This document shows positions 1 through 64,000 of a DNA stretch of 64,000 nt, piece by piece. The stretch's first letter is position 1; each line of letters opens with the position of its first letter. Made by a program: the position numbers and the translations under genes. The notes under the pieces are model-generated. The model saw only the letters and a program-made list of their open reading frames with translations, was not told where the DNA came from and searched no databases. Source of the stretch: Liolophura sinensis (lineage: Eukaryota; Mollusca; Polyplacophora; Chitonida; Chitonidae); the NCBI RefSeq assembly GCF_032854445.1, contig NC_088301.1:18779808-18843807 (forward strand), read 5' to 3'.

Positions 1-115
1 TTCTGCCGCATCCTGCCCGGTTTCCTCCCACCATAATGCTGGCTGCCGTCGTATACGTGAGATATTCTTGAGTATGGTGTAAAACATCAGTCAAATAAAT
101 AAATAAATTTGTTGT
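1..115 (+). mobile_element. 3' fragment of tRNA-derived SINE (family 1)
   Basis: The fragment carries the family's conserved 3' half: a 'cccggtttcctcccaccataatgctgg' type block (quoted in part), then 'gagtatggtgtaaaacatca' and a short (AAAT)n tail. It is cut by the window edge. It is an older, diverged copy compared with the full-length copy at 55475. Confidence 0.75.
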
Positions 116-257
116 ATGAACTCAGTTCAATTTTCATTTTAATGATCATTCACAAGCGTGTGTTTGTAAGAGTACCTGTAAAATAATGCGATGATTTCAA
201 GGATATATATATTTGCACGCAGTGTGTCATGTTCTTATTTTATTCTCTCTGTTTTAG

Positions 258-3200
258 GATTAAACATCCCCTCAGGGCCCGAGAAGACAGAATATACCTG
301 TGAACTGTGTATCCTTTTGATCTTAAATTTTATCGCATGACATGCACACTGTTTAACATGCACTTGCTAAAGCATGATGACTCTACACTTTGTGTGGTCT
401 ACAATATGGCAGTGGCTTAAAATTTAGCATTATACCCCTTTTATCAAATTTAAGCTAAGGTCAAGTTGATGAAATTCTTTATCATTTTGCACATAAGATA
501 CATTAGAAGCTTAATTATAGACAAATCTGGTAAATCTTGACTTTGTGGCAGGTAAATTTGAAACAGTGGTAATATGATGACTATTATTATGCTGTATATG
601 TACATGCTTTTATTATTATTTACTAATAATAATAATTTACATGTACATGCTTTTATTATTATTTACTACTACTAATAATTTACATTTACATGTAATTTTC
701 CTTGGTCTCAGATGTATGTTACGTAACTTTCAATTCTTAACCCTCTGTCAGATTCTCCAAATTGGATTGTCTTCCAGCCGAACATAGTGATTGATGCCAA
801 ATTAGGTGATTTGTTCACAGATTTATTCAGATGACCAGAATTAATTCCAGTGCAGCAATTTGTCAGTAGTTTTGTGTGCGCTTGTCTCCTTTTAGAATTT
901 TCACTCACATGTTCATAATTTCTGTTCTTGCTTTGAGAGTAGCTGTTATTAAAGAGAATCCTACATAGGTATGGATGTGGTTATTCTTTTCAGTATTTAT
1001 TCTTGATTATTGTACTGAAATTCTATATCTGTTTAAGTGTATCTCACCCAATTCATTTAAGTCTTTTTGAACTTACATTCAGTGGAACATTTTATGGATC
1101 ATTCTGTCATTTATGGTCTCGTTATTAGCACGCCCACTGCAGCAAAATAACCCAAGAGCATCTCATCGATGCTTTTGCTGTGAGTTCAAGTCCAGCTCAC
1201 ACTGGCTAACTGACCGGGTTGTGCCAGGGAAAATCTGTCCAGCAAACCAGCAAATGGTCATGGGTTTCCTCCAGACTCTGCCCGGTTTCCTCCCATCATA
1301 ATGCTGGCTGCGATCGTATAAGTGAAATATCCTTGAGTATGGTGTAAAACTCCAATATGAAGTAAATAAATAAATAATGGTCCCAAATACTCCAACAGGT
1401 TGTCTGTGGTATGTACAGCTGAAACTGAACCCTCTGGTGATCATGATTCCTGACAAGGTAAGAAATGAAAATGACAATGTGCAGGTACCCGTTAATAAAT
1501 TTAGTAACACAAAAACTAGCAGATGGCAGTCAATATGTATATAGTTACCTTCAGAACAGGTGATATTGATATTGTTCGTGGGACATATTGCATATGCCCT
1601 GGAATATCCCTGATTTTCCTTTCAAAAGCCTAACAGTTGTGGCTCATGTCTTTCTGCCCAACTTTACTGGTTTTATTGTGTTTCGCCAAGTTAGATTTTG
1701 ATTTTGACTCAAAAAGGGACAATAAGTTGTGATGCACATATTGCAATGTGTTACCCTGCCCCTCTGGTGAACAGTGTACATTAAGCTGTATATATGTGAC
1801 AATTGTAGTGGTTCATTTTACTCTGTAAACATCTCTGTAATGTGCTGAATAATTGGTCAAGACAGTTCCACCTTGTGGCACATTAACTCCTTGGACTCTC
1901 AGTGTGTGTCCTGCATTCCACTCCAGGACTGTGGTAGTGGTCCACATTACACAGTGTATCTCTCTGTTAGTGTACAAAAGTTATACACTGTCTCTAGGTT
2001 GTCCACATTATACAGTGTATTTCTCTGTTAATGTTCCACAGTTATACACTGAGTGTCTGCATGTTGTCCACATTACACAGTGTATCTGTGCTGGTGTTCC
2101 ACAGTTATACACTGAGTGCCTCCAGGTTGTCCACATTACACAGTGTATCTCCCTGTTAGTGTTCCACGGTTATACACTGAGTGTCTCCAGGTTGTCCACA
2201 TTACACAGTGTATTTCTCTGTTAATGTTCCACAGTTATACACTGAGTGTCTCCATCTTGTCCAGATTACACAATGTATCTCTCTGTGAGGGTTCCACAGT
2301 TATACACTGAGTGCCTCCATGTTGTCCACATTACACAGTGTATCTCTCTGTTAGTGTGCCACAGTTGTACACTGAGTGTCTGCATGTTGTCCACATTACA
2401 CAGTGTATCTCTGCTGGTGTTCCACAGTTACACACTGAGCATCTCCATGTTGTCCACATTACACTGTATAACTCTTGTGTTTTTTATGGCAGTGTAAGCT
2501 GATGGAGTTCCTCTTACTACGGCAGGACAGTAAGAGTGTGATCCTGTCTGTCTGCCGCCAGATGCTTGTACCTGGCCAGCAGGGATCACTTACGAACATT
2601 TCACAGATTTACGATATGTTGAACCGTGTCTACAAAGACTGTCTGGAAAGCGAGATGATGATGCTGGTATGTAGGATTTGTATATAATATGCTTGATGGA
2701 CAATCTTGTGTGAAGGAGTGGAGGGGGGTGGGGTTCCCCAAGGCTTGGTGGTTAGCGTGCTCGCGCTGCACAGTGACTCAGGAGCCTCTCAAGTACAAGT
2801 CCAGCTCATGCTGGCTTCCTCTCCTGTAGTACATGGGAACAATAGGTGAAATATTCAAGAGTACAGTGTAAACGTCAATCAGTAATAAATAAATAAATCA
2901 GTCATATGGGTTTAGGTACTAAACTAGATGTATATATGTAGACTTGTGGCTGTCATAAGTTGTTTATGTAGGAGAAATTTACATATTTGTGCTGTAAACA
3001 AAAATCTTATTGCCTAGTTGTAAAAAGAAAAGCACCTCTCAAATTGCAGATTTGTTTGGAAATCGACAAAGATGTAGGTATTTTTTTCTCTTCTCAGGCT
3101 AATGAGGCTCCAAATGCCCGTCCAGATAGTTACCGTAGAAACCAAGTGATTATTGACCAATCAGATATGTACACGCATGTCTTCTCTGTGTTTGAAGACA

Positions 3201-6200
3201 ATAAGGTGAGTGATATGTCACAATTTTAACCTTTTTATTTTCTGAATTATTACTTCTGTTAAAGTAAACAAGATAGTATTGATACGTTGAGATACATTTG
3301 GATATTTGAAGAAAAATATAAAATATGTTATGGGGAACAACTGCTTACAATAAAGAATTATATGAAGATTGTTAAAAAATAATTTAGAGCCTGAGAATGG
3401 TGTACTAGTTCAATATTTATTAGAAAATGTAATGCATATCTTTTAATCAAAAATGCTAAATCGTTTGCATACTACAGAAACTTTGCTTCTTTTGTCTTTC
3501 ATGCTTTGCTGAAACACTTCGCACTTTGCTGAATAGTAAAAATTCAAACATTGCTTTGCTCACAGGGTATCCAGTACAAGTTCATGGTGGCAGTGCTTAT
3601 TGAGTACATTCGTTCACTTAATCACTTTGTCATCCCAGTGCAGGTAAAAAACATTGGAGGAAGATGTGGAATAAAACAATATAAAAAAGACATATAATAA
3701 CTCAGCTCAGAGTTCAATTTCTTTGAAAGATTCAATTTGATTGGTGATTGATGATTCAAAATCATAGACATACATGGATAATTTGAGTGTTATATTTAGA
3801 TTACATGTACATCAGTCAGGTTTCTGCTTGTTTATATATTTGTTTATTTATTTGATTGGTATTTTACCCTGAACTGAAGAAATTTCACTTATACAATGGA
3901 TGCCAGCATTATGGTGGGAGGAAACTGGGCAGGGCAGACCACCCGTAGATTGCTTGCAGACCTTCAAACATACGACTGAAGAGGAAGCCAGCGTGAGCTG
4001 GACTCATAGGGGCCACATTGGAGGGAGACTCCTGGGTCAATGCACCGTGCTGGCATGCTAATCACCTTAGCCACGGAGGCCGTAAAGTAAGGTTTATATC
4101 AAACATGGGACTAATATGTTTTGTTATATTAGTCCCATATCAGAGTCTCATCAGCGTTAAAATCTAGATTGGATAAATAGAGAGGGGGGGTGGTAGGTGG
4201 TTGATGTGCCGGTGCAGAGCAATGACCCAGGAACCCAGGAACCTCTCATCAATGCAGTCGCTGTGAGTTCTAGTCCAGCTCATATTGGCTTTTTCTCTGA
4301 CCGTGTGTGGGAAGGTCTGGCAGCAACTTGTAAACGGTTGTGTGTTTTCCCCAGGCTCTGCCTGGTTTCTCCCATCATAATGCTGACTGCTCTTTTATAA
4401 GTGAAATATTCCTTACAGCATAAAAGACACCAATCCAATAACTAGATAGCTAAATAAATGGAAAACAATGTTGATTTGTTCTCGTATAGTGTAGTGTGAA
4501 CTTGTATAGATTTGAAATTAGAGTGGGTTAGTATTTACACGTTTAATTTTTGTTATTTTGACTATAACTTTGTCAACTCTCATTGTGCATTGACTGTAAC
4601 AAGCTTAAACACATAAAACTAGTCTAAACATACAGGCATTATTATTGTTGAATTCATGTTGAAATGTGTTGATGCCTGTGAGAATTTGTATCCTGCTGAA
4701 ATATTCGCCAATGAATATTTGGCGAATATTTCAGCTTAGGGAACACCAGTTGTGTTTTGTCGACAAGCAGACACTAAAAAGGTGCAGAAATGGAATAAAA
4801 ATAAGACTAAGAAGGCACCTTCTTGTTTTGTCCAATTTTAACATTTTTTATTATTTTTTTTGTTTTTCTAAGCTTTTCGATCATTTAAATGTGTCTTCAG
4901 CAGGAGAAAATTGCTCAAACAGCCCACATTTCCCACAATTTAGAAGATTATTATAAAGTATTAGCACAGTTGGTAGAGTGTCCGCTTCAGGAGCGGTAGA
5001 TCCAAGGTCAATCCTGGGTCGAGTCACACCTAAGACCTTAAAAGGGGAAGTTATAACTTCTTCGCTTGGTGTGCGGCATTGACGGGATAGCGCAATGACT
5101 GGTTGACCCGTATCAGTATAATGGCTCGGGCGGGGCGTATTACTTGCCCTCTGTAAGTTGCCTCAGTGAAGCAGCAGTAGATAAAAGAGCGGTGGAAATC
5201 CGTCCTGCAACAAGGAGGCACATTACATGCACTCAATGGATTCCTTCATCGTCAGATGACTGAAAAATTGGTAAATACAACATTAAAGCCCATGGCACTC
5301 ACTCACTGTATTAATTATTATTATTATTTGTTAAATCCTCCTCCATCAGTGGGAAAAGAGTTCAGACTGGTGTGGCCTTAGTTTTGGTTTGAGGTTTAAT
5401 ATTAAATAACTTCATCTTCCTCCCCAGCATTACCTGTATGAGTTGATCATAAACACACTGGTTCATCATAACTGTTTCTACCAGCTTCACCAGTTCCTAC
5501 AGTACCACGTACTCAGCGACTCCAAACCCCTGGTGAGTGGAAAAGTGTAATCAGGGGCTGAATCTACAAGCCATTTCTGACTTGAGCAAACATTTCAAAC
5601 CTCTTCACAATGCCTAGTTTTTGGTACTTGAAGTTGAAATTTGGACACATTTGTCGTAAGATAATATTTTTAAGGTGGACAATATGTTGATTCCTAAATT
5701 CCAAAAATAAACTTTAAGATCATACTTCAAATTTTGACCAATCAGAAATGGGTGTGCCGAATCGGCCCAAGAGGCCAAATTCACAATATAGGCCTGTTGT
5801 TCAATGCATGTATTTAAGTTTCTACCTTTATACCCAGTCTTGGATATTTGACTGCTCAATAATATAATAATAATATCTTTATTTTCAGAGGGTAACAAAC
5901 TCAGTCAATATGTCAGTATTTCCCCTGAGGCCCTCCATTCACACAACCACTCTGCAGTCACACAGGTTATCTGACTGCCTGTGGGGGACTTTGTGACAGT
6001 ATAAAGCATTGGGCAACACATACGCGGTTGTTTGTGCAGTCTAACATTCATTAAAGATCACTTGTCTTCCATCAGTATGGTATGCATATCAGGAAACCAC
6101 AAGTGGTAAAGTTCGTCAGTGACTTGCCAATGGTCAGTGGTTTATGCTGTGCACTCAAGTTTCCTCCACCCTAAAAACTGACTGCCATCTTATAAATGAA

Positions 6201-9200
6201 AACATTTTGCGCATAGTGATAAGCAGTCATGAAGTAAATGGGTAAATAACCACTACCATGACAGCCAAGGTTATAGGTGGTAGGTTGCCATGGAAATTAC
6301 ATGAATAGAGATAAACCATACCTATGTTTTATGAAATAGGCCTGTGACAGAGAGAAATAGTTATTTGTAGTATTTGTTCAGTCTTGCATTTGACACTTGC
6401 ATAACACAGTGTGCAACAAAGATTATTGAGACAGTTTTTGCAAAAAGGTGTGAACATTTTTTTCTCTTTCAAAGGATGATAGACTTCTTTACTTGATACG
6501 TGTACATGCATAACAGCCCAGACTTCTTCAGTTGACAAACAGTTTATCTTGTATGGTTGTGGTGTTTGCAACTTACAAAACCATGTGTCAAAGTCACATT
6601 TATTCATCAGTAATGTATGAAAATATATTCATTTATTTATTGATTAGTGTTTTATGCCATACTCAAGAATATTCCATGTATGCGAAGGCGGTATAAAATA
6701 TAAGTCTGCCAGGAACCTGTGGATGTTCCTGGGTTTCCCCAGTTTCCCCGTTTTTCTCTCACTAAAATACTGCCTGCCGTCATACAAGTGAAATACTCTT
6801 GAGTATGCCGTAAAGCACCAATCACATGAATAAATGAATAAATACAAAAAAAATTTATGTAAAATATCACCATTTTACAAGATTGGAAGAGAAAGGTTTA
6901 TCCAACAAGTTTAAAAACCTGATTTTAAAAAAGATACTTACATGTATATACATGTATTTGTTACACTATTGTTATCAGTCCTTAATGCACTGGTACATAT
7001 ATAACCATCTTATTTTCAGGCATGTCTGATGCTATCACTAGAGAGTGTGTACCCTCCTGCTCATCAGCTGGCACTGGATATGCTCAAGGTGAGTATTGCA
7101 TTGTCAGGCCTGTCTGATGCTGTCACTAGAGAGTGTGTACCCTCCTGCTCATCAGCTGGCACTGGATATGCTCAAGGTGAGTATTGCATTGTCAGGCCTG
7201 TCTGAGGCTATCACTAGAGAGTGTCTACCCACCTGCTCATCAGCTTGCACTGGATATGCTCAAGGTGAGTATTGCATTGCCAGGCCTGTCTGATGCTATC
7301 ACTAGAGAGTGTGTACCTTCCTGCTCATCAGCTGGCTCTGGATATGCTCAAGGTGAGTATTGCATTGTCAGGCCTGTCTGATGCTGTCACTAGAGAGTGT
7401 CTACCCACCTGCTCATCAGCTGGCTCTGGATGTGCTCAAGGTGAGTATTGCATTGTCAGGCCTGTCTGATGCTATCGCTAGAGAGTGTCTACCCACCTGC
7501 TCATCAGCTGGCACTGGATATGCTCAAGGTGAGTATTGCATTGTCAGGCCTGTCTGATGCTATCACTAGAGAGTGTCTACCCTCCTGCTCATGAGCTGGC
7601 ACTGGATATGCTCAAGGTGAGTATTGCATTGTCAGGCCTGTCTGATGCTGTCACTAGAGAGTGTCTACCCTCCTGCTCATCAGCTGGCACTGGATATGCT
7701 CCAGGTGAGTATTGCATTGTCAGGCCTGTCTGGTGCTGTCACTAGAGAGTGTCTACCCACCTGCTCATCAGCTTGCACTGGATATGCTCAAGGTGAGTAT
7801 TGCATTGCCAGGCCTGTCTGATGCTATCACTAGAGAGTGTGTACCTTCCTGCTCATCAGCTGGCTCTGGATATGCTCAAGGTGAGTATTGCATTGTCAGG
7901 CCTGTCTGATGCTGTCACTAGAGAGTGTCTACCCACCTGCTCATCAGCTGGCTCTGGATGTGCTCAAGGTGAGTATTGCATTGTCAGGCCTGTCTGATGC
8001 TATCGCTAGAGAGTGTCTACCCACCTGCTCATCAGCTGGCACTGGATATGCTCAAGGTGAGTATTGCATTGTCAGGCCTGTCTGATGCTATCACTAGAGA
8101 GTGTCTACCCTCCTGCTCATGAGCTGGCACTGGATATGCTCAAGGTGAGTATTGCATTGTCAGGCCTGTCTGATGCTGTCACTAGAGAGTGTCTACCCTC
8201 CTGCTCATCAGCTGGCACTGGATATGCTCCAGGTGAGTATTGCATTGTCAGGCCTGTCTGGTGCTGTCACTAGAGAGTGTCTACCCTCCTGCTCATCAGC
8301 TTGCACTGGATATGCTCAAGGTGAGTATTGCATTGTCAGGCCTGTCTGATGCTGTCACTAGAGAGTGTCTACCCTCCTGCTCATCAGCTGGCACTGGATA
8401 TGCTCAAGGTGAGTATTGCATTGTCAGGCCTGTCTGATGCTGTCACTAGAGAGTGTCTACCCTCCTGCTCATCAGCTGGCACTGGATGTGCTCAAGGTGA
8501 GTATTGCATTGTCAGGCCTGTCTGATGCTATCACTAGAGAGTGTCTACCCTCCTGCTCATCAGCTGGCACTGGATATGCTCCAGGTGAGTATTGCATTGT
8601 CAGGCCTGTCTGATACTATCACTAGAGAGTGTCTACCCTCCTGCTCATCAGCTGGCTCTGGATATGCTCAAGGTGAGTATTGCATTGTTCGGCCTGTCTG
8701 ATGCTGTCACTAGAGAGTGTCTACCCTCCTGCTCATCAGCTGGCACTGGATATGCTCCAGGTGAGTATTGCATTGTCAGGCCTGTCTGATGCTATCACTA
8801 GAGAGTTTCTACCCTCCTGCTCATCAGCTGGCTCTGGATATGCTCAAGGTGAGTATTGCATTGTCAGGCCTGTCTGATGCTGTCACTAGAGAGTGTGTAC
8901 CCTCCTGCTCATCAGCTGGCACTGGATATGCTCAAGGTGAGTATTGCATTGTCAGGCCTGTCTGATACTGTCACTAGAGAGTGTCTACCCTCCTGCTCAT
9001 CAGCTGGCTCTGGATATGCTCAAGGTGAGTATTGCATTGTCAGGCCAGTCTGATGCTGTCACTAGAGAGTGTCTACCCTCCTGCTCATGAGCTGGCACTG
9101 GATATGCTCAAGGTGAGTATTGCATTGTCAGGCCTGTCTGATGCTATCACTAGAGAGTTTCTACCCTCCTGCTCATCAGCTGGCACTGGATATGCTCAAG

Positions 9201-12200
9201 GTGAGTATTGCATTGTCAGGCCTGTCTAATGCTATCACTAGAGAGTTTCTACCCTCCTGCTCATCAGCTGGCACTGGATATGCTCAAGGTGAGTATTGCA
9301 TTGTCAGGCTTGTCTGATGCTGTCACTAGAGAGTGTCTACCCTCCTGCTCATCAGCTGGCACTGGATATGCTCAAGGTGAGTATTGCATTGTCAGGCCAG
9401 TCTGATGCTATCACTAGAGAGTGTCTACCCTCTTGCTCATCAGCTGGCACTGGATATGCTCAAGGTGAGTATTGCATTGTCAGGCCTGTCTGATGCTGTC
9501 ACTAGAGAGTGTCTACCCTCCTGCTCATTAGCTGGCACTGGATATGCTCAAGGTGAGTATTGCATTGTCAGGCCTGTCTGGTGCTATCACTAGAGAGTGT
9601 TTACCCTCCTGCTCATCAGCTGGCTCTGGATATGCTCAAGGTGAGTATTGCATTGTCAGGCCAGTCTGATGCTGTCACTAGAGAGTGTCTACCCTCCTGC
9701 TCATGAGCTGGCACTGGATATGCTCAAGGTGAGTATTGCATTGTCAGGCCTGTCTGATGCTATCACTAGAGAGTTTCTACCCTCCTGCTCATCAGCTGGC
9801 ACTGGATATGCTCAAGGTGAGTATTGCATTGTCAGGCCTGTCTGATGCTATCACTAGAGAGTTTCTACCCTCCTGCTCATCAGCTGGCACTGGATATGCT
9901 CAAGGTGAGTATTGCATTGTCAGGCCCGTCTGATGCTGTCACTAGAGAGTGTGTACCCTCCTGCTCATCAGCTTGCACTGGATATGCTCAAGGTGAGTAT
10001 TGCATTGTCAGGCCTGTCTGATGCTATCACTAGAGAGTGTCTACCCTCCTGCTCATGAGTTGGCACTGGATATGCTCAAGGTGAGTATTGCATTGTCAGG
10101 CCTGTCTGATGCTGTCACTAGAGAGTGTCTACCCTCCTGCTCATCAGCTGGCACTGGATATGCTCAAGGTGAGTATTGCATTGTCAGGCCTGTCTGGTGC
10201 TATCACTAGAGAGTGTTTACCCTCCTGCTCATGAGCTGGCACTGGATATGCTCAAGGTGAGTATTGCATTGTCAGGCCTGTCTGATGCTATCACTAGAGA
10301 GTGTGCACCCTCCTGCTCATCAGCTGGCACTGGATATGCTCAAGGTGAGTATTGCATTGTCAGGCCTGTCTGGTGCTATCACTAGAGAGTGTCTACCCAC
10401 CTGCTCATCAGCTTGCACTGGATGTGCTCAAGGTGAGTATTGCATTGTCAGGCCTGTCTGATGCTGTCACTAGAGAGTGTCTACCCTCCTGCTCATCAGC
10501 TTGCACTGGATATGCTCAAGGTGAGTATTGCATTGTCAGGCCTGTCTGATACCGTTTGATGCTGTCTGATGCTTCATTTTCAGGTAAATCTTACATTATC
10601 TGGTGATGCATATGGTGTTATTATTGCACACCTGTAAATACTTAAAGGTTATTATCGCCCATCCTGTAAATGAAATGGCGTACTCACAGGCTCTTGTGGC
10701 TTGCCCATTACCAATCAGCTTACAGGTTTTGGCCCTTTGTGCTTGTTCATCTCCAGCTTTAAGTGAGAAAGTTTCTCAGGTAGTTGGTTAATGGGCTGTG
10801 ATTTAATCTAGCTTTTCCTTCACTTACAAATCTGACTATGATTGGTGTATAAGTAAATTGTTCTTGTATTTGGCATTGAACATCTATGAGACAAATAATT
10901 AGATTTTAGAATATTATATTTAACCTAAAGTTTTGCAAACATTGTTCAAGAAGCACATTTTGTTTGATTCTAATTATTAAACATTATTGAATAATTCTGA
11001 TTAGACTAAATTTTTTTTTAATTTGCACATATATATTTAATAATTATTAACTAATTCTAAGTTAACAATTGTCATTTTGTTAAGGGTTTTAGTCTCTTGC
11101 ATAACCTCATGTGTATGTTGATAGGTAAACTTTTGCCTCAAGTTTCCAAAGGTAATTTTAAATTTACATTGTCAGCTGCAGAGAAAATGTTGTTTTGTTG
11201 TCAGAGGTTGTCCACAGCTAATGAGGAGATCATAGAAGTGTTGCTATCTAAACAACAACTGCTCCCTGCTCTCAGGTAGGTTTATAGTGCTTAATGTTAA
11301 TGAATGCTCCCTTACATTTAGCTCATTCATCCAGTGATTATATAAAAATGGTTTTTAAACGATGAGAACAGAAACTTTATAAGGTTCTCTGCATTTTTAT
11401 TTTCTAGAAAGATACTTTTGCGAATGATTAGTCATAATTGTCATTTTTTGCCCACATGGTAACCAAAATCTCGATTCTGTTGCCGTTAACCAAATGTCAT
11501 TTTTAACCACTGTGGCAATCAAAATTGTTACTCCATGACAAAAAGTTGTTATACTCTTCACACCATATGTATTTGTAATCAAACACGTCATGCCCTGTCA
11601 TTTTGGTTATCAGAATCGATGCTCAATACATCACAGTGCCATTTGACAGAACTGTCAGTACTTGCTGAGCAGATTACAAATGATTTGTCACAATTTCACA
11701 GTATCGCTTTATGTATTTTTAGTGACATTGCCCAGGTGACCTATCAGACCAGAGAGAGTACAGACATGCAAACTACCATACCATGCAGCGGCAAATTAAA
11801 CTTCTCTGTATTTATATACTTCTGTTTTCAATCACATTCATGAAATCTCTTGCTTCAGACTTTCACACGTAAGCCATCATATGCATTATAAAATGATCAT
11901 TCTTGAGACCTTCTGATTGGCCAGGTTTATTCGAATGATTGGTGCCATGGATACAGTGTCATCAAGGAAGTTTCTGGATGCTGCCATGGCAACTGAGGAC
12001 AACATGCTGTTCTATACTGTGTTTAAATTCTTCGAGCAGAGAAATTATCGTCTCAGAGGAAATCCCAGATTTCCATCGGGTAAGTTTTGATAAAATAAAG
12101 TTTTCCTACAAACCATGAGAATAGATATTCAGTATTGATCAAAATTTATACATATACATACACAGTCTATATATGTGTGTTTGTTGCAAAGCAACTCTGT

Positions 12201-13088
12201 GCAAGGCCAAATACAGCTATATTTTAATTTGGGCACCAAAGTAGTGTAGTGTAATTTGATCTAAAATATTTTCAGATATTGAGAAACCTGAATTTAATTC
12301 CTCATATACCAACTCTTATCATCCAAATTGTATATAAATCTTTTTTTATCGTCGGTGCACACTCTCCATGATATGGCTACAAAATTGCTGATGTGGCGTT
12401 AAGCCATAATCATTCAATTATTCGTCAGTGCACATAATTTTAGGGGATTTTTTCAAACATTTAAATTGAATTTATAAGGTAATATTCCTCATGATTTGGG
12501 CTTTTTTAAGGGTGTGCTGTAATTTGGCTACTGTAAAGGGTATGAGAATGTTCTTATATTTGACCTTGCTGTGAAGGAGATATCGTCACTGGCATGACTG
12601 GTGTTGGTTGTCGATAGAGATAGCTTGTTACCTATGGTTTTCTAAAACAGAGCAAGAACCACTTCCACAAAAGTAAATGAATCTACTTTTCTCAATCTTT
12701 TTTAAGAGAATTTTGAGAATGACCTCTGGGTGAAATCTATCATCTAATTATAAAACAAATCAGAAAAAAATGGGTTTTAGGTTTTCAGTTAATAACAGGT
12801 ATTATTTATTTTCAGTTAATAACAGGTATTATTTATTTTCAGTTAATAACAGGTATTATTTATTTTCAGTTAATAACAGGTATTACCTATTTTCAGTTAA
12901 TAACAGGTATTACCTATTTTCAGTTAATAACAGGTATTATTTATTTTCAGTTAATAACAGGTATAATTTATTTTCAGTTAATAACAAGTATAATTTATGT
13001 TTCAGGTGAACATTGTGATCAGTACATCAAGCACTTTGAGTCCATCTTTGGCACGGACGCCTTATCACCAGTCTTAACACCAAGCTGA
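258..13088 (+). CDS. RMC1: RMC1 (regulator of MON1-CCZ1; C18orf8/Mic1), C-terminal 334 residues, 11 exons
   Basis: RMC1 is the third subunit of the MON1-CCZ1 complex, the exchange factor that activates Rab7 on late endosomes and lysosomes; it is needed for autophagy and NPC1-dependent cholesterol export (family knowledge). Coding exons read from the sequence: 258-308, 752-805, 1399-1457, 2493-2666, 3098-3205, 3566-3643, 5428-5532, 7020-7088, 11205-11275, 11925-12079, 13006-13088 (stop TGA 13086-13088). All junctions are AG/GT and the phases join without a frame break. Recognisable conserved strings include WIVFQP, LGCLWYVQLKL, VILSVCRQML, QSDMYTHVFSVF, LHQFLQYHVLSDSKPL, LSLESVYPPAHQLALDML, STANEEIIEVLLSKQQ, EDNMLFYTVFKFFEQRN and GEHCDQYIKHFESIFG, which match the Mic1 domain in order. 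The N-terminal beta-propeller half lies upstream of the window. Exon 7020-7088 is the first unit of a 40-copy array. Its donor must be paired correctly: using the second donor adds 88 nt and shifts the frame. Confidence 0.93.
600..690. repeat. ATT/AAT-rich simple repeat with a short local duplication
   Basis: The motif 'catgcttttattattattta' occurs twice about 45 bases apart, with AAT/ATT runs and 'tttacatgtacatg' between. It is low-complexity intronic sequence. Confidence 0.7.
1113..1376 (+). mobile_element. tRNA-derived SINE, family 1, near full length
   Basis: It carries the family order: 'gtgagttcaagtccagct' (B-box-like), 'ggtcatgggtttcctccag', 'cataatgctggctgcgatcg', 'gagtatggtgtaaaactcca' and an (AAAT) tail. 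It lies in the RMC1 intron just before the exon at 1399, so the element's 3' end is about 20 bases from that acceptor. Confidence 0.8.
1935..2475 (+). repeat. About nine-copy 65-bp minisatellite in RMC1 intron
   Basis: The block 'gttgtccacattacacagtg' recurs at about 61-65-base steps (near 1942, 2003, 2068, 2131, 2196, 2261, 2326, 2391, 2454). It alternates with 'ttccacagttatacactgag'. The array stops about 20 bases before the acceptor of the exon at 2493. Confidence 0.9.
2722..2900 (+). mobile_element. Truncated SINE, family 1
   Basis: The head 'ggcttggtggttagcgtgct', then 'caagtccagctcatgctggc', then the 3' end 'gtgaaatattcaagagtaca' with an AAAT tail. The middle of the family consensus is deleted. 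Confidence 0.7.
3838..4085 (-). mobile_element. Full-length SINE, family 1, reverse orientation
   Basis: It starts with a TTTAT run (reverse of the tail) and 'gattggtattttaccctgaa'. It continues through 'ccagcattatggtgggagga' and ends at 'cttagccacggaggcc', the reverse of the tRNA-like head. Confidence 0.8.
4107..4138. repeat. Short inverted repeat
   Basis: Arms 'gggactaatat' and 'atattagtccc' are separated by 'gttttgtt'. It lies between two SINE copies in an RMC1 intron. Confidence 0.7.
4180..4460 (+). mobile_element. SINE, family 1
   Basis: It has 'aatgacccaggaacccagga', a B-box-like 'gtgagttctagtccagctca', 'cataatgctgactgctcttt' and a degenerate tail. It carries a small internal duplication of 'cccaggaa'. 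Confidence 0.75.
4695..4735. repeat. Perfect 17-bp-arm inverted repeat (hairpin)
   Basis: Arms 'gctgaaatattcgccaa' (4695-4711) and 'ttggcgaatatttcagc' (4719-4735) are exactly complementary with a 7-base loop. It is located in an RMC1 intron. Confidence 0.85.
4955..5305 (+). mobile_element. tRNA-derived SINE, family 2
   Basis: The head resembles a tRNA: 'agcacagttggtagagtgtc' (A-box-like), then 'ggtcaatcctgggtcgagtc' (B-box-like). The body includes 'cttcgcttggtgtgcggcat', 'caatgactggttgacccgta', a 'gcagcagtagataaaagagc' block and the 3' end 'gactgaaaaattggtaaata'. The same body and 3' end recur at 28208, 30950 (reverse), 41727 and 44210 (reverse), which defines a family distinct from family 1. 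Confidence 0.75.
6628..6846 (+). mobile_element. Composite SINE family-1 fragments
   Basis: A reverse-oriented tail ('attagtgttttatgccatac', about 6640-6680) directly abuts a forward 3' half ('aagtctgccaggaacctgtg' to 'gagtatgccgtaaagcacca', about 6700-6845). This looks like one insertion into another or an inverted pair. Confidence 0.6.
7020..10560 (+). repeat. 40-copy 88-bp tandem array of an RMC1 coding exon plus splice donor
   Basis: Each 88-bp unit is a 69-nt exon encoding 23 residues (ACLMLSLESVYPPAHQLALD plus MLK, with variants) followed by the 19-nt spacer 'gtgagtattgcattgtcag'. Unit starts fall at 7020+88k for k = 0 to 39 with no indels; a degenerate forty-first start lies at 10540. 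The first copy follows a normal intron 3' end ('cttattttcag') and joins in phase with the exons at 5428-5532 and 11205-11275. Later copies are preceded only by the 19-nt spacer. The donor AAG/CAG|GTGAGT is kept in every copy I read. Reading through spacers shifts frame by one per unit and reaches TGA in the third unit, so unspliced multi-copy inclusion gives a premature stop. Confidence 0.95.
10561..11204 (+). other. RMC1 intron remainder, no gene seen
   Basis: AT-rich sequence runs from the decayed end of the exon array ('gtttgatgctgtctgatgct') to the acceptor 'gttgtcag' at 11204. I see no repeat family or conserved coding signal in it. Confidence 0.6.
12780..13002 (+). repeat. Eight-copy 27-bp array immediately before the last RMC1 exon
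   Basis: The unit is 'ttttcagttaataacaggta' plus 'ttattta'. The unit length is a multiple of three, so it is also open as a repeated FSVNNRYYL string, but it lies in an intron. Every unit carries a 3'-splice-like 'atttattttcag' and a 5'-splice-like 'cag|gtatta'. The real acceptor at 13005 follows the last unit. Confidence 0.9.
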
Positions 13089-13593
13089 TCTGGTCAACAC
13101 TGTCACTATGTCAGACTCATCAAGATATGCTTTATGATCATTGCAATATTTTCTTCTACAAAATATTCCCATTCAAAGCAGTAATACATTATCATCACTT
13201 CCACCCCATCGCACCCCACCCCAAACAACCCCACCCCACCCCACCCCCACAATTAGTCATCCAATTACCCTAAATAATCTAAAATTTCGCCCATGACCAA
13301 GCTGCTCATTTTCCAGGTGCCAAGAGTTCTGTTAATGTTAGAAAGTTGTGCTGAAGTTTATTTGCAAGTTGGGATGATATCCTACTGAAATATTGTAATT
13401 CTCAGCATCAGAAATAATACTGTATGACACTAATTTGCCTCTATAAATGCACCATTTGGGTGAAATCTTAGGTCATTTACAGTAAGTGACATAGCTGAAA
13501 CTGCAACACTAGGATTTACATATATACTCAACATTCAGCTGGGATAACCATATTTACAGAAAGTTTTATTATTTATAGAAAAATCAATTAATG
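13089..13593 (+). other. RMC1 3'-UTR / 3' flank with a C-rich tract
   Basis: Non-coding sequence follows the RMC1 stop. A pyrimidine block of repeated CACCCC runs at about 13200-13250. No polyadenylation site can be assigned confidently. Confidence 0.5.
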
Positions 13594-13838
13594 TGGGGGG
13601 CTTCTGTGGCTGATGGGGGTAGCATACCAGTGCGGAGCCATGACCCAGGAGCCTCTCACCAGTGCGGTCACTGTAAATTCAAGTCCAGCTGATGCTGGCT
13701 TCCTCTCCTGTCTTCCTGGATGGTTGTGGGCTACCTCCGTGCTCTGCCCAATTTCATCCCACCATCAAGCTGACTGCCGTCGCATAAATGAAATATTCTG
13801 GGGTACGGCGTAAAACACCAATCAAATAAATAAAATAA
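13594..13838 (+). mobile_element. SINE, family 1, near full length
   Basis: The head 'gggggcttctgtggctgatg', then 'catgacccaggagcctctca', 'caagtccagctgatgctggc', the 3' box 'ggggtacggcgtaaaacacc' and an AAAT tail. Confidence 0.8.
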
Positions 13839-13979
13839 ATAAATTTTATATGGCATGTTATTTCTGGTGATACAAACTGTATAAATATAACGTAGATGTC
13901 TGTGTGGTAAATTATGAAGTAGTAATACATCTATACAACTTTGTAAATACATGTACATATATGTAGCTTATTTGTTTAC

Positions 13980-14095
13980 ACGTGGGAAGGTCTGCCAGCA
14001 ACTGACGGGTAGTTCTGCCGAGCTCTGCCAGGTTTCCTCCCACCATAATGCTGGCGACCGTTGCATAAAACACCAATCAAATAAATAAATAAATA
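13980..14095 (+). mobile_element. SINE family-1 3' fragment
   Basis: It begins 'acgtgggaaggtctgccagc' and ends 'gcataaaacaccaatcaaat' with an AAAT tail. It is 5'-truncated and has a small internal deletion. Confidence 0.75.
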
Positions 14096-14347
14096 TTGCT
14101 TTACAATCATTGCATACTGGTACATGTACATGTAGTACCTATGACTGTGTATGCCAGGTCTTTCAAATTGTAATGGTTTTACCTGTTTTGTATGTAGGTA
14201 CAGTGTATTATTTGTTGTACATGGACAGGTGATTTGTGCTGGAGAAACAGTAAATTACCGGAAATAACAGTGTTATTGTGTCCTGTGCTTTTCATTCCTG
14301 TGTATTATTTAAGGGCATGTCAGTACATGTACATATATTATAAAAGG

Positions 14348-14520
14348 ATACATGCTGGCTTCCACTCCGGCCATATGTGTGAAAGTCTGCCAGCAACTTG
14401 CAGATAGTGGTGTGTTTCCGTCGGGCTCTGCCCGGTTTCCTTCCACCATAATGCTGGCAGTCGTATAAGTGAAATATTCTTGAGTGTTAAACACCAATCA
14501 AATAAATACATAAATAAATT
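14348..14520 (+). mobile_element. SINE family-1 5'-truncated copy
   Basis: It starts at 'catgctggcttccactccgg', passes 'ataatgctggcagtcgtata' and ends with an AAAT tail. The flanking 'attataaaaggatacatg' occurs at both ends (about 14336 and 14519) and is a likely target-site duplication. Confidence 0.75.
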
Positions 14521-15744
14521 ATAAAAGGATACATGAAATGTTTGGTTTTTATTTCTTAATATGGAGTATATGATATTGCCGCAACATTAAAAGGACAAAA
14601 ACGCTTCTGAGCTTTCTTTACAAGACGTAAAAATAGCTTTAAACTGCAGTTTTCCAAGGGCCACAACAGTTTGTCTGTAAGTTCACTGGACTGATGTAGT
14701 GAAGTGAATGGTGATAGTCAAATGAACCTTTGTTGGGGGCAGAGTCCAAATGGTGAGCACTACGTTGGTCCTGCGCTCCCATTATGTTCAATCATTTCCG
14801 AACATTATCAGTCATTGACAGAAAATATGCATAAAACAGAGTGGTTATCAGGAAAATGAAATATGCCTCAAAAATGGCATTATTTTTTTTGCATATCTTC
14901 CTTCATTTTCCTTAAAATCGTTCCTCCTCACTTTATAGTACCTTTTCATGTATTCTCCATGTCTGCATAATGTTGCTGACTCTTCAAAGCAGTTTTAGCA
15001 CTATTACCATCATAACTAAACCCACATGGTGTCTGCTTTGGTCAGACATGTCTCCAACATGACAATACTTACTTCACTGGCAGCAGTATCACAAGAAGAC
15101 AGTTTACATTCATGCACACACACCTAATGACTCCTTGTCACCATGACTGAAAAATTGTTAAGTTACACCCCAAGTGTTCATTCATTCTGATCATATCTGC
15201 ATTACATGATCTGCATGTATTTGCAACAATATTGATTTTGATTTGTCAAATGTGTGATTTTGAGTGACAGTTCAGAAAGGTTTTACTGAAAATCAAGAGG
15301 GTTTACTTGCCATTGACAAGAACTGTGCAAAGGGAAGCAACTCTTGTACACCCATGGCACTACAGGACCTTTAGCTAGCTAATATGTTATCTCATTGATT
15401 CACACGATGTATTATAGTAAGCAGGAGTAACCCTATCCGGTATTGAAGTATTGTTTTTTAAACAGAGAATTCAAAGTTGAGGACAGTGTGGTTGTAGTAG
15501 TGAAAAGATTTGATTGACCCCATTGTGTACAATGTATGTACAGTCTATACATGCATTTTTATTTTTCAAATAAAAACCATATTTACATGAACTTACATGT
15601 AAATGTACTTTTTTAAAAATGTTTTTTAGCCTTCACAATATGAAGAGAAATAAAAGAAAAAAAATTTGAATGTGTTTGACTGGTATTTATTTCAATTGTA
15701 GTTTTGAGGTACTGAAGAATGCTTGAATTCTTGGACGAATTCAT

Positions 15745-16360
15745 AATCCTGTTTATGGTGAGGAAACTTAAAACTGACAGGAATCCAAGATGCCATAGTC
15801 CCGTTGATGGTGAGAAAACTTAAAACTGACAGGAATCCAAGATGTCATAGTCCTGTTTATGGTGAGGAAATTTAAAACTGACAGGAATCCAAGATGTCAT
15901 AGTCCTGTTTATGGTGAGGAAACTTAAAACTGACAGGAATCCAAGATGTCATAGTCCTGTTTATGGTGAGAAAACTTAAAACTGACAGGAATCCAAGATA
16001 TCATAGTCCTGTTTATGGTGAGGAAACTTAAAATGTCATAGTCCTATTTATGGTGAGGAAACTTAAAACTGAAAGGAACAAAAGATGTCATAGTCCTGTT
16101 TATGGTGAGGAAACTTAAAACTGACAGGAATCCAAGATGTCATAGTCCTCTTTATGGTGAGCAAACTTAAAACTGAAAGGAACGCAAGATGTCATAGTCC
16201 TGTTTATGGCCAGGAAACTTAAAACTGAAAGGAACCCAAGATGTCATAGTCCTATTTATGGTGAGGAAACTTAAAACTGAAAGGAACCCAAGATGTCATA
16301 GTCCTATTTATGGTGAGGAAACTTAAAACTGACAGGAATCCAAGATGTCATAGTCCTACA
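15745..16360. repeat. About twelve-copy 52-bp minisatellite
   Basis: The unit contains 'gatgtcatagtcctgtttat' and 'ggtgaggaaacttaaaactg'. Spacing between 'catagtcc' blocks is about 52 bases, with one shorter unit near 16030. It is intergenic between RMC1 and the elongase gene. Confidence 0.9.
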
Positions 16361-16589
16361 TGTAAGCTGGGCGGAAGATGGAAGACACCAGGCTGGTTGT
16401 GACATACCAGGTTAAATCAAATGGAAATTAACCAGTATATCCATGTACTTTGATTTAAATCCTTCAGTCATGTCAAGAGAAAAGATGTTCATACATTTTT
16501 TATCAAAGATATGTAATAATACCACAAGAAAACTATAACTAACTAAGGTAATATTTTATATAGACTATGATGTATTAGACTAAAATGGA

Positions 16590-16772
16590 GTTTCGCCAAA
16601 CTGGCCGCAAAACTGGGCAGGGCAGGGTGTGGGGATAACCCACGACCATCCACAGGTTGCTGACAGACCTGTCCGTGTATGACTGGAAAGGAAGCCAGCA
16701 TGAGCCAGTCTTGAACTCATAGCAGTTGCTTTGGTAAGAAGCTCATGAGTCACTGTGCTGTACTAGTACTCT
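16590..16772 (-). mobile_element. SINE family-1 fragment, reverse
   Basis: It contains 'gataacccacgaccatccac', 'aaggaagccagcatgagcca' and the reversed head 'gagtcactgtgctg'. The 3' end of the element is missing. Confidence 0.7.
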
Positions 16773-18193
16773 ATTAAACTGCTCAAACTTGAGTGTAAGC
16801 CATTGGCCTACTTGATAGTCTCCCAATGACAGCAATATCAAACCAAACACAAGACAAGGCCATCTACATGCCATACATATATAGGATATATATAGTTTAT
16901 TCTCTATTGATTTTTTCCAATATAAATTCTCATCACACTTCTTGATATTTTGCTATACAAGGATCAGACTTGCATGTAAATGTACAATTACATACAGATA
17001 AGTTCTTTTAATAACAAAGTGAAAGATAATAGAAGACCCAATTTCCTTTTCAGTACTAGTGCTTTTACAGCAGATTACTGAAATTCTTAACAAACCAGTA
17101 AAATTGTGATTAAAATCACAATCAAATCATACAGTCAAAATGATTTCACCAGGCTAATAATTCATGGCCTATAAACTTAGATGTACAAGGGTCACAATCA
17201 ACAAGAACCTTAGACAAAATATCGGACCACATTCTGTTCTATGCCTAAGCTGTTTGAAATCTGAATAAATGAAATGTATGTAGTATTATAACAACTAAAT
17301 GCTATTTAACTTGTTGCACCGTCCATGACAGACTGTACTTGAAGACAGCTTGTGAAAGACCTCTGAGTTGAAGTTTCAAAAAATTGATATCTGCCATTTC
17401 CATTGCATGCTCTCATGGTTTTTCATTTGATTGTAACAAAAGGCTTTTACAGTGTAGAAGAGCTCTCTACATGTACACACCTCTGTGTTGTATTCAAACA
17501 CATGTATAGGTCCATGTTAAATGTACTGTGAACTGAGTTTGCAGAAAATCTTCAAACTTTTGTTTTGAGGTTACTGGGGGTGCCACAGTTCCTCAGCCTT
17601 TTCGCATATGAAAGAGTAAAAATGCAATTTATGCACATTTATGAGACAGAACTACATTGGTTGGATTGGCCAATCTTAGGGCTTCACAAGATGTACAATT
17701 TTATCAGTCTACACAGAATAATGCCATCAGAATATGCTTAAATAAAACATCTTGCAAACATGTGAAAAAGGTTGAAGAATTACACAAATATTGGCTGTAA
17801 GCTTGAGCTAGTGGAACCACAGGTATATGCATCTTCCTCATTACAGTGTAATAGATCCACACTCGAGGCAGTGTTGTGAGCTTTTTCACAGCTCCATGGC
17901 TTGTTCGTATCAGCAAAGTTGTATGAAAATGCAATCTCTGCTTTGACATGCAAAAACATATTTGAACTGAAAAATCATTAAATATATATCTGCTTGAAAA
18001 TCGCAGTGAAGACACTCTTGGCATATTAAACAAAAATTGGAACCATGTTTTATGAATCCATGTTTTATGAAGCCCGGTGCATTCAGGCTAATGAGTTCTG
18101 GTCAGGACAATATTTCCATACAACCTTCCTTGTTAGTGGCTCTGTATTTGCTTCTCTCCAGGCTCAAAATTCACACTATCCTGGCTAAATTGA
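16773..18193. other. Intergenic, no gene seen
   Basis: AT-rich sequence with stops in all frames apart from short unremarkable open stretches. No conserved protein or RNA is recognised. Confidence 0.5.
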
Positions 18194-18205
18194 AGTAAAC
18201 ATTTT

Positions 18206-18370
18206 TCTCCGGCCGTAAGTGGGAAGGTCTGCCAGCAACCTGCGGATGGTCGTGGGTTTCCCCCGGGCTCTGCCCGGTTTCCACCCACCATAATGCTGGC
18301 CGCCGTCGTATAAGTGAAATATTCTTGAGTACGGCGTAAAACACCAATCAAAAAAAAAAAAAAAAAAAAA
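18206..18370 (+). mobile_element. 5'-truncated young SINE with target-site duplication
   Basis: It starts at 'tctccggccgtaagtgggaa', ends 'acggcgtaaaacaccaatca' and a poly(A) of about 20. It is flanked by 'agtaaacatttt' at 18194-18205 and again at 18371-18382, a clean target-site duplication typical of LINE-driven retroposition. Confidence 0.9.
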
Positions 18371-20339
18371 AGTAAACATTTTACACCGATATAAGCATAA
18401 AACAAAAGTAACTGAACTTTCTGTCTTTCACATACATACACCAGTGTATTAAACAATTTCAAACATGTTAGAAAACATGTTCTCCAAGAGAATGTCCAAT
18501 TCCACATGCTTTTTCAAGCTGAACTGGTTTTCCAGATTTTTTAAGGCCTGGAAAAATTTAATTTCAAATTCCAGGCTTTTCAAGGCATCGTACAAAACCT
18601 TATCTACGTCTGACAAGCCATGCTATAACAACACTGAAAGCACACCACCATCTTCAGGTGAAGCACTTAATCATCTCATCCAACAGAAGCACAAACCGCA
18701 TAAAATTCATGGAACTGCCTGTACATAGCTGTGATTTGTATTTACCTGTGTTTTGATTGTGGAGCAATTAATGGAACGAGGTTGGCCAGTCAGGTAAAAT
18801 CTTTCTATTTATCACATGTTTAATGTTGCAATGCCAGGCCTTTAGGGGTAGCAGCATAGTACTATTGGTGGCATCTCCTCAAACACCTCACCCTCAGCTT
18901 GTAATGCATTTACAGATTTTATCTTGAGTGAACACACCATCATTCAATTTAATGCAAAACCCACCACAGACTTGACTGACAGCAGATCAGGTTCCCATGG
19001 ATACTGTCCCACCCACTTTAATTATATGTGCCAGTACCTTTTCTTTGTCATTGCCCAACATTATTTGCGAACATCAGTTTGCTTTTTACTAAACGTTTCA
19101 CTAATGGATGAATCTAACACATCCAATGTCCTGGTGAAAGCAACTGATGTCACAGAAGACTTAACACTTGTAGTCAATGTGTGGGACATACGGTTGACCT
19201 ATTTGCAACTTTTTACTTACAATTTTATTGTCTATGATTGGTCAATTGCATGTTCTTCTTATGATTGACAGTTCAGAAAGGTCTATTAGGAGTCATCTTT
19301 TTTTTTTCTGTATAAGGCAGAATTTATCATATACCGGTACCCATGACAATTTTAGCTATACATGTAACAACAACAACAACATGTATTAGTAAACAAGGTT
19401 ATATACATTACATCATCAGCTACCTCTTTATAAAACTTGATCACCTTCTCACTACAATTTACAATATATAGAGGCATCAAAAACACACAAAATAGATTTC
19501 CCAATGATATACTAAGATAATTACTTCAAAATCAACATGTCCAATGTCTATATAGAGGCAATACATTTATCTGCATAGAAAATACTTGTTAATTTTGTTG
19601 CAACAATAAAGTGAAAATCACCGGAAAAATTCAAGGACAAAGCAAATGATGGAATAAACACGAAACCTGGTTGTCAAGGTGACCTTCAGAATTTTTAGCC
19701 CGTACATAAAGCAATGACTTACTAAAAACAAGATGTGTTGACATAAACATGTGATTTACATTCTCTATGAACGTTCTTGGTTTTGATTTAGACAAGGATG
19801 GTTTAGCTAAACGTAATGTGAATTTTACAGTTTGCAATCACAAAATTTGATATAACACTTTCGGCGACCTTTATAGTTAACACTGAAAATGGATGACAAA
19901 AAATGACTGAAGAAAGAAGAAACTATATACCCTGGAGAAAACTTGAGCAAACTGAAGTCAGATGATCAACGCACTGAAGAAAGTCTCACAGACATTTGAT
20001 CACTAGATAATGTTCAACAGAAAGCAGTCCTCTGATTTGATCAAATACATGTACAGTCAAGCTGAAGAAACACGCAGCCAAATGAACAGTACTTATTACT
20101 GACAAATTAACAAACAGGCGGAAAGCATATTCTTGCAACAAAATTACCTTAATTACATGCAATCATAAGATCTAAGCTTGAATCAAATTCAACTTCAATA
20201 ATAGCATGATCAGAAATTCACATAACATACGCTGAACTGCAGCTACACGTTAGTTTCATCAAGTTCCACCAGGGGCTGGACAATCGTGTTAATTACGCTT
20301 TACAACCAAGTACATCTATCCTCACAATCACAATATTTT

Positions 20340-20570
20340 TCCCCTCGTAACAAAGCTTGACAAGCAAGTATCCACAGTCAGAACATTTTCCTTTGTATTA
20401 AACAAAGCTTGACAAGCAAGTATCCACACAGTCAGAACATTTTCCTTTGTATTAAACAAAGCTTGACAAGCAAGTTTCCATACAGTCAGAACATTTTCCT
20501 TTGTATTAAACAAAGCGTGACAAGCAAGTATCCACGCAATCAGAACATTTTCTTGTAGGAAACAAAATCT
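20340..20570. repeat. 56-bp minisatellite, about four copies (copy A)
   Basis: The unit contains 'gtcagaacattttcctttgt' and 'aacaaagcttgacaagcaag'. The matching array in copy B (33490-34060) has about ten units. Confidence 0.9.
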
Positions 20571-20699
20571 AGACAGGCAAATTATCCACATAAACTTACT
20601 TTATGTTACATCAGTAAAAGGACACCGGCAATTGATCAGTGGTAGCACTACTTGACAGGACCAAGGTAATTTGTGAAATATGTAAATGTACTTACTGTT

Positions 20700-20740
20700 T
20701 ACACATCTGGGATGGGGGGAGGGGGGGGGGCAGACAAGAC
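20700..20740. repeat. G-rich run
   Basis: 'gggatggggggagggggggg' and flanking sequence, a poly-G tract of the kind that can form a G-quadruplex. The copy-B counterpart at about 34240-34257 differs in length. Confidence 0.6.
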
Positions 20741-22469
20741 TGAATAATTAATCCTGCTGTATCAGATCAATTCTGTCTTCAAAACGTTACACAATCTTTA
20801 ACATTTTCTTGTGACCTCTCTCACAACAGAGAAGGTAATTATGCCAAAATAACAATAATAATAATAATAATAATACATGTGGTAATAATAATAGTTATAA
20901 CAGACTTTTATGGATGAAGCATGAGTGTAGTGGACAGTGAAGAACGTACATATCAATAACATAGTTCCGTTATAACTAGTTGTTAACAAAGGCATCAGAA
21001 CTTTGTACGGAAAAATTACATGTAATTTACTTCCATGATACCTCAAACATGATGTTATTCATAATAATATTGTTCAGGTATATTTGCTACAGGTACTCAT
21101 GGAGGCGAGCTCGTAATGGACTTCTATATATATATATGTATATGTATAATATAAAAATAAAAAGAAACAATAACAACACTAACACTGACTAAAGGAAGCA
21201 TAAATACATATACATTCCATGTGAAACTATTTAGTTATTTGATTGATGTTTTACACCGTATTCAATAATATTTCACTTGGATTGAAAACTAAGCACATTC
21301 AATAAAACACATCAACACAACTTAATGCTTTCATTCACGACTTCAATTTTTGTATCGATCTGAACAAAAATTTAAATTTGTGCCGAAAATAATTTGCTTT
21401 GATGGCTGTCATTTTAGCTTTTCATAAAGCCATTTGCAACAGTGTTCTTATGATCTTAGCTTAGTTACATATCAGCCACTGCTGGTTGTACCCAGCATTG
21501 ACCATGGACAAGCTACTATTCTTGTTGAGTCAAAGTCGAAGTCAAACTTTGATACAGACCATTCTCTTTCTGGGCATCTCGCTGAAGGGGAATCAGTTGC
21601 TGGCATCTGGCATCTGATATGCTTTAATCAACTAGTCTTTCAGATTTTCATTTTTCAATCAGGAAACATATATATATAAAAAATGCACAAGAAAGAGTAC
21701 CTTGTTGAAAATTTGTGTATATATGTATGTCTACAATCAGTGCTAAATATATAAGCAGGAATTTCTATGTGAAAATCCCTTGAATGCAAGTCCAATTCTG
21801 AGTATTACAGTTGCATGTAACCTGGGATTAAGATAGAGAGATGTATACATTCTGTTTTCATTAAAATTGTTCTCTTTTCCATTTAGTCTTTCAGAGCAGG
21901 AAAAACAAGCAGTAAAAGAGAGATGTACACTGTATGTTGTGATCAGCAACATCATTCAGCACCGTAAATACTTCAGTTTCAATATACTGTCTATATTATG
22001 ACAATATGTTCAGGAATCCTGAAACCCTAATTGGCTGGGAACTACATTTTTCTATAACTGCATTCTTTGAGAATGTTGCGAGTCAAATCTGTATGGCACA
22101 AAATGGTTACAGAATTATATCACTACATACAGATTGATTAGATATTTACACCTGAATATAACTGCCTTCCCTTGGGAAAAAATGCGTCCATTTTAAAAGC
22201 AGCACACTGGTTTTATTTCATGCACTTCAGACAATACAGACTAATGCTCCCAGGATTCCCCTGACTGCATTTCAATATAGAAACACTTCCCAAAGTTTAA
22301 CGGGAATGAGGTTGGAGAGGATCCTTTAGCGGTGTTGCTGGCATAATGCAGAATACATATATACCTGTACAACATAGCAAAACACGAACATCACTTTTTA
22401 ACTTGTAAAAACAAGTGAAAACCCTAACAAAAACAATAAAGCTATTGCTGACTGCATTGGATTTCTGGG

Positions 22470-22560
22470 GTTGTGTTTCCCACTTGGTGACCTCATGAGG
22501 CAGTGTTTCCCATTTGGTGACCTCATGAGGTGGTGTTTCCCATTTGGTGACCTCATGTTC
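22470..22560. repeat. Three-copy 30-bp repeat (copy A)
   Basis: 'gtttcccatttggtgacctc' followed by 'atgaggcagt' occurs three times. It is conserved in copy B at about 36000-36090. Confidence 0.8.
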
Positions 22561-23618
22561 TATTCTTACTGTGGACATTCTTCTGGCTTAATCAGGCACT
22601 GCAGACGGACTAGTAGGGGCTGTAAGGGTCTCAAATTTGGCTTAATTAGCCAAGGCATGTGCAAAGCAATACCCAATCCGCTGGCATACATCATAAGCCC
22701 CACAGGGTCTTAAATCTGCTATAACACTCAGGACACTGGCAGCACTTAAATATAGACCAAAAATACACAGGCAATGAGCTCTTCAAATAATTCAACATCA
22801 GTAAAATTGTGCGAAATATTCTACAGTAATCATCTTTGGGCAAATGCAACAGATGTCCCCTGAATATGTTGAACACTACATCATAGTGGAAAATAAAAAA
22901 GAAACTTAGGTAGTGTTAAGTTACAGAACTCAGGCTGATTCCACTAAGCCATTTCTGACTTCAAGGCAAAATTTGAAATACAATCTCAAAGCTTATTATT
23001 AGGCATCAGAACTCAAAATTTTTTCCACTTCATCGATTTTATCTTAAGACAAATATGTCTGAATTTCAATTTCCAGTACCAAAAACTAAGCATCGTAAAA
23101 GATCTTCCAAATTTTGACAGAAGTCAGAAACAGCTTTGTGGAATCGTCCCCTGCTATTTGTCACAGTGAGATCTGATAAACCTTTAGAGGCCACAGACTG
23201 AAGACCAGCACAAGTTTTACCGTGAATGACTGTATATCTACACGAACATGTCAAAATTATGTTCATCACCATCGTGGATGGTACATGTACATGTATGTAG
23301 GTATGTTACTTTGTTTCGGAGTAGTTATGCGAGGCTCTGCCTTTACAACAGCTTGGACTACAGTCCAATCTGTTGGATCCTCTTACCACCACATAGTATG
23401 AAACCATACTATCACACACCACAACAATTATCAAACAAAGCAACAAGAGAGAAGACAAAACAACGAAACAAACAGCTACAAGACTCAAAACTAATAGCAC
23501 TTCATGCAACTTAGCATAAATTATGTCCCAATCATAAGAGAGGGGGAGAGTGTAACACCGAGTTGAAGTAAAACAGCCTACAAATGGACATTTGTTCACC
23601 AAGACACACCATCATCAA

Positions 23619-26600
23619 TCACTGCTCCTTCACTCTGTTACGAAGGTACCCATTGGTGTCTCCTTTAAGATGGCTGCCACCATTCTTGTGCTCCTTGATT
23701 CCATTGGCTCCTGGGGTGGTGCCATTGTTTACGGCGGATTTACTGTCTTTGTGTGCAAGTCTCCTTGAGCGTCTATATGTCTGGATGTAGAAATTCCCGA
23801 ACAGTATAACCATGGCAACCATGTAGCTAGAGAGGAGGTACTGCCCCCAGCGCGGGAAATCACAGGAGAGGGTTAGAGAGTAGGCTGTGTGTGAAAAAGT
23901 TATCACAAACTGTATCTGCAAAAAACAAAACAACAGCATTTAGTTTCTAAACATACCTCTCTGAGTCATTTCAACTAATCAAGGCATTGTCAGACAATGC
24001 AAAATACCTGTGCTGGTTGTTTGTCTCTCAAAGCGGGGTGTACCTGGCCTGCATTTCATATCATGGCAGAATGATGGTAAAGATAAATCTCCTTCACCAT
24101 TATAAATCTTAATTACTATACATGAATATGCTTAATTTTACTTTAAAGTGCTCATTCAAGTAATTACTACACAGATATTACACCATATTTATTACATCTT
24201 ACTCTTTGAGAGTCGGGCAGGTTGTGCACCAAAAATGATCATAATTAGGCCAGCATATTGAAGTATTAATTGAAAAAATAACCTGAGTACTGAGTAAATA
24301 ATCGTATGATTAGGTTGGATTAGCTCATTAGAGTAATTAATATGCATCAAATCTGATGAATTTGTAACATCATCAGATCTGCCTGCTAAAACGTTCAGTC
24401 ATGCTTGTATGAAGTCTGAGATTAATTCCAGCAGTAGATCAGAATAAAATGCTCTTAATACAATTTTAACTGAATTCCTTGTTAAAAAGGTATTTAACTG
24501 ATCTGCATGAAATTTTATTTATTTAATTGCTATATTCAAGAATTTTGCATTCCTGGAGTATTTCTTTTAACCAGGAATCTGTTTAAAGGTGAACTGTCCC
24601 AGTTTTATTCCTCACTACAACCTAACTGAGTGAAAAAAAAATGCTCACAACCAACCCAACGGTTGGAGCATAATTTTGAGCGCTTCTTCGGCATATAATG
24701 GTTTCGTGGCATGACGATTATCCATTTTCGTCGCATGTTCTAGTTACAACATCTAGTTATTCCAATTCTTTAAATCACTTCGGCTCAGTATTCAGATACC
24801 TCTAGGTTATAATGTCTCAATTCTGTGCAAAAAAAAAATGTAATCAACTGGGACAGTTCATCTTTAACACCAATGACTTAAAGCCGATCTGAATATGAAA
24901 ACTCATTGGCCGAAGGCTAGACAGTCACACTGAGCCAGCTCTTTAACCATTCGAGCTAGCAAAGTGGTCGAATGAGAAATAAGGAATTTCCCATTTTACC
25001 AACTGAAATTCCATTGAAAAATGCATATTCATTTGTGGGTTCTGATATTACCCTTTTTTTTAGTTTAACAAGTCAAAGTTTATTGGAATGATGAGGCTAT
25101 AAGACTATTTATTTGATTGGAGTTTTAGGACATACTCAAGAATATTTCACGTATACAACAACCTCAACAATTATGGTGAGATGAACCCAGAATCATCTGC
25201 ATGCTGCTGCCAGCCCATCCCCCTATGACACGAGAGGAAGCCAGCAAGAACTGGACTCACAATGACTGAATGAAGAGGATGGGGGGGGTTACTGATCACA
25301 GATCATTTACTGATCACCTGTCTCATCTTCTTTCCAGAGGCAAAAATGACACCTCTTTCCTTTAGGAACTTCTCCAGTTCACAAAACATTCAGATTCTCA
25401 TTTTTTCTTTCCTTCGTCTACTTTTTTAAATTACATTTTATGACACTTTTTAAGGAAACCCAGGTTATAGTGAACGTGATCAAAAATAGTTGCCTAACAT
25501 TTTGGACAGGTCACATGATACATTTGGACTTTTCTACCTTCAATAATAAAAAAGTGTAAACTCAAAACTCCCCTATTGGTGAGAGGATTGTGGGCAATTT
25601 TGCTGCGCTAGCACACTCACAACCCTTGGCCACGGAGGTTTCCAGCCATTGCTAGTATACTGGTTACAGTGTGATCCAACTTGTACAATATGTGCAGTTT
25701 TGCTTTCTTCATGAAGGACAAAATTTTAATATTTTATAAAATGAAAAAAAAAAAAACAACAAGAAGAACTGTTTGGTTTACTATCAAGCAAACAGTTGTC
25801 TTAAAACATACAAACTGATTATTAAAATCATACTTACAAGTTGAAACTTTGTTATATATTTTTTCCACCAGAGTTTTTCCCGGAGTGAAGGAATGGCTGA
25901 GAGGCCATAGTATGTGTACATTGCAACATGTACAAGGCAGTTCAAACAACTGCCAAAATAAGCTGTAAAAAGACAAAAGGACATGAGCTTGACAAGTATA
26001 AACATGTAATCTTGGTTAAATTTTTGAGTCTTTTAAACCCTTGTGAAACCAGATTACGCACTGTCCAAAACTTTCACACCCATTATGATAACATGTAGCT
26101 AGATTAGCATGGAGTATTTTACACCCATTATGAATGTAACATGTACATGTAGCTGGGTTAGCACTGAGTATTTTACACCCATTATGATTGTAACGTACAT
26201 GTAGCGAGGCTAGCACTGAGTATTTTACGCCCATTATGATTGTAACATGTACATGTAGCTAGGTTAGCACCAAGTATTTTACACCCATTATGATATTAAC
26301 ATGTAAATGTAGCTAGGTTAGCAATGAGTATTTTACACCCATTATGACTGTAACATGTACATGTAGCTAGATTAGCACTGAGTATTTTACACTCATTATG
26401 ACTGTAACATGTACATGTAGCTAGATTAGCACTGAGTATTTTACACCCATTATGACTGTAACATGTAAATGTAGCTGGGTTAGCACTGATTACTTTACAC
26501 CCATTATGACTAACATGTACATGTAGCTAGATTAGCACTGAGTATTTTACACCCATTATGATTTTAACATGTACATGTAGCTCAGTTAGCAATGTGTATT

Positions 26601-29600
26601 TTACACCCATTATGATTGTAACATGTACATGTAGCTAGGTCAGCACTGAGTATTTTACACCCATTATGACTGTAACATGTACATGTAGCTAGATTAGCAC
26701 TGAGTATTTCACACCCATTATGTTTGTAACATGTAAATGTAGCTAGGTTAGCACTGAGTATTTCACACCCATTTATGATAACAATGAACATTTATGGTCA
26801 AAAAATTTTCTACAAACTTCTTACGTTTTTCTTAGTTTCTACTTTACCATTTCTTATCTGAGAAAGCATGTTTTTTTCCTCCTTTACAAATCAAACCTCC
26901 GGAAAAGTTTGATTAAAGTGGGAAACACACAAGAAGTATATCCTTACATGAAAAGATTTCATATTTTTAAGAAACTTTCAGGAAATAACTCTGTATTAAA
27001 TGCCACATTTGTGATAAACACATTCTACACAAGTCCACGACATTAATGGCTAAAAATAAGTACAGATCTGGAGACAAATATGTGTTTTCTCAGGAAAGAA
27101 ATTTTCAATTTAAGAAATTTCCAGAATTTTATTATTATTTTTTTTTTGTCTGTACTGGTCCTATTGGGTCCACACCGACCCATGACATTTTGTAATTAAT
27201 TTTGCACCTTGTAAATAACCCCAATCACCACCCTCCCACCAGTACTTACACAGTCCCCCTGGAATGAACATCATCACCCACCACCAGATGTTGAGCATGG
27301 AGGCGTGATGAAACACGTGCAGGAACGTCACCTGGTTATTCTTCTTCCTCAGGATCATTAGCACAGTGTCCAGCAGCTCGATGGCCTTGGAGAAGAAATA
27401 CCACCACAGGACACGAGCCACCTAATCAAGGACAAAACACATTCCTGACAATACCTCAGCCTAAATCAGACATTATTTATTTGACTGTTGTTTGACGCCA
27501 TATTCAAGGGTTTTCCGCTCATACAATGGCGTTCAGTATTATGTGCTGAGGAAACAGGAGTGCCTGGGGAAAACCACTGACTTCTGGCAACTTACTGAAG
27601 CACTTTGCCATACAGACACGAACACCATGAAGGTGGAAGACATGTAGTTTTCAATGGGTGTTAGATTGTACAAATGGGCGTACAAGCGTTGTCAACCACC
27701 TGTTGTCACCCCACAAAAACAGAAAGCAAATGTGCAACTTCCCTGTCAAAGGACGGGATTGAATTTTGTGTGTTTATTTTATAAACTACAAAATTCCTGT
27801 CTTCACATCTCTTGTGTATTATAATCCACGTTACGGTACATGTTTAAATTGTAGGTCTTTTTTCAACTTTACATGTTGCAAGGTATTCTTGATTTAGACT
27901 TCTATATTTACACGGCTAAAAAAGATTGGAGTGGTCATTCTTGGTACAGCCTGCATAATTTACACAGCTAAAAAATTAGCAGGCCATCTAAGATTATTTT
28001 ATTCCAGTATTGGTTTGCATCTGTAAACTGGCCACAGACTGCTGTCAATGTTTTTACCCTCGTTTCTCTTGGGTTGGTCCAGGAGTCTTTGTTGTACTTG
28101 GCACAGAAGAAGTCATACCCTGCATCATAGGCACTCAGTATTATCTGTCAAAGAGAAGTCAAGATAAAAATCACAAGTCCAGACTTAACATAAAGGCTAA
28201 CAGAAATCTTCGGTGGCCTAATGGTTAGAAAGTGAGCATGCCTGGGATCAAACCCAGGTCGGGTCATACCGAAGGCTTTAAAAATGGTACTTGTTGCTGC
28301 CTCACTTGGTGCTCAGAACTGGAGATTAGAGCAAGGAAACAGGACTGGTTGGCCCAGTGACAGTATAAAGTGACTGGGTGAGGTGTCAGCATAATGCCAC
28401 TGGGTGAGGTGTCAGCATAATGCCACTGGGTGAGGTGTCAGCATAATACCACTGGGTGAGGTGTCAGCATAATGCCACTGGGTGAGGTGTCAGCATAATG
28501 CCACTGGGTGAGGTGTCAGCATAATGCCACTGGGTGAGGTGTCATGATACTTCAGTAGCAGCAGCACTTTGGCAGCATGGACTCGTTCTGACAAAAGAAA
28601 GAGACACTACACACTTATGAGCACATTTAATCTGTTGCCGTTACGACTGAAAAATTGTTAAGTGTGACGTTAATCCCAAATCATACATACACTAAAGGTT
28701 AACAACACTGCTCAGTACAGTTTATTTACACCTGTGATTTAATTTTCACATTTTTGTTTTTTTTTATTCCAGAGCATCTCTTCCCTTAGGTTGTGTATCA
28801 ACGGATTCATGCACAGTTGTACATTACATATGACGTAACAGAATTTCTAAAAGGTTAAATTTTCTCAACAAGAATGAAATTCCAGGAGGCCTGTTCAAAA
28901 TAAAAATGCATCAACAAAAGTTAAAAGGTTACTAGGATATGGTCTGACAGGAGAGTAGACCTGTTGCAGTCTCCTGTTCATTTTCCTGCCTATGTACTTT
29001 ACGATCAATCAAGGAAGGTTAGGCTGTGCCTGTACATACATTCTACATATGTACATGTGGAAATTATTTTTTTAAGGTACATGTATTAAATCCTTAATTA
29101 CTTGCAAATTCCCAAGAAGCTTTTTGTAATAGGAGCAAAGGAGATACAACTACCTCAATTCATCAACCTTCTTGTCGGATTTATGCACCTTTTTCATTTG
29201 CTTTCAGAGACAAAACTACACTGGATGGGTTGACCAATTTTATGACTTCAGGACAAAAAGCATAATTTTTATCAGTCTACGCATAATAATGTTTTCATAT
29301 CATGCTTGACTAAACATCTTGTAATCAGGTTAAAGGCTTGAAGATTTACAGCTATTTGTCTTATAGAACCACAGGTGTGAACAAGGTCAAAATTAGAAGT
29401 CACAGTTAACTCTTATGAAAGTGATGGAGTGGCCCAACTGAGGCCTTAAACCATTATCAAAAATATAAGCACCCTGGGAGGAGAAATCCAAATTGCCCAC
29501 AGAACAACTTTTAATAATTAGCTTCTCAGAATTCATACATAATTGTCAGTATTGTGTATAAACAGATACATGTAGCTAGTTTGATAAATGTTTTAACTAT

Positions 29601-30499
29601 AGTACAGTGTTTCCAAGTTTCTTACCTCAACAAACATGTAGACAGACAAGAAAACAAGGCCAAGGTTATAGCTTTTCAGAATTCATACATAATTGTCAGT
29701 ATTGTGTATAAACAAGAATAGCTAGTTTGATTAATGTTTTAACTGTAGTAAAGTGTTTCCAAGTTTCTTACCTCAACAAACATGTAGACAGACAAGAAAA
29801 CAAGGCCAAGGTTATAGACCACTAAAAAGGTGGACATTTTCAGAGGTTGTCTGTCCTTCATCACCCGTGGGCCAATTGCCACGAAGCCCAGGTATACCGC
29901 CGTCAGCACCCATACTGGGATTGGTGAGTTGCACAGCAACAGCCAGTTTCTTGAACGGGGATCTGAAAATAGAACGGAGATTGACTGACTGACTGACTGA
30001 CTGACAGGTGTCACTTTTGAAAAATATATTAAATCTTCTGTATGGTACATATGTGTGGATTGCCATTTGAGGTCAGCAAATTTATTTTGCATGCATATAG
30101 GTTACTTCCCTTTTCAAGCATTTACCTCCCTTGATGTTCCATGTAGACCATGTTCCAGTTCACTTTACCAATGCTGTTAACTTTTGCACGTTGCTATGTG
30201 ATGGAATTTAAGAAATCACAGAGCATTGTTGTGATTAATGTAACTAATTTCTTGCAACTTTAACTATGTCTTGTTTTTTGTATTTATGCTATGTCTGAAT
30301 TTATTTCTGTTAATTGGAAAACTGACAAAGTCACTGAGATCATGGCCAGATACTGTACCTGTCGTCATGGCCTGATAATATATGAAAAGGGAAGTAAAAT
30401 ACTTATAAAGAAACTATGGAATTGGGAGCAGACTTTACCTGCTTGAGGCAATGCCCTTTCATACTGATCCACCAGATCTTTCACCCAGGCACTCACCAT
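23619..30499 (-). CDS. ELOVL5: ELOVL2/5-type very-long-chain fatty acid elongase, copy A (310 aa, 6 coding exons)
   Basis: The enzyme is an ER 3-ketoacyl-CoA synthase that condenses malonyl-CoA with C18-C22 acyl-CoA, here probably polyunsaturated. Coding exons in transcript order: 30499-30439, 29962-29772, 28144-28058, 27421-27250, 25962-25838, 23915-23619; all have AG/GT borders and matching phases. Upstream AG at 30515-30516 suggests that exon starts at 30514, 15 bases before the ATG. Visible ELO motifs: VVYNLGL (68-74), KAIELLDT (125-132), the catalytic histidine box HVFHH (148-152) followed by ASMLNIWW as in ELOVL2/5, MYTYYG (185-190), and NFYIQTY (253-259). Several hydrophobic segments fit a multi-pass membrane protein. 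The tail is polar and ends RVKEQ, an R-x-K-x-x variant of a dibasic ER-retrieval signal. Length of 310 is normal for the family. Copy A has no visible first exon or promoter before the gap. Confidence 0.93.
25105..25290 (-). mobile_element. SINE family-1, reverse, diverged (copy A)
   Basis: 'ctatttatttgattggagtt', 'aagaatatttcacgtataca', 'aattatggtgagatgaaccc' and 'aggaagccagcaagaactgg' follow the reversed family order. The orthologous insertion is in copy B at about 38632-38815. Confidence 0.75.
26050..26785. repeat. About thirteen-copy 54-bp minisatellite (copy A)
   Basis: The unit is built from 'gtaacatgtacatgtagcta', 'gattagcactgagtatttta' and 'cacccattatgact'. It sits in the elongase intron between the coding exons at 25962 and 27250, and its counterpart in copy B is the same length to within a few bases. 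Confidence 0.9.
27470..27640 (-). mobile_element. Decayed SINE family-1 fragment, reverse (copy A)
   Basis: 'attatttatttgactgttgt', 'catattcaagggttttccgc' and 'gcgttcagtattatgtgctg' are recognisable but diverged. The same insertion is at about 40990 in copy B. Confidence 0.55.
28205..28690 (+). mobile_element. SINE family 2 with internal tandem expansion (copy A)
   Basis: The tRNA-like head 'ggtggcctaatggttagaaa' and 'gatcaaacccaggtcgggtc', the body 'ggttggcccagtgacagtat', and the 3' end 'gactgaaaaattgttaagtg'. Between about 28370 and 28545 a 26-bp unit 'actgggtgaggtgtcagcat' plus 'aatgcc' is repeated about seven times. The copy-B element (41724-42075) has about two units. Confidence 0.8.
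29521..29817 (-). repeat. Tandem duplication of an elongase exon 3' end with its donor (copy A)
   Basis: Units 29521-29670 and 29671-29817 each contain the last 46 coding bases of the elongase exon 29962-29772, the splice donor and about 100 bases of intron. The functional donor is at 29770-29771; the extra copy places a second intact donor at 29624-29625, preceded by exon-like sequence. The same duplication is present in copy B. Confidence 0.9.
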
Positions 30500-30589
30500 C
30501 CTCGAGATCAAAATCTGAAACCACAATGAAAACCAGTCATAGTGACAGAAATGTGCAGTATGGAATAATGAAATACATGCAACCAGCAA

Positions 30590-30740
30590 TCAAACAGCGA
30601 GGATATCCTGAAACCAGTAATCAAACAGCGAGGATATCATGAAACCAGTAATCAAACAGCGAGGATATCATGAAACCAGTAATCAAACAGCGAGGATACC
30701 ATGAAACCAGTAATCAAAGAGAGAGGATATCATGAAACCA
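30590..30740. repeat. 31-bp minisatellite, about five copies (copy A)
   Basis: The unit is 'gaaaccagtaatcaaacagc' plus 'gaggatatcat'. Copy B at about 43970-44010 has only one to two units. Confidence 0.85.
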
Positions 30741-30944
30741 CTAATCAAAACATATAGTGTCATGAATGCTAGCTTCTAATGTAGGCCTATAGCCTGATCG
30801 AAACGTTGCCAAATCACGTCGTAAAAAGCACAGCATCACTTACATGTGCTTAATTGCACATCACATTACTAGCAATGACACCTAGTAATGACACCCTCAT
30901 TGACAGTACTGATCTGAAAATATTTATTCCTCTTTAAATAGCGT

Positions 30945-31305
30945 GAATGAATGCTTGGGGGTTTAACGCCGTACTTGACAATTTTTCATCATACAACGAC
31001 GAGGAGTAATTAAGCTTGTGTACATATACTGTGTTTTCTTGTGGTAGTGCGAGTCTATAACGCAAAAGTGCTGCTGCCACTGAGGTATCATGTCAAAGAC
31101 ACCATATGTGACACCCCACCCAGTCACATTATATTGCCACCAGGCCAACCAGTCCTGTTTCCTTGCTCTAGCCTCTCAGTGCTGAGTGCCAAGCTGGGTA
31201 GCAGCAAGTGCCATTTTTAAAGTCTTCGGTATGAACGGACCCACATTTGATCCCAGGTCTCCCGACTTCGGGGCAGAAGCTCTAACCATTAGCTCATCAA
31301 AGGGG
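30945..31305 (-). mobile_element. SINE family 2, reverse (copy A)
   Basis: The reversed family 3' end 'gtacttgacaatttttcatc' comes first. The reversed head 'gtatgaacggacccacattt' to 'gctctaaccattagctcatc' follows. Counterpart in copy B at about 44210-44555. Confidence 0.75.
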
Positions 31306-31465
31306 TCAATTTCCTCTTAAAATGAACTTAAATTATGCAATATAGATCACCTGTAATTTTCAGGGATAGGTTGTTCAAAACTGTTTTAAGTCTCAATACC
31401 AGTAAAATACCTGTAAAGCCCAGTCTTCAATTTTGTACTCAGCCCAAAAGTAATTGCCTAACAGT

Positions 31466-31665
31466 NNNNNNNNNNNNNNNNNNNNNNNNNNNNNNNNNNN
31501 NNNNNNNNNNNNNNNNNNNNNNNNNNNNNNNNNNNNNNNNNNNNNNNNNNNNNNNNNNNNNNNNNNNNNNNNNNNNNNNNNNNNNNNNNNNNNNNNNNNN
31601 NNNNNNNNNNNNNNNNNNNNNNNNNNNNNNNNNNNNNNNNNNNNNNNNNNNNNNNNNNNNNNNNN
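31466..31665. other. Assembly gap of exactly 200 N
   Basis: A run of N from 31466 to 31665. The exact round length suggests a placeholder between scaffolded contigs. The sequence left of it ends where copy A ends, and the sequence right of it starts where copy B starts. Confidence 0.98.
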
Positions 31666-33489
31666 TTTCAAGCTGAACTGGTTTTCCAGATTTTTTAAGG
31701 CCTGGAAAAAAATTAATTTCAAATTCCAGGCTTTTCGAGGCATCGTACAAAACCTTATCTACGTCCGACAAGCCATGCTATAACAACAATGAAAGCACAC
31801 CACCATCTTCAGGTGAAGCACTTAATCATCTCATCCAACAGAAGCACAAACCGCATAAAATTCATGGAACTGCCTGTACATAGCTGTGAGTTGTATTTAC
31901 CTGTGTTTTGATTGTGGAGCATTAATGGAACGAGGTTGGCCAGTCAGGTAAAATCTTTCTATTTATCACATGTTTAATGTTGCAATGCCAGGCCTTTAGG
32001 GTAGCAGCATAGTACTATTGGTGGCATCTCCTCAAACACCTCACCCTCAGCTTGTAATGCATTTACAGATTTTATCTGAGTGAACACACCATCATTCAAT
32101 TTAATGCAAAACCCACACAGACTTGATTGACAGCAGATCAGGTTCCATGGATACTGTCCCACCCACTTTATTTATATGTGCCAGTACCTTTTCTTTGTCA
32201 TTGCCCAACATTATTTGCGAACATCAGTTTGCTTTTTACTAAACGTTTCACTAATGGATGAATCTAACACATCCAATGTCCTGGTGAAAGCAACTGATGT
32301 CACAGAAGACTTAACACTTGTAGTCAATGTGTGGGACATACGGTTGACCTATTTGCAACTTTTTACTTGCAATTTTATTGTCTATGATTGGTCAATTGCA
32401 TGTTCTTCTTATGATTGACAGTTCAGAAAGGTCTATTAGGAGTCATCTTTTTTTTTCTGTATAAGGCAGAATTTATCATATACCGGTACCCATGACAATT
32501 TTAGCTATACATGTAACAACAACAACAACATGTATTAGTAAACAAGGTTATATACATTACATCATCAGCTACCTCTTTATAAAACTTGATGACCTTCTCA
32601 CTACAATTTACAATATATAGAGGCATCAAAAACACACAAAATAGATTTCCCAATGATATACTAAGATAATTACTTCAAAATCAACATGTCCAATGTCTAT
32701 ATGGAGGCAATACATTTATCTGCATAGAAAATACTTGTTAATTTTGTTGCAACAATAAAGTGAAAATCACCGGAAAAATTCAAGGACAAAGCAAATGGTG
32801 GAATAAACACAAAACCTGGTTGTCCAGGTGACCTTCAGAATTTTTAGCCCGTACATAAAGCAATGACTTACTAAAAACAAGATGTGTTGACATAAACATG
32901 TGATTTACATTCTCTATGAACGTTCTTGGTTTTGATTTAGACAAGGATGGTTTAGCTAAACGTAATGTGAATTTTACAGTTTGCAATCACAAAATTTGAT
33001 ATAACACTTTCGGCGACCTTTATAGTTAACACTGAAAATGGACGACAAAAAATGACTGAAGAAAGAAGAAACTATATACCCTGGAGAAAACTTGAGCAAA
33101 CTGAAGCCAGATGATCAACGCACTGAAGAAAGTCTGACAGACATTTGATCACTAGATAATGTTCAACAGAAAGCAGTCCTTTGATTTGATCAAATACATG
33201 TACAGTCAAGCTGAAGAAACACGCAGCCAAATGTACAGTACTTATTACTGACAAATTAACAAACAGGCAGAAAGCATATTCTTGCAACAAAATTACCTTA
33301 ATTAAATGCAACCATAAGATCTAAGCTTGAATCAAATTCAACTTCAATAATAGCATGATCAGAAATTCACATAACATACGCTGAATTGCAGCTAGACGTT
33401 AGTTTCGTCAAGTTTCACCAGGGGTTCGACAATCGTGTTAATTACGCTTTACAACCAAGTACATCTATCCTCACAATCACAAAATTTTT

Positions 33490-34060
33490 CCCCTCGTAAC
33501 AAAGCTTGACAACTAAGGATCCACACAGTCAGAACATTTTCCTTTGAATTACACAAAGCTTGACAAGCAAGTATCCACAGTCAGAACATTTTCCTTTGTA
33601 TTAAACAAAGCTTGACAAGCAAGTATCCATACAGTCAGAACATTTTCCTTTGTATTAAAGGCTTGACAAGCAAGTATCCATACAGTCAGAACATTTTCCT
33701 TTGTATTAAAGAAGGCTTGACAATCAAGTATCCATACAGTCAGAACATTTTCCTTTGTATTAAACAAAGCTTGACAAGCAAGTCAGAACATTTTCCTTTG
33801 TATTAAAGAAGGCTTGACAAGCAAGTATCCATACAGTCAGAACATTTTCCTTTGTATTAAACAAAGCTTGACAAGCAAGTATCCACAGTCAGAACATTTT
33901 CCTTTGTACTAAACAAAGCTTGACAAACAAGTCAGAACATTTTCCTTTGTATTAAACGAAGCTTGACAAGCAAGTATCCACAGTCAGAACATTTTCCTTT
34001 GTATTTAACAAAGCTTGACAAGCAAGTATCCGCGCAATCAGAACATTTTCTTGTAAGAAA
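33490..34060. repeat. 56-bp minisatellite, about ten copies (copy B)
   Basis: Same unit as 20340-20570, but expanded and interspersed with shorter units that lack 'tatccaca'. Confidence 0.9.
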
Positions 34061-35999
34061 CAAAATCTAGACAGGCAAATTATCCACATAATCTTACTTT
34101 GTGTTACATCAGTAAAAGGACACCGGAAAATATTAAAATATTATCAATCCACTCGCAATTGATCAGTGGTAGCACTACTTGACAGGACCAAGGTAATTTG
34201 TGAAATATGTATTAATGTGCTTACTGTTTACACATCTGGGATGGGGGGGGGGGGGGCAGACAAGACTGAATAATTAATCCTGCTGTATCAGATCAATTCT
34301 GTCTTCAAAACATTACACAATCTTTAACATTTTCTTGTGACCTCTCTCACAACGAAGGTAATTATGCCAAAATAACAATAATAATAATAATAATAATAAT
34401 ACATGTGGTAATAATAATAGTTATAACAGACTTTTATGGATGAAGCATGAGTGTAGTGGACAGTGAAGAACGTACATATCAATAACATAGTTCAGTTATA
34501 ACTAGTTGTTAACAAAGGTATCAGAACTTTGTACGGAAAAATTACATGTAATTTACTTCCATGATACCTCAAACATGATGTTATTCATAATAATATTGTT
34601 CAGGTATATTTGCTACAGGTACTCATGGAGGCGAGCTCATAATGGACTTCTATATATATATGTATATGTATAATATAAAAATAAAAGAAACAATAACAAC
34701 ACTAACACTGACTAAAGGAAGCATAAATACATATACATTCCATGTGAAACGTGAAACTATTTAGTTATTTGATCGATGTTTTACACCGTATTCAATAATA
34801 TTTCACTTGGATTGAAGCTAAGCACATTCAATAAAACACATCAACACAACTTAATGCTTTCATTCACGACTTCAATTTTTGTATCGATCTGAACAAAAAT
34901 TTAAAATTGTGCCGAAAATAATTTGCTTTGATGGCTGTCATTTTAGCTTTTAATAAAGCCATTTGCAACAGTGTTCTTATGATCTTAGTTTAGTTACATA
35001 TCAGCTGCTGCTGGTTGTACCCAGCATTGACCATGGACAAGCTACTATTCTTGTTGAGTCAAAGTCGAAGTCAAACTTTGATACAGACCATTCTCTTTCT
35101 GGGCATCTCGCTGAAGGGGAATCAGTTGCTGGCATCTGGCATCTGATATGCTTTAATCAACTAGTCTTTCAGATTTTCGTTTTTCAATCAGGAAACATAT
35201 ATATATAAAAAATGCACAAAAAAGAGTACCTTGTTGAAAATTTGTGTATATATGTATGTCTACAATCAGTGCTAAATATATAAGCAGGAATTTCTATGTG
35301 AAAATCCCTTGAATGCAAGTCCAATTCTGAGTATTACAGTTGTATGTAACCTGGGATTAAGATAGAGGGATGTATACATTCCGTTTCATTAAAATTGTTC
35401 TCTTTTCCATTTAGTCTTTCAGAGCAGGAAAAACAAGCAGTAAAAGAGAGATGTACACTGTATGTTGTGATCAGCAACATCATTCAGCACCGTAAATACT
35501 TCAGTTTCAATATACTGTCTATATTATGACAATATGTTCAGGAATCCTGAAACCCTAATTGGCTGGGAACTACATTTTTCTATAACTGCATTCTTTGAGA
35601 ATGTTGCGAGTCAAATCTGTATGGCACAAAATGGTTACAGAATTATATCACTACATACAGATTGATTAGATATTTACACCTGAATATAACTGCCCTTCCC
35701 TCGGGAAAAAATGCGTCCATTTTAAAAGCAGCACACTGGTTTTATTTCATGCACTTCAGACAATACAGACTAATGCTCCCAGGATTCCCCTGACTGCATT
35801 TCAATATAGAAACACTTCCCAAAGTTTAACGGGAATGAGGTTGGAGAGGATCCTTTAGCGGTGTTGCTGGCATAATGCAGAATACATATATACCTGTACA
35901 ACATAGCAAAACACGAACATCACTTTTTAACTTGTAAAAACAAGTGAAAACCCTAACAAAAACAATAAAGCTATTGCTGACTGCATTGGATTTCTGGGG

Positions 36000-36090
36000 T
36001 TGTGTTTCCCACTTGGTGACCTCATGAGGCAGTGTTTCCCATTTGGTGACCTCATGAGGTGGTGTTTCCCATTTGGTGACCTCATGTTCT
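36000..36090. repeat. Three-copy 30-bp repeat (copy B)
   Basis: Counterpart of 22470-22560, with the same three units built on 'gtttcccatttggtgacctc'. Confidence 0.8.
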
Positions 36091-37137
36091 ATTCTTACTG
36101 TGGACATTCTTCTGGCTTAATCAGGCACTGCAGACGGACTAGTAGGGTCTCAAATTTGGCTTAATTAGCCAAGGCATGTGCAAAGCAATACCCAATCCGC
36201 TGGCATACATCATAAGCCCCACAGGGTCTTAAATCTGCTATAACACTCAGGACACTGGCAGCACTTAAATATAGACCAAAAATACACAGGCAATGAGCTC
36301 TTCAAATAATTCAACATCAGTAAAATTGTGCGAAATATTCTACAGTGATCATCTTTGGGCAAATGCAACAGATGTCCCCTGAATATGTTGAACACTACAT
36401 CATAGTGGAAAATAAAAAAGAAACTTAGGTAGTGTTAAGTTACAGAACTCAGGCTGATTCCACTAAGCCATTTCTGACTTCAAGGCAAAATTTGAAATAC
36501 AATCTCAAAGCTTATTGTTAGGCATCAGAACTCAAAATTTTTTCCACTTCATCGATTTTATCTTAAGACAAATATGTCTGAATTTCAATTTCCAGTACCA
36601 AAAACTAAGCATCGTAAAAGATCTTCCAAATTTTGACAGAAGTCAGAAACAGCTTTGTGGAATCGTCCCCTGCTATTTGTCACAGTGAGATCTGATGAAC
36701 CTTTAGAGGCCACAGACTGAAGACCAGCACAAGTTTTACCGTGAATGACTGTATATCTACACGAACATGTCAAAATTATGTTCATCACCATCGTGGATGG
36801 TACATGTACATGTATGTAGGTATGTTACTTTGTTTCAGAGTGGTTATGCGAGGCTCTACCTTTACAACACCTTGGGCTACAGTCCAATCTGTTGGATCCT
36901 CTTACCACCACATAGTATGAAACCATACTATCACACACCACAACAATTATCAAACAAAGCAACAAGAGAGAAGACAAAACAACGAAACAAACAGCTACAA
37001 GACTCAAAACTAATAGCACTTCATGCAACTTAGCATAAATTATGTCCCAATCACAAGAGAGGGGGAGAGTGTAACACCGAGTTGAAGTAAAACAGCCTAC
37101 AAATGGACATTTGTTCACCAAGACACACCATCATCGA

Positions 37138-40100
37138 TCACTGCTCCTTCACTCTGTTACGAAGGTACCCATTGGTGTCTCCTTTAAGATGGCTGCCACC
37201 ATTCTTGTGCTCCTTGATTCCATTGGCTGCTGGGGTGTTGCCATTGTTCATGGTGGATTTACTGTCTTTGTGTGCAAGTCTCCTTGAGCGTCTATATGTC
37301 TGGATGTAGAAATTCCCGAACAGTATAACCATGGCAACCATGTAGCTAGAGAGAAGGTACTGCCCCCAGCGCGGGAAATCACAGGAGAGGGTTAGAGAGT
37401 AGGCTGTGTGTGAAAAAGTTATCACAAACTGTATCTGCAAAAAACAAAACAACAGCATTTAGTTTCTAAACATACCTCTCTGAGTCATATCAAGTCATAT
37501 CAACTAATCAAGGCATTGTCAGACAATGCAAAATACCTGTGCTGCTTGTTTGTCTCTCAAAGCGGGGTGTACCTGGCCGGCATTTCGTATCATGGCAGAA
37601 TTTACATTCTGATCATGATGGTGAAGATAAATCTCCTTCACCATTATAAATCTTAATTACTATACATGAATATGCTTAATTTTACTTTAAAGTGCTCATT
37701 CAAGTAATTACTACACAGATATTACACCAAATTTATTACATCTTACTCTTTGAGAGTTGGGGAAGTTGTTCACCAAAAATGATCATAATTAGGCCAGCAC
37801 ATTGGAGTATTAATTAAAAACATAACCTTCGTATGATTCGGTTGGATTAGCTCATTAGAGTAATTAATATGCATCAAATCTGATGAATTTGTAACATCAT
37901 CAGATCTGCCTGCTAAAACGTTCAGTCATGCTTGTATGAAGTCTGAGATTAATTCCAGCAGTAGATCAGAATAAAATGCCCTTAATACAATTTTAACTGA
38001 ATTCCTTGTTAAAAAGGTATTTAACTGGTCTGCATGAAATTTTATTTATTTAATTGCTATATTCAAGAATTTTGCACTCCTGGAGTATTTCTTTTAACCA
38101 GGAATCTGTTTAAAGGTGAACTGTCCCAGTTTTATTCCTCACTACACCTAACTGAGTGAAAAAAAAAATGCTCCAACCAAACCCAACGGTTGGAGCATAA
38201 TTTTGAGCGCTTATTCAGCACATAATGGTTTCGTGGCATGACGATTATCCATTTTCGTCGCATGTTCTAGTTACAACATCTAGTTATTCCAATTCTTTAA
38301 ATCACTTCGGCTCAGTATTTCAGATACCTCTAGGGTATAATGTCTCAATTCTGTGCAAAAAAAAAATGTAATCAACTGGGACAGTTCATCTTTAACACCA
38401 ATGACTTAAAGCCGATCTGAATATGAAAACTCATTGGCCGAAGGCTAGACAGTCACACTGAGCCAGCTCTTTAACCATTCGAGCTAGCAAAGTGGTCGAA
38501 TGAGAAATAAGGAATTCCCATTTTACCAACTGAAATTCCATTGAAAAATGCATATTCATTTGTGGGTTCTGATATTACCCTTTTTTTTAGTTTAACAAGT
38601 CAAAGTTTATTGGAATGATGAGGCTATAAGACTATTTATTTGATTGGAGTTTTAGGACATACTCAAGAATATTTCACGTATACAATAACCTCAACAATTA
38701 TGGTGAGATGAACCCAGAACCATCTGCATGCTGCTGCCAGCCCATCCCCCTACGACACGAGAGGAAGCCAGCAAGAACTGGACTCACAATGACTGAATGA
38801 AGAGGATGGGGGGGTTACTGATCACAGATCATTTACTGATCACCTGTCTCATCTTTTTTCCAGAGGCAAAAATGACACCTCTTTCCTTTAGGAACTTCTC
38901 CAGTTCACAAAACATTCAGATTCTCAATTTTTTCTTTCCTTCGTCTACTTTTTTAAATTACATTTTATGACACTTTTTAAAGACACCCATGTTATAGTGA
39001 TTAAAAATAGTTGCCTAACATTTTTGACAGGTCACATGATACATCTGGACTTTTTCTACCTTTAATGATAAAAAAGTTTAAACTCAAAACTCCCCTATTG
39101 GTGAGAGGATTGTGGGTGATTTTGCTGCTCTAGCACACTCACAGCCTTGGCCACGGAGGTTTCCAGCCATTGCCAGTATATTGGTTACAGTGTGATCCAA
39201 CTTGTACAATATGTGCAGTTTTGCTTTCTTCATGAAGAACAAAATTTTAATATTTTATAAAATGAAAAAAAAAACAAGAAGAAGAACTGTTTGGTTTACT
39301 ATCAAGCAAACAGTTGTCTTAAAACATACAAACTGATTATTAAAATCATACTTACAAGTTGAAACTTTGTTATATATTTTTTCCACCAGAGTTTTTCCCG
39401 GAGTGAAGGAATGGCTGAGAGGCCATAGTATGTGTACATTGCAACATGTACAAGGCAGTTCAAACAACTGCCAAAATAAGCTGTAAAAAGACAAAAGGAC
39501 ATGAGCTTGACAAGTATAAACATGTAGCCTTGGTTAAATTTTTGAGTCTTTTAAACCCTTGTGAAACCAGATTACGCACTGTCCAAAACTTTCACACCCA
39601 TTATGATAACATGTAGCTAGATTAGCATGGAGTATTTTACACCCATTATGAATGTAACATGTACATGTAGCTGGGTTAGCACTGAGTATTTTACACCCAT
39701 TATGATTGTAACGTACATGTAGCGAGGCTAGCACTGAGTATTTTACGCCCATTATGATTGTAACATGTACATGTAGCTAGGTTAGCACCAAGTATTTTAC
39801 ACCCATTATGATATTAACATGTAAATGTAGCTAGGTTAGCAATGAGTATTTTACACCCATTATGACTGTAACATGTACATGTAGCTAGATTAGCACTGAG
39901 TATTTTACACCCATTATGACTGTAACATGTACATGTAGCTAGATTAGCACTGAGTATTTTACACCCATTATGACTGTAACATGTAAATGTAGCTGGGTTA
40001 GCACTGATTACTTTACACCCATTATGACTGTAACATGTACATGTAGCTAGATTAGCACTGAGTATTTTACACCCATTATGATTTTAACATGTACATGTAG

Positions 40101-43100
40101 CTCAGTTAGCATTGTGTATTTTACACCCATTATGATTGTAACATGTACATGTAGCTAGGTCAGCACTGAGTATTTTACACCCATTATGACTGTAACATGT
40201 ACATGTAGCTAGATTAGCACTGAGTATTTCACACCCATTATGTTTGTAACATGTAAATGTAGCTAGGTTAGCACTGAGTATTTCACACCCATTTATGATA
40301 ACAATGAACATTTATGGTCAAAAAATTTTCTACAAACTTCTTACGTTTTTCTTAGTTTCTACTTTACCATTTCTTATCTGAGAAAGCATGTTTTTTTCCT
40401 CCTTTACAAATCAAACCTCCGGAAAGGTTTGATTAAAGTGGGAAACACACAAGAAGTATATCCTTACATGAAAAGATTTCATATTTTTAAGAAACTTTCA
40501 GGAAATAACTCTGTATTAAATGCCACATTTGTGATAAACACATTCTACACAAGTCCACGACATTAATGGCTAAAAATAAGTACAGATCTGGAGACAAATA
40601 TGTGTTTTCTCAGGAAAGAAATTTTCAATTTAAGAAATTTCCAGAATTTTATTATTATTTTTTTTTTGTCTGTACTGGTCCTATTGGGTCCACACCGACC
40701 CATGGCATTTTGTAATTAATTTTGCACCTTGTAAATAACCCCAATCACCACCCTCCCACCAGTACTTACACAGTCCCCCTGGAATGAACATCATCACCCA
40801 CCACCAGATGTTGAGCATGGAGGCGTGATGAAACACGTGCAGGAACGTCACCTGGTTATTCTTCTTCCTCAGGATCATTAGCACAGTGTCCAGCAGCTCG
40901 ATGGCCTTGGAGAAGAAATACCACCACAGGACACGAGCCACCTAATCAAGGACAAAACACATTCCTGACAATATCTCAGCCTAAATCAGACATTATTTAT
41001 TTGACTGTTGTTTGACGCCATATTCAAGGGCTTTCCACTCATACAATGGCGTTCAGTATTATGTGCTGAGGAAACAGGAGTGCCTGGGGAAAACCACTGA
41101 CTTTTGGCAACTTACTGAAGCACTTTGCCATACAGACACGAACACCATGAAGGTGGAAGACATGTAGTTTTCAATGGGTGTTAGATTGTACAAATGGGCG
41201 TACGAGCGTTGTCAACCACCTGTTGTCACCCCACGAAAACAGAAAGCAAATGTGCAACTTCCCTGTCAAAGGGCGGGGTTGAATTTTGTGTGTTTATTTC
41301 ATAAACTACAAAATTCCTGTCTTCACATCTCTTGTGTATTATAATCCACATTAAGGTACATGTTTAAATTGTAGGTCTTTTTTCAATTTTACATGTTGCA
41401 AAGTATTCTTGATTTAGACTTCAAAATTTACACGGCTAAAAAAGACTGGAACGGTCATTCTTGGTACAGCCTGCAAAATTTACACAGCTAAAAAATTAGC
41501 AGGCCATCTAAGATTATTTATTCCAGTATTGGTTTGCATCTGTAAACTGGCCACAGAATGCTGTCAATGTTTTTACCCTCGTTTCTCTTGGGTTGGTCCA
41601 GGAGTCTTTGTTGTACTTGGCACAGAAGAAGTCATACCCTGCATCATAGGCACTCAGTATTATCTGTCAAAGAGAAGTCAAGATAAAAATCACAAGTCCA
41701 GACTTAACATAAAGGCTAACAGAAATCTTCGGTGGCCTAATGGTTAGAAAGTGAGCATGCCCGGGATCAAACCCAGGTCGGGTCATACCGAAGGCTTTAA
41801 AAATGGTACTTGTTGCTGCCTCGCTTGGTGCTCAGAACTGGAGATTAGAGCAAGGAAACAGGACTGGTTGGCCCAGTGACAGTATAAAGTGACCGGGTGA
41901 GGTGTCAGCATAATGCCACTGGGTGAGGTGTCATGATACTTCAGTAGCAGCAGCACTTTGGCAGCATGGACTCGTTCTGACAAAAGAAAGAGACACTACA
42001 CACTTATGAGCACATTTAATCTGTTGTCGTCACATGACTGAAAAATTGTTAAGTGCGACGTTAATCCCAAACCATACATACACTAAAGGTTAACAACACT
42101 GCTCAGTACATTTGACTTACACCTTTGATTTAATTTTCACATTTTTGTTTTTTTTTATTCCAGAGCATCTCTTCCCTTAGGTTGTGTATCAATGGATTCA
42201 TACACAGCTGTACATTAAATATGACGTAACAGAATTTCTAAAAGGTTAAATTTTCTCAACAAGAATGAAATTCCAGGAGGCCTGTTCAAAATAAAAATGC
42301 ATCAACAAAAGTTAAGGTTACTGGGAAATGGTCTGACAGGAGAGTAGACCTGTTGCAGTCTCCTGTTCATTTTCCTGCCTATGTACTTTGCGATCAATCA
42401 AGGAAGGTTAGCCTGTGCCTGTACATACATTCTACATATGTACATGTGGAAATTATTTTTTTAAGGTACATGTATTAAATCCTAAATTACTTGCAAATTT
42501 CCAAGAAGCTTTTTGTAATAGGAGCAAAGGAGATACAACTACCTCAATTCATCAACCTTTTTGTCGGATTTATGCACCTTTTTCATTTGCTTTCAGAGAC
42601 AAAACTACACTGGATGGGTTGACCAATTTTATGACTTCAGGACAAAAAGCATAATTTTTATCAGTCTACGCATAATAATGTTTTCATATCATGCTTGACT
42701 AAGCATCTTGTAATCAGGTTAAAGGCTTGAAGATTTACAGCTATTTGTCTTATAGAACCACAGGTGTGAACAAGGTCAAAATTAGAAGTCACAGTTAACT
42801 CTTATGAAAGTGATGGAGTGGCCCAACTGAGGCCTTAAACCATTATCAAAAATATAAGCACCCTGGGTGGAGAAATCCAAATTGCCCACAGAACAACTTT
42901 TAATAATTAGCTTCTCAGAATTCATACATAATTGTCAGTATTGTGTATAAACAGATACATGTAGCTAGTTTGATAAATGTTTTAACTATAGTACAGTGTT
43001 TCCAAGTTTCTTACCTCAACAAACATGTAGACAGACAAGAAAACAAGGCCAAGGTTATAGCTTCTCAGAATTCATACATAATTGTCAGTATTGTGTATAA

Positions 43101-43882
43101 ACAGAATAGCTAGTTTGATTAATGTTTTAACTGTAGTAAAGTGTTTCCAAGTTTCTTACCTCAACAAACATGTAGACAGACAAGAAAACAAGGCCAAGGT
43201 TATAGACCACTAAAAAGGTGGACATTTTCAGAGGTTGTCTGTCCTTCATCACCCGTGGGCCAATTGCCACAAAGCCCAGGTATACCGCCGTCAGCACCCA
43301 TACTGGGATTGGTGAGTTGCACAGCAACAGCCAGTTTCTTGAACGGGGATCTGAAAATAGAACGGAGATTGACTGACTGACCGACTGACTGACAGGTGTC
43401 ACTTTTGAAAAATATATTAAATCTTCTGTATGGTACATATGTGTGGTTGGCCATTTGAGGTCAGCAAATTTATTTTGCATGCATATAGGTTACTTCCCTT
43501 TTCAAGCATTTACCTCCCTTGATGTTCCATGTAGACCATATTCCAGTTCACTTTACAAATGCTGTTAACTTTTGCACGTTGCTATGTGATGGAATTTAAG
43601 AAATCACAGACCATTGTTGTGATTAATGTAACTAATTTCTTGCAACTTTAACTATGTCTTGTTTTTTGTATTTATGCTATGTCTGAATTTATTTCTGTTA
43701 ATTGGAAAACTGACAAAGTCACTGAGATCATGGCCAGATACTGTACCTGTCGTCATGGCCTGATAATATATGAAAAGGGAAGTAAAATACTTAAAAAGAA
43801 ACTATGGAATTGGGACTTTACCTGCTTGAGGCAATGCCCTTTCATACTGATCCACCAGATCTTTCACCCAGGCACTCACCAT
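37138..43882 (-). CDS. ELOVL5: ELOVL2/5-type very-long-chain fatty acid elongase, copy B (310 aa, 6 coding exons)
   Basis: Same gene structure as copy A: coding exons 43882-43822, 43350-43160, 41663-41577, 40941-40770, 39480-39356 and 37434-37138. The ELO motifs, including the KxxExxDT and HxxHH boxes and MYTYYG, are unchanged. The visible protein differences lie in the polar C-terminal tail: copy A reads [15 protein letters not shown] where copy B reads [15 protein letters not shown]. Upstream of this copy lie an uninterrupted long intron and a candidate 5'-UTR exon with a strong donor near 48.8 kb, so this copy has a plausible promoter. If the 200-N gap hides an unmerged overlap, copies A and B are two alleles of one gene rather than paralogues. 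Confidence 0.93.
38632..38815 (-). mobile_element. SINE family-1, reverse (copy B)
   Basis: Counterpart of 25105-25290, at the same intronic position. Confidence 0.75.
39570..40295. repeat. About thirteen-copy 54-bp minisatellite (copy B)
   Basis: Counterpart of 26050-26785, with the same unit order and nearly the same length. Confidence 0.9.
41724..42075 (+). mobile_element. SINE family 2, without the internal expansion (copy B)
   Basis: Counterpart of 28205-28690. Only about two of the 26-bp 'gggtgaggtgtcagcataat' units are present. Confidence 0.8.
42910..43205 (-). repeat. Tandem duplication of an elongase exon 3' end with its donor (copy B)
   Basis: Units begin at 42910 and 43060 with 'gcttctcagaattcatacat'. 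Each includes the exon end and donor of the coding exon 43350-43160. It is shared with copy A and so predates the divergence of A and B. Confidence 0.9.
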
Positions 43883-44207
43883 CCTTGAGATCAAAATCTG
43901 AAACCACAATAAAAACCAGTCATAGTGACAGAAATGTGCAGTATGGAATAATGAAATACATGCAACCAGCAATCAAACAGCGAGGATATCATGAAACCAG
44001 TAATCAAAACATGTAGTGTAATCAATGTTAGCTTCTAATGTAGGCCTACAGCCTGATCGAAACGTTGCCAAATCACGTCGTAAAAGCAGAGCATCACTTA
44101 CATGTGCTTAGTTGCACATCACATTACTAGCAGTCACTATCAACGGCACCCTCATTGACAGTACTGATCTGAAAATATTTATTCCTCTTTAAATAGCATG
44201 AATGAAT

Positions 44208-44555
44208 GCTTGGGGTTTAACGCCGTACTTGACAATTTTTCATCATACAACGACGAGGAGTAATTAAGCTTGTGTACATAGACTGTGTTTTCTTGTGGTA
44301 GTGCGAGTCTATAACGCAAAAGTGCTGCTGCCACTGACGTATCATGTCGAAGACACCAAACGTGACACCCCACCCAGTCACATTATATTGCCACCAAGCC
44401 AACCAGTCCTGTTTCCTTGCTCTAGCCTCTCAGTGCTGAGTGCCAAACGAGGTAGCAGCAAGTACCATTTTTAAAGTCTTCGGTATGACCTGACCCACGT
44501 TTGATCCCAGGTCTCCCGACTTCGGGGCAGAAGCTCTAACCATTAGCTCACAAAG
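44208..44555 (-). mobile_element. SINE family 2, reverse (copy B)
   Basis: Counterpart of 30945-31305; contains 'gtacttgacaatttttcatc' at its left end and the reversed tRNA-like head near 44480-44550. Confidence 0.75.
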
Positions 44556-44718
44556 GGGTCAATTTCCTCTTAAAATGAACTTAAATTATGCAATATAGAT
44601 CACCTGTAATTTTCAGGGATAGGTTGTTCAAAACTGTTTTAAGTCTCAATACCAGTAAAATACCAGTAAAGCCCAGTCTTCAATTTTGTACTCAGCCCAA
44701 AAGTAATTGCCTAACAGT

Positions 44719-46010
44719 ATTTTAAATATGAACTTAATCTACTGGTGTTATACATTAACTTTAGACAACTGCATTCGCATCTGAGTTTAGCTAAAATTTT
44801 AAATACGAAATATAAAAAAAATACTGAGCTATCGGGGCCAGTCACCTGAGTTTAAAGAGGAAGGTAATTAACACAGTAACAGTAATTCACAGCTGTCACT
44901 GAAAACTAGTTAAATCAGCTAGGGTACCCTGGGGATAACTCTAGTGTGTGCCTGATAACACTACAAACATGACAGGACACTTGACTGCCGGCCCTTCTGA
45001 TGATAAAAATGTAGATACCCTCATAAATCATGAAGATTTATTCATATCCAAACTTAACGCAGCTTGGGAAATGCATAAACTATTTCAGGCCATTATTTTT
45101 CACCAGGATCTGGGAATGGGATTCTTATCTTGACTCCCGTAAAGCAAACCTACGAATCAATGTGCTTTAATTCCGTCATGCCCTTTAAAAAAAAAAAAAT
45201 CACATTTAAATTCAGATTTTCAAAATAGTCAAGAATTTACATTTTCAAATAACTACATTTATGTGTGTCACCTCTACCAAAATGTATGTATGTTTATATA
45301 TGTATTCAAGCCTTCTCTAGGAGTGACTTCTTTGTGGTACTACAAGCTACATTCTGGTGGGTTATGCACAGCAAATCTAAAATTAAAGGGAACACATTCA
45401 GACTATCCGGGAAAAAAAACAACCAGACACATAAAGCCCTAGCTCATTTCTAAGCTTAGGACTTGAGGTAAGAATGTAAGTACACAAGAGTATACAATGC
45501 TACCTGAGTGACATCAAAGCTGTACAAGCAGGTAACTTACAGACTAAACTTTGTCCAAATTGGTACTTTTTTCAAAAGACATGCATTACACATTACAGTA
45601 GCTTAAGTTGAACATGAAGTGTGTTTGCAACTGAAGATTTAGACGACTAAAATGTGACAGCACTTTAACTCCATAATCTTATTATTACCCATTACATTAT
45701 TACACCGAGTATTAATTTTAACTTTAAATATTTAGATACATTAAAACTTTGAGGAAGTGCATGGACCTCAGCATGATAAGTTCCTATGCTGCTATCTATT
45801 CCGAATGTATATGCAACTTCAGGCATAATGTGTGATAGTGTACTTTGATACATGGGTCTGAGAGACAATGGAGGTAATGCGGGCAGATGTCACACATATT
45901 CAAACCTAATGTCAGAATAAAGAGCGCATGTCACAACAACTCCATCTCATAACCTGGCCACTTTAAACACCAGTACAAACTAATGACTGACAGATTTTAT
46001 GAATAGATGA
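44719..46010 (-). other. Unique intronic sequence upstream of the elongase coding exons
   Basis: Single-copy AT-rich sequence. No conserved protein or RNA is recognised. It would be part of the first intron if the exon at about 48.8 kb belongs to the elongase. Confidence 0.5.
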
Positions 46011-46165
46011 GAACAAAGGATTGGCAGAGTTTGAGAACAAATGATTGGCAGAGTTTGAGAACAAAGGATTGGCAGAGTTTGAGAACAAATGATTGGCAGA
46101 GTTTGAGAACAAAGGATTGGCAGAGTTTGAGAACAAAGGATTGGCAGAGTTTGAGAACAAATGAT
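46011..46165. repeat. 24-bp minisatellite, six to seven copies
   Basis: The unit is 'gagaacaaaggattggcaga' plus 'gttt', with 'aaatgatt' variants. Confidence 0.9.
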
Positions 46166-46242
46166 TGACTGAGTTAAGAGTGAATGATGTACTGTGTTTC
46201 AAAACAAATGACTCCGTTTGAGAATGAATAATTGAGTTCAAA

Positions 46243-47110
46243 AATTTGATGTCAAACAGAACCCTAATGTCAAATAGAACCCTAATGTCAAATAGAACCC
46301 TAATGTCAAATAGAACCCTAATGTTCCTGACATCCCGCACAACCCGAATGTCAAATAGAACCCTAATGTCAAATAGAACCCTAATGTTCCTGACAACCCA
46401 CACAACCCTAATGTCAAATAGAGCCCTAATGTTCCTGACATACCGCACAAGCCAAATGTTAAATAGAACCCTAATGATCCTGGCATACCGCACAACCCTA
46501 ATGTCAAATAGAACCTTAATGTCAAATAGAACCCTAATGTTCCTGACAACCCACACAACCACAATGTCAAATAAAACCCTAATGTTCCTGACATCCCGCA
46601 CTACCCTAATGTTAAACGGAACCCTAATGTTCCTGACATACCCCACAACCCTAATGTCAAATACAACCCTAATGTCAAATACAACCCTAATGTTCCTGAC
46701 ATACTCCACAACCCAAATGTCAAATAGAACCCTAATGTGCCTGACATCCCGCACAACCCTAATGTCAAACAGAACTCTTATGTACAATACAAGCATCCCT
46801 AATGTTCCTTACATACCGCACAAACCTAATGTCAAATAGAACCCTAATGTACAATACAAACAACCCTAATGTACAATGCAAGCAACCCTAACGTACAATA
46901 CAAGCAATCCTAATGTACAATACAAGCAACCCTAATGTATAATACAAGCAACCCTAATATAAAATACAAGCAACCCTAATGTACAATACAAGCAACCCTT
47001 ATGTACAATGCAATCCTAATGTAACTCAATACAACACTGATGATGACATTCAATACAACCCTGATGTAGGTCAATACAACCCTGGTGCACTTCAATACAA
47101 CCCTGGTGCA
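46243..47110. repeat. AACCCTAATGT-based minisatellite, mixed 18- and 27-bp units
   Basis: 'aaccctaatgtcaaatag' (18 bp) repeats and alternates with longer pieces such as 'ttcctgacatcccgcacaac'. After about 46840 it changes to 'tacaatacaagcaaccctaa' units. Most units contain CCCTAA. Because the units are multiples of three, both strands stay open for hundreds of bases: 277 codons on - (46796-45963) and 197 codons on + (46246-46839). I regard these as repeat artefacts, not genes. Confidence 0.9.
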
Positions 47111-47221
47111 CTTCAACACAACCCAGGGAATCATGACAAAGTAACCAATATGCCACCAATCTGTCAACATACTTTTGAACAATACATTTTTAATAGAGGC
47201 CTGCTAATCAGATTTTTTTAG

Positions 47222-48824
47222 ACTGTCAATTTAATTACCTGATCATTTTTGTGTAGCCGTAGTATATATATGCATGTGGGCCAATACAGGTCATTCATTC
47301 ATGTAAATCTCATTTAATATGGAAATGATGCCCATAAAGTTGATTACAAAATACTTTATTACATTAAATGAGTGCAGGAAACAATTAAAAAATGTCATAA
47401 ATGATGACCACTCTTACTGGAGGGATAATCACATTATTACCATTATTATCAATTATTACATTATGATGTTACTGTCATCAATTAGCTGATAGGAAAAGAC
47501 AGTACTTTAAGATGCTATTCATATGTTATTTCTCAGTTATAAAATCATGCAGTTTACCTAAATATAATCGCAATATTTTAAATTATGCAAATTTTCAATT
47601 TAAACAGTTTGAAGGCCATCCACATTCTATGTTGTACATGTACACAAGGAGTATTTATAGATCATAAGATATTTCATGTGGAAAATACATGCCATAATGT
47701 TCTATACAAGAACAGAAAACTGGATATAACAAATGTCAATGTACATTAGGGTTGCTGGATGTAACAAATGTCAATGGCAATAACATGTGACGGTCAACAA
47801 ACTTCCCACAGTCCCCTAGTTACAAAACAACACCGCATGCACAGGTCCAGCTGATCACAATTATACTATACATAGCACCCATGTTGTAATAATTACATTT
47901 ACAGCTCAGAGTTCTATTTTAAACTCATAAATCCAAAGAAATTGACCTTGATGAGCATTTACAGTTTCGTACGATATTTCTGCAGATGTAGACAAGATCA
48001 CTGGCGCCTATCAGGAATGTCCATGAGTTCATGAGCACTGAATTAGTACTTGTAAGTGCACTGTTGAAAGGGAAAATCAAGATTCATGCACGAATAATGG
48101 CAAATGTTTTTTTTCCCTGCCAGTGTTTCGTTGTGTTTGTACTGATCAATTGTTCAATGTTTACAGTCTGGGATTTTAGATAAAGAAAAAAGACAATTAA
48201 AGAAAAAAAAAATTAAGAACTAGGCCTATACGAATTCATCCATGTTGGACGACTACACAGTTACCTCCCCTTTCACATAAATAATTCATTATTCTAGAAC
48301 ATTTACTTAGTGTTATGAACTTTGATACGGTTTTTGGAAAAAGTGATATTGTTTTTTCCCTATAATCTCTACATCTTAACAGAGAAGACAATATGTATAT
48401 GCGTCGAATTAGTAACAGAGAGATTTGGGATTCGTGACTGGCGATCGACCGGCACGAAACCGCACGCACCACGCTTGTTCCGGTCTACAGGCTACATACA
48501 CTGAAATTCTGCGATTTACCAAGTCTACAACTGAATATATACACTGTACATTAACAAGACTAAACAACTGAAAGACACCACATACCAACCACCTAAAATT
48601 ATTGGCATGATGTCAAGACTGCAAAGCCTAGCTCGCTACACTCAAAAGGGAAGTAACACAGTAGGCCTACTGGGATGCTGACGCCAATTTGCGTAAAGCC
48701 TTACGCCCATAACCGGCACAAATGCTAGATGTACAAACCACCAGTGCCGGTAGTGGCATTTGTACGCCTTGATTTTGCGCTGACGCCTGGTTTACACACA
48801 AAATATGAATCTGCTGCAACTTAC
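47222..48824 (-). other. Non-coding, candidate first intron of the elongase
   Basis: AT-rich and single copy; nothing recognised apart from short repeats of 'gataacaaatgtcaatg' type near 47.74 kb. Confidence 0.45.
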
Positions 48825-48950
48825 CTGGCGCCTTAGAGGAACAGAATCCGCAAAGGGATGTAGAATAGAACAGATTATTTACGGAGATCGAATGCACGTT
48901 GCCCAGGTTCACATCAGCCCACATGGAAGAGTCCACTCAGATCTCTAGGA
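48825..48950 (-). other. Candidate 5'-UTR exon of the elongase
   Basis: On the - strand this stretch ends in 'ggcgccag|gtaagttgc', a near-perfect donor at 48825/48824. It is followed by no further conserved coding on that strand until the acceptor at 43898-43899 ('gtttcag') just upstream of the elongase ATG at 43882. It contains short upstream ATGs that would not be in frame with the elongase after splicing. The link is inferred from splice signals and position only. Confidence 0.5.
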
Positions 48951-48959
48951 GAGTGAAAC

Positions 48960-49060
48960 CGCCTGAAGATATTAGCCAATCAAAATCCCGGACGCGCGCG
49001 ACGACCGCGACCTCAAAAGGTCATCTGAGGTGAGCGCGTTCATTCATAATTTATCAGCAC
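48960..49060 (-). promoter_or_regulatory. Candidate elongase promoter with CCAAT box, CpG cluster and DR4-like site
   Basis: 'agccaatcaaaa' (CCAAT-like) lies near 48974 and 'gacgcgcgcgacgaccgcga' near 48991-49010, a local CpG cluster in otherwise AT-rich DNA. At 49018-49033 the + strand reads AGGTCA-TCTG-AGGTGA, two nuclear-receptor half-sites spaced by four. This lies directly upstream of the candidate first exon. Confidence 0.45.
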
Positions 49061-49539
49061 ATGTGCTGAATGGTTTATGAAGTAAATTTCTCAGCCCATC
49101 GAGACCGGCTGATGAAGTATGTGACGACATATCGCGCGATCGGTCAAAGGCTCGATAATCGCGAGACTGTTAAAGAATGGAAATATTCCGAGTTTCAAGG
49201 GCAAGAGCTTACAATGTTTGAAAATGTACCTTCACATGTAATGTGCATTATATAGGCCTATCTATGTACCTAGGCTTAACTCGGGAGAGAGATTTCGGTC
49301 TATAGGCCTACTTGTATTGAGGTTTGGTCAAATAAGGCTGTGATGCGGTGCATTATTTTTAGGTATAAGTAATTGACTATACTAAGGTATTGAGACACAA
49401 GCGGTGACCACCACCTTTCCTAAATTAGGCCCTATATGGGCCTATGCACCGAGCTGGAAACACCGAATCCTTCATATATAGGCCTAGAAGTCATAAGTGT
49501 TTCCAACATTTAACAGTTTCTTTGTGCTTCAGGTAATTA

Positions 49540-49705
49540 CTTATTTATTTATTTGATTGGTGTTTTACACCGCACTCAAGAATATTTCACTTATACGACG
49601 GCGGCCAGCATTATGGTGGGTGGAAACCGGGCAGAGCCCGGGGTAAACCCACGACCATCCGCAGGTTGCTGGAAGACCTTCCCACTTACGGCCGGAGAGG
49701 AAGCC
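49540..49705 (-). mobile_element. 5'-truncated SINE family-1 with target-site duplication
   Basis: It is reverse-oriented, from 'ttatttatttatttgattgg' to 'cttacggccggagaggaagcc'-type sequence at 49705 (abbreviated). 'aggtaatta' flanks it at 49531-49539 and 49706-49714. Confidence 0.88.
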
Positions 49706-50133
49706 AGGTAATTAAGATGTTACGTCACTAACATATAACCTATTATTAATCGGCATTATCTACTTTGGATAACCAATGTTATGTTGACTTTTTTGCCATG
49801 TGCTTGTGTTCGAATTAACAATGTGTTTTAAAAGTTGTTTAAAAACTGATATCCTATACGTTTCGCTTACCTGTATAAGCCTCCATAAGTATTACAACAG
49901 CCATATAGGCCTAGTTACAAATAGTTACGTAGTATATTTCTTACACGCGGTATAAGATTAGGGGAATTGAAATTACTTTAGGCATATTATATTTAAGAAT
50001 ATAATATTTTAAATGCATTTACTCAACTTTAATAGCTAAAAAAGAAGAAAGAAAAACACGGGAAGTGCGATAAGTACGGTGGCCATAGTGCCATTTGAAA
50101 TTTTTTGCCGTGGTCTAATCCTGAACTCTGCGA

Positions 50134-50258
50134 TGGAAACCCACGTGACACTTAGCCTCCATCTGAGATATTAGACTCAGCATCTCAGGAAACGTATGTT
50201 CGTCAGGTCAAAGGTCGCGAATATGTCAGATGGAGGCTAAGTTTCACATGAGTTTCCA
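50134..50258. repeat. 33-bp-arm inverted repeat
   Basis: Arms 50134-50166 and 50226-50258 are complementary with about three mismatches (core 'acttagcctccatctga' / 'tcagatggaggctaagt'). The spacer is about 59 bases. Confidence 0.85.
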
Positions 50259-50282
50259 CCGCGGACCAAACGTTTACACAGC

Positions 50283-50320
50283 GGAGAAAACTTTTCCATC
50301 ACAGTGAAAAGGTTTTCTCC
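50283..50320. repeat. Hairpin-forming inverted repeat
   Basis: 'ggagaaaactttt' pairs with 'aaaaggttttctcc' with one bulged base. It is 24 bases after the larger inverted repeat, so the two may be parts of one palindromic element. Confidence 0.75.
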
Positions 50321-50469
50321 ACGTTGGAACGGTAACAACCACAGCTCATCGCAGCGGCACAGCAAACGTATTCTCCCTGCTAGTGGAAAAGGCCTGTCAC
50401 AAGGAGACGGCACCACTGTGTTTATATGATTGAAATAATGTTACACGATTGGACACAGCGTTTTACTAA

Positions 50470-50680
50470 GCACAACAGACGACGTTACGTGATTTTGCGC
50501 ATCGTTTGTACACGGTCAGGCGCCGGAACACGATTTCTCACTGTACTTTAACCATAATCAGGCGCCGTCACATGCATGATCAGGCGTACCGTTTTAACAT
50601 GTTTAGGTCATACAATACGTTAGGCACACGTTTTTGCCATAATTAGGCGCCGTTACAATATTACGTGCAGCCTATTATCA
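50470..50680. repeat. Degenerate 'caggcgccg' repeats
   Basis: 'cacggtcaggcgccggaaca', 'cataatcaggcgccgtcaca', 'catgatcaggcgtaccgttt' and 'cataattaggcgccgttaca' recur at irregular 40-80-base spacing. Confidence 0.6.
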
Positions 50681-50719
50681 TGATTACGAGCGGCTTTTTA
50701 CCATGATTACGGAATTCTA

Positions 50720-50966
50720 TATTTATTTATTTATTTGACTAGTGTTTTACGCCGTACTCAAGAATATTTCACTTATACGACAGTGACCAGCATGTTGGTG
50801 GGAGCAAACTGAGTAAACCACGACCATCCGCAGGCTGATGTCAGACTTTTACGCGTAGGCCTACGGCCGAGGCCCCCGTCGTATAAGTGCCATGGGGCCT
50901 ACTCTTATGGCTCCTGGGCCATTGCGCTGCGCTTACAGGCTAACCAACTCGGCCACGGAGCCCCCA
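50720..50966 (-). mobile_element. Full-length SINE family-1, reverse
   Basis: The (TTTA)n tail and 'actagtgttttacgccgtac' are at the left. The reversed tRNA-like head 'taaccaactcggccacggag' is at the right. The middle is rearranged: an extra forward 'gtcgtataagtgcca' piece lies near 50878. Confidence 0.8.
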
Positions 50967-51449
50967 CCGGCCTACCCCTTCCCGTCTTTTTTTATGTACT
51001 GGTACATGGAAGTATTCGGCTGTATTTCGGTCATGCTACAAGGACATCTCTCCCAAAGGTGATGATGACCTCAGTTTAACTACAGATACGTACTGATCTA
51101 TGATTACTATATATTATATAACAGCGTACATGTATATATACTGTCATGTCGTGAAGTGGCCTGATCTGAACCTCAACAGCGAGTGGAGGCCACTGAGGCA
51201 CGTTTTTGACCTGATTTGTTCTATTTCAACAGGTCACTAAGCGCGCATAGTATGGACACCTTAGTTCAGCTTAATAAGAATCGTTAGTTCGCGGTCTAGA
51301 GCACGCTGGTATATAACTATCATCGGAAGAGCTCTGCTGTCTATTGCTTAGCTACAGGACACTTCACCATTCATTGATACTAACTAATTCATAAGATTAA
51401 GGTTCCTTTCGAGACTAGAACATGTCTGTATACTAAACAATCATTGTCA

Positions 51450-54400
51450 GCTGATTAAGGCTCCTTGTGGGACTGCCACACTCTGAACCACCATGCATCG
51501 TCAGCTGATTAAGGTTCCTTGCAAAACTTGAACACGTCTGTATACTAAATCACCATCGTCAGTGTATTAAAGTTCTTTCTAGAACTGTCACACGCTGGTA
51601 TACTAAACCACCATCGTCAGTTTATTAAGGTGGAACTGTCACAGGCTGGTTTACTAAACCACCATCGTCAGTTTATTAAGGTGGGACTGTCACACGCTGG
51701 TATACTAAACAACCATCGTCAGTTTATTAAGGTTCCTTGTACAACTGTCACACGCTGGTATACTAAAACACTGTCGTCAGTTTATTAAGGTGGGACTGTC
51801 ACACGCTGGTATACTAAACCACCATCGTCAGTTTATTAAGGTTCCTTGTACAATTGTCACACGCTAGTATACTAAACCACCATCGTCAGTTTATTAAGGT
51901 GGAACTGTCACACGCTGGTATACTAAACCACCATCGTCAGTTTATTAAGGTGGGACTGTCAAACGCTGGTATACTAAACCACCGTCGTCAGTTTATTAAG
52001 GTGGGACTGTCACACGCTGGTATACTAAACCACCATCCTCAGTTTATTAAGGTTCCTTGTAGAACTGTCACACGCTGGTATACTAAACCACCATCGTCAG
52101 TTTATTAAGGTGGGACTGTCACACGCTGGTATACTAAAACACTGTCGTCAGTTTATTAAGGTGGGACTGTCACACGCTGGTATACTAAACCACCGTCGTG
52201 AGTTTATTAAGGTTCCTTGTACAATTGTCACACGCTAGTATACTAAACCACCATCGTCAGTTTATTAAGGTGGAACTGTCACACGCTGGTATACTAAACC
52301 ACCATCGTCAGTTTATTAAGGTGGGACTGTCAAACGCTGGTATACTAAACCACCGTCGTCAGTTTATTAAGGTTCCTTGTACAACTGTCACACGCTGGTA
52401 TACTAAAACACTGTCGTCAGTTTATTAAGGTGGGACTGTCACACGCTGGTATACTAAACCACCATCGTCAGTTTATTAAGGTTCCTTGTACAACTGCCAC
52501 ACGCTGGTATACTAAACCACCATCGCCAGTTTATTAGGGTTCCTTGTATAACTGTCACACGCTAGTATACTAAACCACCTTCGTCAGTTTATTAAGGTTC
52601 CTTGTAGAACTGTCACACGTTAGTATACTAAACCACCATCGTCAGTTTATTAGGGTTCCTTGTACAACTGTCACACGCTAGTATACTAAACCACCTTCGT
52701 CAGTTTATTAAGGTTCCTTGTATAAAGTGTCACACGCTGCTTTACTAAACCACCATCGTCAGTTTATTAAGGTTCCTTGTACAACTGCCACACGCTGGTA
52801 TACTAAACCACCATCGCCAGTTTATTAGGGTTCCTTGTATAACTGTCACACGCTAGTATACTAAAACACTCTCGTCAGTTTATTAAGGTGGGACTGTCAC
52901 ACGCTGGTATACTAAACCACCTTCGTCAGTTTATTAAGGTTCCTTGTAGAACTGTCACACGTTAGTATACTAAACCACCATCGTCAGTTTATTAGCGTTC
53001 CTTGTACAACTGTCACACGCTAGTATACTAAACCACCTTCGTCAGTTTATTAAGGTTCCTTGTATAAAGTGCCACACGCTGGTATACTAAACCACCATCG
53101 TCAGTTTATTAAGGTTCCTTGTACAACTGTCACATGCTGGTATATTAAACCACCATCGTCAGTTTATTAAGGTGGGACTGTCACACGCTGGTATACTAAA
53201 CCACCGTCGTCAGTTTATTAAGGTTCCTTGTACAACTGTCACACGCTAGTATACTAAAACACTCTCGTCAGTTTATTAAGGTGGGACTGCCACACGCTGG
53301 TATACTAAACCACCATCGCCAGTTTATTAGGGTTCCTTGTATAACTGTCACACGCTAGTATACTAAAACACTCTCGTCAGTTTATTAAGGTGGGACTGTC
53401 ACACGCTGGTATACTAAACCACCTTCGTCAGTTTATTAAGGTTCCTTGTAGAACTGTCACACTTTAGTATACTAAACCACCATCGCCAGTTTATTAGGGT
53501 TCCTTGTATAACTGTCACACGCTAGTATACTAAACCACCATCGTCAGTTTATTAAGGTTCCTTGTACAACTGCCACACGCTGGTATACTAAACCACCGTC
53601 GTGAGTTTATTAAGGTTCCTTGTACAATTGTCACACGCTAGTATACTAAAACACTCTCGTCAGTTTATTAAGGTGGGACTGTCACACGCTGGTATACTTA
53701 ACCACCATCGTCAGTTTATTAAGGTTCCTTGTACAACTGCCACACGCTGGTATACTAAACCACCATCGCCAGTTTATTAGGGTTCCTTGTATAACTGTCA
53801 CACGCTAGTATACTAAAACACTCTCGTCAGTTTATTAAGGTGGGACTGTCACACGCTGGTATACTAAACCACCTTCGTCAGTTTATTAAGGTTCCTCGTA
53901 GAACTGTCACACGTTAGTATATTAAACCACCATCGTCAGTTTATTAGGGTTCCTTGTATAACTGTCACACGCTGGTATACTAAACCACCATCGTCAGTTT
54001 ATTGAAGTTCCTTGTAGAACTGCACACGCTAGTATATTAAACCACCATCGTCAGTTTATTGATGTGGGACTGCCACACGCTGGTATAGTTAACCATCGTC
54101 GTCAGTTTATTAGGGTTCCTTGTATAACTGTCACACGCTAGTATACTAAACCACCGTCGTCAGTTTATTAAGGTTCCTTGTACAACTGCCACACGCTGGT
54201 ATACTAAACCACCATCGTCAGTTTATTAAGGTGGGACGGTCACACGCTGGTATACTAAACCACCGTCGTGAGTTTATTAAGGTTCCTTGTACAACTGTCA
54301 CACGCTAGTATACTAAACCACTCTCGTCAGTTTATTAAGGTGGGACTGTCACACGCTGGTATACTAAACCACCATCATCAGTTTATTAGGGTTCCTTGTA

Positions 54401-55460
54401 CAACTGTCACACGCTAGTATACCAAACCACTCTCGTCAGTTTATTAAAGTGGGACTGTCACACGCTGGTTTACTAAACCACCGTCGTGAGTTTATTAAGG
54501 TTCCTTGTAGAACTGTCACACGTTAGTATACTAAACCACCATCGTCAATTTATTAAGGTGGGACTGTCACACGCTGGTATACTAAACCACCGTCGTGAGT
54601 TTATTAAGGTTCCTTGTAGAACTGTCACACGTTAGTATACTAAACCACCATCGTCAGTTTATTAAGGTGGGACTGTCACACGCTGGTATACTAAACCACC
54701 GTCGTGAGTTTATTAAGGTTCCTTGTACAACTGTCACACGCTAGTATATTAAACCACCATCGTCAGTTTATTAAGGTGGGACTGTCACACGCTGGTATAC
54801 TAAACCACCGTCGTGAGTTTATTAAGGTTCCCTGTACAACTGCCACACGCTAGTATACTAAACCACTCTCGTCAGTTTATTAAGGTGGGACTGTCACACG
54901 CTGGTATACTAAACCACTCTCGTCAGTTTATTAAGGTGGGACTGTCACACGCTGGTATACTAAACCACCGTCGTGAGTTTATTAAGCTTCCTTGTACAAC
55001 TGCCACACGCTGGTATACTAAACCACTCTCGTCAGTTTATTTAGGTGGGACTGTCACACGCTGGTATATTAAACCACCATCGTCAGTTTATTAAAGTGGG
55101 ATTGTCACACGCTGGTATGCTAAACCACCATCGCCAGTTTATTAAGGTTCCTTGTATAACTGTCACACGCTGGTATACTAAACCACTCTCGTCAGTTTAT
55201 TAAGGTGGGACTGTCACACGCTAGTATACTAAACCACCATCGTCAGTTTATTAGGGTTCCTTGTACAATTGTCACACGCTAGTATACTAAACCACCATCG
55301 TCAGTTTATTAAGGTGGGACTGTCACACGCTGGTATACTAAACCATCGTCGTCAGTTTATTAAGGTTCCATGTAGAACTGTCACACGTTAGTATACTAAA
55401 CCACCATCGTCAATTTATTAAGGTGGGACTGTCACACGTTAGTATACTAAACCACCATCG
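51450..55460. repeat. 4-kb satellite of interleaved 51- and 58-bp units
   Basis: The shared core is 'cacacgctggtatactaaac' and 'caccatcgtcagtttattaa'. It is followed either by 'ggtgggactgt' (51-bp unit) or by 'ggttccttgtacaactgt' (58-bp unit). About 70-75 copies, with recurrent blocks several units long. The 51-bp unit stays open in frame (for example 51854-52108), which I treat as an artefact. Confidence 0.95.
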
Positions 55461-55474
55461 TCAATTTATAAAGG

Positions 55475-55744
55475 GGCCTCCGTGGCTCAGTTGGTTAGCG
55501 CGCTAGCGTAGCGTAATGACCCAGGAGTCTCTCACCAATGCGGTCGGTGTGAGTTCAAGTCCAGCTCATGCTGGCTTCCTCTCCGGCCGTACGTGGGAAG
55601 GTCTGACAGCAACCTGCGGATGGTCGTGGGTTTCCCCCGGGTTCTGCCTGGTTTCCACCCACCATAATGCTGGCCGCCGTCGTATAAGTGAAATATTCTT
55701 GAGTACGGCGTAAAACACCAATCAAAAAAAAAAAAAAAAAAAAA
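55475..55744 (+). mobile_element. Full-length tRNA-derived SINE (family 1) with 14-bp target-site duplication
   Basis: The head 'ggcctccgtggctcagttgg' matches an A box and 'gtgagttcaagtccagctca' a B box of RNA polymerase III promoters. The body ends 'gagtacggcgtaaaacacca' plus 'atc' and a poly(A) of about 22. 'tcaatttataaagg' flanks it exactly (55461-55474 and 55745-55758). It inserted into the last unit of the satellite, so it is younger than that array. It is the best reference copy in the window. Confidence 0.95.
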
Positions 55745-55759
55745 TCAATTTATAAAGGT

Positions 55760-58661
55760 TCCTTGTAGAAATGTCACATTTATACACTTACCTAACCATC
55801 AGCATCAGCAGGTGATATATAGTTCCTGGTATATACACGATTTGTCTTGAGTGACAAATGTATCATTCGGTCGCTATTACCTACGATGTAGACGTAAAAT
55901 CGCAAGTATTGGGCATGATCTTAACCTATACTGTGGTTCTTTATTTGCAAAGTTCGTAATAGCAGTGACCTATCTCTCGCGCCACCCACCTCTTATAATA
56001 TTTCGTTGGTATTACATGCTAAAGGCTTGGAAGTCAAAAGTATGACCGACACACAGACAAACAGAGACAACAACCGACTTTTGGAGCAGAATGGTCTCAG
56101 CCCAAAACAAATTAAGGCATCTGGCTTGATTTTTGTTAACTACAATTTTAACCTGTTTAAATGCCTTTTCAAAGCATTATGATCAATGATTTAGCGATTG
56201 TTGAATAGACTGTTGAATAGCACTGGTATAAGAGCTAAATAAACATAAATAAAAAAGGACTGAGATCCAGGCAGATATGGGTACAGTCATTTATTTGCAA
56301 TTAACACCCCCGTGTTGGTAGACATGAATATGATGTTGTTAGAATTTACAATTGTGTTATTACAGAATTTACACGTATTTACTACTTTTTCAAGGCATTT
56401 CAGTATACTGTTTTTGTTTGTTTTTTTTTTGTTTTTGTTTTTTTTTGTTTTTTTAAGCACTGTACCGCATATTATATACCACAACGTCCTCTAATAATTT
56501 TACTATAACAGGCTTATGTATGTAAATTATATTATATATACTTTTTGTTCGTGGAAAACGAAATTAGCATGCAGCCAAAAAAGGCTACCGACTCTCCCCA
56601 GCATGTCCTCAAAACTAAGAAATGCTGAAGGAGTAAAAAGGGACGATAACTACATGTGTCATACGCACGGGATAGTCTCAAAAGTTAGCTCCCCTGGAGT
56701 GATGAGCTTCGCGGTAACATAGGATAGCTACAAATACATGTAATGCTTGCTGCATTTACCCTGACATTCATTCCAAAAATGTTGACGCGAATGAACGTCA
56801 TAAAACATTTTTTATAATGCTGGAACTTCCATTTTCTCAAGAGAATATCGTAGGCCTACTATCTTTTAAACAAACTTGCAAATGACATGCCTCTCAGAAG
56901 ATATCTCACTGAGACGAAATAAGAAACTTAGTCGTGTGCGAAATTTTAGATCCAATATGGTAATTAGGATTAAGATCAATTCGAAAACCTTTTGTATAAC
57001 TTATGCATCCGAGCATATATAATTAGTTATATCGTCACAGGGGTCTGCATGTATAAGGTACATGTAGCCTATACACTTTAGACTAAACCAGCTAGTTCAT
57101 CCTAAACAGGGGACTGGGGGTGGGAACGAACACAAATACGTGTACAGCCTTCCACCGAGTTCGTTGAAATCCTGCTGTCGGTTGATTTTAGCAGAAAGTC
57201 TGTTGTCTGAGTGATGCTGTCAGATATAAAAGATTAATATTTTGAGTGTAGGTCGCTTGATTAATTGCAGAAACTCAGGTTTCCTATACACATACATATA
57301 ATAGTGACCGCCATCGAAGGCCTATAACTTTAAAACCCAGTGCATGTAATAAATAAATGCTCGGTTGGAGTTTACCGCTGTATGAGTAAGATTTTCACTC
57401 ATATCACAGTGATCAGGCCCCGGGATCACTAAACCATCTCAGACTCAGACTTTCGGTCATTAAACTGAATATGTTCCTTTCCGTTATTTTAGCTGAAATT
57501 TGTTTAGCAATCACTGACCCACAATTTGTGTTGTCAAGCAAAATTTTGACTTTGTTACATAAGAAATAACAATTTTAAAGCGATTTGACGTTTTGACTGA
57601 GAGTAAACTACCGACCTATGATTTGCTCGGCACCTAACTGCCAAATAACTGAATTCGACTGGCGTCTGGCGACAGTTCAACATTAATCTAGTTTGCTTTA
57701 ATTTGGTTTGCTTTAGTTTTGTTTAAGTGGAGTCTCCATTGTTTAGAAACGTTATAAAACTGTTGTTAGAATGTTCAAAACATTGCGTCGCACAGATTTA
57801 ATCACATTCGTCCAATGTCGATCGTCCTCATGCGTATTTGCGTGTTATCTTTCTATTAATGCTTGCAAGTCGCTGTGGCTCTTCCCTCTTCGTTAAGATC
57901 GTCGCTTGTCACCTTGGATGCGGTTCATTTCCCGCCGCGAGGGGAGACAACTCAGAATGGTGATAAGACGACATGACTTCCTTTCTCCGTCTACCTGTTC
58001 CGTTGCGTTTCATAACACGTGTTGCGTTCCGTTGTACGTCATCGCCTATACATTTCGTGTTACTTCGTCTCACTCCATTCTCTGTTAAATCAGGCTGATT
58101 CGCAAACAATGTCCTGTTGATAGATTCATGAATCTGAATGGGTAATCCTGGTGGCATTTAAAAAAAATTATTCGTGTCCTAAATTGCTATAGGCCTACCA
58201 GTTCCGGTACTGCTTACGGAATAGGTTATTAGTAATACAATTGAGGCAAATATATAAGCTTCGGACAATTCATAATAATGGCGGTGATCTCGTGCCCACT
58301 GACCAAATGATTAATCAAACCAGTTCACTCTCGTGCTGTCTGTAGGCTAAGTAATTAAATAAAACGTGTGGCAATTTGGGATTTAGAAGCAAACAGTTGC
58401 TAAGAAAAATATAGTACAGATATGAATAAGGCTGCATCGAATTATCTACCTTGAGGTCCCTTCCGTTTAAAAGGTGCAATTTTAGGAGTAACCTGTGGTT
58501 TGAACTTCAAAAAATGAGTACCGGTAACGGCAAGTTTCGGCATCAGCTATTTGAAGACCTAGCTCTAAGATTTTAATTTTGTAAACTTTTTTGACAGCTC
58601 AGGATAAGTATTGTGTATTTTTTTAGGCCACTCGAAACTAATTTTAAAATTCTGATCATTA
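55760..58661. other. No gene recognised
   Basis: Single-copy sequence with a poly-T tract near 56410-56450 and no open frame longer than about 85 codons. Nothing matches a protein family I know. Confidence 0.5.
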
Positions 58662-60437
58662 GAGGAAGGTGGGGCAAAATGGGACACTTAACTTCATGTA
58701 CTTGTGTGTAGCTAAATTACAAAGTTGGTGTGTAAAAACAGAGGTTTTGCGATGAAGGGTTATAATATCTTTAATTTTTTAATCATTTTTGGTTTGTATA
58801 CGCGGACTATTCCAATAGAAAATAAAAATACTCCCTGTTCGGTATGTCCCATATTGCCCCGCTGGGTGGGGCAAAATGGACCCACATGTCCCATTTTACC
58901 CCCAACGTACATGAATTGAAGGAAGCAATACGTGTTTCAACACAACAAACAAATTTTGGTAGTTGTAGGCCTATGTATTGCCTTTGCTCCACAGTTCAGA
59001 ACAATAGATACATTCTGTATCGGCTTCATCAGTTTCGAGCGAAGGGTGCGTTACATCTGCAACTTCAGGGGTTTTGGCAACTTTAGACACAATCACTAAT
59101 TTTGGAAGGTGGTTTCGTGTACGCTTTCCTTTACCTTGGGTTGATGTTTGTGCTTCATGTCGTGAACTAGATGTTACCCTGAGAGGCTGTACTTTATCAC
59201 CAAGAAGTGAGGATTTGTATGGGCTGCTGGTGAGAATAGCTGCCTTGCCACGGCGGACATTTGACTTCCGAGTTTGCGTGACGGTGACTCTGGGTGGGGG
59301 TGAAATGTCAAATGGTGACATGTAGCCTGGCGGAACTGAATTACCATCCGAGGACTTGCTGGTGGAAGACGACACAGGCGTAGACAACGGCGGAGAAATG
59401 GAACAGGTTGGATTTTCGGACTCGTGTGGTTGGAAAATATCCCGGTTGATGGGGAATATGCCAGTTTTTCGGAACCCGTGTGCAGCCGTCTCAGCTGTGC
59501 CTGCTTTGACATAGGCTCGGCCAAAGAGATCAGCAACTTGGAAGGTGGTAATCACTCGACCGGGGTTGTTTCGCAGCCATTTCTCTAACTCCTGGTCGTA
59601 ATAGGTTGATAGTGGCTTCATGAAACTCACATCTAATGGTTGCATTTTATGGGAGCAGTGTGGTGGTAGACATAGTATTTCCACGCCATTCTCTCTGGCC
59701 AAATCAATCACTTGTATGTTTCTAGTGTGAGTAGAATGAGTAGAACTCGGTTGTCTTTGGAAGCGCCAGAAGCTCGAATAAAGAGCTGGAACCATGTTGT
59801 GAATATATCCTTTCTTTGAAGAAAAAACATCATGACAAGTCATTTTATTTACTTATTTATATTTATTTACTTGCCTAAATACAGTTAGGTTGAGGTAGGG
59901 TGTAAAGCACCCTTATAAATCCCAAATAAACGTTAAGAATTATAACTTTAATAAAGCCTCGAACTAGTTTGAGTTATACTGTAAAATAATGCAGATTATT
60001 ATATGGGGCAAAACGGGACACAGTGTGGGGCAAAATGGTCCCATTTTGCCCCATTCCAGTGTGTCCCGTTTTGCCCCCAACTGTTAAAATTGAATCATCG
60101 CCATCACGGGCTAAAACTCGTTGCTGAGTTCACAATATTTACTTGTTTGTGGGAGCTAATTATGTTTCAAAAGGATATGTTTAAGGTAGTATTTTTTAGG
60201 ATAAGTTATGCTCATACCGAGCTTAAAAACGTGCTTTCCTTAGATCAAACGGGTCAAAATTCATAAACGCCACTAAAATGACTTCATGTCCACGTGAGCT
60301 TTTAATGACGACCTTGTTGTTGTAAATCGGCCTCGTTCTGATTCTGGACGCGACATCATAGGTGGCAGCACCAGTATTATGCGTTTCTGAGAACTGTCCC
60401 ATTTTGCCCCGAGGGTCCATTTTGCCCCACTTTCCCC
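58662..60437 (-). mobile_element. pogo/Tigger-like DNA transposon, internally reduced
   Basis: Imperfect terminal inverted repeats: left 'gaggaaggtggggcaaaatg', right (reverse complement) 'ggggaaagtggggcaaaatg'. A TA dinucleotide stands directly outside each end (58660-58661 and 60438-60439), as expected for Tc1/mariner-pogo elements. It encodes a partial transposase on the - strand. The GGGGCAAAAYGG motif recurs inside both ends (58868, 60005, 60026 and in reverse at about 60043, 60069, 60400). Confidence 0.85.
58971..59843 (-). pseudogene. Truncated pogo/jerky-type DDE transposase (C-terminal 290 codons)
   Basis: Residues 41-80 resemble the end of the DDE_1 domain: RNIQVIDLARENGVEILCLP, then PHCSHKMQPLDVSF with D71 in the place of the third catalytic acid, then YYDQELEKWL and a segment ending FRKTGIFPINRDIF. 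The remainder is a Ser/Pro/basic tail ending near ECIYCSELW. The DNA-binding HTH/CENP-B part and the first two catalytic acids are absent. The 600 bases between this frame and the right inverted repeat hold no continuation. It could instead be the last exon of an intron-containing transposase. As seen, it is unlikely to be active. Confidence 0.8.
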
Positions 60438-60439
60438 TA

Positions 60440-63400
60440 AATACAATATAACTGTATTAAATACTCGTTAAGTAAAATATACAGCTTCCGCGAGCTCTTA
60501 AGCTGAAAAACATAGACGTCATCCAAGATGTGTCAACATTTGTGCGAGTCGCTAAGGTTGATACCGGTAACATGTCTTTTTAACATTCTCTTACCTAGAA
60601 AAGACCTGCCGCTGTCTTGGCATAACCTACGCAGGCCTACTGCATGCTTTAACAGGTGAGTTCACAAGTACTTCTCGTAGTTTCATGCCTCAAAACATAA
60701 TCTCGCGTTACAGTCACAGTCGCTGTTGTGTATCAAGGGAGGTAATTCAGAGCAGGCCGACTCAAAAGGCATTTTTCCCATATGACATATTACGTCACAT
60801 ACTAGACGGTTAAATGATATTAATCCATAATGTAAATTCTCCTAAAGTTGACTCTCAAGAACCCGCTGATACTACAGGTGAAGTGTTATTTCAGGCAAAT
60901 GATATCTTTCATAAATCCTCTGCGTACACATATTAATAAATGGGAAATTAAAAATAAAAAAATAATTTTTGGCATTTTAAAGTCCGTGTTGGACTCATGC
61001 CGAGCGCGCCCGAAGACATCCACAATCTTATATGAGGTATACCTCATGTACACTCAAAAAATAATCTGTTAGTTTAAACAGAAAGCCTGTTGTCTGTGCG
61101 ATCATACTGTGTAAGATTCATTATTTTTTATCATACTGACCGAAGCAAACTTTATGTTGAATGATTAAAATATTTATGCTACATTTAACAAAATAATCAG
61201 CTGCAGTAACAGAAAACATTTTATAATCCATGGGCCATGCATAATATTGGTACATGTACCACCTGAGGTGGAAGGACCTAATTGGTACGAACATGTTTAT
61301 AGTGTCGATAGAAGTAAATCAAGGCATGATAGAATTTCTTCAATGGTAGCTTTATCACACATTTTGAGAAGATGGAAAATCACCCTGCACAAATTACAAA
61401 AAGCAAGAAAAACATCAACATATCGTGGACCCTAAGTTAACAATAGAACAAGGCCAGTTTAAAAGGGTGGTTTGGATTGTTTATGAAAGCAAAGAAAATT
61501 CAGCTGTCCACATTTTGTCATCTATTAGCTGAATATTCATTTGACCTGAACATTTTCACCTACGATTTGCAAGGTTTTCAGCTGAGTTTATCAGCAGTTT
61601 ACGCCCCTTATTACGGTGAGTTAAGGTAGATTAGCTCAGGTAAGTGAACGTTCGTGTCATTTCCTTACATGTGATCCACATGTCTGAAAACTACAATGTC
61701 AGTGCAAACCTTTTATCAGATTTTTTGCCTTTCAATCAAGAATACTGGTAATTGAAAGTACCGTCAAACACTAAGATTAAGGACTTAGTTCCGTAATACT
61801 CTTTGCGGAGGTTAAATGCTTACTTTGAGGTTGAAAGAAAAACCAGTATGAAGTGCATGCCGGACGAAATCCTTTTTTTACAAATTTTTACCGCCTGGTA
61901 AATTCCCTGTAAAGCGCTGGATACTTCATTTCTGACTATGTTATGAACAGTGAACAGCTTTTGCCGCGTGATAAATGCAGACTGCCAAACTACCACATTA
62001 AAATACATACTTGTACAGAGCCAGAAATGTCTTGACTGAATGGACTCTCAAACAAATTATTTGTTAATGCATATATCCTCGTTGATGAAGAAACTACTAT
62101 GCAAATGGAAGAGCCACGCATCATTCATTGTTTTGATGATGACTGTGAATCCTTCATATCGCGAGAAGATTAGGTTCATGGAACATCCTACGACGAGCGG
62201 TGGACATCAGGCAAAGGACTTGAACATGGACAAATGTAACGTGACTGCTAGTTCAGCGGCATTTTTACCACGGCAGAGACTTGACTGTACCATCCACAGG
62301 CGCTTGTGATTAACCTGTAACTATCACATTTAAAAGATTTTCTAGCGATATACCAACTACTCCCTGAATGTTCCGCTCAAAATGTGCCAAGCAGATGTCA
62401 GAATGTCCGCTTTTTAGAGATGAAATTGTGCGTGCACACTATCTATCACACTAGCACACTATTATCATACAGATGCAGATATTCTCTAATTGACAAAAAC
62501 AAATGGGCCTCCTATCGGGTTTGATTAGCTTGATGCAGATGGCAGCACACTTAGAGCAGCAACCCCCAAACTTGACGAAAGAATCTTTGCGCTACACAAG
62601 ACGGACCTCGATGCTGCAGTCGTGCATTGGAATCACTCTGGAGGGAGATAAGCCTTCCTCCAGAAACAGCGGCGTAAAGGCATAATCATTCATTCATTCC
62701 TGAAAACCTAAAATGGAAGCCCCTTCTTATTCGGAATGTTCTCCTTCTAAATCAAAAAGTGCTGCGCTTGACAGATTAATATCAACGTCAAAACGTCCAC
62801 AAACAATCATGTTTCACAATGAGTTGGATGAATCACTTCTCCTCTATCAAGACAGCATGACCTGACCTGAGTATGGCCTTCGGTAATTAAAGCCACCATG
62901 CGGTTCAGACATCAAATTAAGGAGCAAGATGTTAGTTGAACATCCAAGGTCATGAAAGACCTCTACTGTGTGTCATTTGGAGTTTACAAGTGATTTTTAG
63001 ACTTGAAGACAACAAATAATTGTAAATACAACCACGAAAGAATGTCCTAAAATGTATGAAAACGTAAATTTTATTTTCCCTGTTCTCTGGCTGCAAAGAT
63101 ATTTACCGAGGTAGTCCTTTTCGCCCCTGTAGCTCACCCCTCCTCCAACCCAGAGGGCTAAAATGTCATCTTTTATCAACAAATCTGGCATAAATTTTGA
63201 GAAGAATGGTTTGAAATACATGTAGTTAAGGAAGTATTCCTAAAGGTAAATACCCTGTGAGTTGACTGTTGATTCAAACAGCACTGTTATTGTATGACTG
63301 TTGGCAGTATATGAGTTAGCACACTAAAGAATTACCTGAACAGGTACGTTTATTAATGGGGACATAGTCTAAATACGATGACTTACTAGTGCAATACTTG

Positions 63401-64000
63401 TTATAGTTATAGTTATTCGTTATAGTTTATATAGTTCCCAGGTTATTACCAGTTGGTTGATTGGTTAAATTCTTTGGTGTTTAACATTGCATTCATAATT
63501 GTTTCGATCACCTCAAAACAATAAGCGATTCATAGATATAACACACTAGTTTTACTGTCGACATATCTATCCGGCTACCTCATTGGATCAACCTGCGCAT
63601 AATACATATAGCTGCTGCCTCACTGGAAAGCCATGCGGATAAAAAAAATGTAGCAGCTGCTTCAGTAGAAAGCCATGCTGCCATAGCCAAGATAACTGGA
63701 ATAAAGCCAATCCAGTCATCTCGTATAGTTTTATTACCCTCTGCCTCCCCCTCCCCAAACTTCCAAAAAAGAACACGCACATACACCACCTCACAAAAAA
63801 TGTAGGATGACACAGAAATAATTGTGGCAATATTATATTATTTAGTATGATGTTTTAACTCTCATCCCTATAACTGAATCTCCATTAGCAATTTTATACA
63901 CTTCATTTGACTCTACCTGTCAAAAACTTACCCTATGCTTATATTTAGTTCAGGAATAATCAAACAAATTCGTATTCTGTTTGGCAGGTGTAAACCACGT
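60440..64000. other. No gene recognised
   Basis: Single-copy sequence. Only short open frames (up to about 90 codons) without recognisable domains or splice-consistent conservation. A weak SINE-tail-like stretch ('gattggttaaattctttggt') occurs near 63460. Confidence 0.5.

Follow-up and report, generated by a model that had tools for sequence, protein, structure and literature searches.

How can a conserved gene be spliced correctly when one of its coding exons, together with the donor that follows it, stands in 40 tandem copies? This question is raised by the RMC1 gene of the chiton Liolophura sinensis in the window, the whole stretch of 64,000 nucleotides analysed here. We believe, with a probability of roughly 0.8, that the array is a tolerated minisatellite across splice boundaries, a whole-exon form of the "mirages" of amphioxus (PMC3087553), and that its unit 1 is probably the one spliced in.

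The host gene of the array is RMC1, and its exons were found in order. Those around the array are the following:

5428..5532, + strand: RMC1 exon upstream of the array, with a GTGAGT donor at 5533 (PDB/Pfam match, tblastn)
11205..11275, + strand: RMC1 exon next after the array (RLSTANEEIIEVLLSKQQLLPALR; PDB/Pfam match, sequence)
13006..13088, + strand: final RMC1 exon, stop codon included (sequence, homology)

When exon 5428-5532, one 69-nt copy and exon 11205-11275 were joined, they aligned without gaps to human RMC1 (9l0d_C, E 1.2e-38) and to Pfam RMC1_C (8.4e-41), which bore out the assignment of the amplified exon to RMC1 in an earlier note made from the letters alone. The gap-free fit to human RMC1 takes one exon copy rather than two or more. 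The array itself has the following parts:

6990..7019, + strand: 3′ end of the upstream intron, CATCTTATTTTCAG, the only non-repeated acceptor of the array (sequence, base counts)
7020..7088, + strand: 69-nt exon of unit 1, the copy that is probably used (exon sequence unlike every other unit)
7020..10539, + strand: array of 40 x 88 bp, 69-nt exon plus GTGAGTATTGCATTGTCAG (TRF, unit table)
7211..8286, + strand: recent multi-unit duplication within the array, a 548-bp stretch that recurs without a mismatch 6 units further on (sequence comparison)
10540..10583, + strand: decayed, truncated 41st unit with the TTCATTTTCAG motif (read from sequence)

TRF placed the array at window 7012-10550 with a period of 88, 40.2 copies, 95% matches, 0% indels and a score of 6406. 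Cut from 7020, it consists of 40 in-register units of exactly 88 bp, 29 of them distinct, with a mean pairwise identity of 95.5%. Each unit is the 69-nt exon followed by a 19-nt spacer that contains the GTGAGT donor and ends in CAG. The donor occurs at the same position in 40/40 units, so the 40 exact donor-bearing units described earlier were confirmed by TRF and by the unit table. The closing AG is present in 39/40; the acceptor is lost in unit 20 (TCG), and unit 29 contains a TAG stop. The earlier note was right about the 69-nt exon with its donor, but it counted a spacer separate from the donor; since 88 = 69 + 19, the 19-nt spacer already includes GTGAGT. The 23-residue peptides of the 40 units fall into 16 variants. 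The consensus peptide is found in 9/40 units, and the remaining peptides are 1-2 residues off the consensus, one differing by a stop.

The frames were then computed for the possible pairs of splice sites. An acceptor and a donor within the same unit keep the frame in 38/40 units, and joins across units are open in 0/780. Acceptor 1 with donor 2 gives a frameshift, and when reading was extended from acceptor 1 as far as donors 3-6, the pairs tested, a stop was reached within the array, so the frameshift at donor 2 and the stop on read-through had been predicted correctly. Unit 1 alone adjoins the non-repeated acceptor, yet the full exon is present in every unit, so this position is no proof of use. 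It bears a private mark, an A at exon position 3 (GCA), combined with a G at position 30, and pyrimidines make up 13/20 nt ahead of unit 1 vs 9/20 ahead of unit 2. Internal acceptors score 9 pyrimidines in 20 nt, and the true RMC1 acceptors score 10 (at 11205), 10 (at 13006) and 15 (at 5428). Because two true acceptors score nearly the same as the internal ones, we rejected a weak pyrimidine tract as the cause of channelling.

We propose that a segment covering the exon and its 5′ splice site was duplicated in tandem, and that the duplication could be tolerated because the splice context at the outer, exon-proximal end would have stayed unchanged. Unequal exchange may then have expanded and homogenised the array to 40 units. 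Only unit 1 has an acceptor preceded by an upstream intron of its own; this acceptor would be paired with donor 1 over the 69-nt exon, which would in turn be spliced to the exon at 11205, and units 2-40 would act as intron. Each later acceptor follows a strong GTGAGT donor at a distance of 19 nt; such a pair would therefore be unusable as an intron and the two sites should hinder one another, and joins spanning units end in a frameshift or a stop. At 19 nt the spacer falls short of the length of an animal intron, an argument built on human data, not on chitons. Judged from the sequence, the copy spliced in is probably unit 1, the exon-proximal one.

RMC1 contains three further arrays at splice junctions besides the 88-bp x 40 array. 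The 46 bp x 20 array holds the end and the donor of the exon ending in ...VVVHHQASK; the frame is open at its first donor, and a stop is added by 17/17 later GTGAGA donors. The 88 bp x 4.2 array holds the acceptor of exon 7. The third lies in the window and is given here with another in-window array that was scored negative:

12782..13005, + strand: second in-window RMC1 splice-site array, 27 bp x 8.3, unit TTAATAAC plus TTTTCAG (TRF, sequence)
1940..2475, + strand: 65 bp x 8.4 array, junction not included (TRF, sequence)

The 27-bp array runs up to the genuine acceptor of the final exon, and 8/8 of its decoys alter the reading, with a stop visible in the examined stretch for the last five. 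The 65-bp array ends 17 bases ahead of the RMC1 exon that starts at 2493.

Five control genes, whose exons were matched to known proteins, were also read, and each had at least one splice-junction array. The junction arrays among all arrays were 1/3 in NUP107, 2/7 in EIF3C, 1/2 in EIF3L, 3/8 in NUP205 and 1/6 in CSE1L. By the author's unblinded reading of the sequence of RMC1 and the controls, a real splice junction lies inside 12/34 arrays, a count that includes a 20-bp two-copy RMC1 row. Without the 88-bp x 40 array, 11/33 contain a junction vs approximately 5 expected (P 0.003-0.006), the splice-site numbers of the control genes being upper bounds based on exon counts in human. TRF rows that overlapped or had a period under 20 were dropped, and two pieces each of the 73-bp EIF3C, the 27/54-bp NUP205 and the EIF3L arrays were merged. 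With TRF copy numbers alone, the excess of junction arrays had P 0.006, and with the control genes only it had P 0.05. Splice-site arrays had higher copy numbers than other arrays in the same genes (P 0.0004; P 0.017 with TRF numbers alone), where the numbers for the EIF3L, 73-bp EIF3C and 27-bp NUP205 arrays came from merging or a fuzzy pattern search, not from TRF. The earlier note had taken the array for a rarity in an ordinary gene. The capture of a whole exon and the 40 copies are indeed extreme in this sample; arrays at exon edges, however, recur in the genes read.

Diverged copies of the RMC1 array were found on two other scaffolds (C9 and C12) at 73-81% identity, with the same tandem junction as in RMC1, which indicates that the array is old. 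Five array queries gave at least 3 loci with copies. The C12 array has 8.5 units by TRF, of which the unit search placed 6 above the score limit. The identity of 95.5% within the RMC1 array vs 73-81% to the C9 and C12 arrays, together with the 548-bp exact block, points to concerted evolution and turnover. Turnover is also seen in the allelic overlaps, where 4/8 other arrays compared have unequal copy numbers in the two haplotypes. The C9 array sits between two SINE-like pieces of the same orientation. As such pieces are common nearby, SINE-borne dispersal of this array was not adopted. We also considered an RMC1 retrocopy as a record of past splicing, and read the weak PF07035 match on C11 (E 0.4) as chance.

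There are some signs of constraint beyond unit 1. Diversity is 0.010 in the spacer vs 0.053 in the exon (site permutation P 0.03; the contiguous-window rank is just 7/88). Synonymous variants are 11/24 in the array vs 25-31% expected (P 0.02-0.10), and the ratio of synonymous to other variants is 11:13 in the RMC1 array vs 6:22 in the two dispersed arrays (Fisher P 0.08). Either splicing of more than one unit or turnover starting from a unit 1 under selection would account for these signs; the tests are only suggestive, and selection on all 40 units was not adopted. The 0% indels in the array were not taken as evidence, because several other arrays with at least 90% matches likewise show 0% in TRF.

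The earlier note had offered two alternatives, a mutually exclusive cassette and a tolerated array in which splicing is channelled to the first pair. The tolerated array is better supported because unit-spanning joins are never open, and each of the 11 sister arrays in RMC1 and the five control genes has the remainder of its exon at just one end, so that the exon-proximal site must work there. A cassette would use one of approximately 38 units per transcript, with neighbours exclusive since a spacer of 19 nt could not be excised as an intron. It is favoured by the intact donor in every unit, the acceptor in all but one, the open same-unit choices, the mild synonymous excess and the 69-nt length, which keeps any single choice in frame. 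One candidate basis known for exclusive splicing is a short distance from donor to branchpoint, which is under 50 bp in 57 human clusters (9%; PMC5740500). However, there is scant protein diversity to select: the copies encode nearly identical 23 residues (0-2 residues or a stop off the consensus) instead of differing versions of a segment, and the conserved protein is matched with one copy alone. All units after the first lack an upstream intron of their own, and the sister arrays contain partial exons, which makes them incapable of cassette use. We therefore consider the cassette improbable, and an exon cassette generating diversity is not supported.

It is equally doubtful that the array serves as a splicing rheostat, in which competition among 40 donors would divert some transcripts to stop-containing spanning forms and array length would set RMC1 output. 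All 780 spanning joins are non-productive, and in allelic overlaps the copy number differs between haplotypes in 4/8 other arrays compared, both as a rheostat would have it, but there is no sign of selection on length, and the RMC1 array is known from one assembled haplotype only. An assembly error, by which the array would be collapsed, inflated or false, is far less likely still. The assembly does have uncollapsed allelic contig ends at two 200-N gaps around RMC1, and the array-bearing contig between gaps is only approximately 42.9 kb, with the copy number of 40 taken from one haplotype. Against this, the array contains no N (the sole gap in the window is 31466-31665), its 29 distinct units stand in order, the diverged C9 and C12 arrays show the tandem form independently, and HiFi reads such as those of the published Liolophura japonica genome (mean 8,347 bp, 14x) are long enough for a 3.5-kb array.

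Because exon-edge arrays occur in 6/6 genes examined, the right splice site must be chosen among dozens of look-alikes, and the RMC1 array is the most extreme of them. Experiments on how a splice site is picked from identical competitors usually employ a small number of engineered sites; these conserved genes, which must work, present 4 to 40 natural tandem ones at both exon ends. We tentatively suggest, at a little less than even odds, that exon-intron boundaries are hotspots of minisatellite birth and growth in this chiton (6/6 genes, up to 40 decoys, higher copy numbers in splice-site arrays), that splicing genome-wide may obey a rule of proximity to the exon under which tens of identical sites go unused, and that in RMC1 a whole exon was captured and went on to seed satellite arrays on other chromosomes. 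The arrays are located where tandem-duplication models of intron gain expect new introns, and related chitons could show intermediates. In the dispersed copies, a coding exon is seen becoming non-coding tandem repeats at other genomic sites. Such arrays can also yield false exons and broken gene models in annotation.

Among the literature matches listed, judged by title or the start of the abstract, none described a splice-boundary minisatellite in a mollusc or a whole-exon one, and the available parts of the earthworm metallothionein and seabream myostatin papers concern intronic or promoter repeats only; this absence is weak evidence of novelty. Mirages are known from the amphioxus Adh3 gene and the globin genes BflGb6 and BflGb9, where they span boundaries and carry AG/GT signals, and RT-PCR suggested regular splicing (PMC3087553). 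Like them, the RMC1 array is a tandem repeat over an exon-intron boundary (theirs lie at 5′ or 3′ boundaries) that keeps AG/GT in many copies and evolves in concert, and its 88-bp unit falls within their span of 10-160 bp (PMC3087553). The amphioxus mirages are variable in length, with an authentic genic section beside the duplicates, and BflGb6 has 6 and 3 copies in its two haplotypes vs 40 in RMC1 (PMC3087553). Somatic instability has been reported for Adh3 of amphioxus. Unlike them, the RMC1 unit is a whole exon plus donor, and the host is a mollusc, not a cephalochordate (PMC3087553); diverged RMC1 arrays, moreover, lie dispersed on two further scaffolds.

The exon 2 repeats of Schistosoma mansoni SmPoMuc are likewise a short in-frame exon in tandem under concerted evolution, with up to approximately 20 genomic repeats of exon and introns (PMC2576457). 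These repeats are approximately 1 kb with full introns, and the protein contains a variable number of a 9-residue repeat (PMC2576457). In RMC1, by contrast, the spacer measures 19 nt and the protein is matched by one copy. The kringle IV-2 copies of LPA are translated in series. That VNTR is also protein-coding and has 1-40 units, but its unit is 5.6 kb (PMC11462820). Mutually exclusive exons (Dscam, steric types) resemble the array in being equal-length tandem exons with sites too close to join; their alternative choice is demonstrated and their peptides usually differ (PMC5740500, PMC5224494), whereas the RMC1 copies are near-identical. Finally, as in intron gain by tandem duplication, copying across an intron-exon boundary has made extra splice signals; those cases yield a new intron (PMC4974935, PMC2812944), whereas RMC1 has tens of copies in one intron and no sign of a new one.

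The human RMC1 sequence was used as a tblastn query, and 20 coding blocks were found in order at C7:18769784-18792889 (C7 is the scaffold that carries the window, at 18779808-18843807), although some short protein segments were not recovered; besides these blocks, the search gave one chance row and the repeated units. The translated N-terminal blocks match RMC1 in PDB, and 46 of the 47 places matching the Pfam RMC1_C profile lie within RMC1, the other being a chance-level match on scaffold C11. The N-terminal exons of RMC1 are doubled in the assembly because allelic contig ends, 96-98.6% identical, flank the 200-N gap at C7:18768218-18768417. Therefore, apart from this allelic doubling, RMC1 is single-copy in the assembly, and the gene looks functional. 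A similar 200-N gap inside the window lies between two copies, 18512-31465 and 31666-44718, about 97.4% identical, which are uncollapsed allelic contig ends.

The earlier note had described 40 units of 88 bp, each with a 69-nt exon and a GTGAGT donor, and this description holds. TRF reported the array at 7012-10550 with an 88-bp period, 40.2 copies, 95% matches and no indels. When the register was cut from 7020, 40 units with 29 distinct sequences were obtained, each composed of the 69-nt exon plus GTGAGTATTGCATTGTCAG, with GTGAGT in 40/40 and the closing AG in 39/40. The average pairwise identity of the units is 95.5%, and an exact repeat of 548 bp occurs at a six-unit lag; the array is undergoing turnover. 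The published assembly of Liolophura japonica is described as PacBio HiFi at 14x with a mean read length of 8,347 bp (PMC11068029), so a 3.5-kb array can be spanned by such reads. The assignment of the exon to RMC1 was also borne out, since exon 5428-5532, one copy and exon 11205-11275 together align without gaps to human RMC1 (9l0d_C) and to RMC1_C.

To these two flanking exons we joined every stretch from acceptor i to donor j. The frame stayed open in 38/40 same-unit joins (i=j), the two closed ones being unit 20, without AG, and unit 29, with TAG. Spanning joins (i<j) were open in 0/780, in agreement with the earlier claim that donor 2 shifts the frame. Because the exon has 69 nt and phase 0, the frame would be kept by any single unit or by non-adjacent units in series. 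Adjacent units could not be joined by removal of the 19-nt spacer if the limits known in animals hold; in a human EMD case, the minimal productive donor-branchpoint distance is given as 46 nt (PMC11291888).

RMC1 contains eight TRF arrays with a period of at least 20 (overlaps merged), and a splice junction lies inside four of them. None was found inside its 48-, 43- and 20-bp arrays, and its 65-bp array ends 17 bases before an acceptor. Four control genes (NUP107, EIF3C, EIF3L and NUP205) were chosen before their arrays were seen, and a fifth, CSE1L, was added as a prediction test; each of the five has at least one array with a real junction inside it.

Arrays at splice junctions of RMC1, besides the 40-unit array, and of the control genes (L013-L024, extracted stretches)
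RMC1: 46 bp x 20; final ~24 nt of an exon (...VVVHHQASK) + donor; copy 1 is the real exon end
RMC1: 88 bp x 4.2; acceptor + first bases of exon 7; last copy is the real one
RMC1, 12782-13005, before the last exon: 27 bp x 8.3; unit with branch-point-like TTAATAAC ... TTTTCAG
NUP107 (L013-L014): 106 bp x 6; acceptor + SGDEGRVSQL
EIF3C (L015-L017): 34 bp x 19; VKGGVPQ + donor
EIF3C (L015-L017): 73 bp x ~8; STEYVER + donor
EIF3L (L018-L019): 23 bp x ~30, degenerate; begins at the donor after ...RRNPK
NUP205 (L020-L022): 82 bp x 10; acceptor + VSLYKFVR
NUP205 (L020-L022): 41 bp x 27; acceptor + KLKLERAS
NUP205 (L020-L022): 27 bp x ~11, degenerate; LVNIAK + donor
CSE1L (L023-L024): 126 bp x 7; ENEYIMK + donor

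The exons of NUP205, EIF3C, NUP107 and EIF3L match PDB chains (the VKGGVPQ exon of EIF3C weakly); that of CSE1L has no match in PDB and matches Pfam CAS_CSE1 at 2e-17. Across RMC1 and the control genes, 12/34 arrays hold a junction. With the 40-unit array omitted, the count was 11/33 against 4.8 expected under random placement (P 0.003); if only TRF units are taken, the expectation is 5.2 and P is 0.006. In the control genes alone the count was 8/26 against 4.1 (P 0.03), or against 4.4 (P 0.05) when only TRF units are taken. The expectation used generous splice-site counts, and the RMC1 65-bp, EIF3C 33-bp and CSE1L 40- and 43-bp arrays, at most about 30 bases from a boundary with the junction not clearly inside, were counted as negative. 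The median copy number was also higher in splice-site arrays than in the others (10.5 and 3.2, P 0.0004; 7.7 and 3.2, P 0.017, with TRF numbers alone).

In 11 of the 12 junction arrays, the remainder of the exon is attached at one end only, and the productive site there must therefore be the exon-proximal one. In the 46-bp array all 17 later GTGAGA donors lead to a stop, and in the 27-bp array eight decoy acceptors precede the last RMC1 exon. By the same rule, unit 1 of the 40-unit array (7020-7088), which adjoins the only free-standing acceptor, would be the exon used, and we believe that it is probably the working exon. The variants are no more than suggestive of some constraint across the units: 11 are synonymous and 13 non-synonymous, where a synonymous share of 25-31% would be expected (P between 0.02 and 0.10, depending on the transition bias assumed), compared with 6 and 22 in dispersed arrays of the same unit on scaffolds C9 and C12 (Fisher P 0.08). 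In the RMC1 array the spacer is less diverse (0.010) than the exon (0.053), with P 0.03 by site permutation and rank 7/88 as a contiguous window; in the C9 and C12 arrays the exon is the less diverse. These patterns may mean that several units are in use, or that the array was seeded from a selected unit 1. If the exon-proximal rule holds, a duplication across a boundary would be harmless, unlike one within an exon, which alters the protein, and boundary arrays would be tolerated for this reason. Tolerance seems to explain their survival, not their apparent excess over chance or their greater length, and this excess and growth is the more interesting question.

Diverged relatives of the unit lie at two other loci.

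C9:5479341-5480233 (L010 3842-4734): 10.3 copies x 88 bp, identity 77-81%
C12:27177960-27178668 (L004 4961-5669): 8.5 copies x 80-86 bp, identity 73-80%; more decayed units up to L004 6210

On either side of the C9 array there is a SINE-like piece, both with the same orientation. A search of these loci found no other RMC1 exons nearby. Both arrays have the tandem junction of the RMC1 array; consensus K2P distances are 0.24 and 0.23 from RMC1 and 0.33 between C9 and C12. An H-to-D change at position 43 and an L-to-R change at position 56 are common to both and are seen in 0/40 RMC1 units. The tandem units therefore predate the parting of both arrays from the gene, and the RMC1 array is old. The dispersed lineage is no longer coding; a coding exon has here become dispersed tandem repeats.

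Other repeats occur in the window. An array of nearly 4 kb at 51532-55474 has about 72 copies of 53-58-bp units (81% matches), and a nested array at 46249-47124 has AACCCTAATGTC-like units, resembling pieces of the telomere repeat with inserts. Units with donor-like TATGGTGAGG and ACTGGGTGAGG motifs at 15741-16358 and 28373-28544 may be boundary arrays of another gene. At 4960-5040 and 6640-6840 there are putative tRNA-like and SINE-like pieces, so read by their resemblance to mollusc SINEs, of a family frequent around RMC1.

Where allelic contigs overlap, at two places, eight arrays were compared between haplotypes, with a 20-bp two-copy row omitted. Copy number differed in four of them (48 bp, 19 vs 9; 54 bp, 4.5 vs 11.5; 26 bp, 6 vs 1; 31 bp, 5 vs 1), and such differences are frequent in this region. 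In amphioxus, tandem repeats across exon-intron boundaries, named mirages, are described at both boundaries, with 10-160 bp units and AG/GT signals in many copies; haplotypes differ in their length, and RT-PCR suggested regular splicing (PMC3087553). The chiton arrays share the structural features of mirages; the RMC1 array differs in size and in holding a whole exon.
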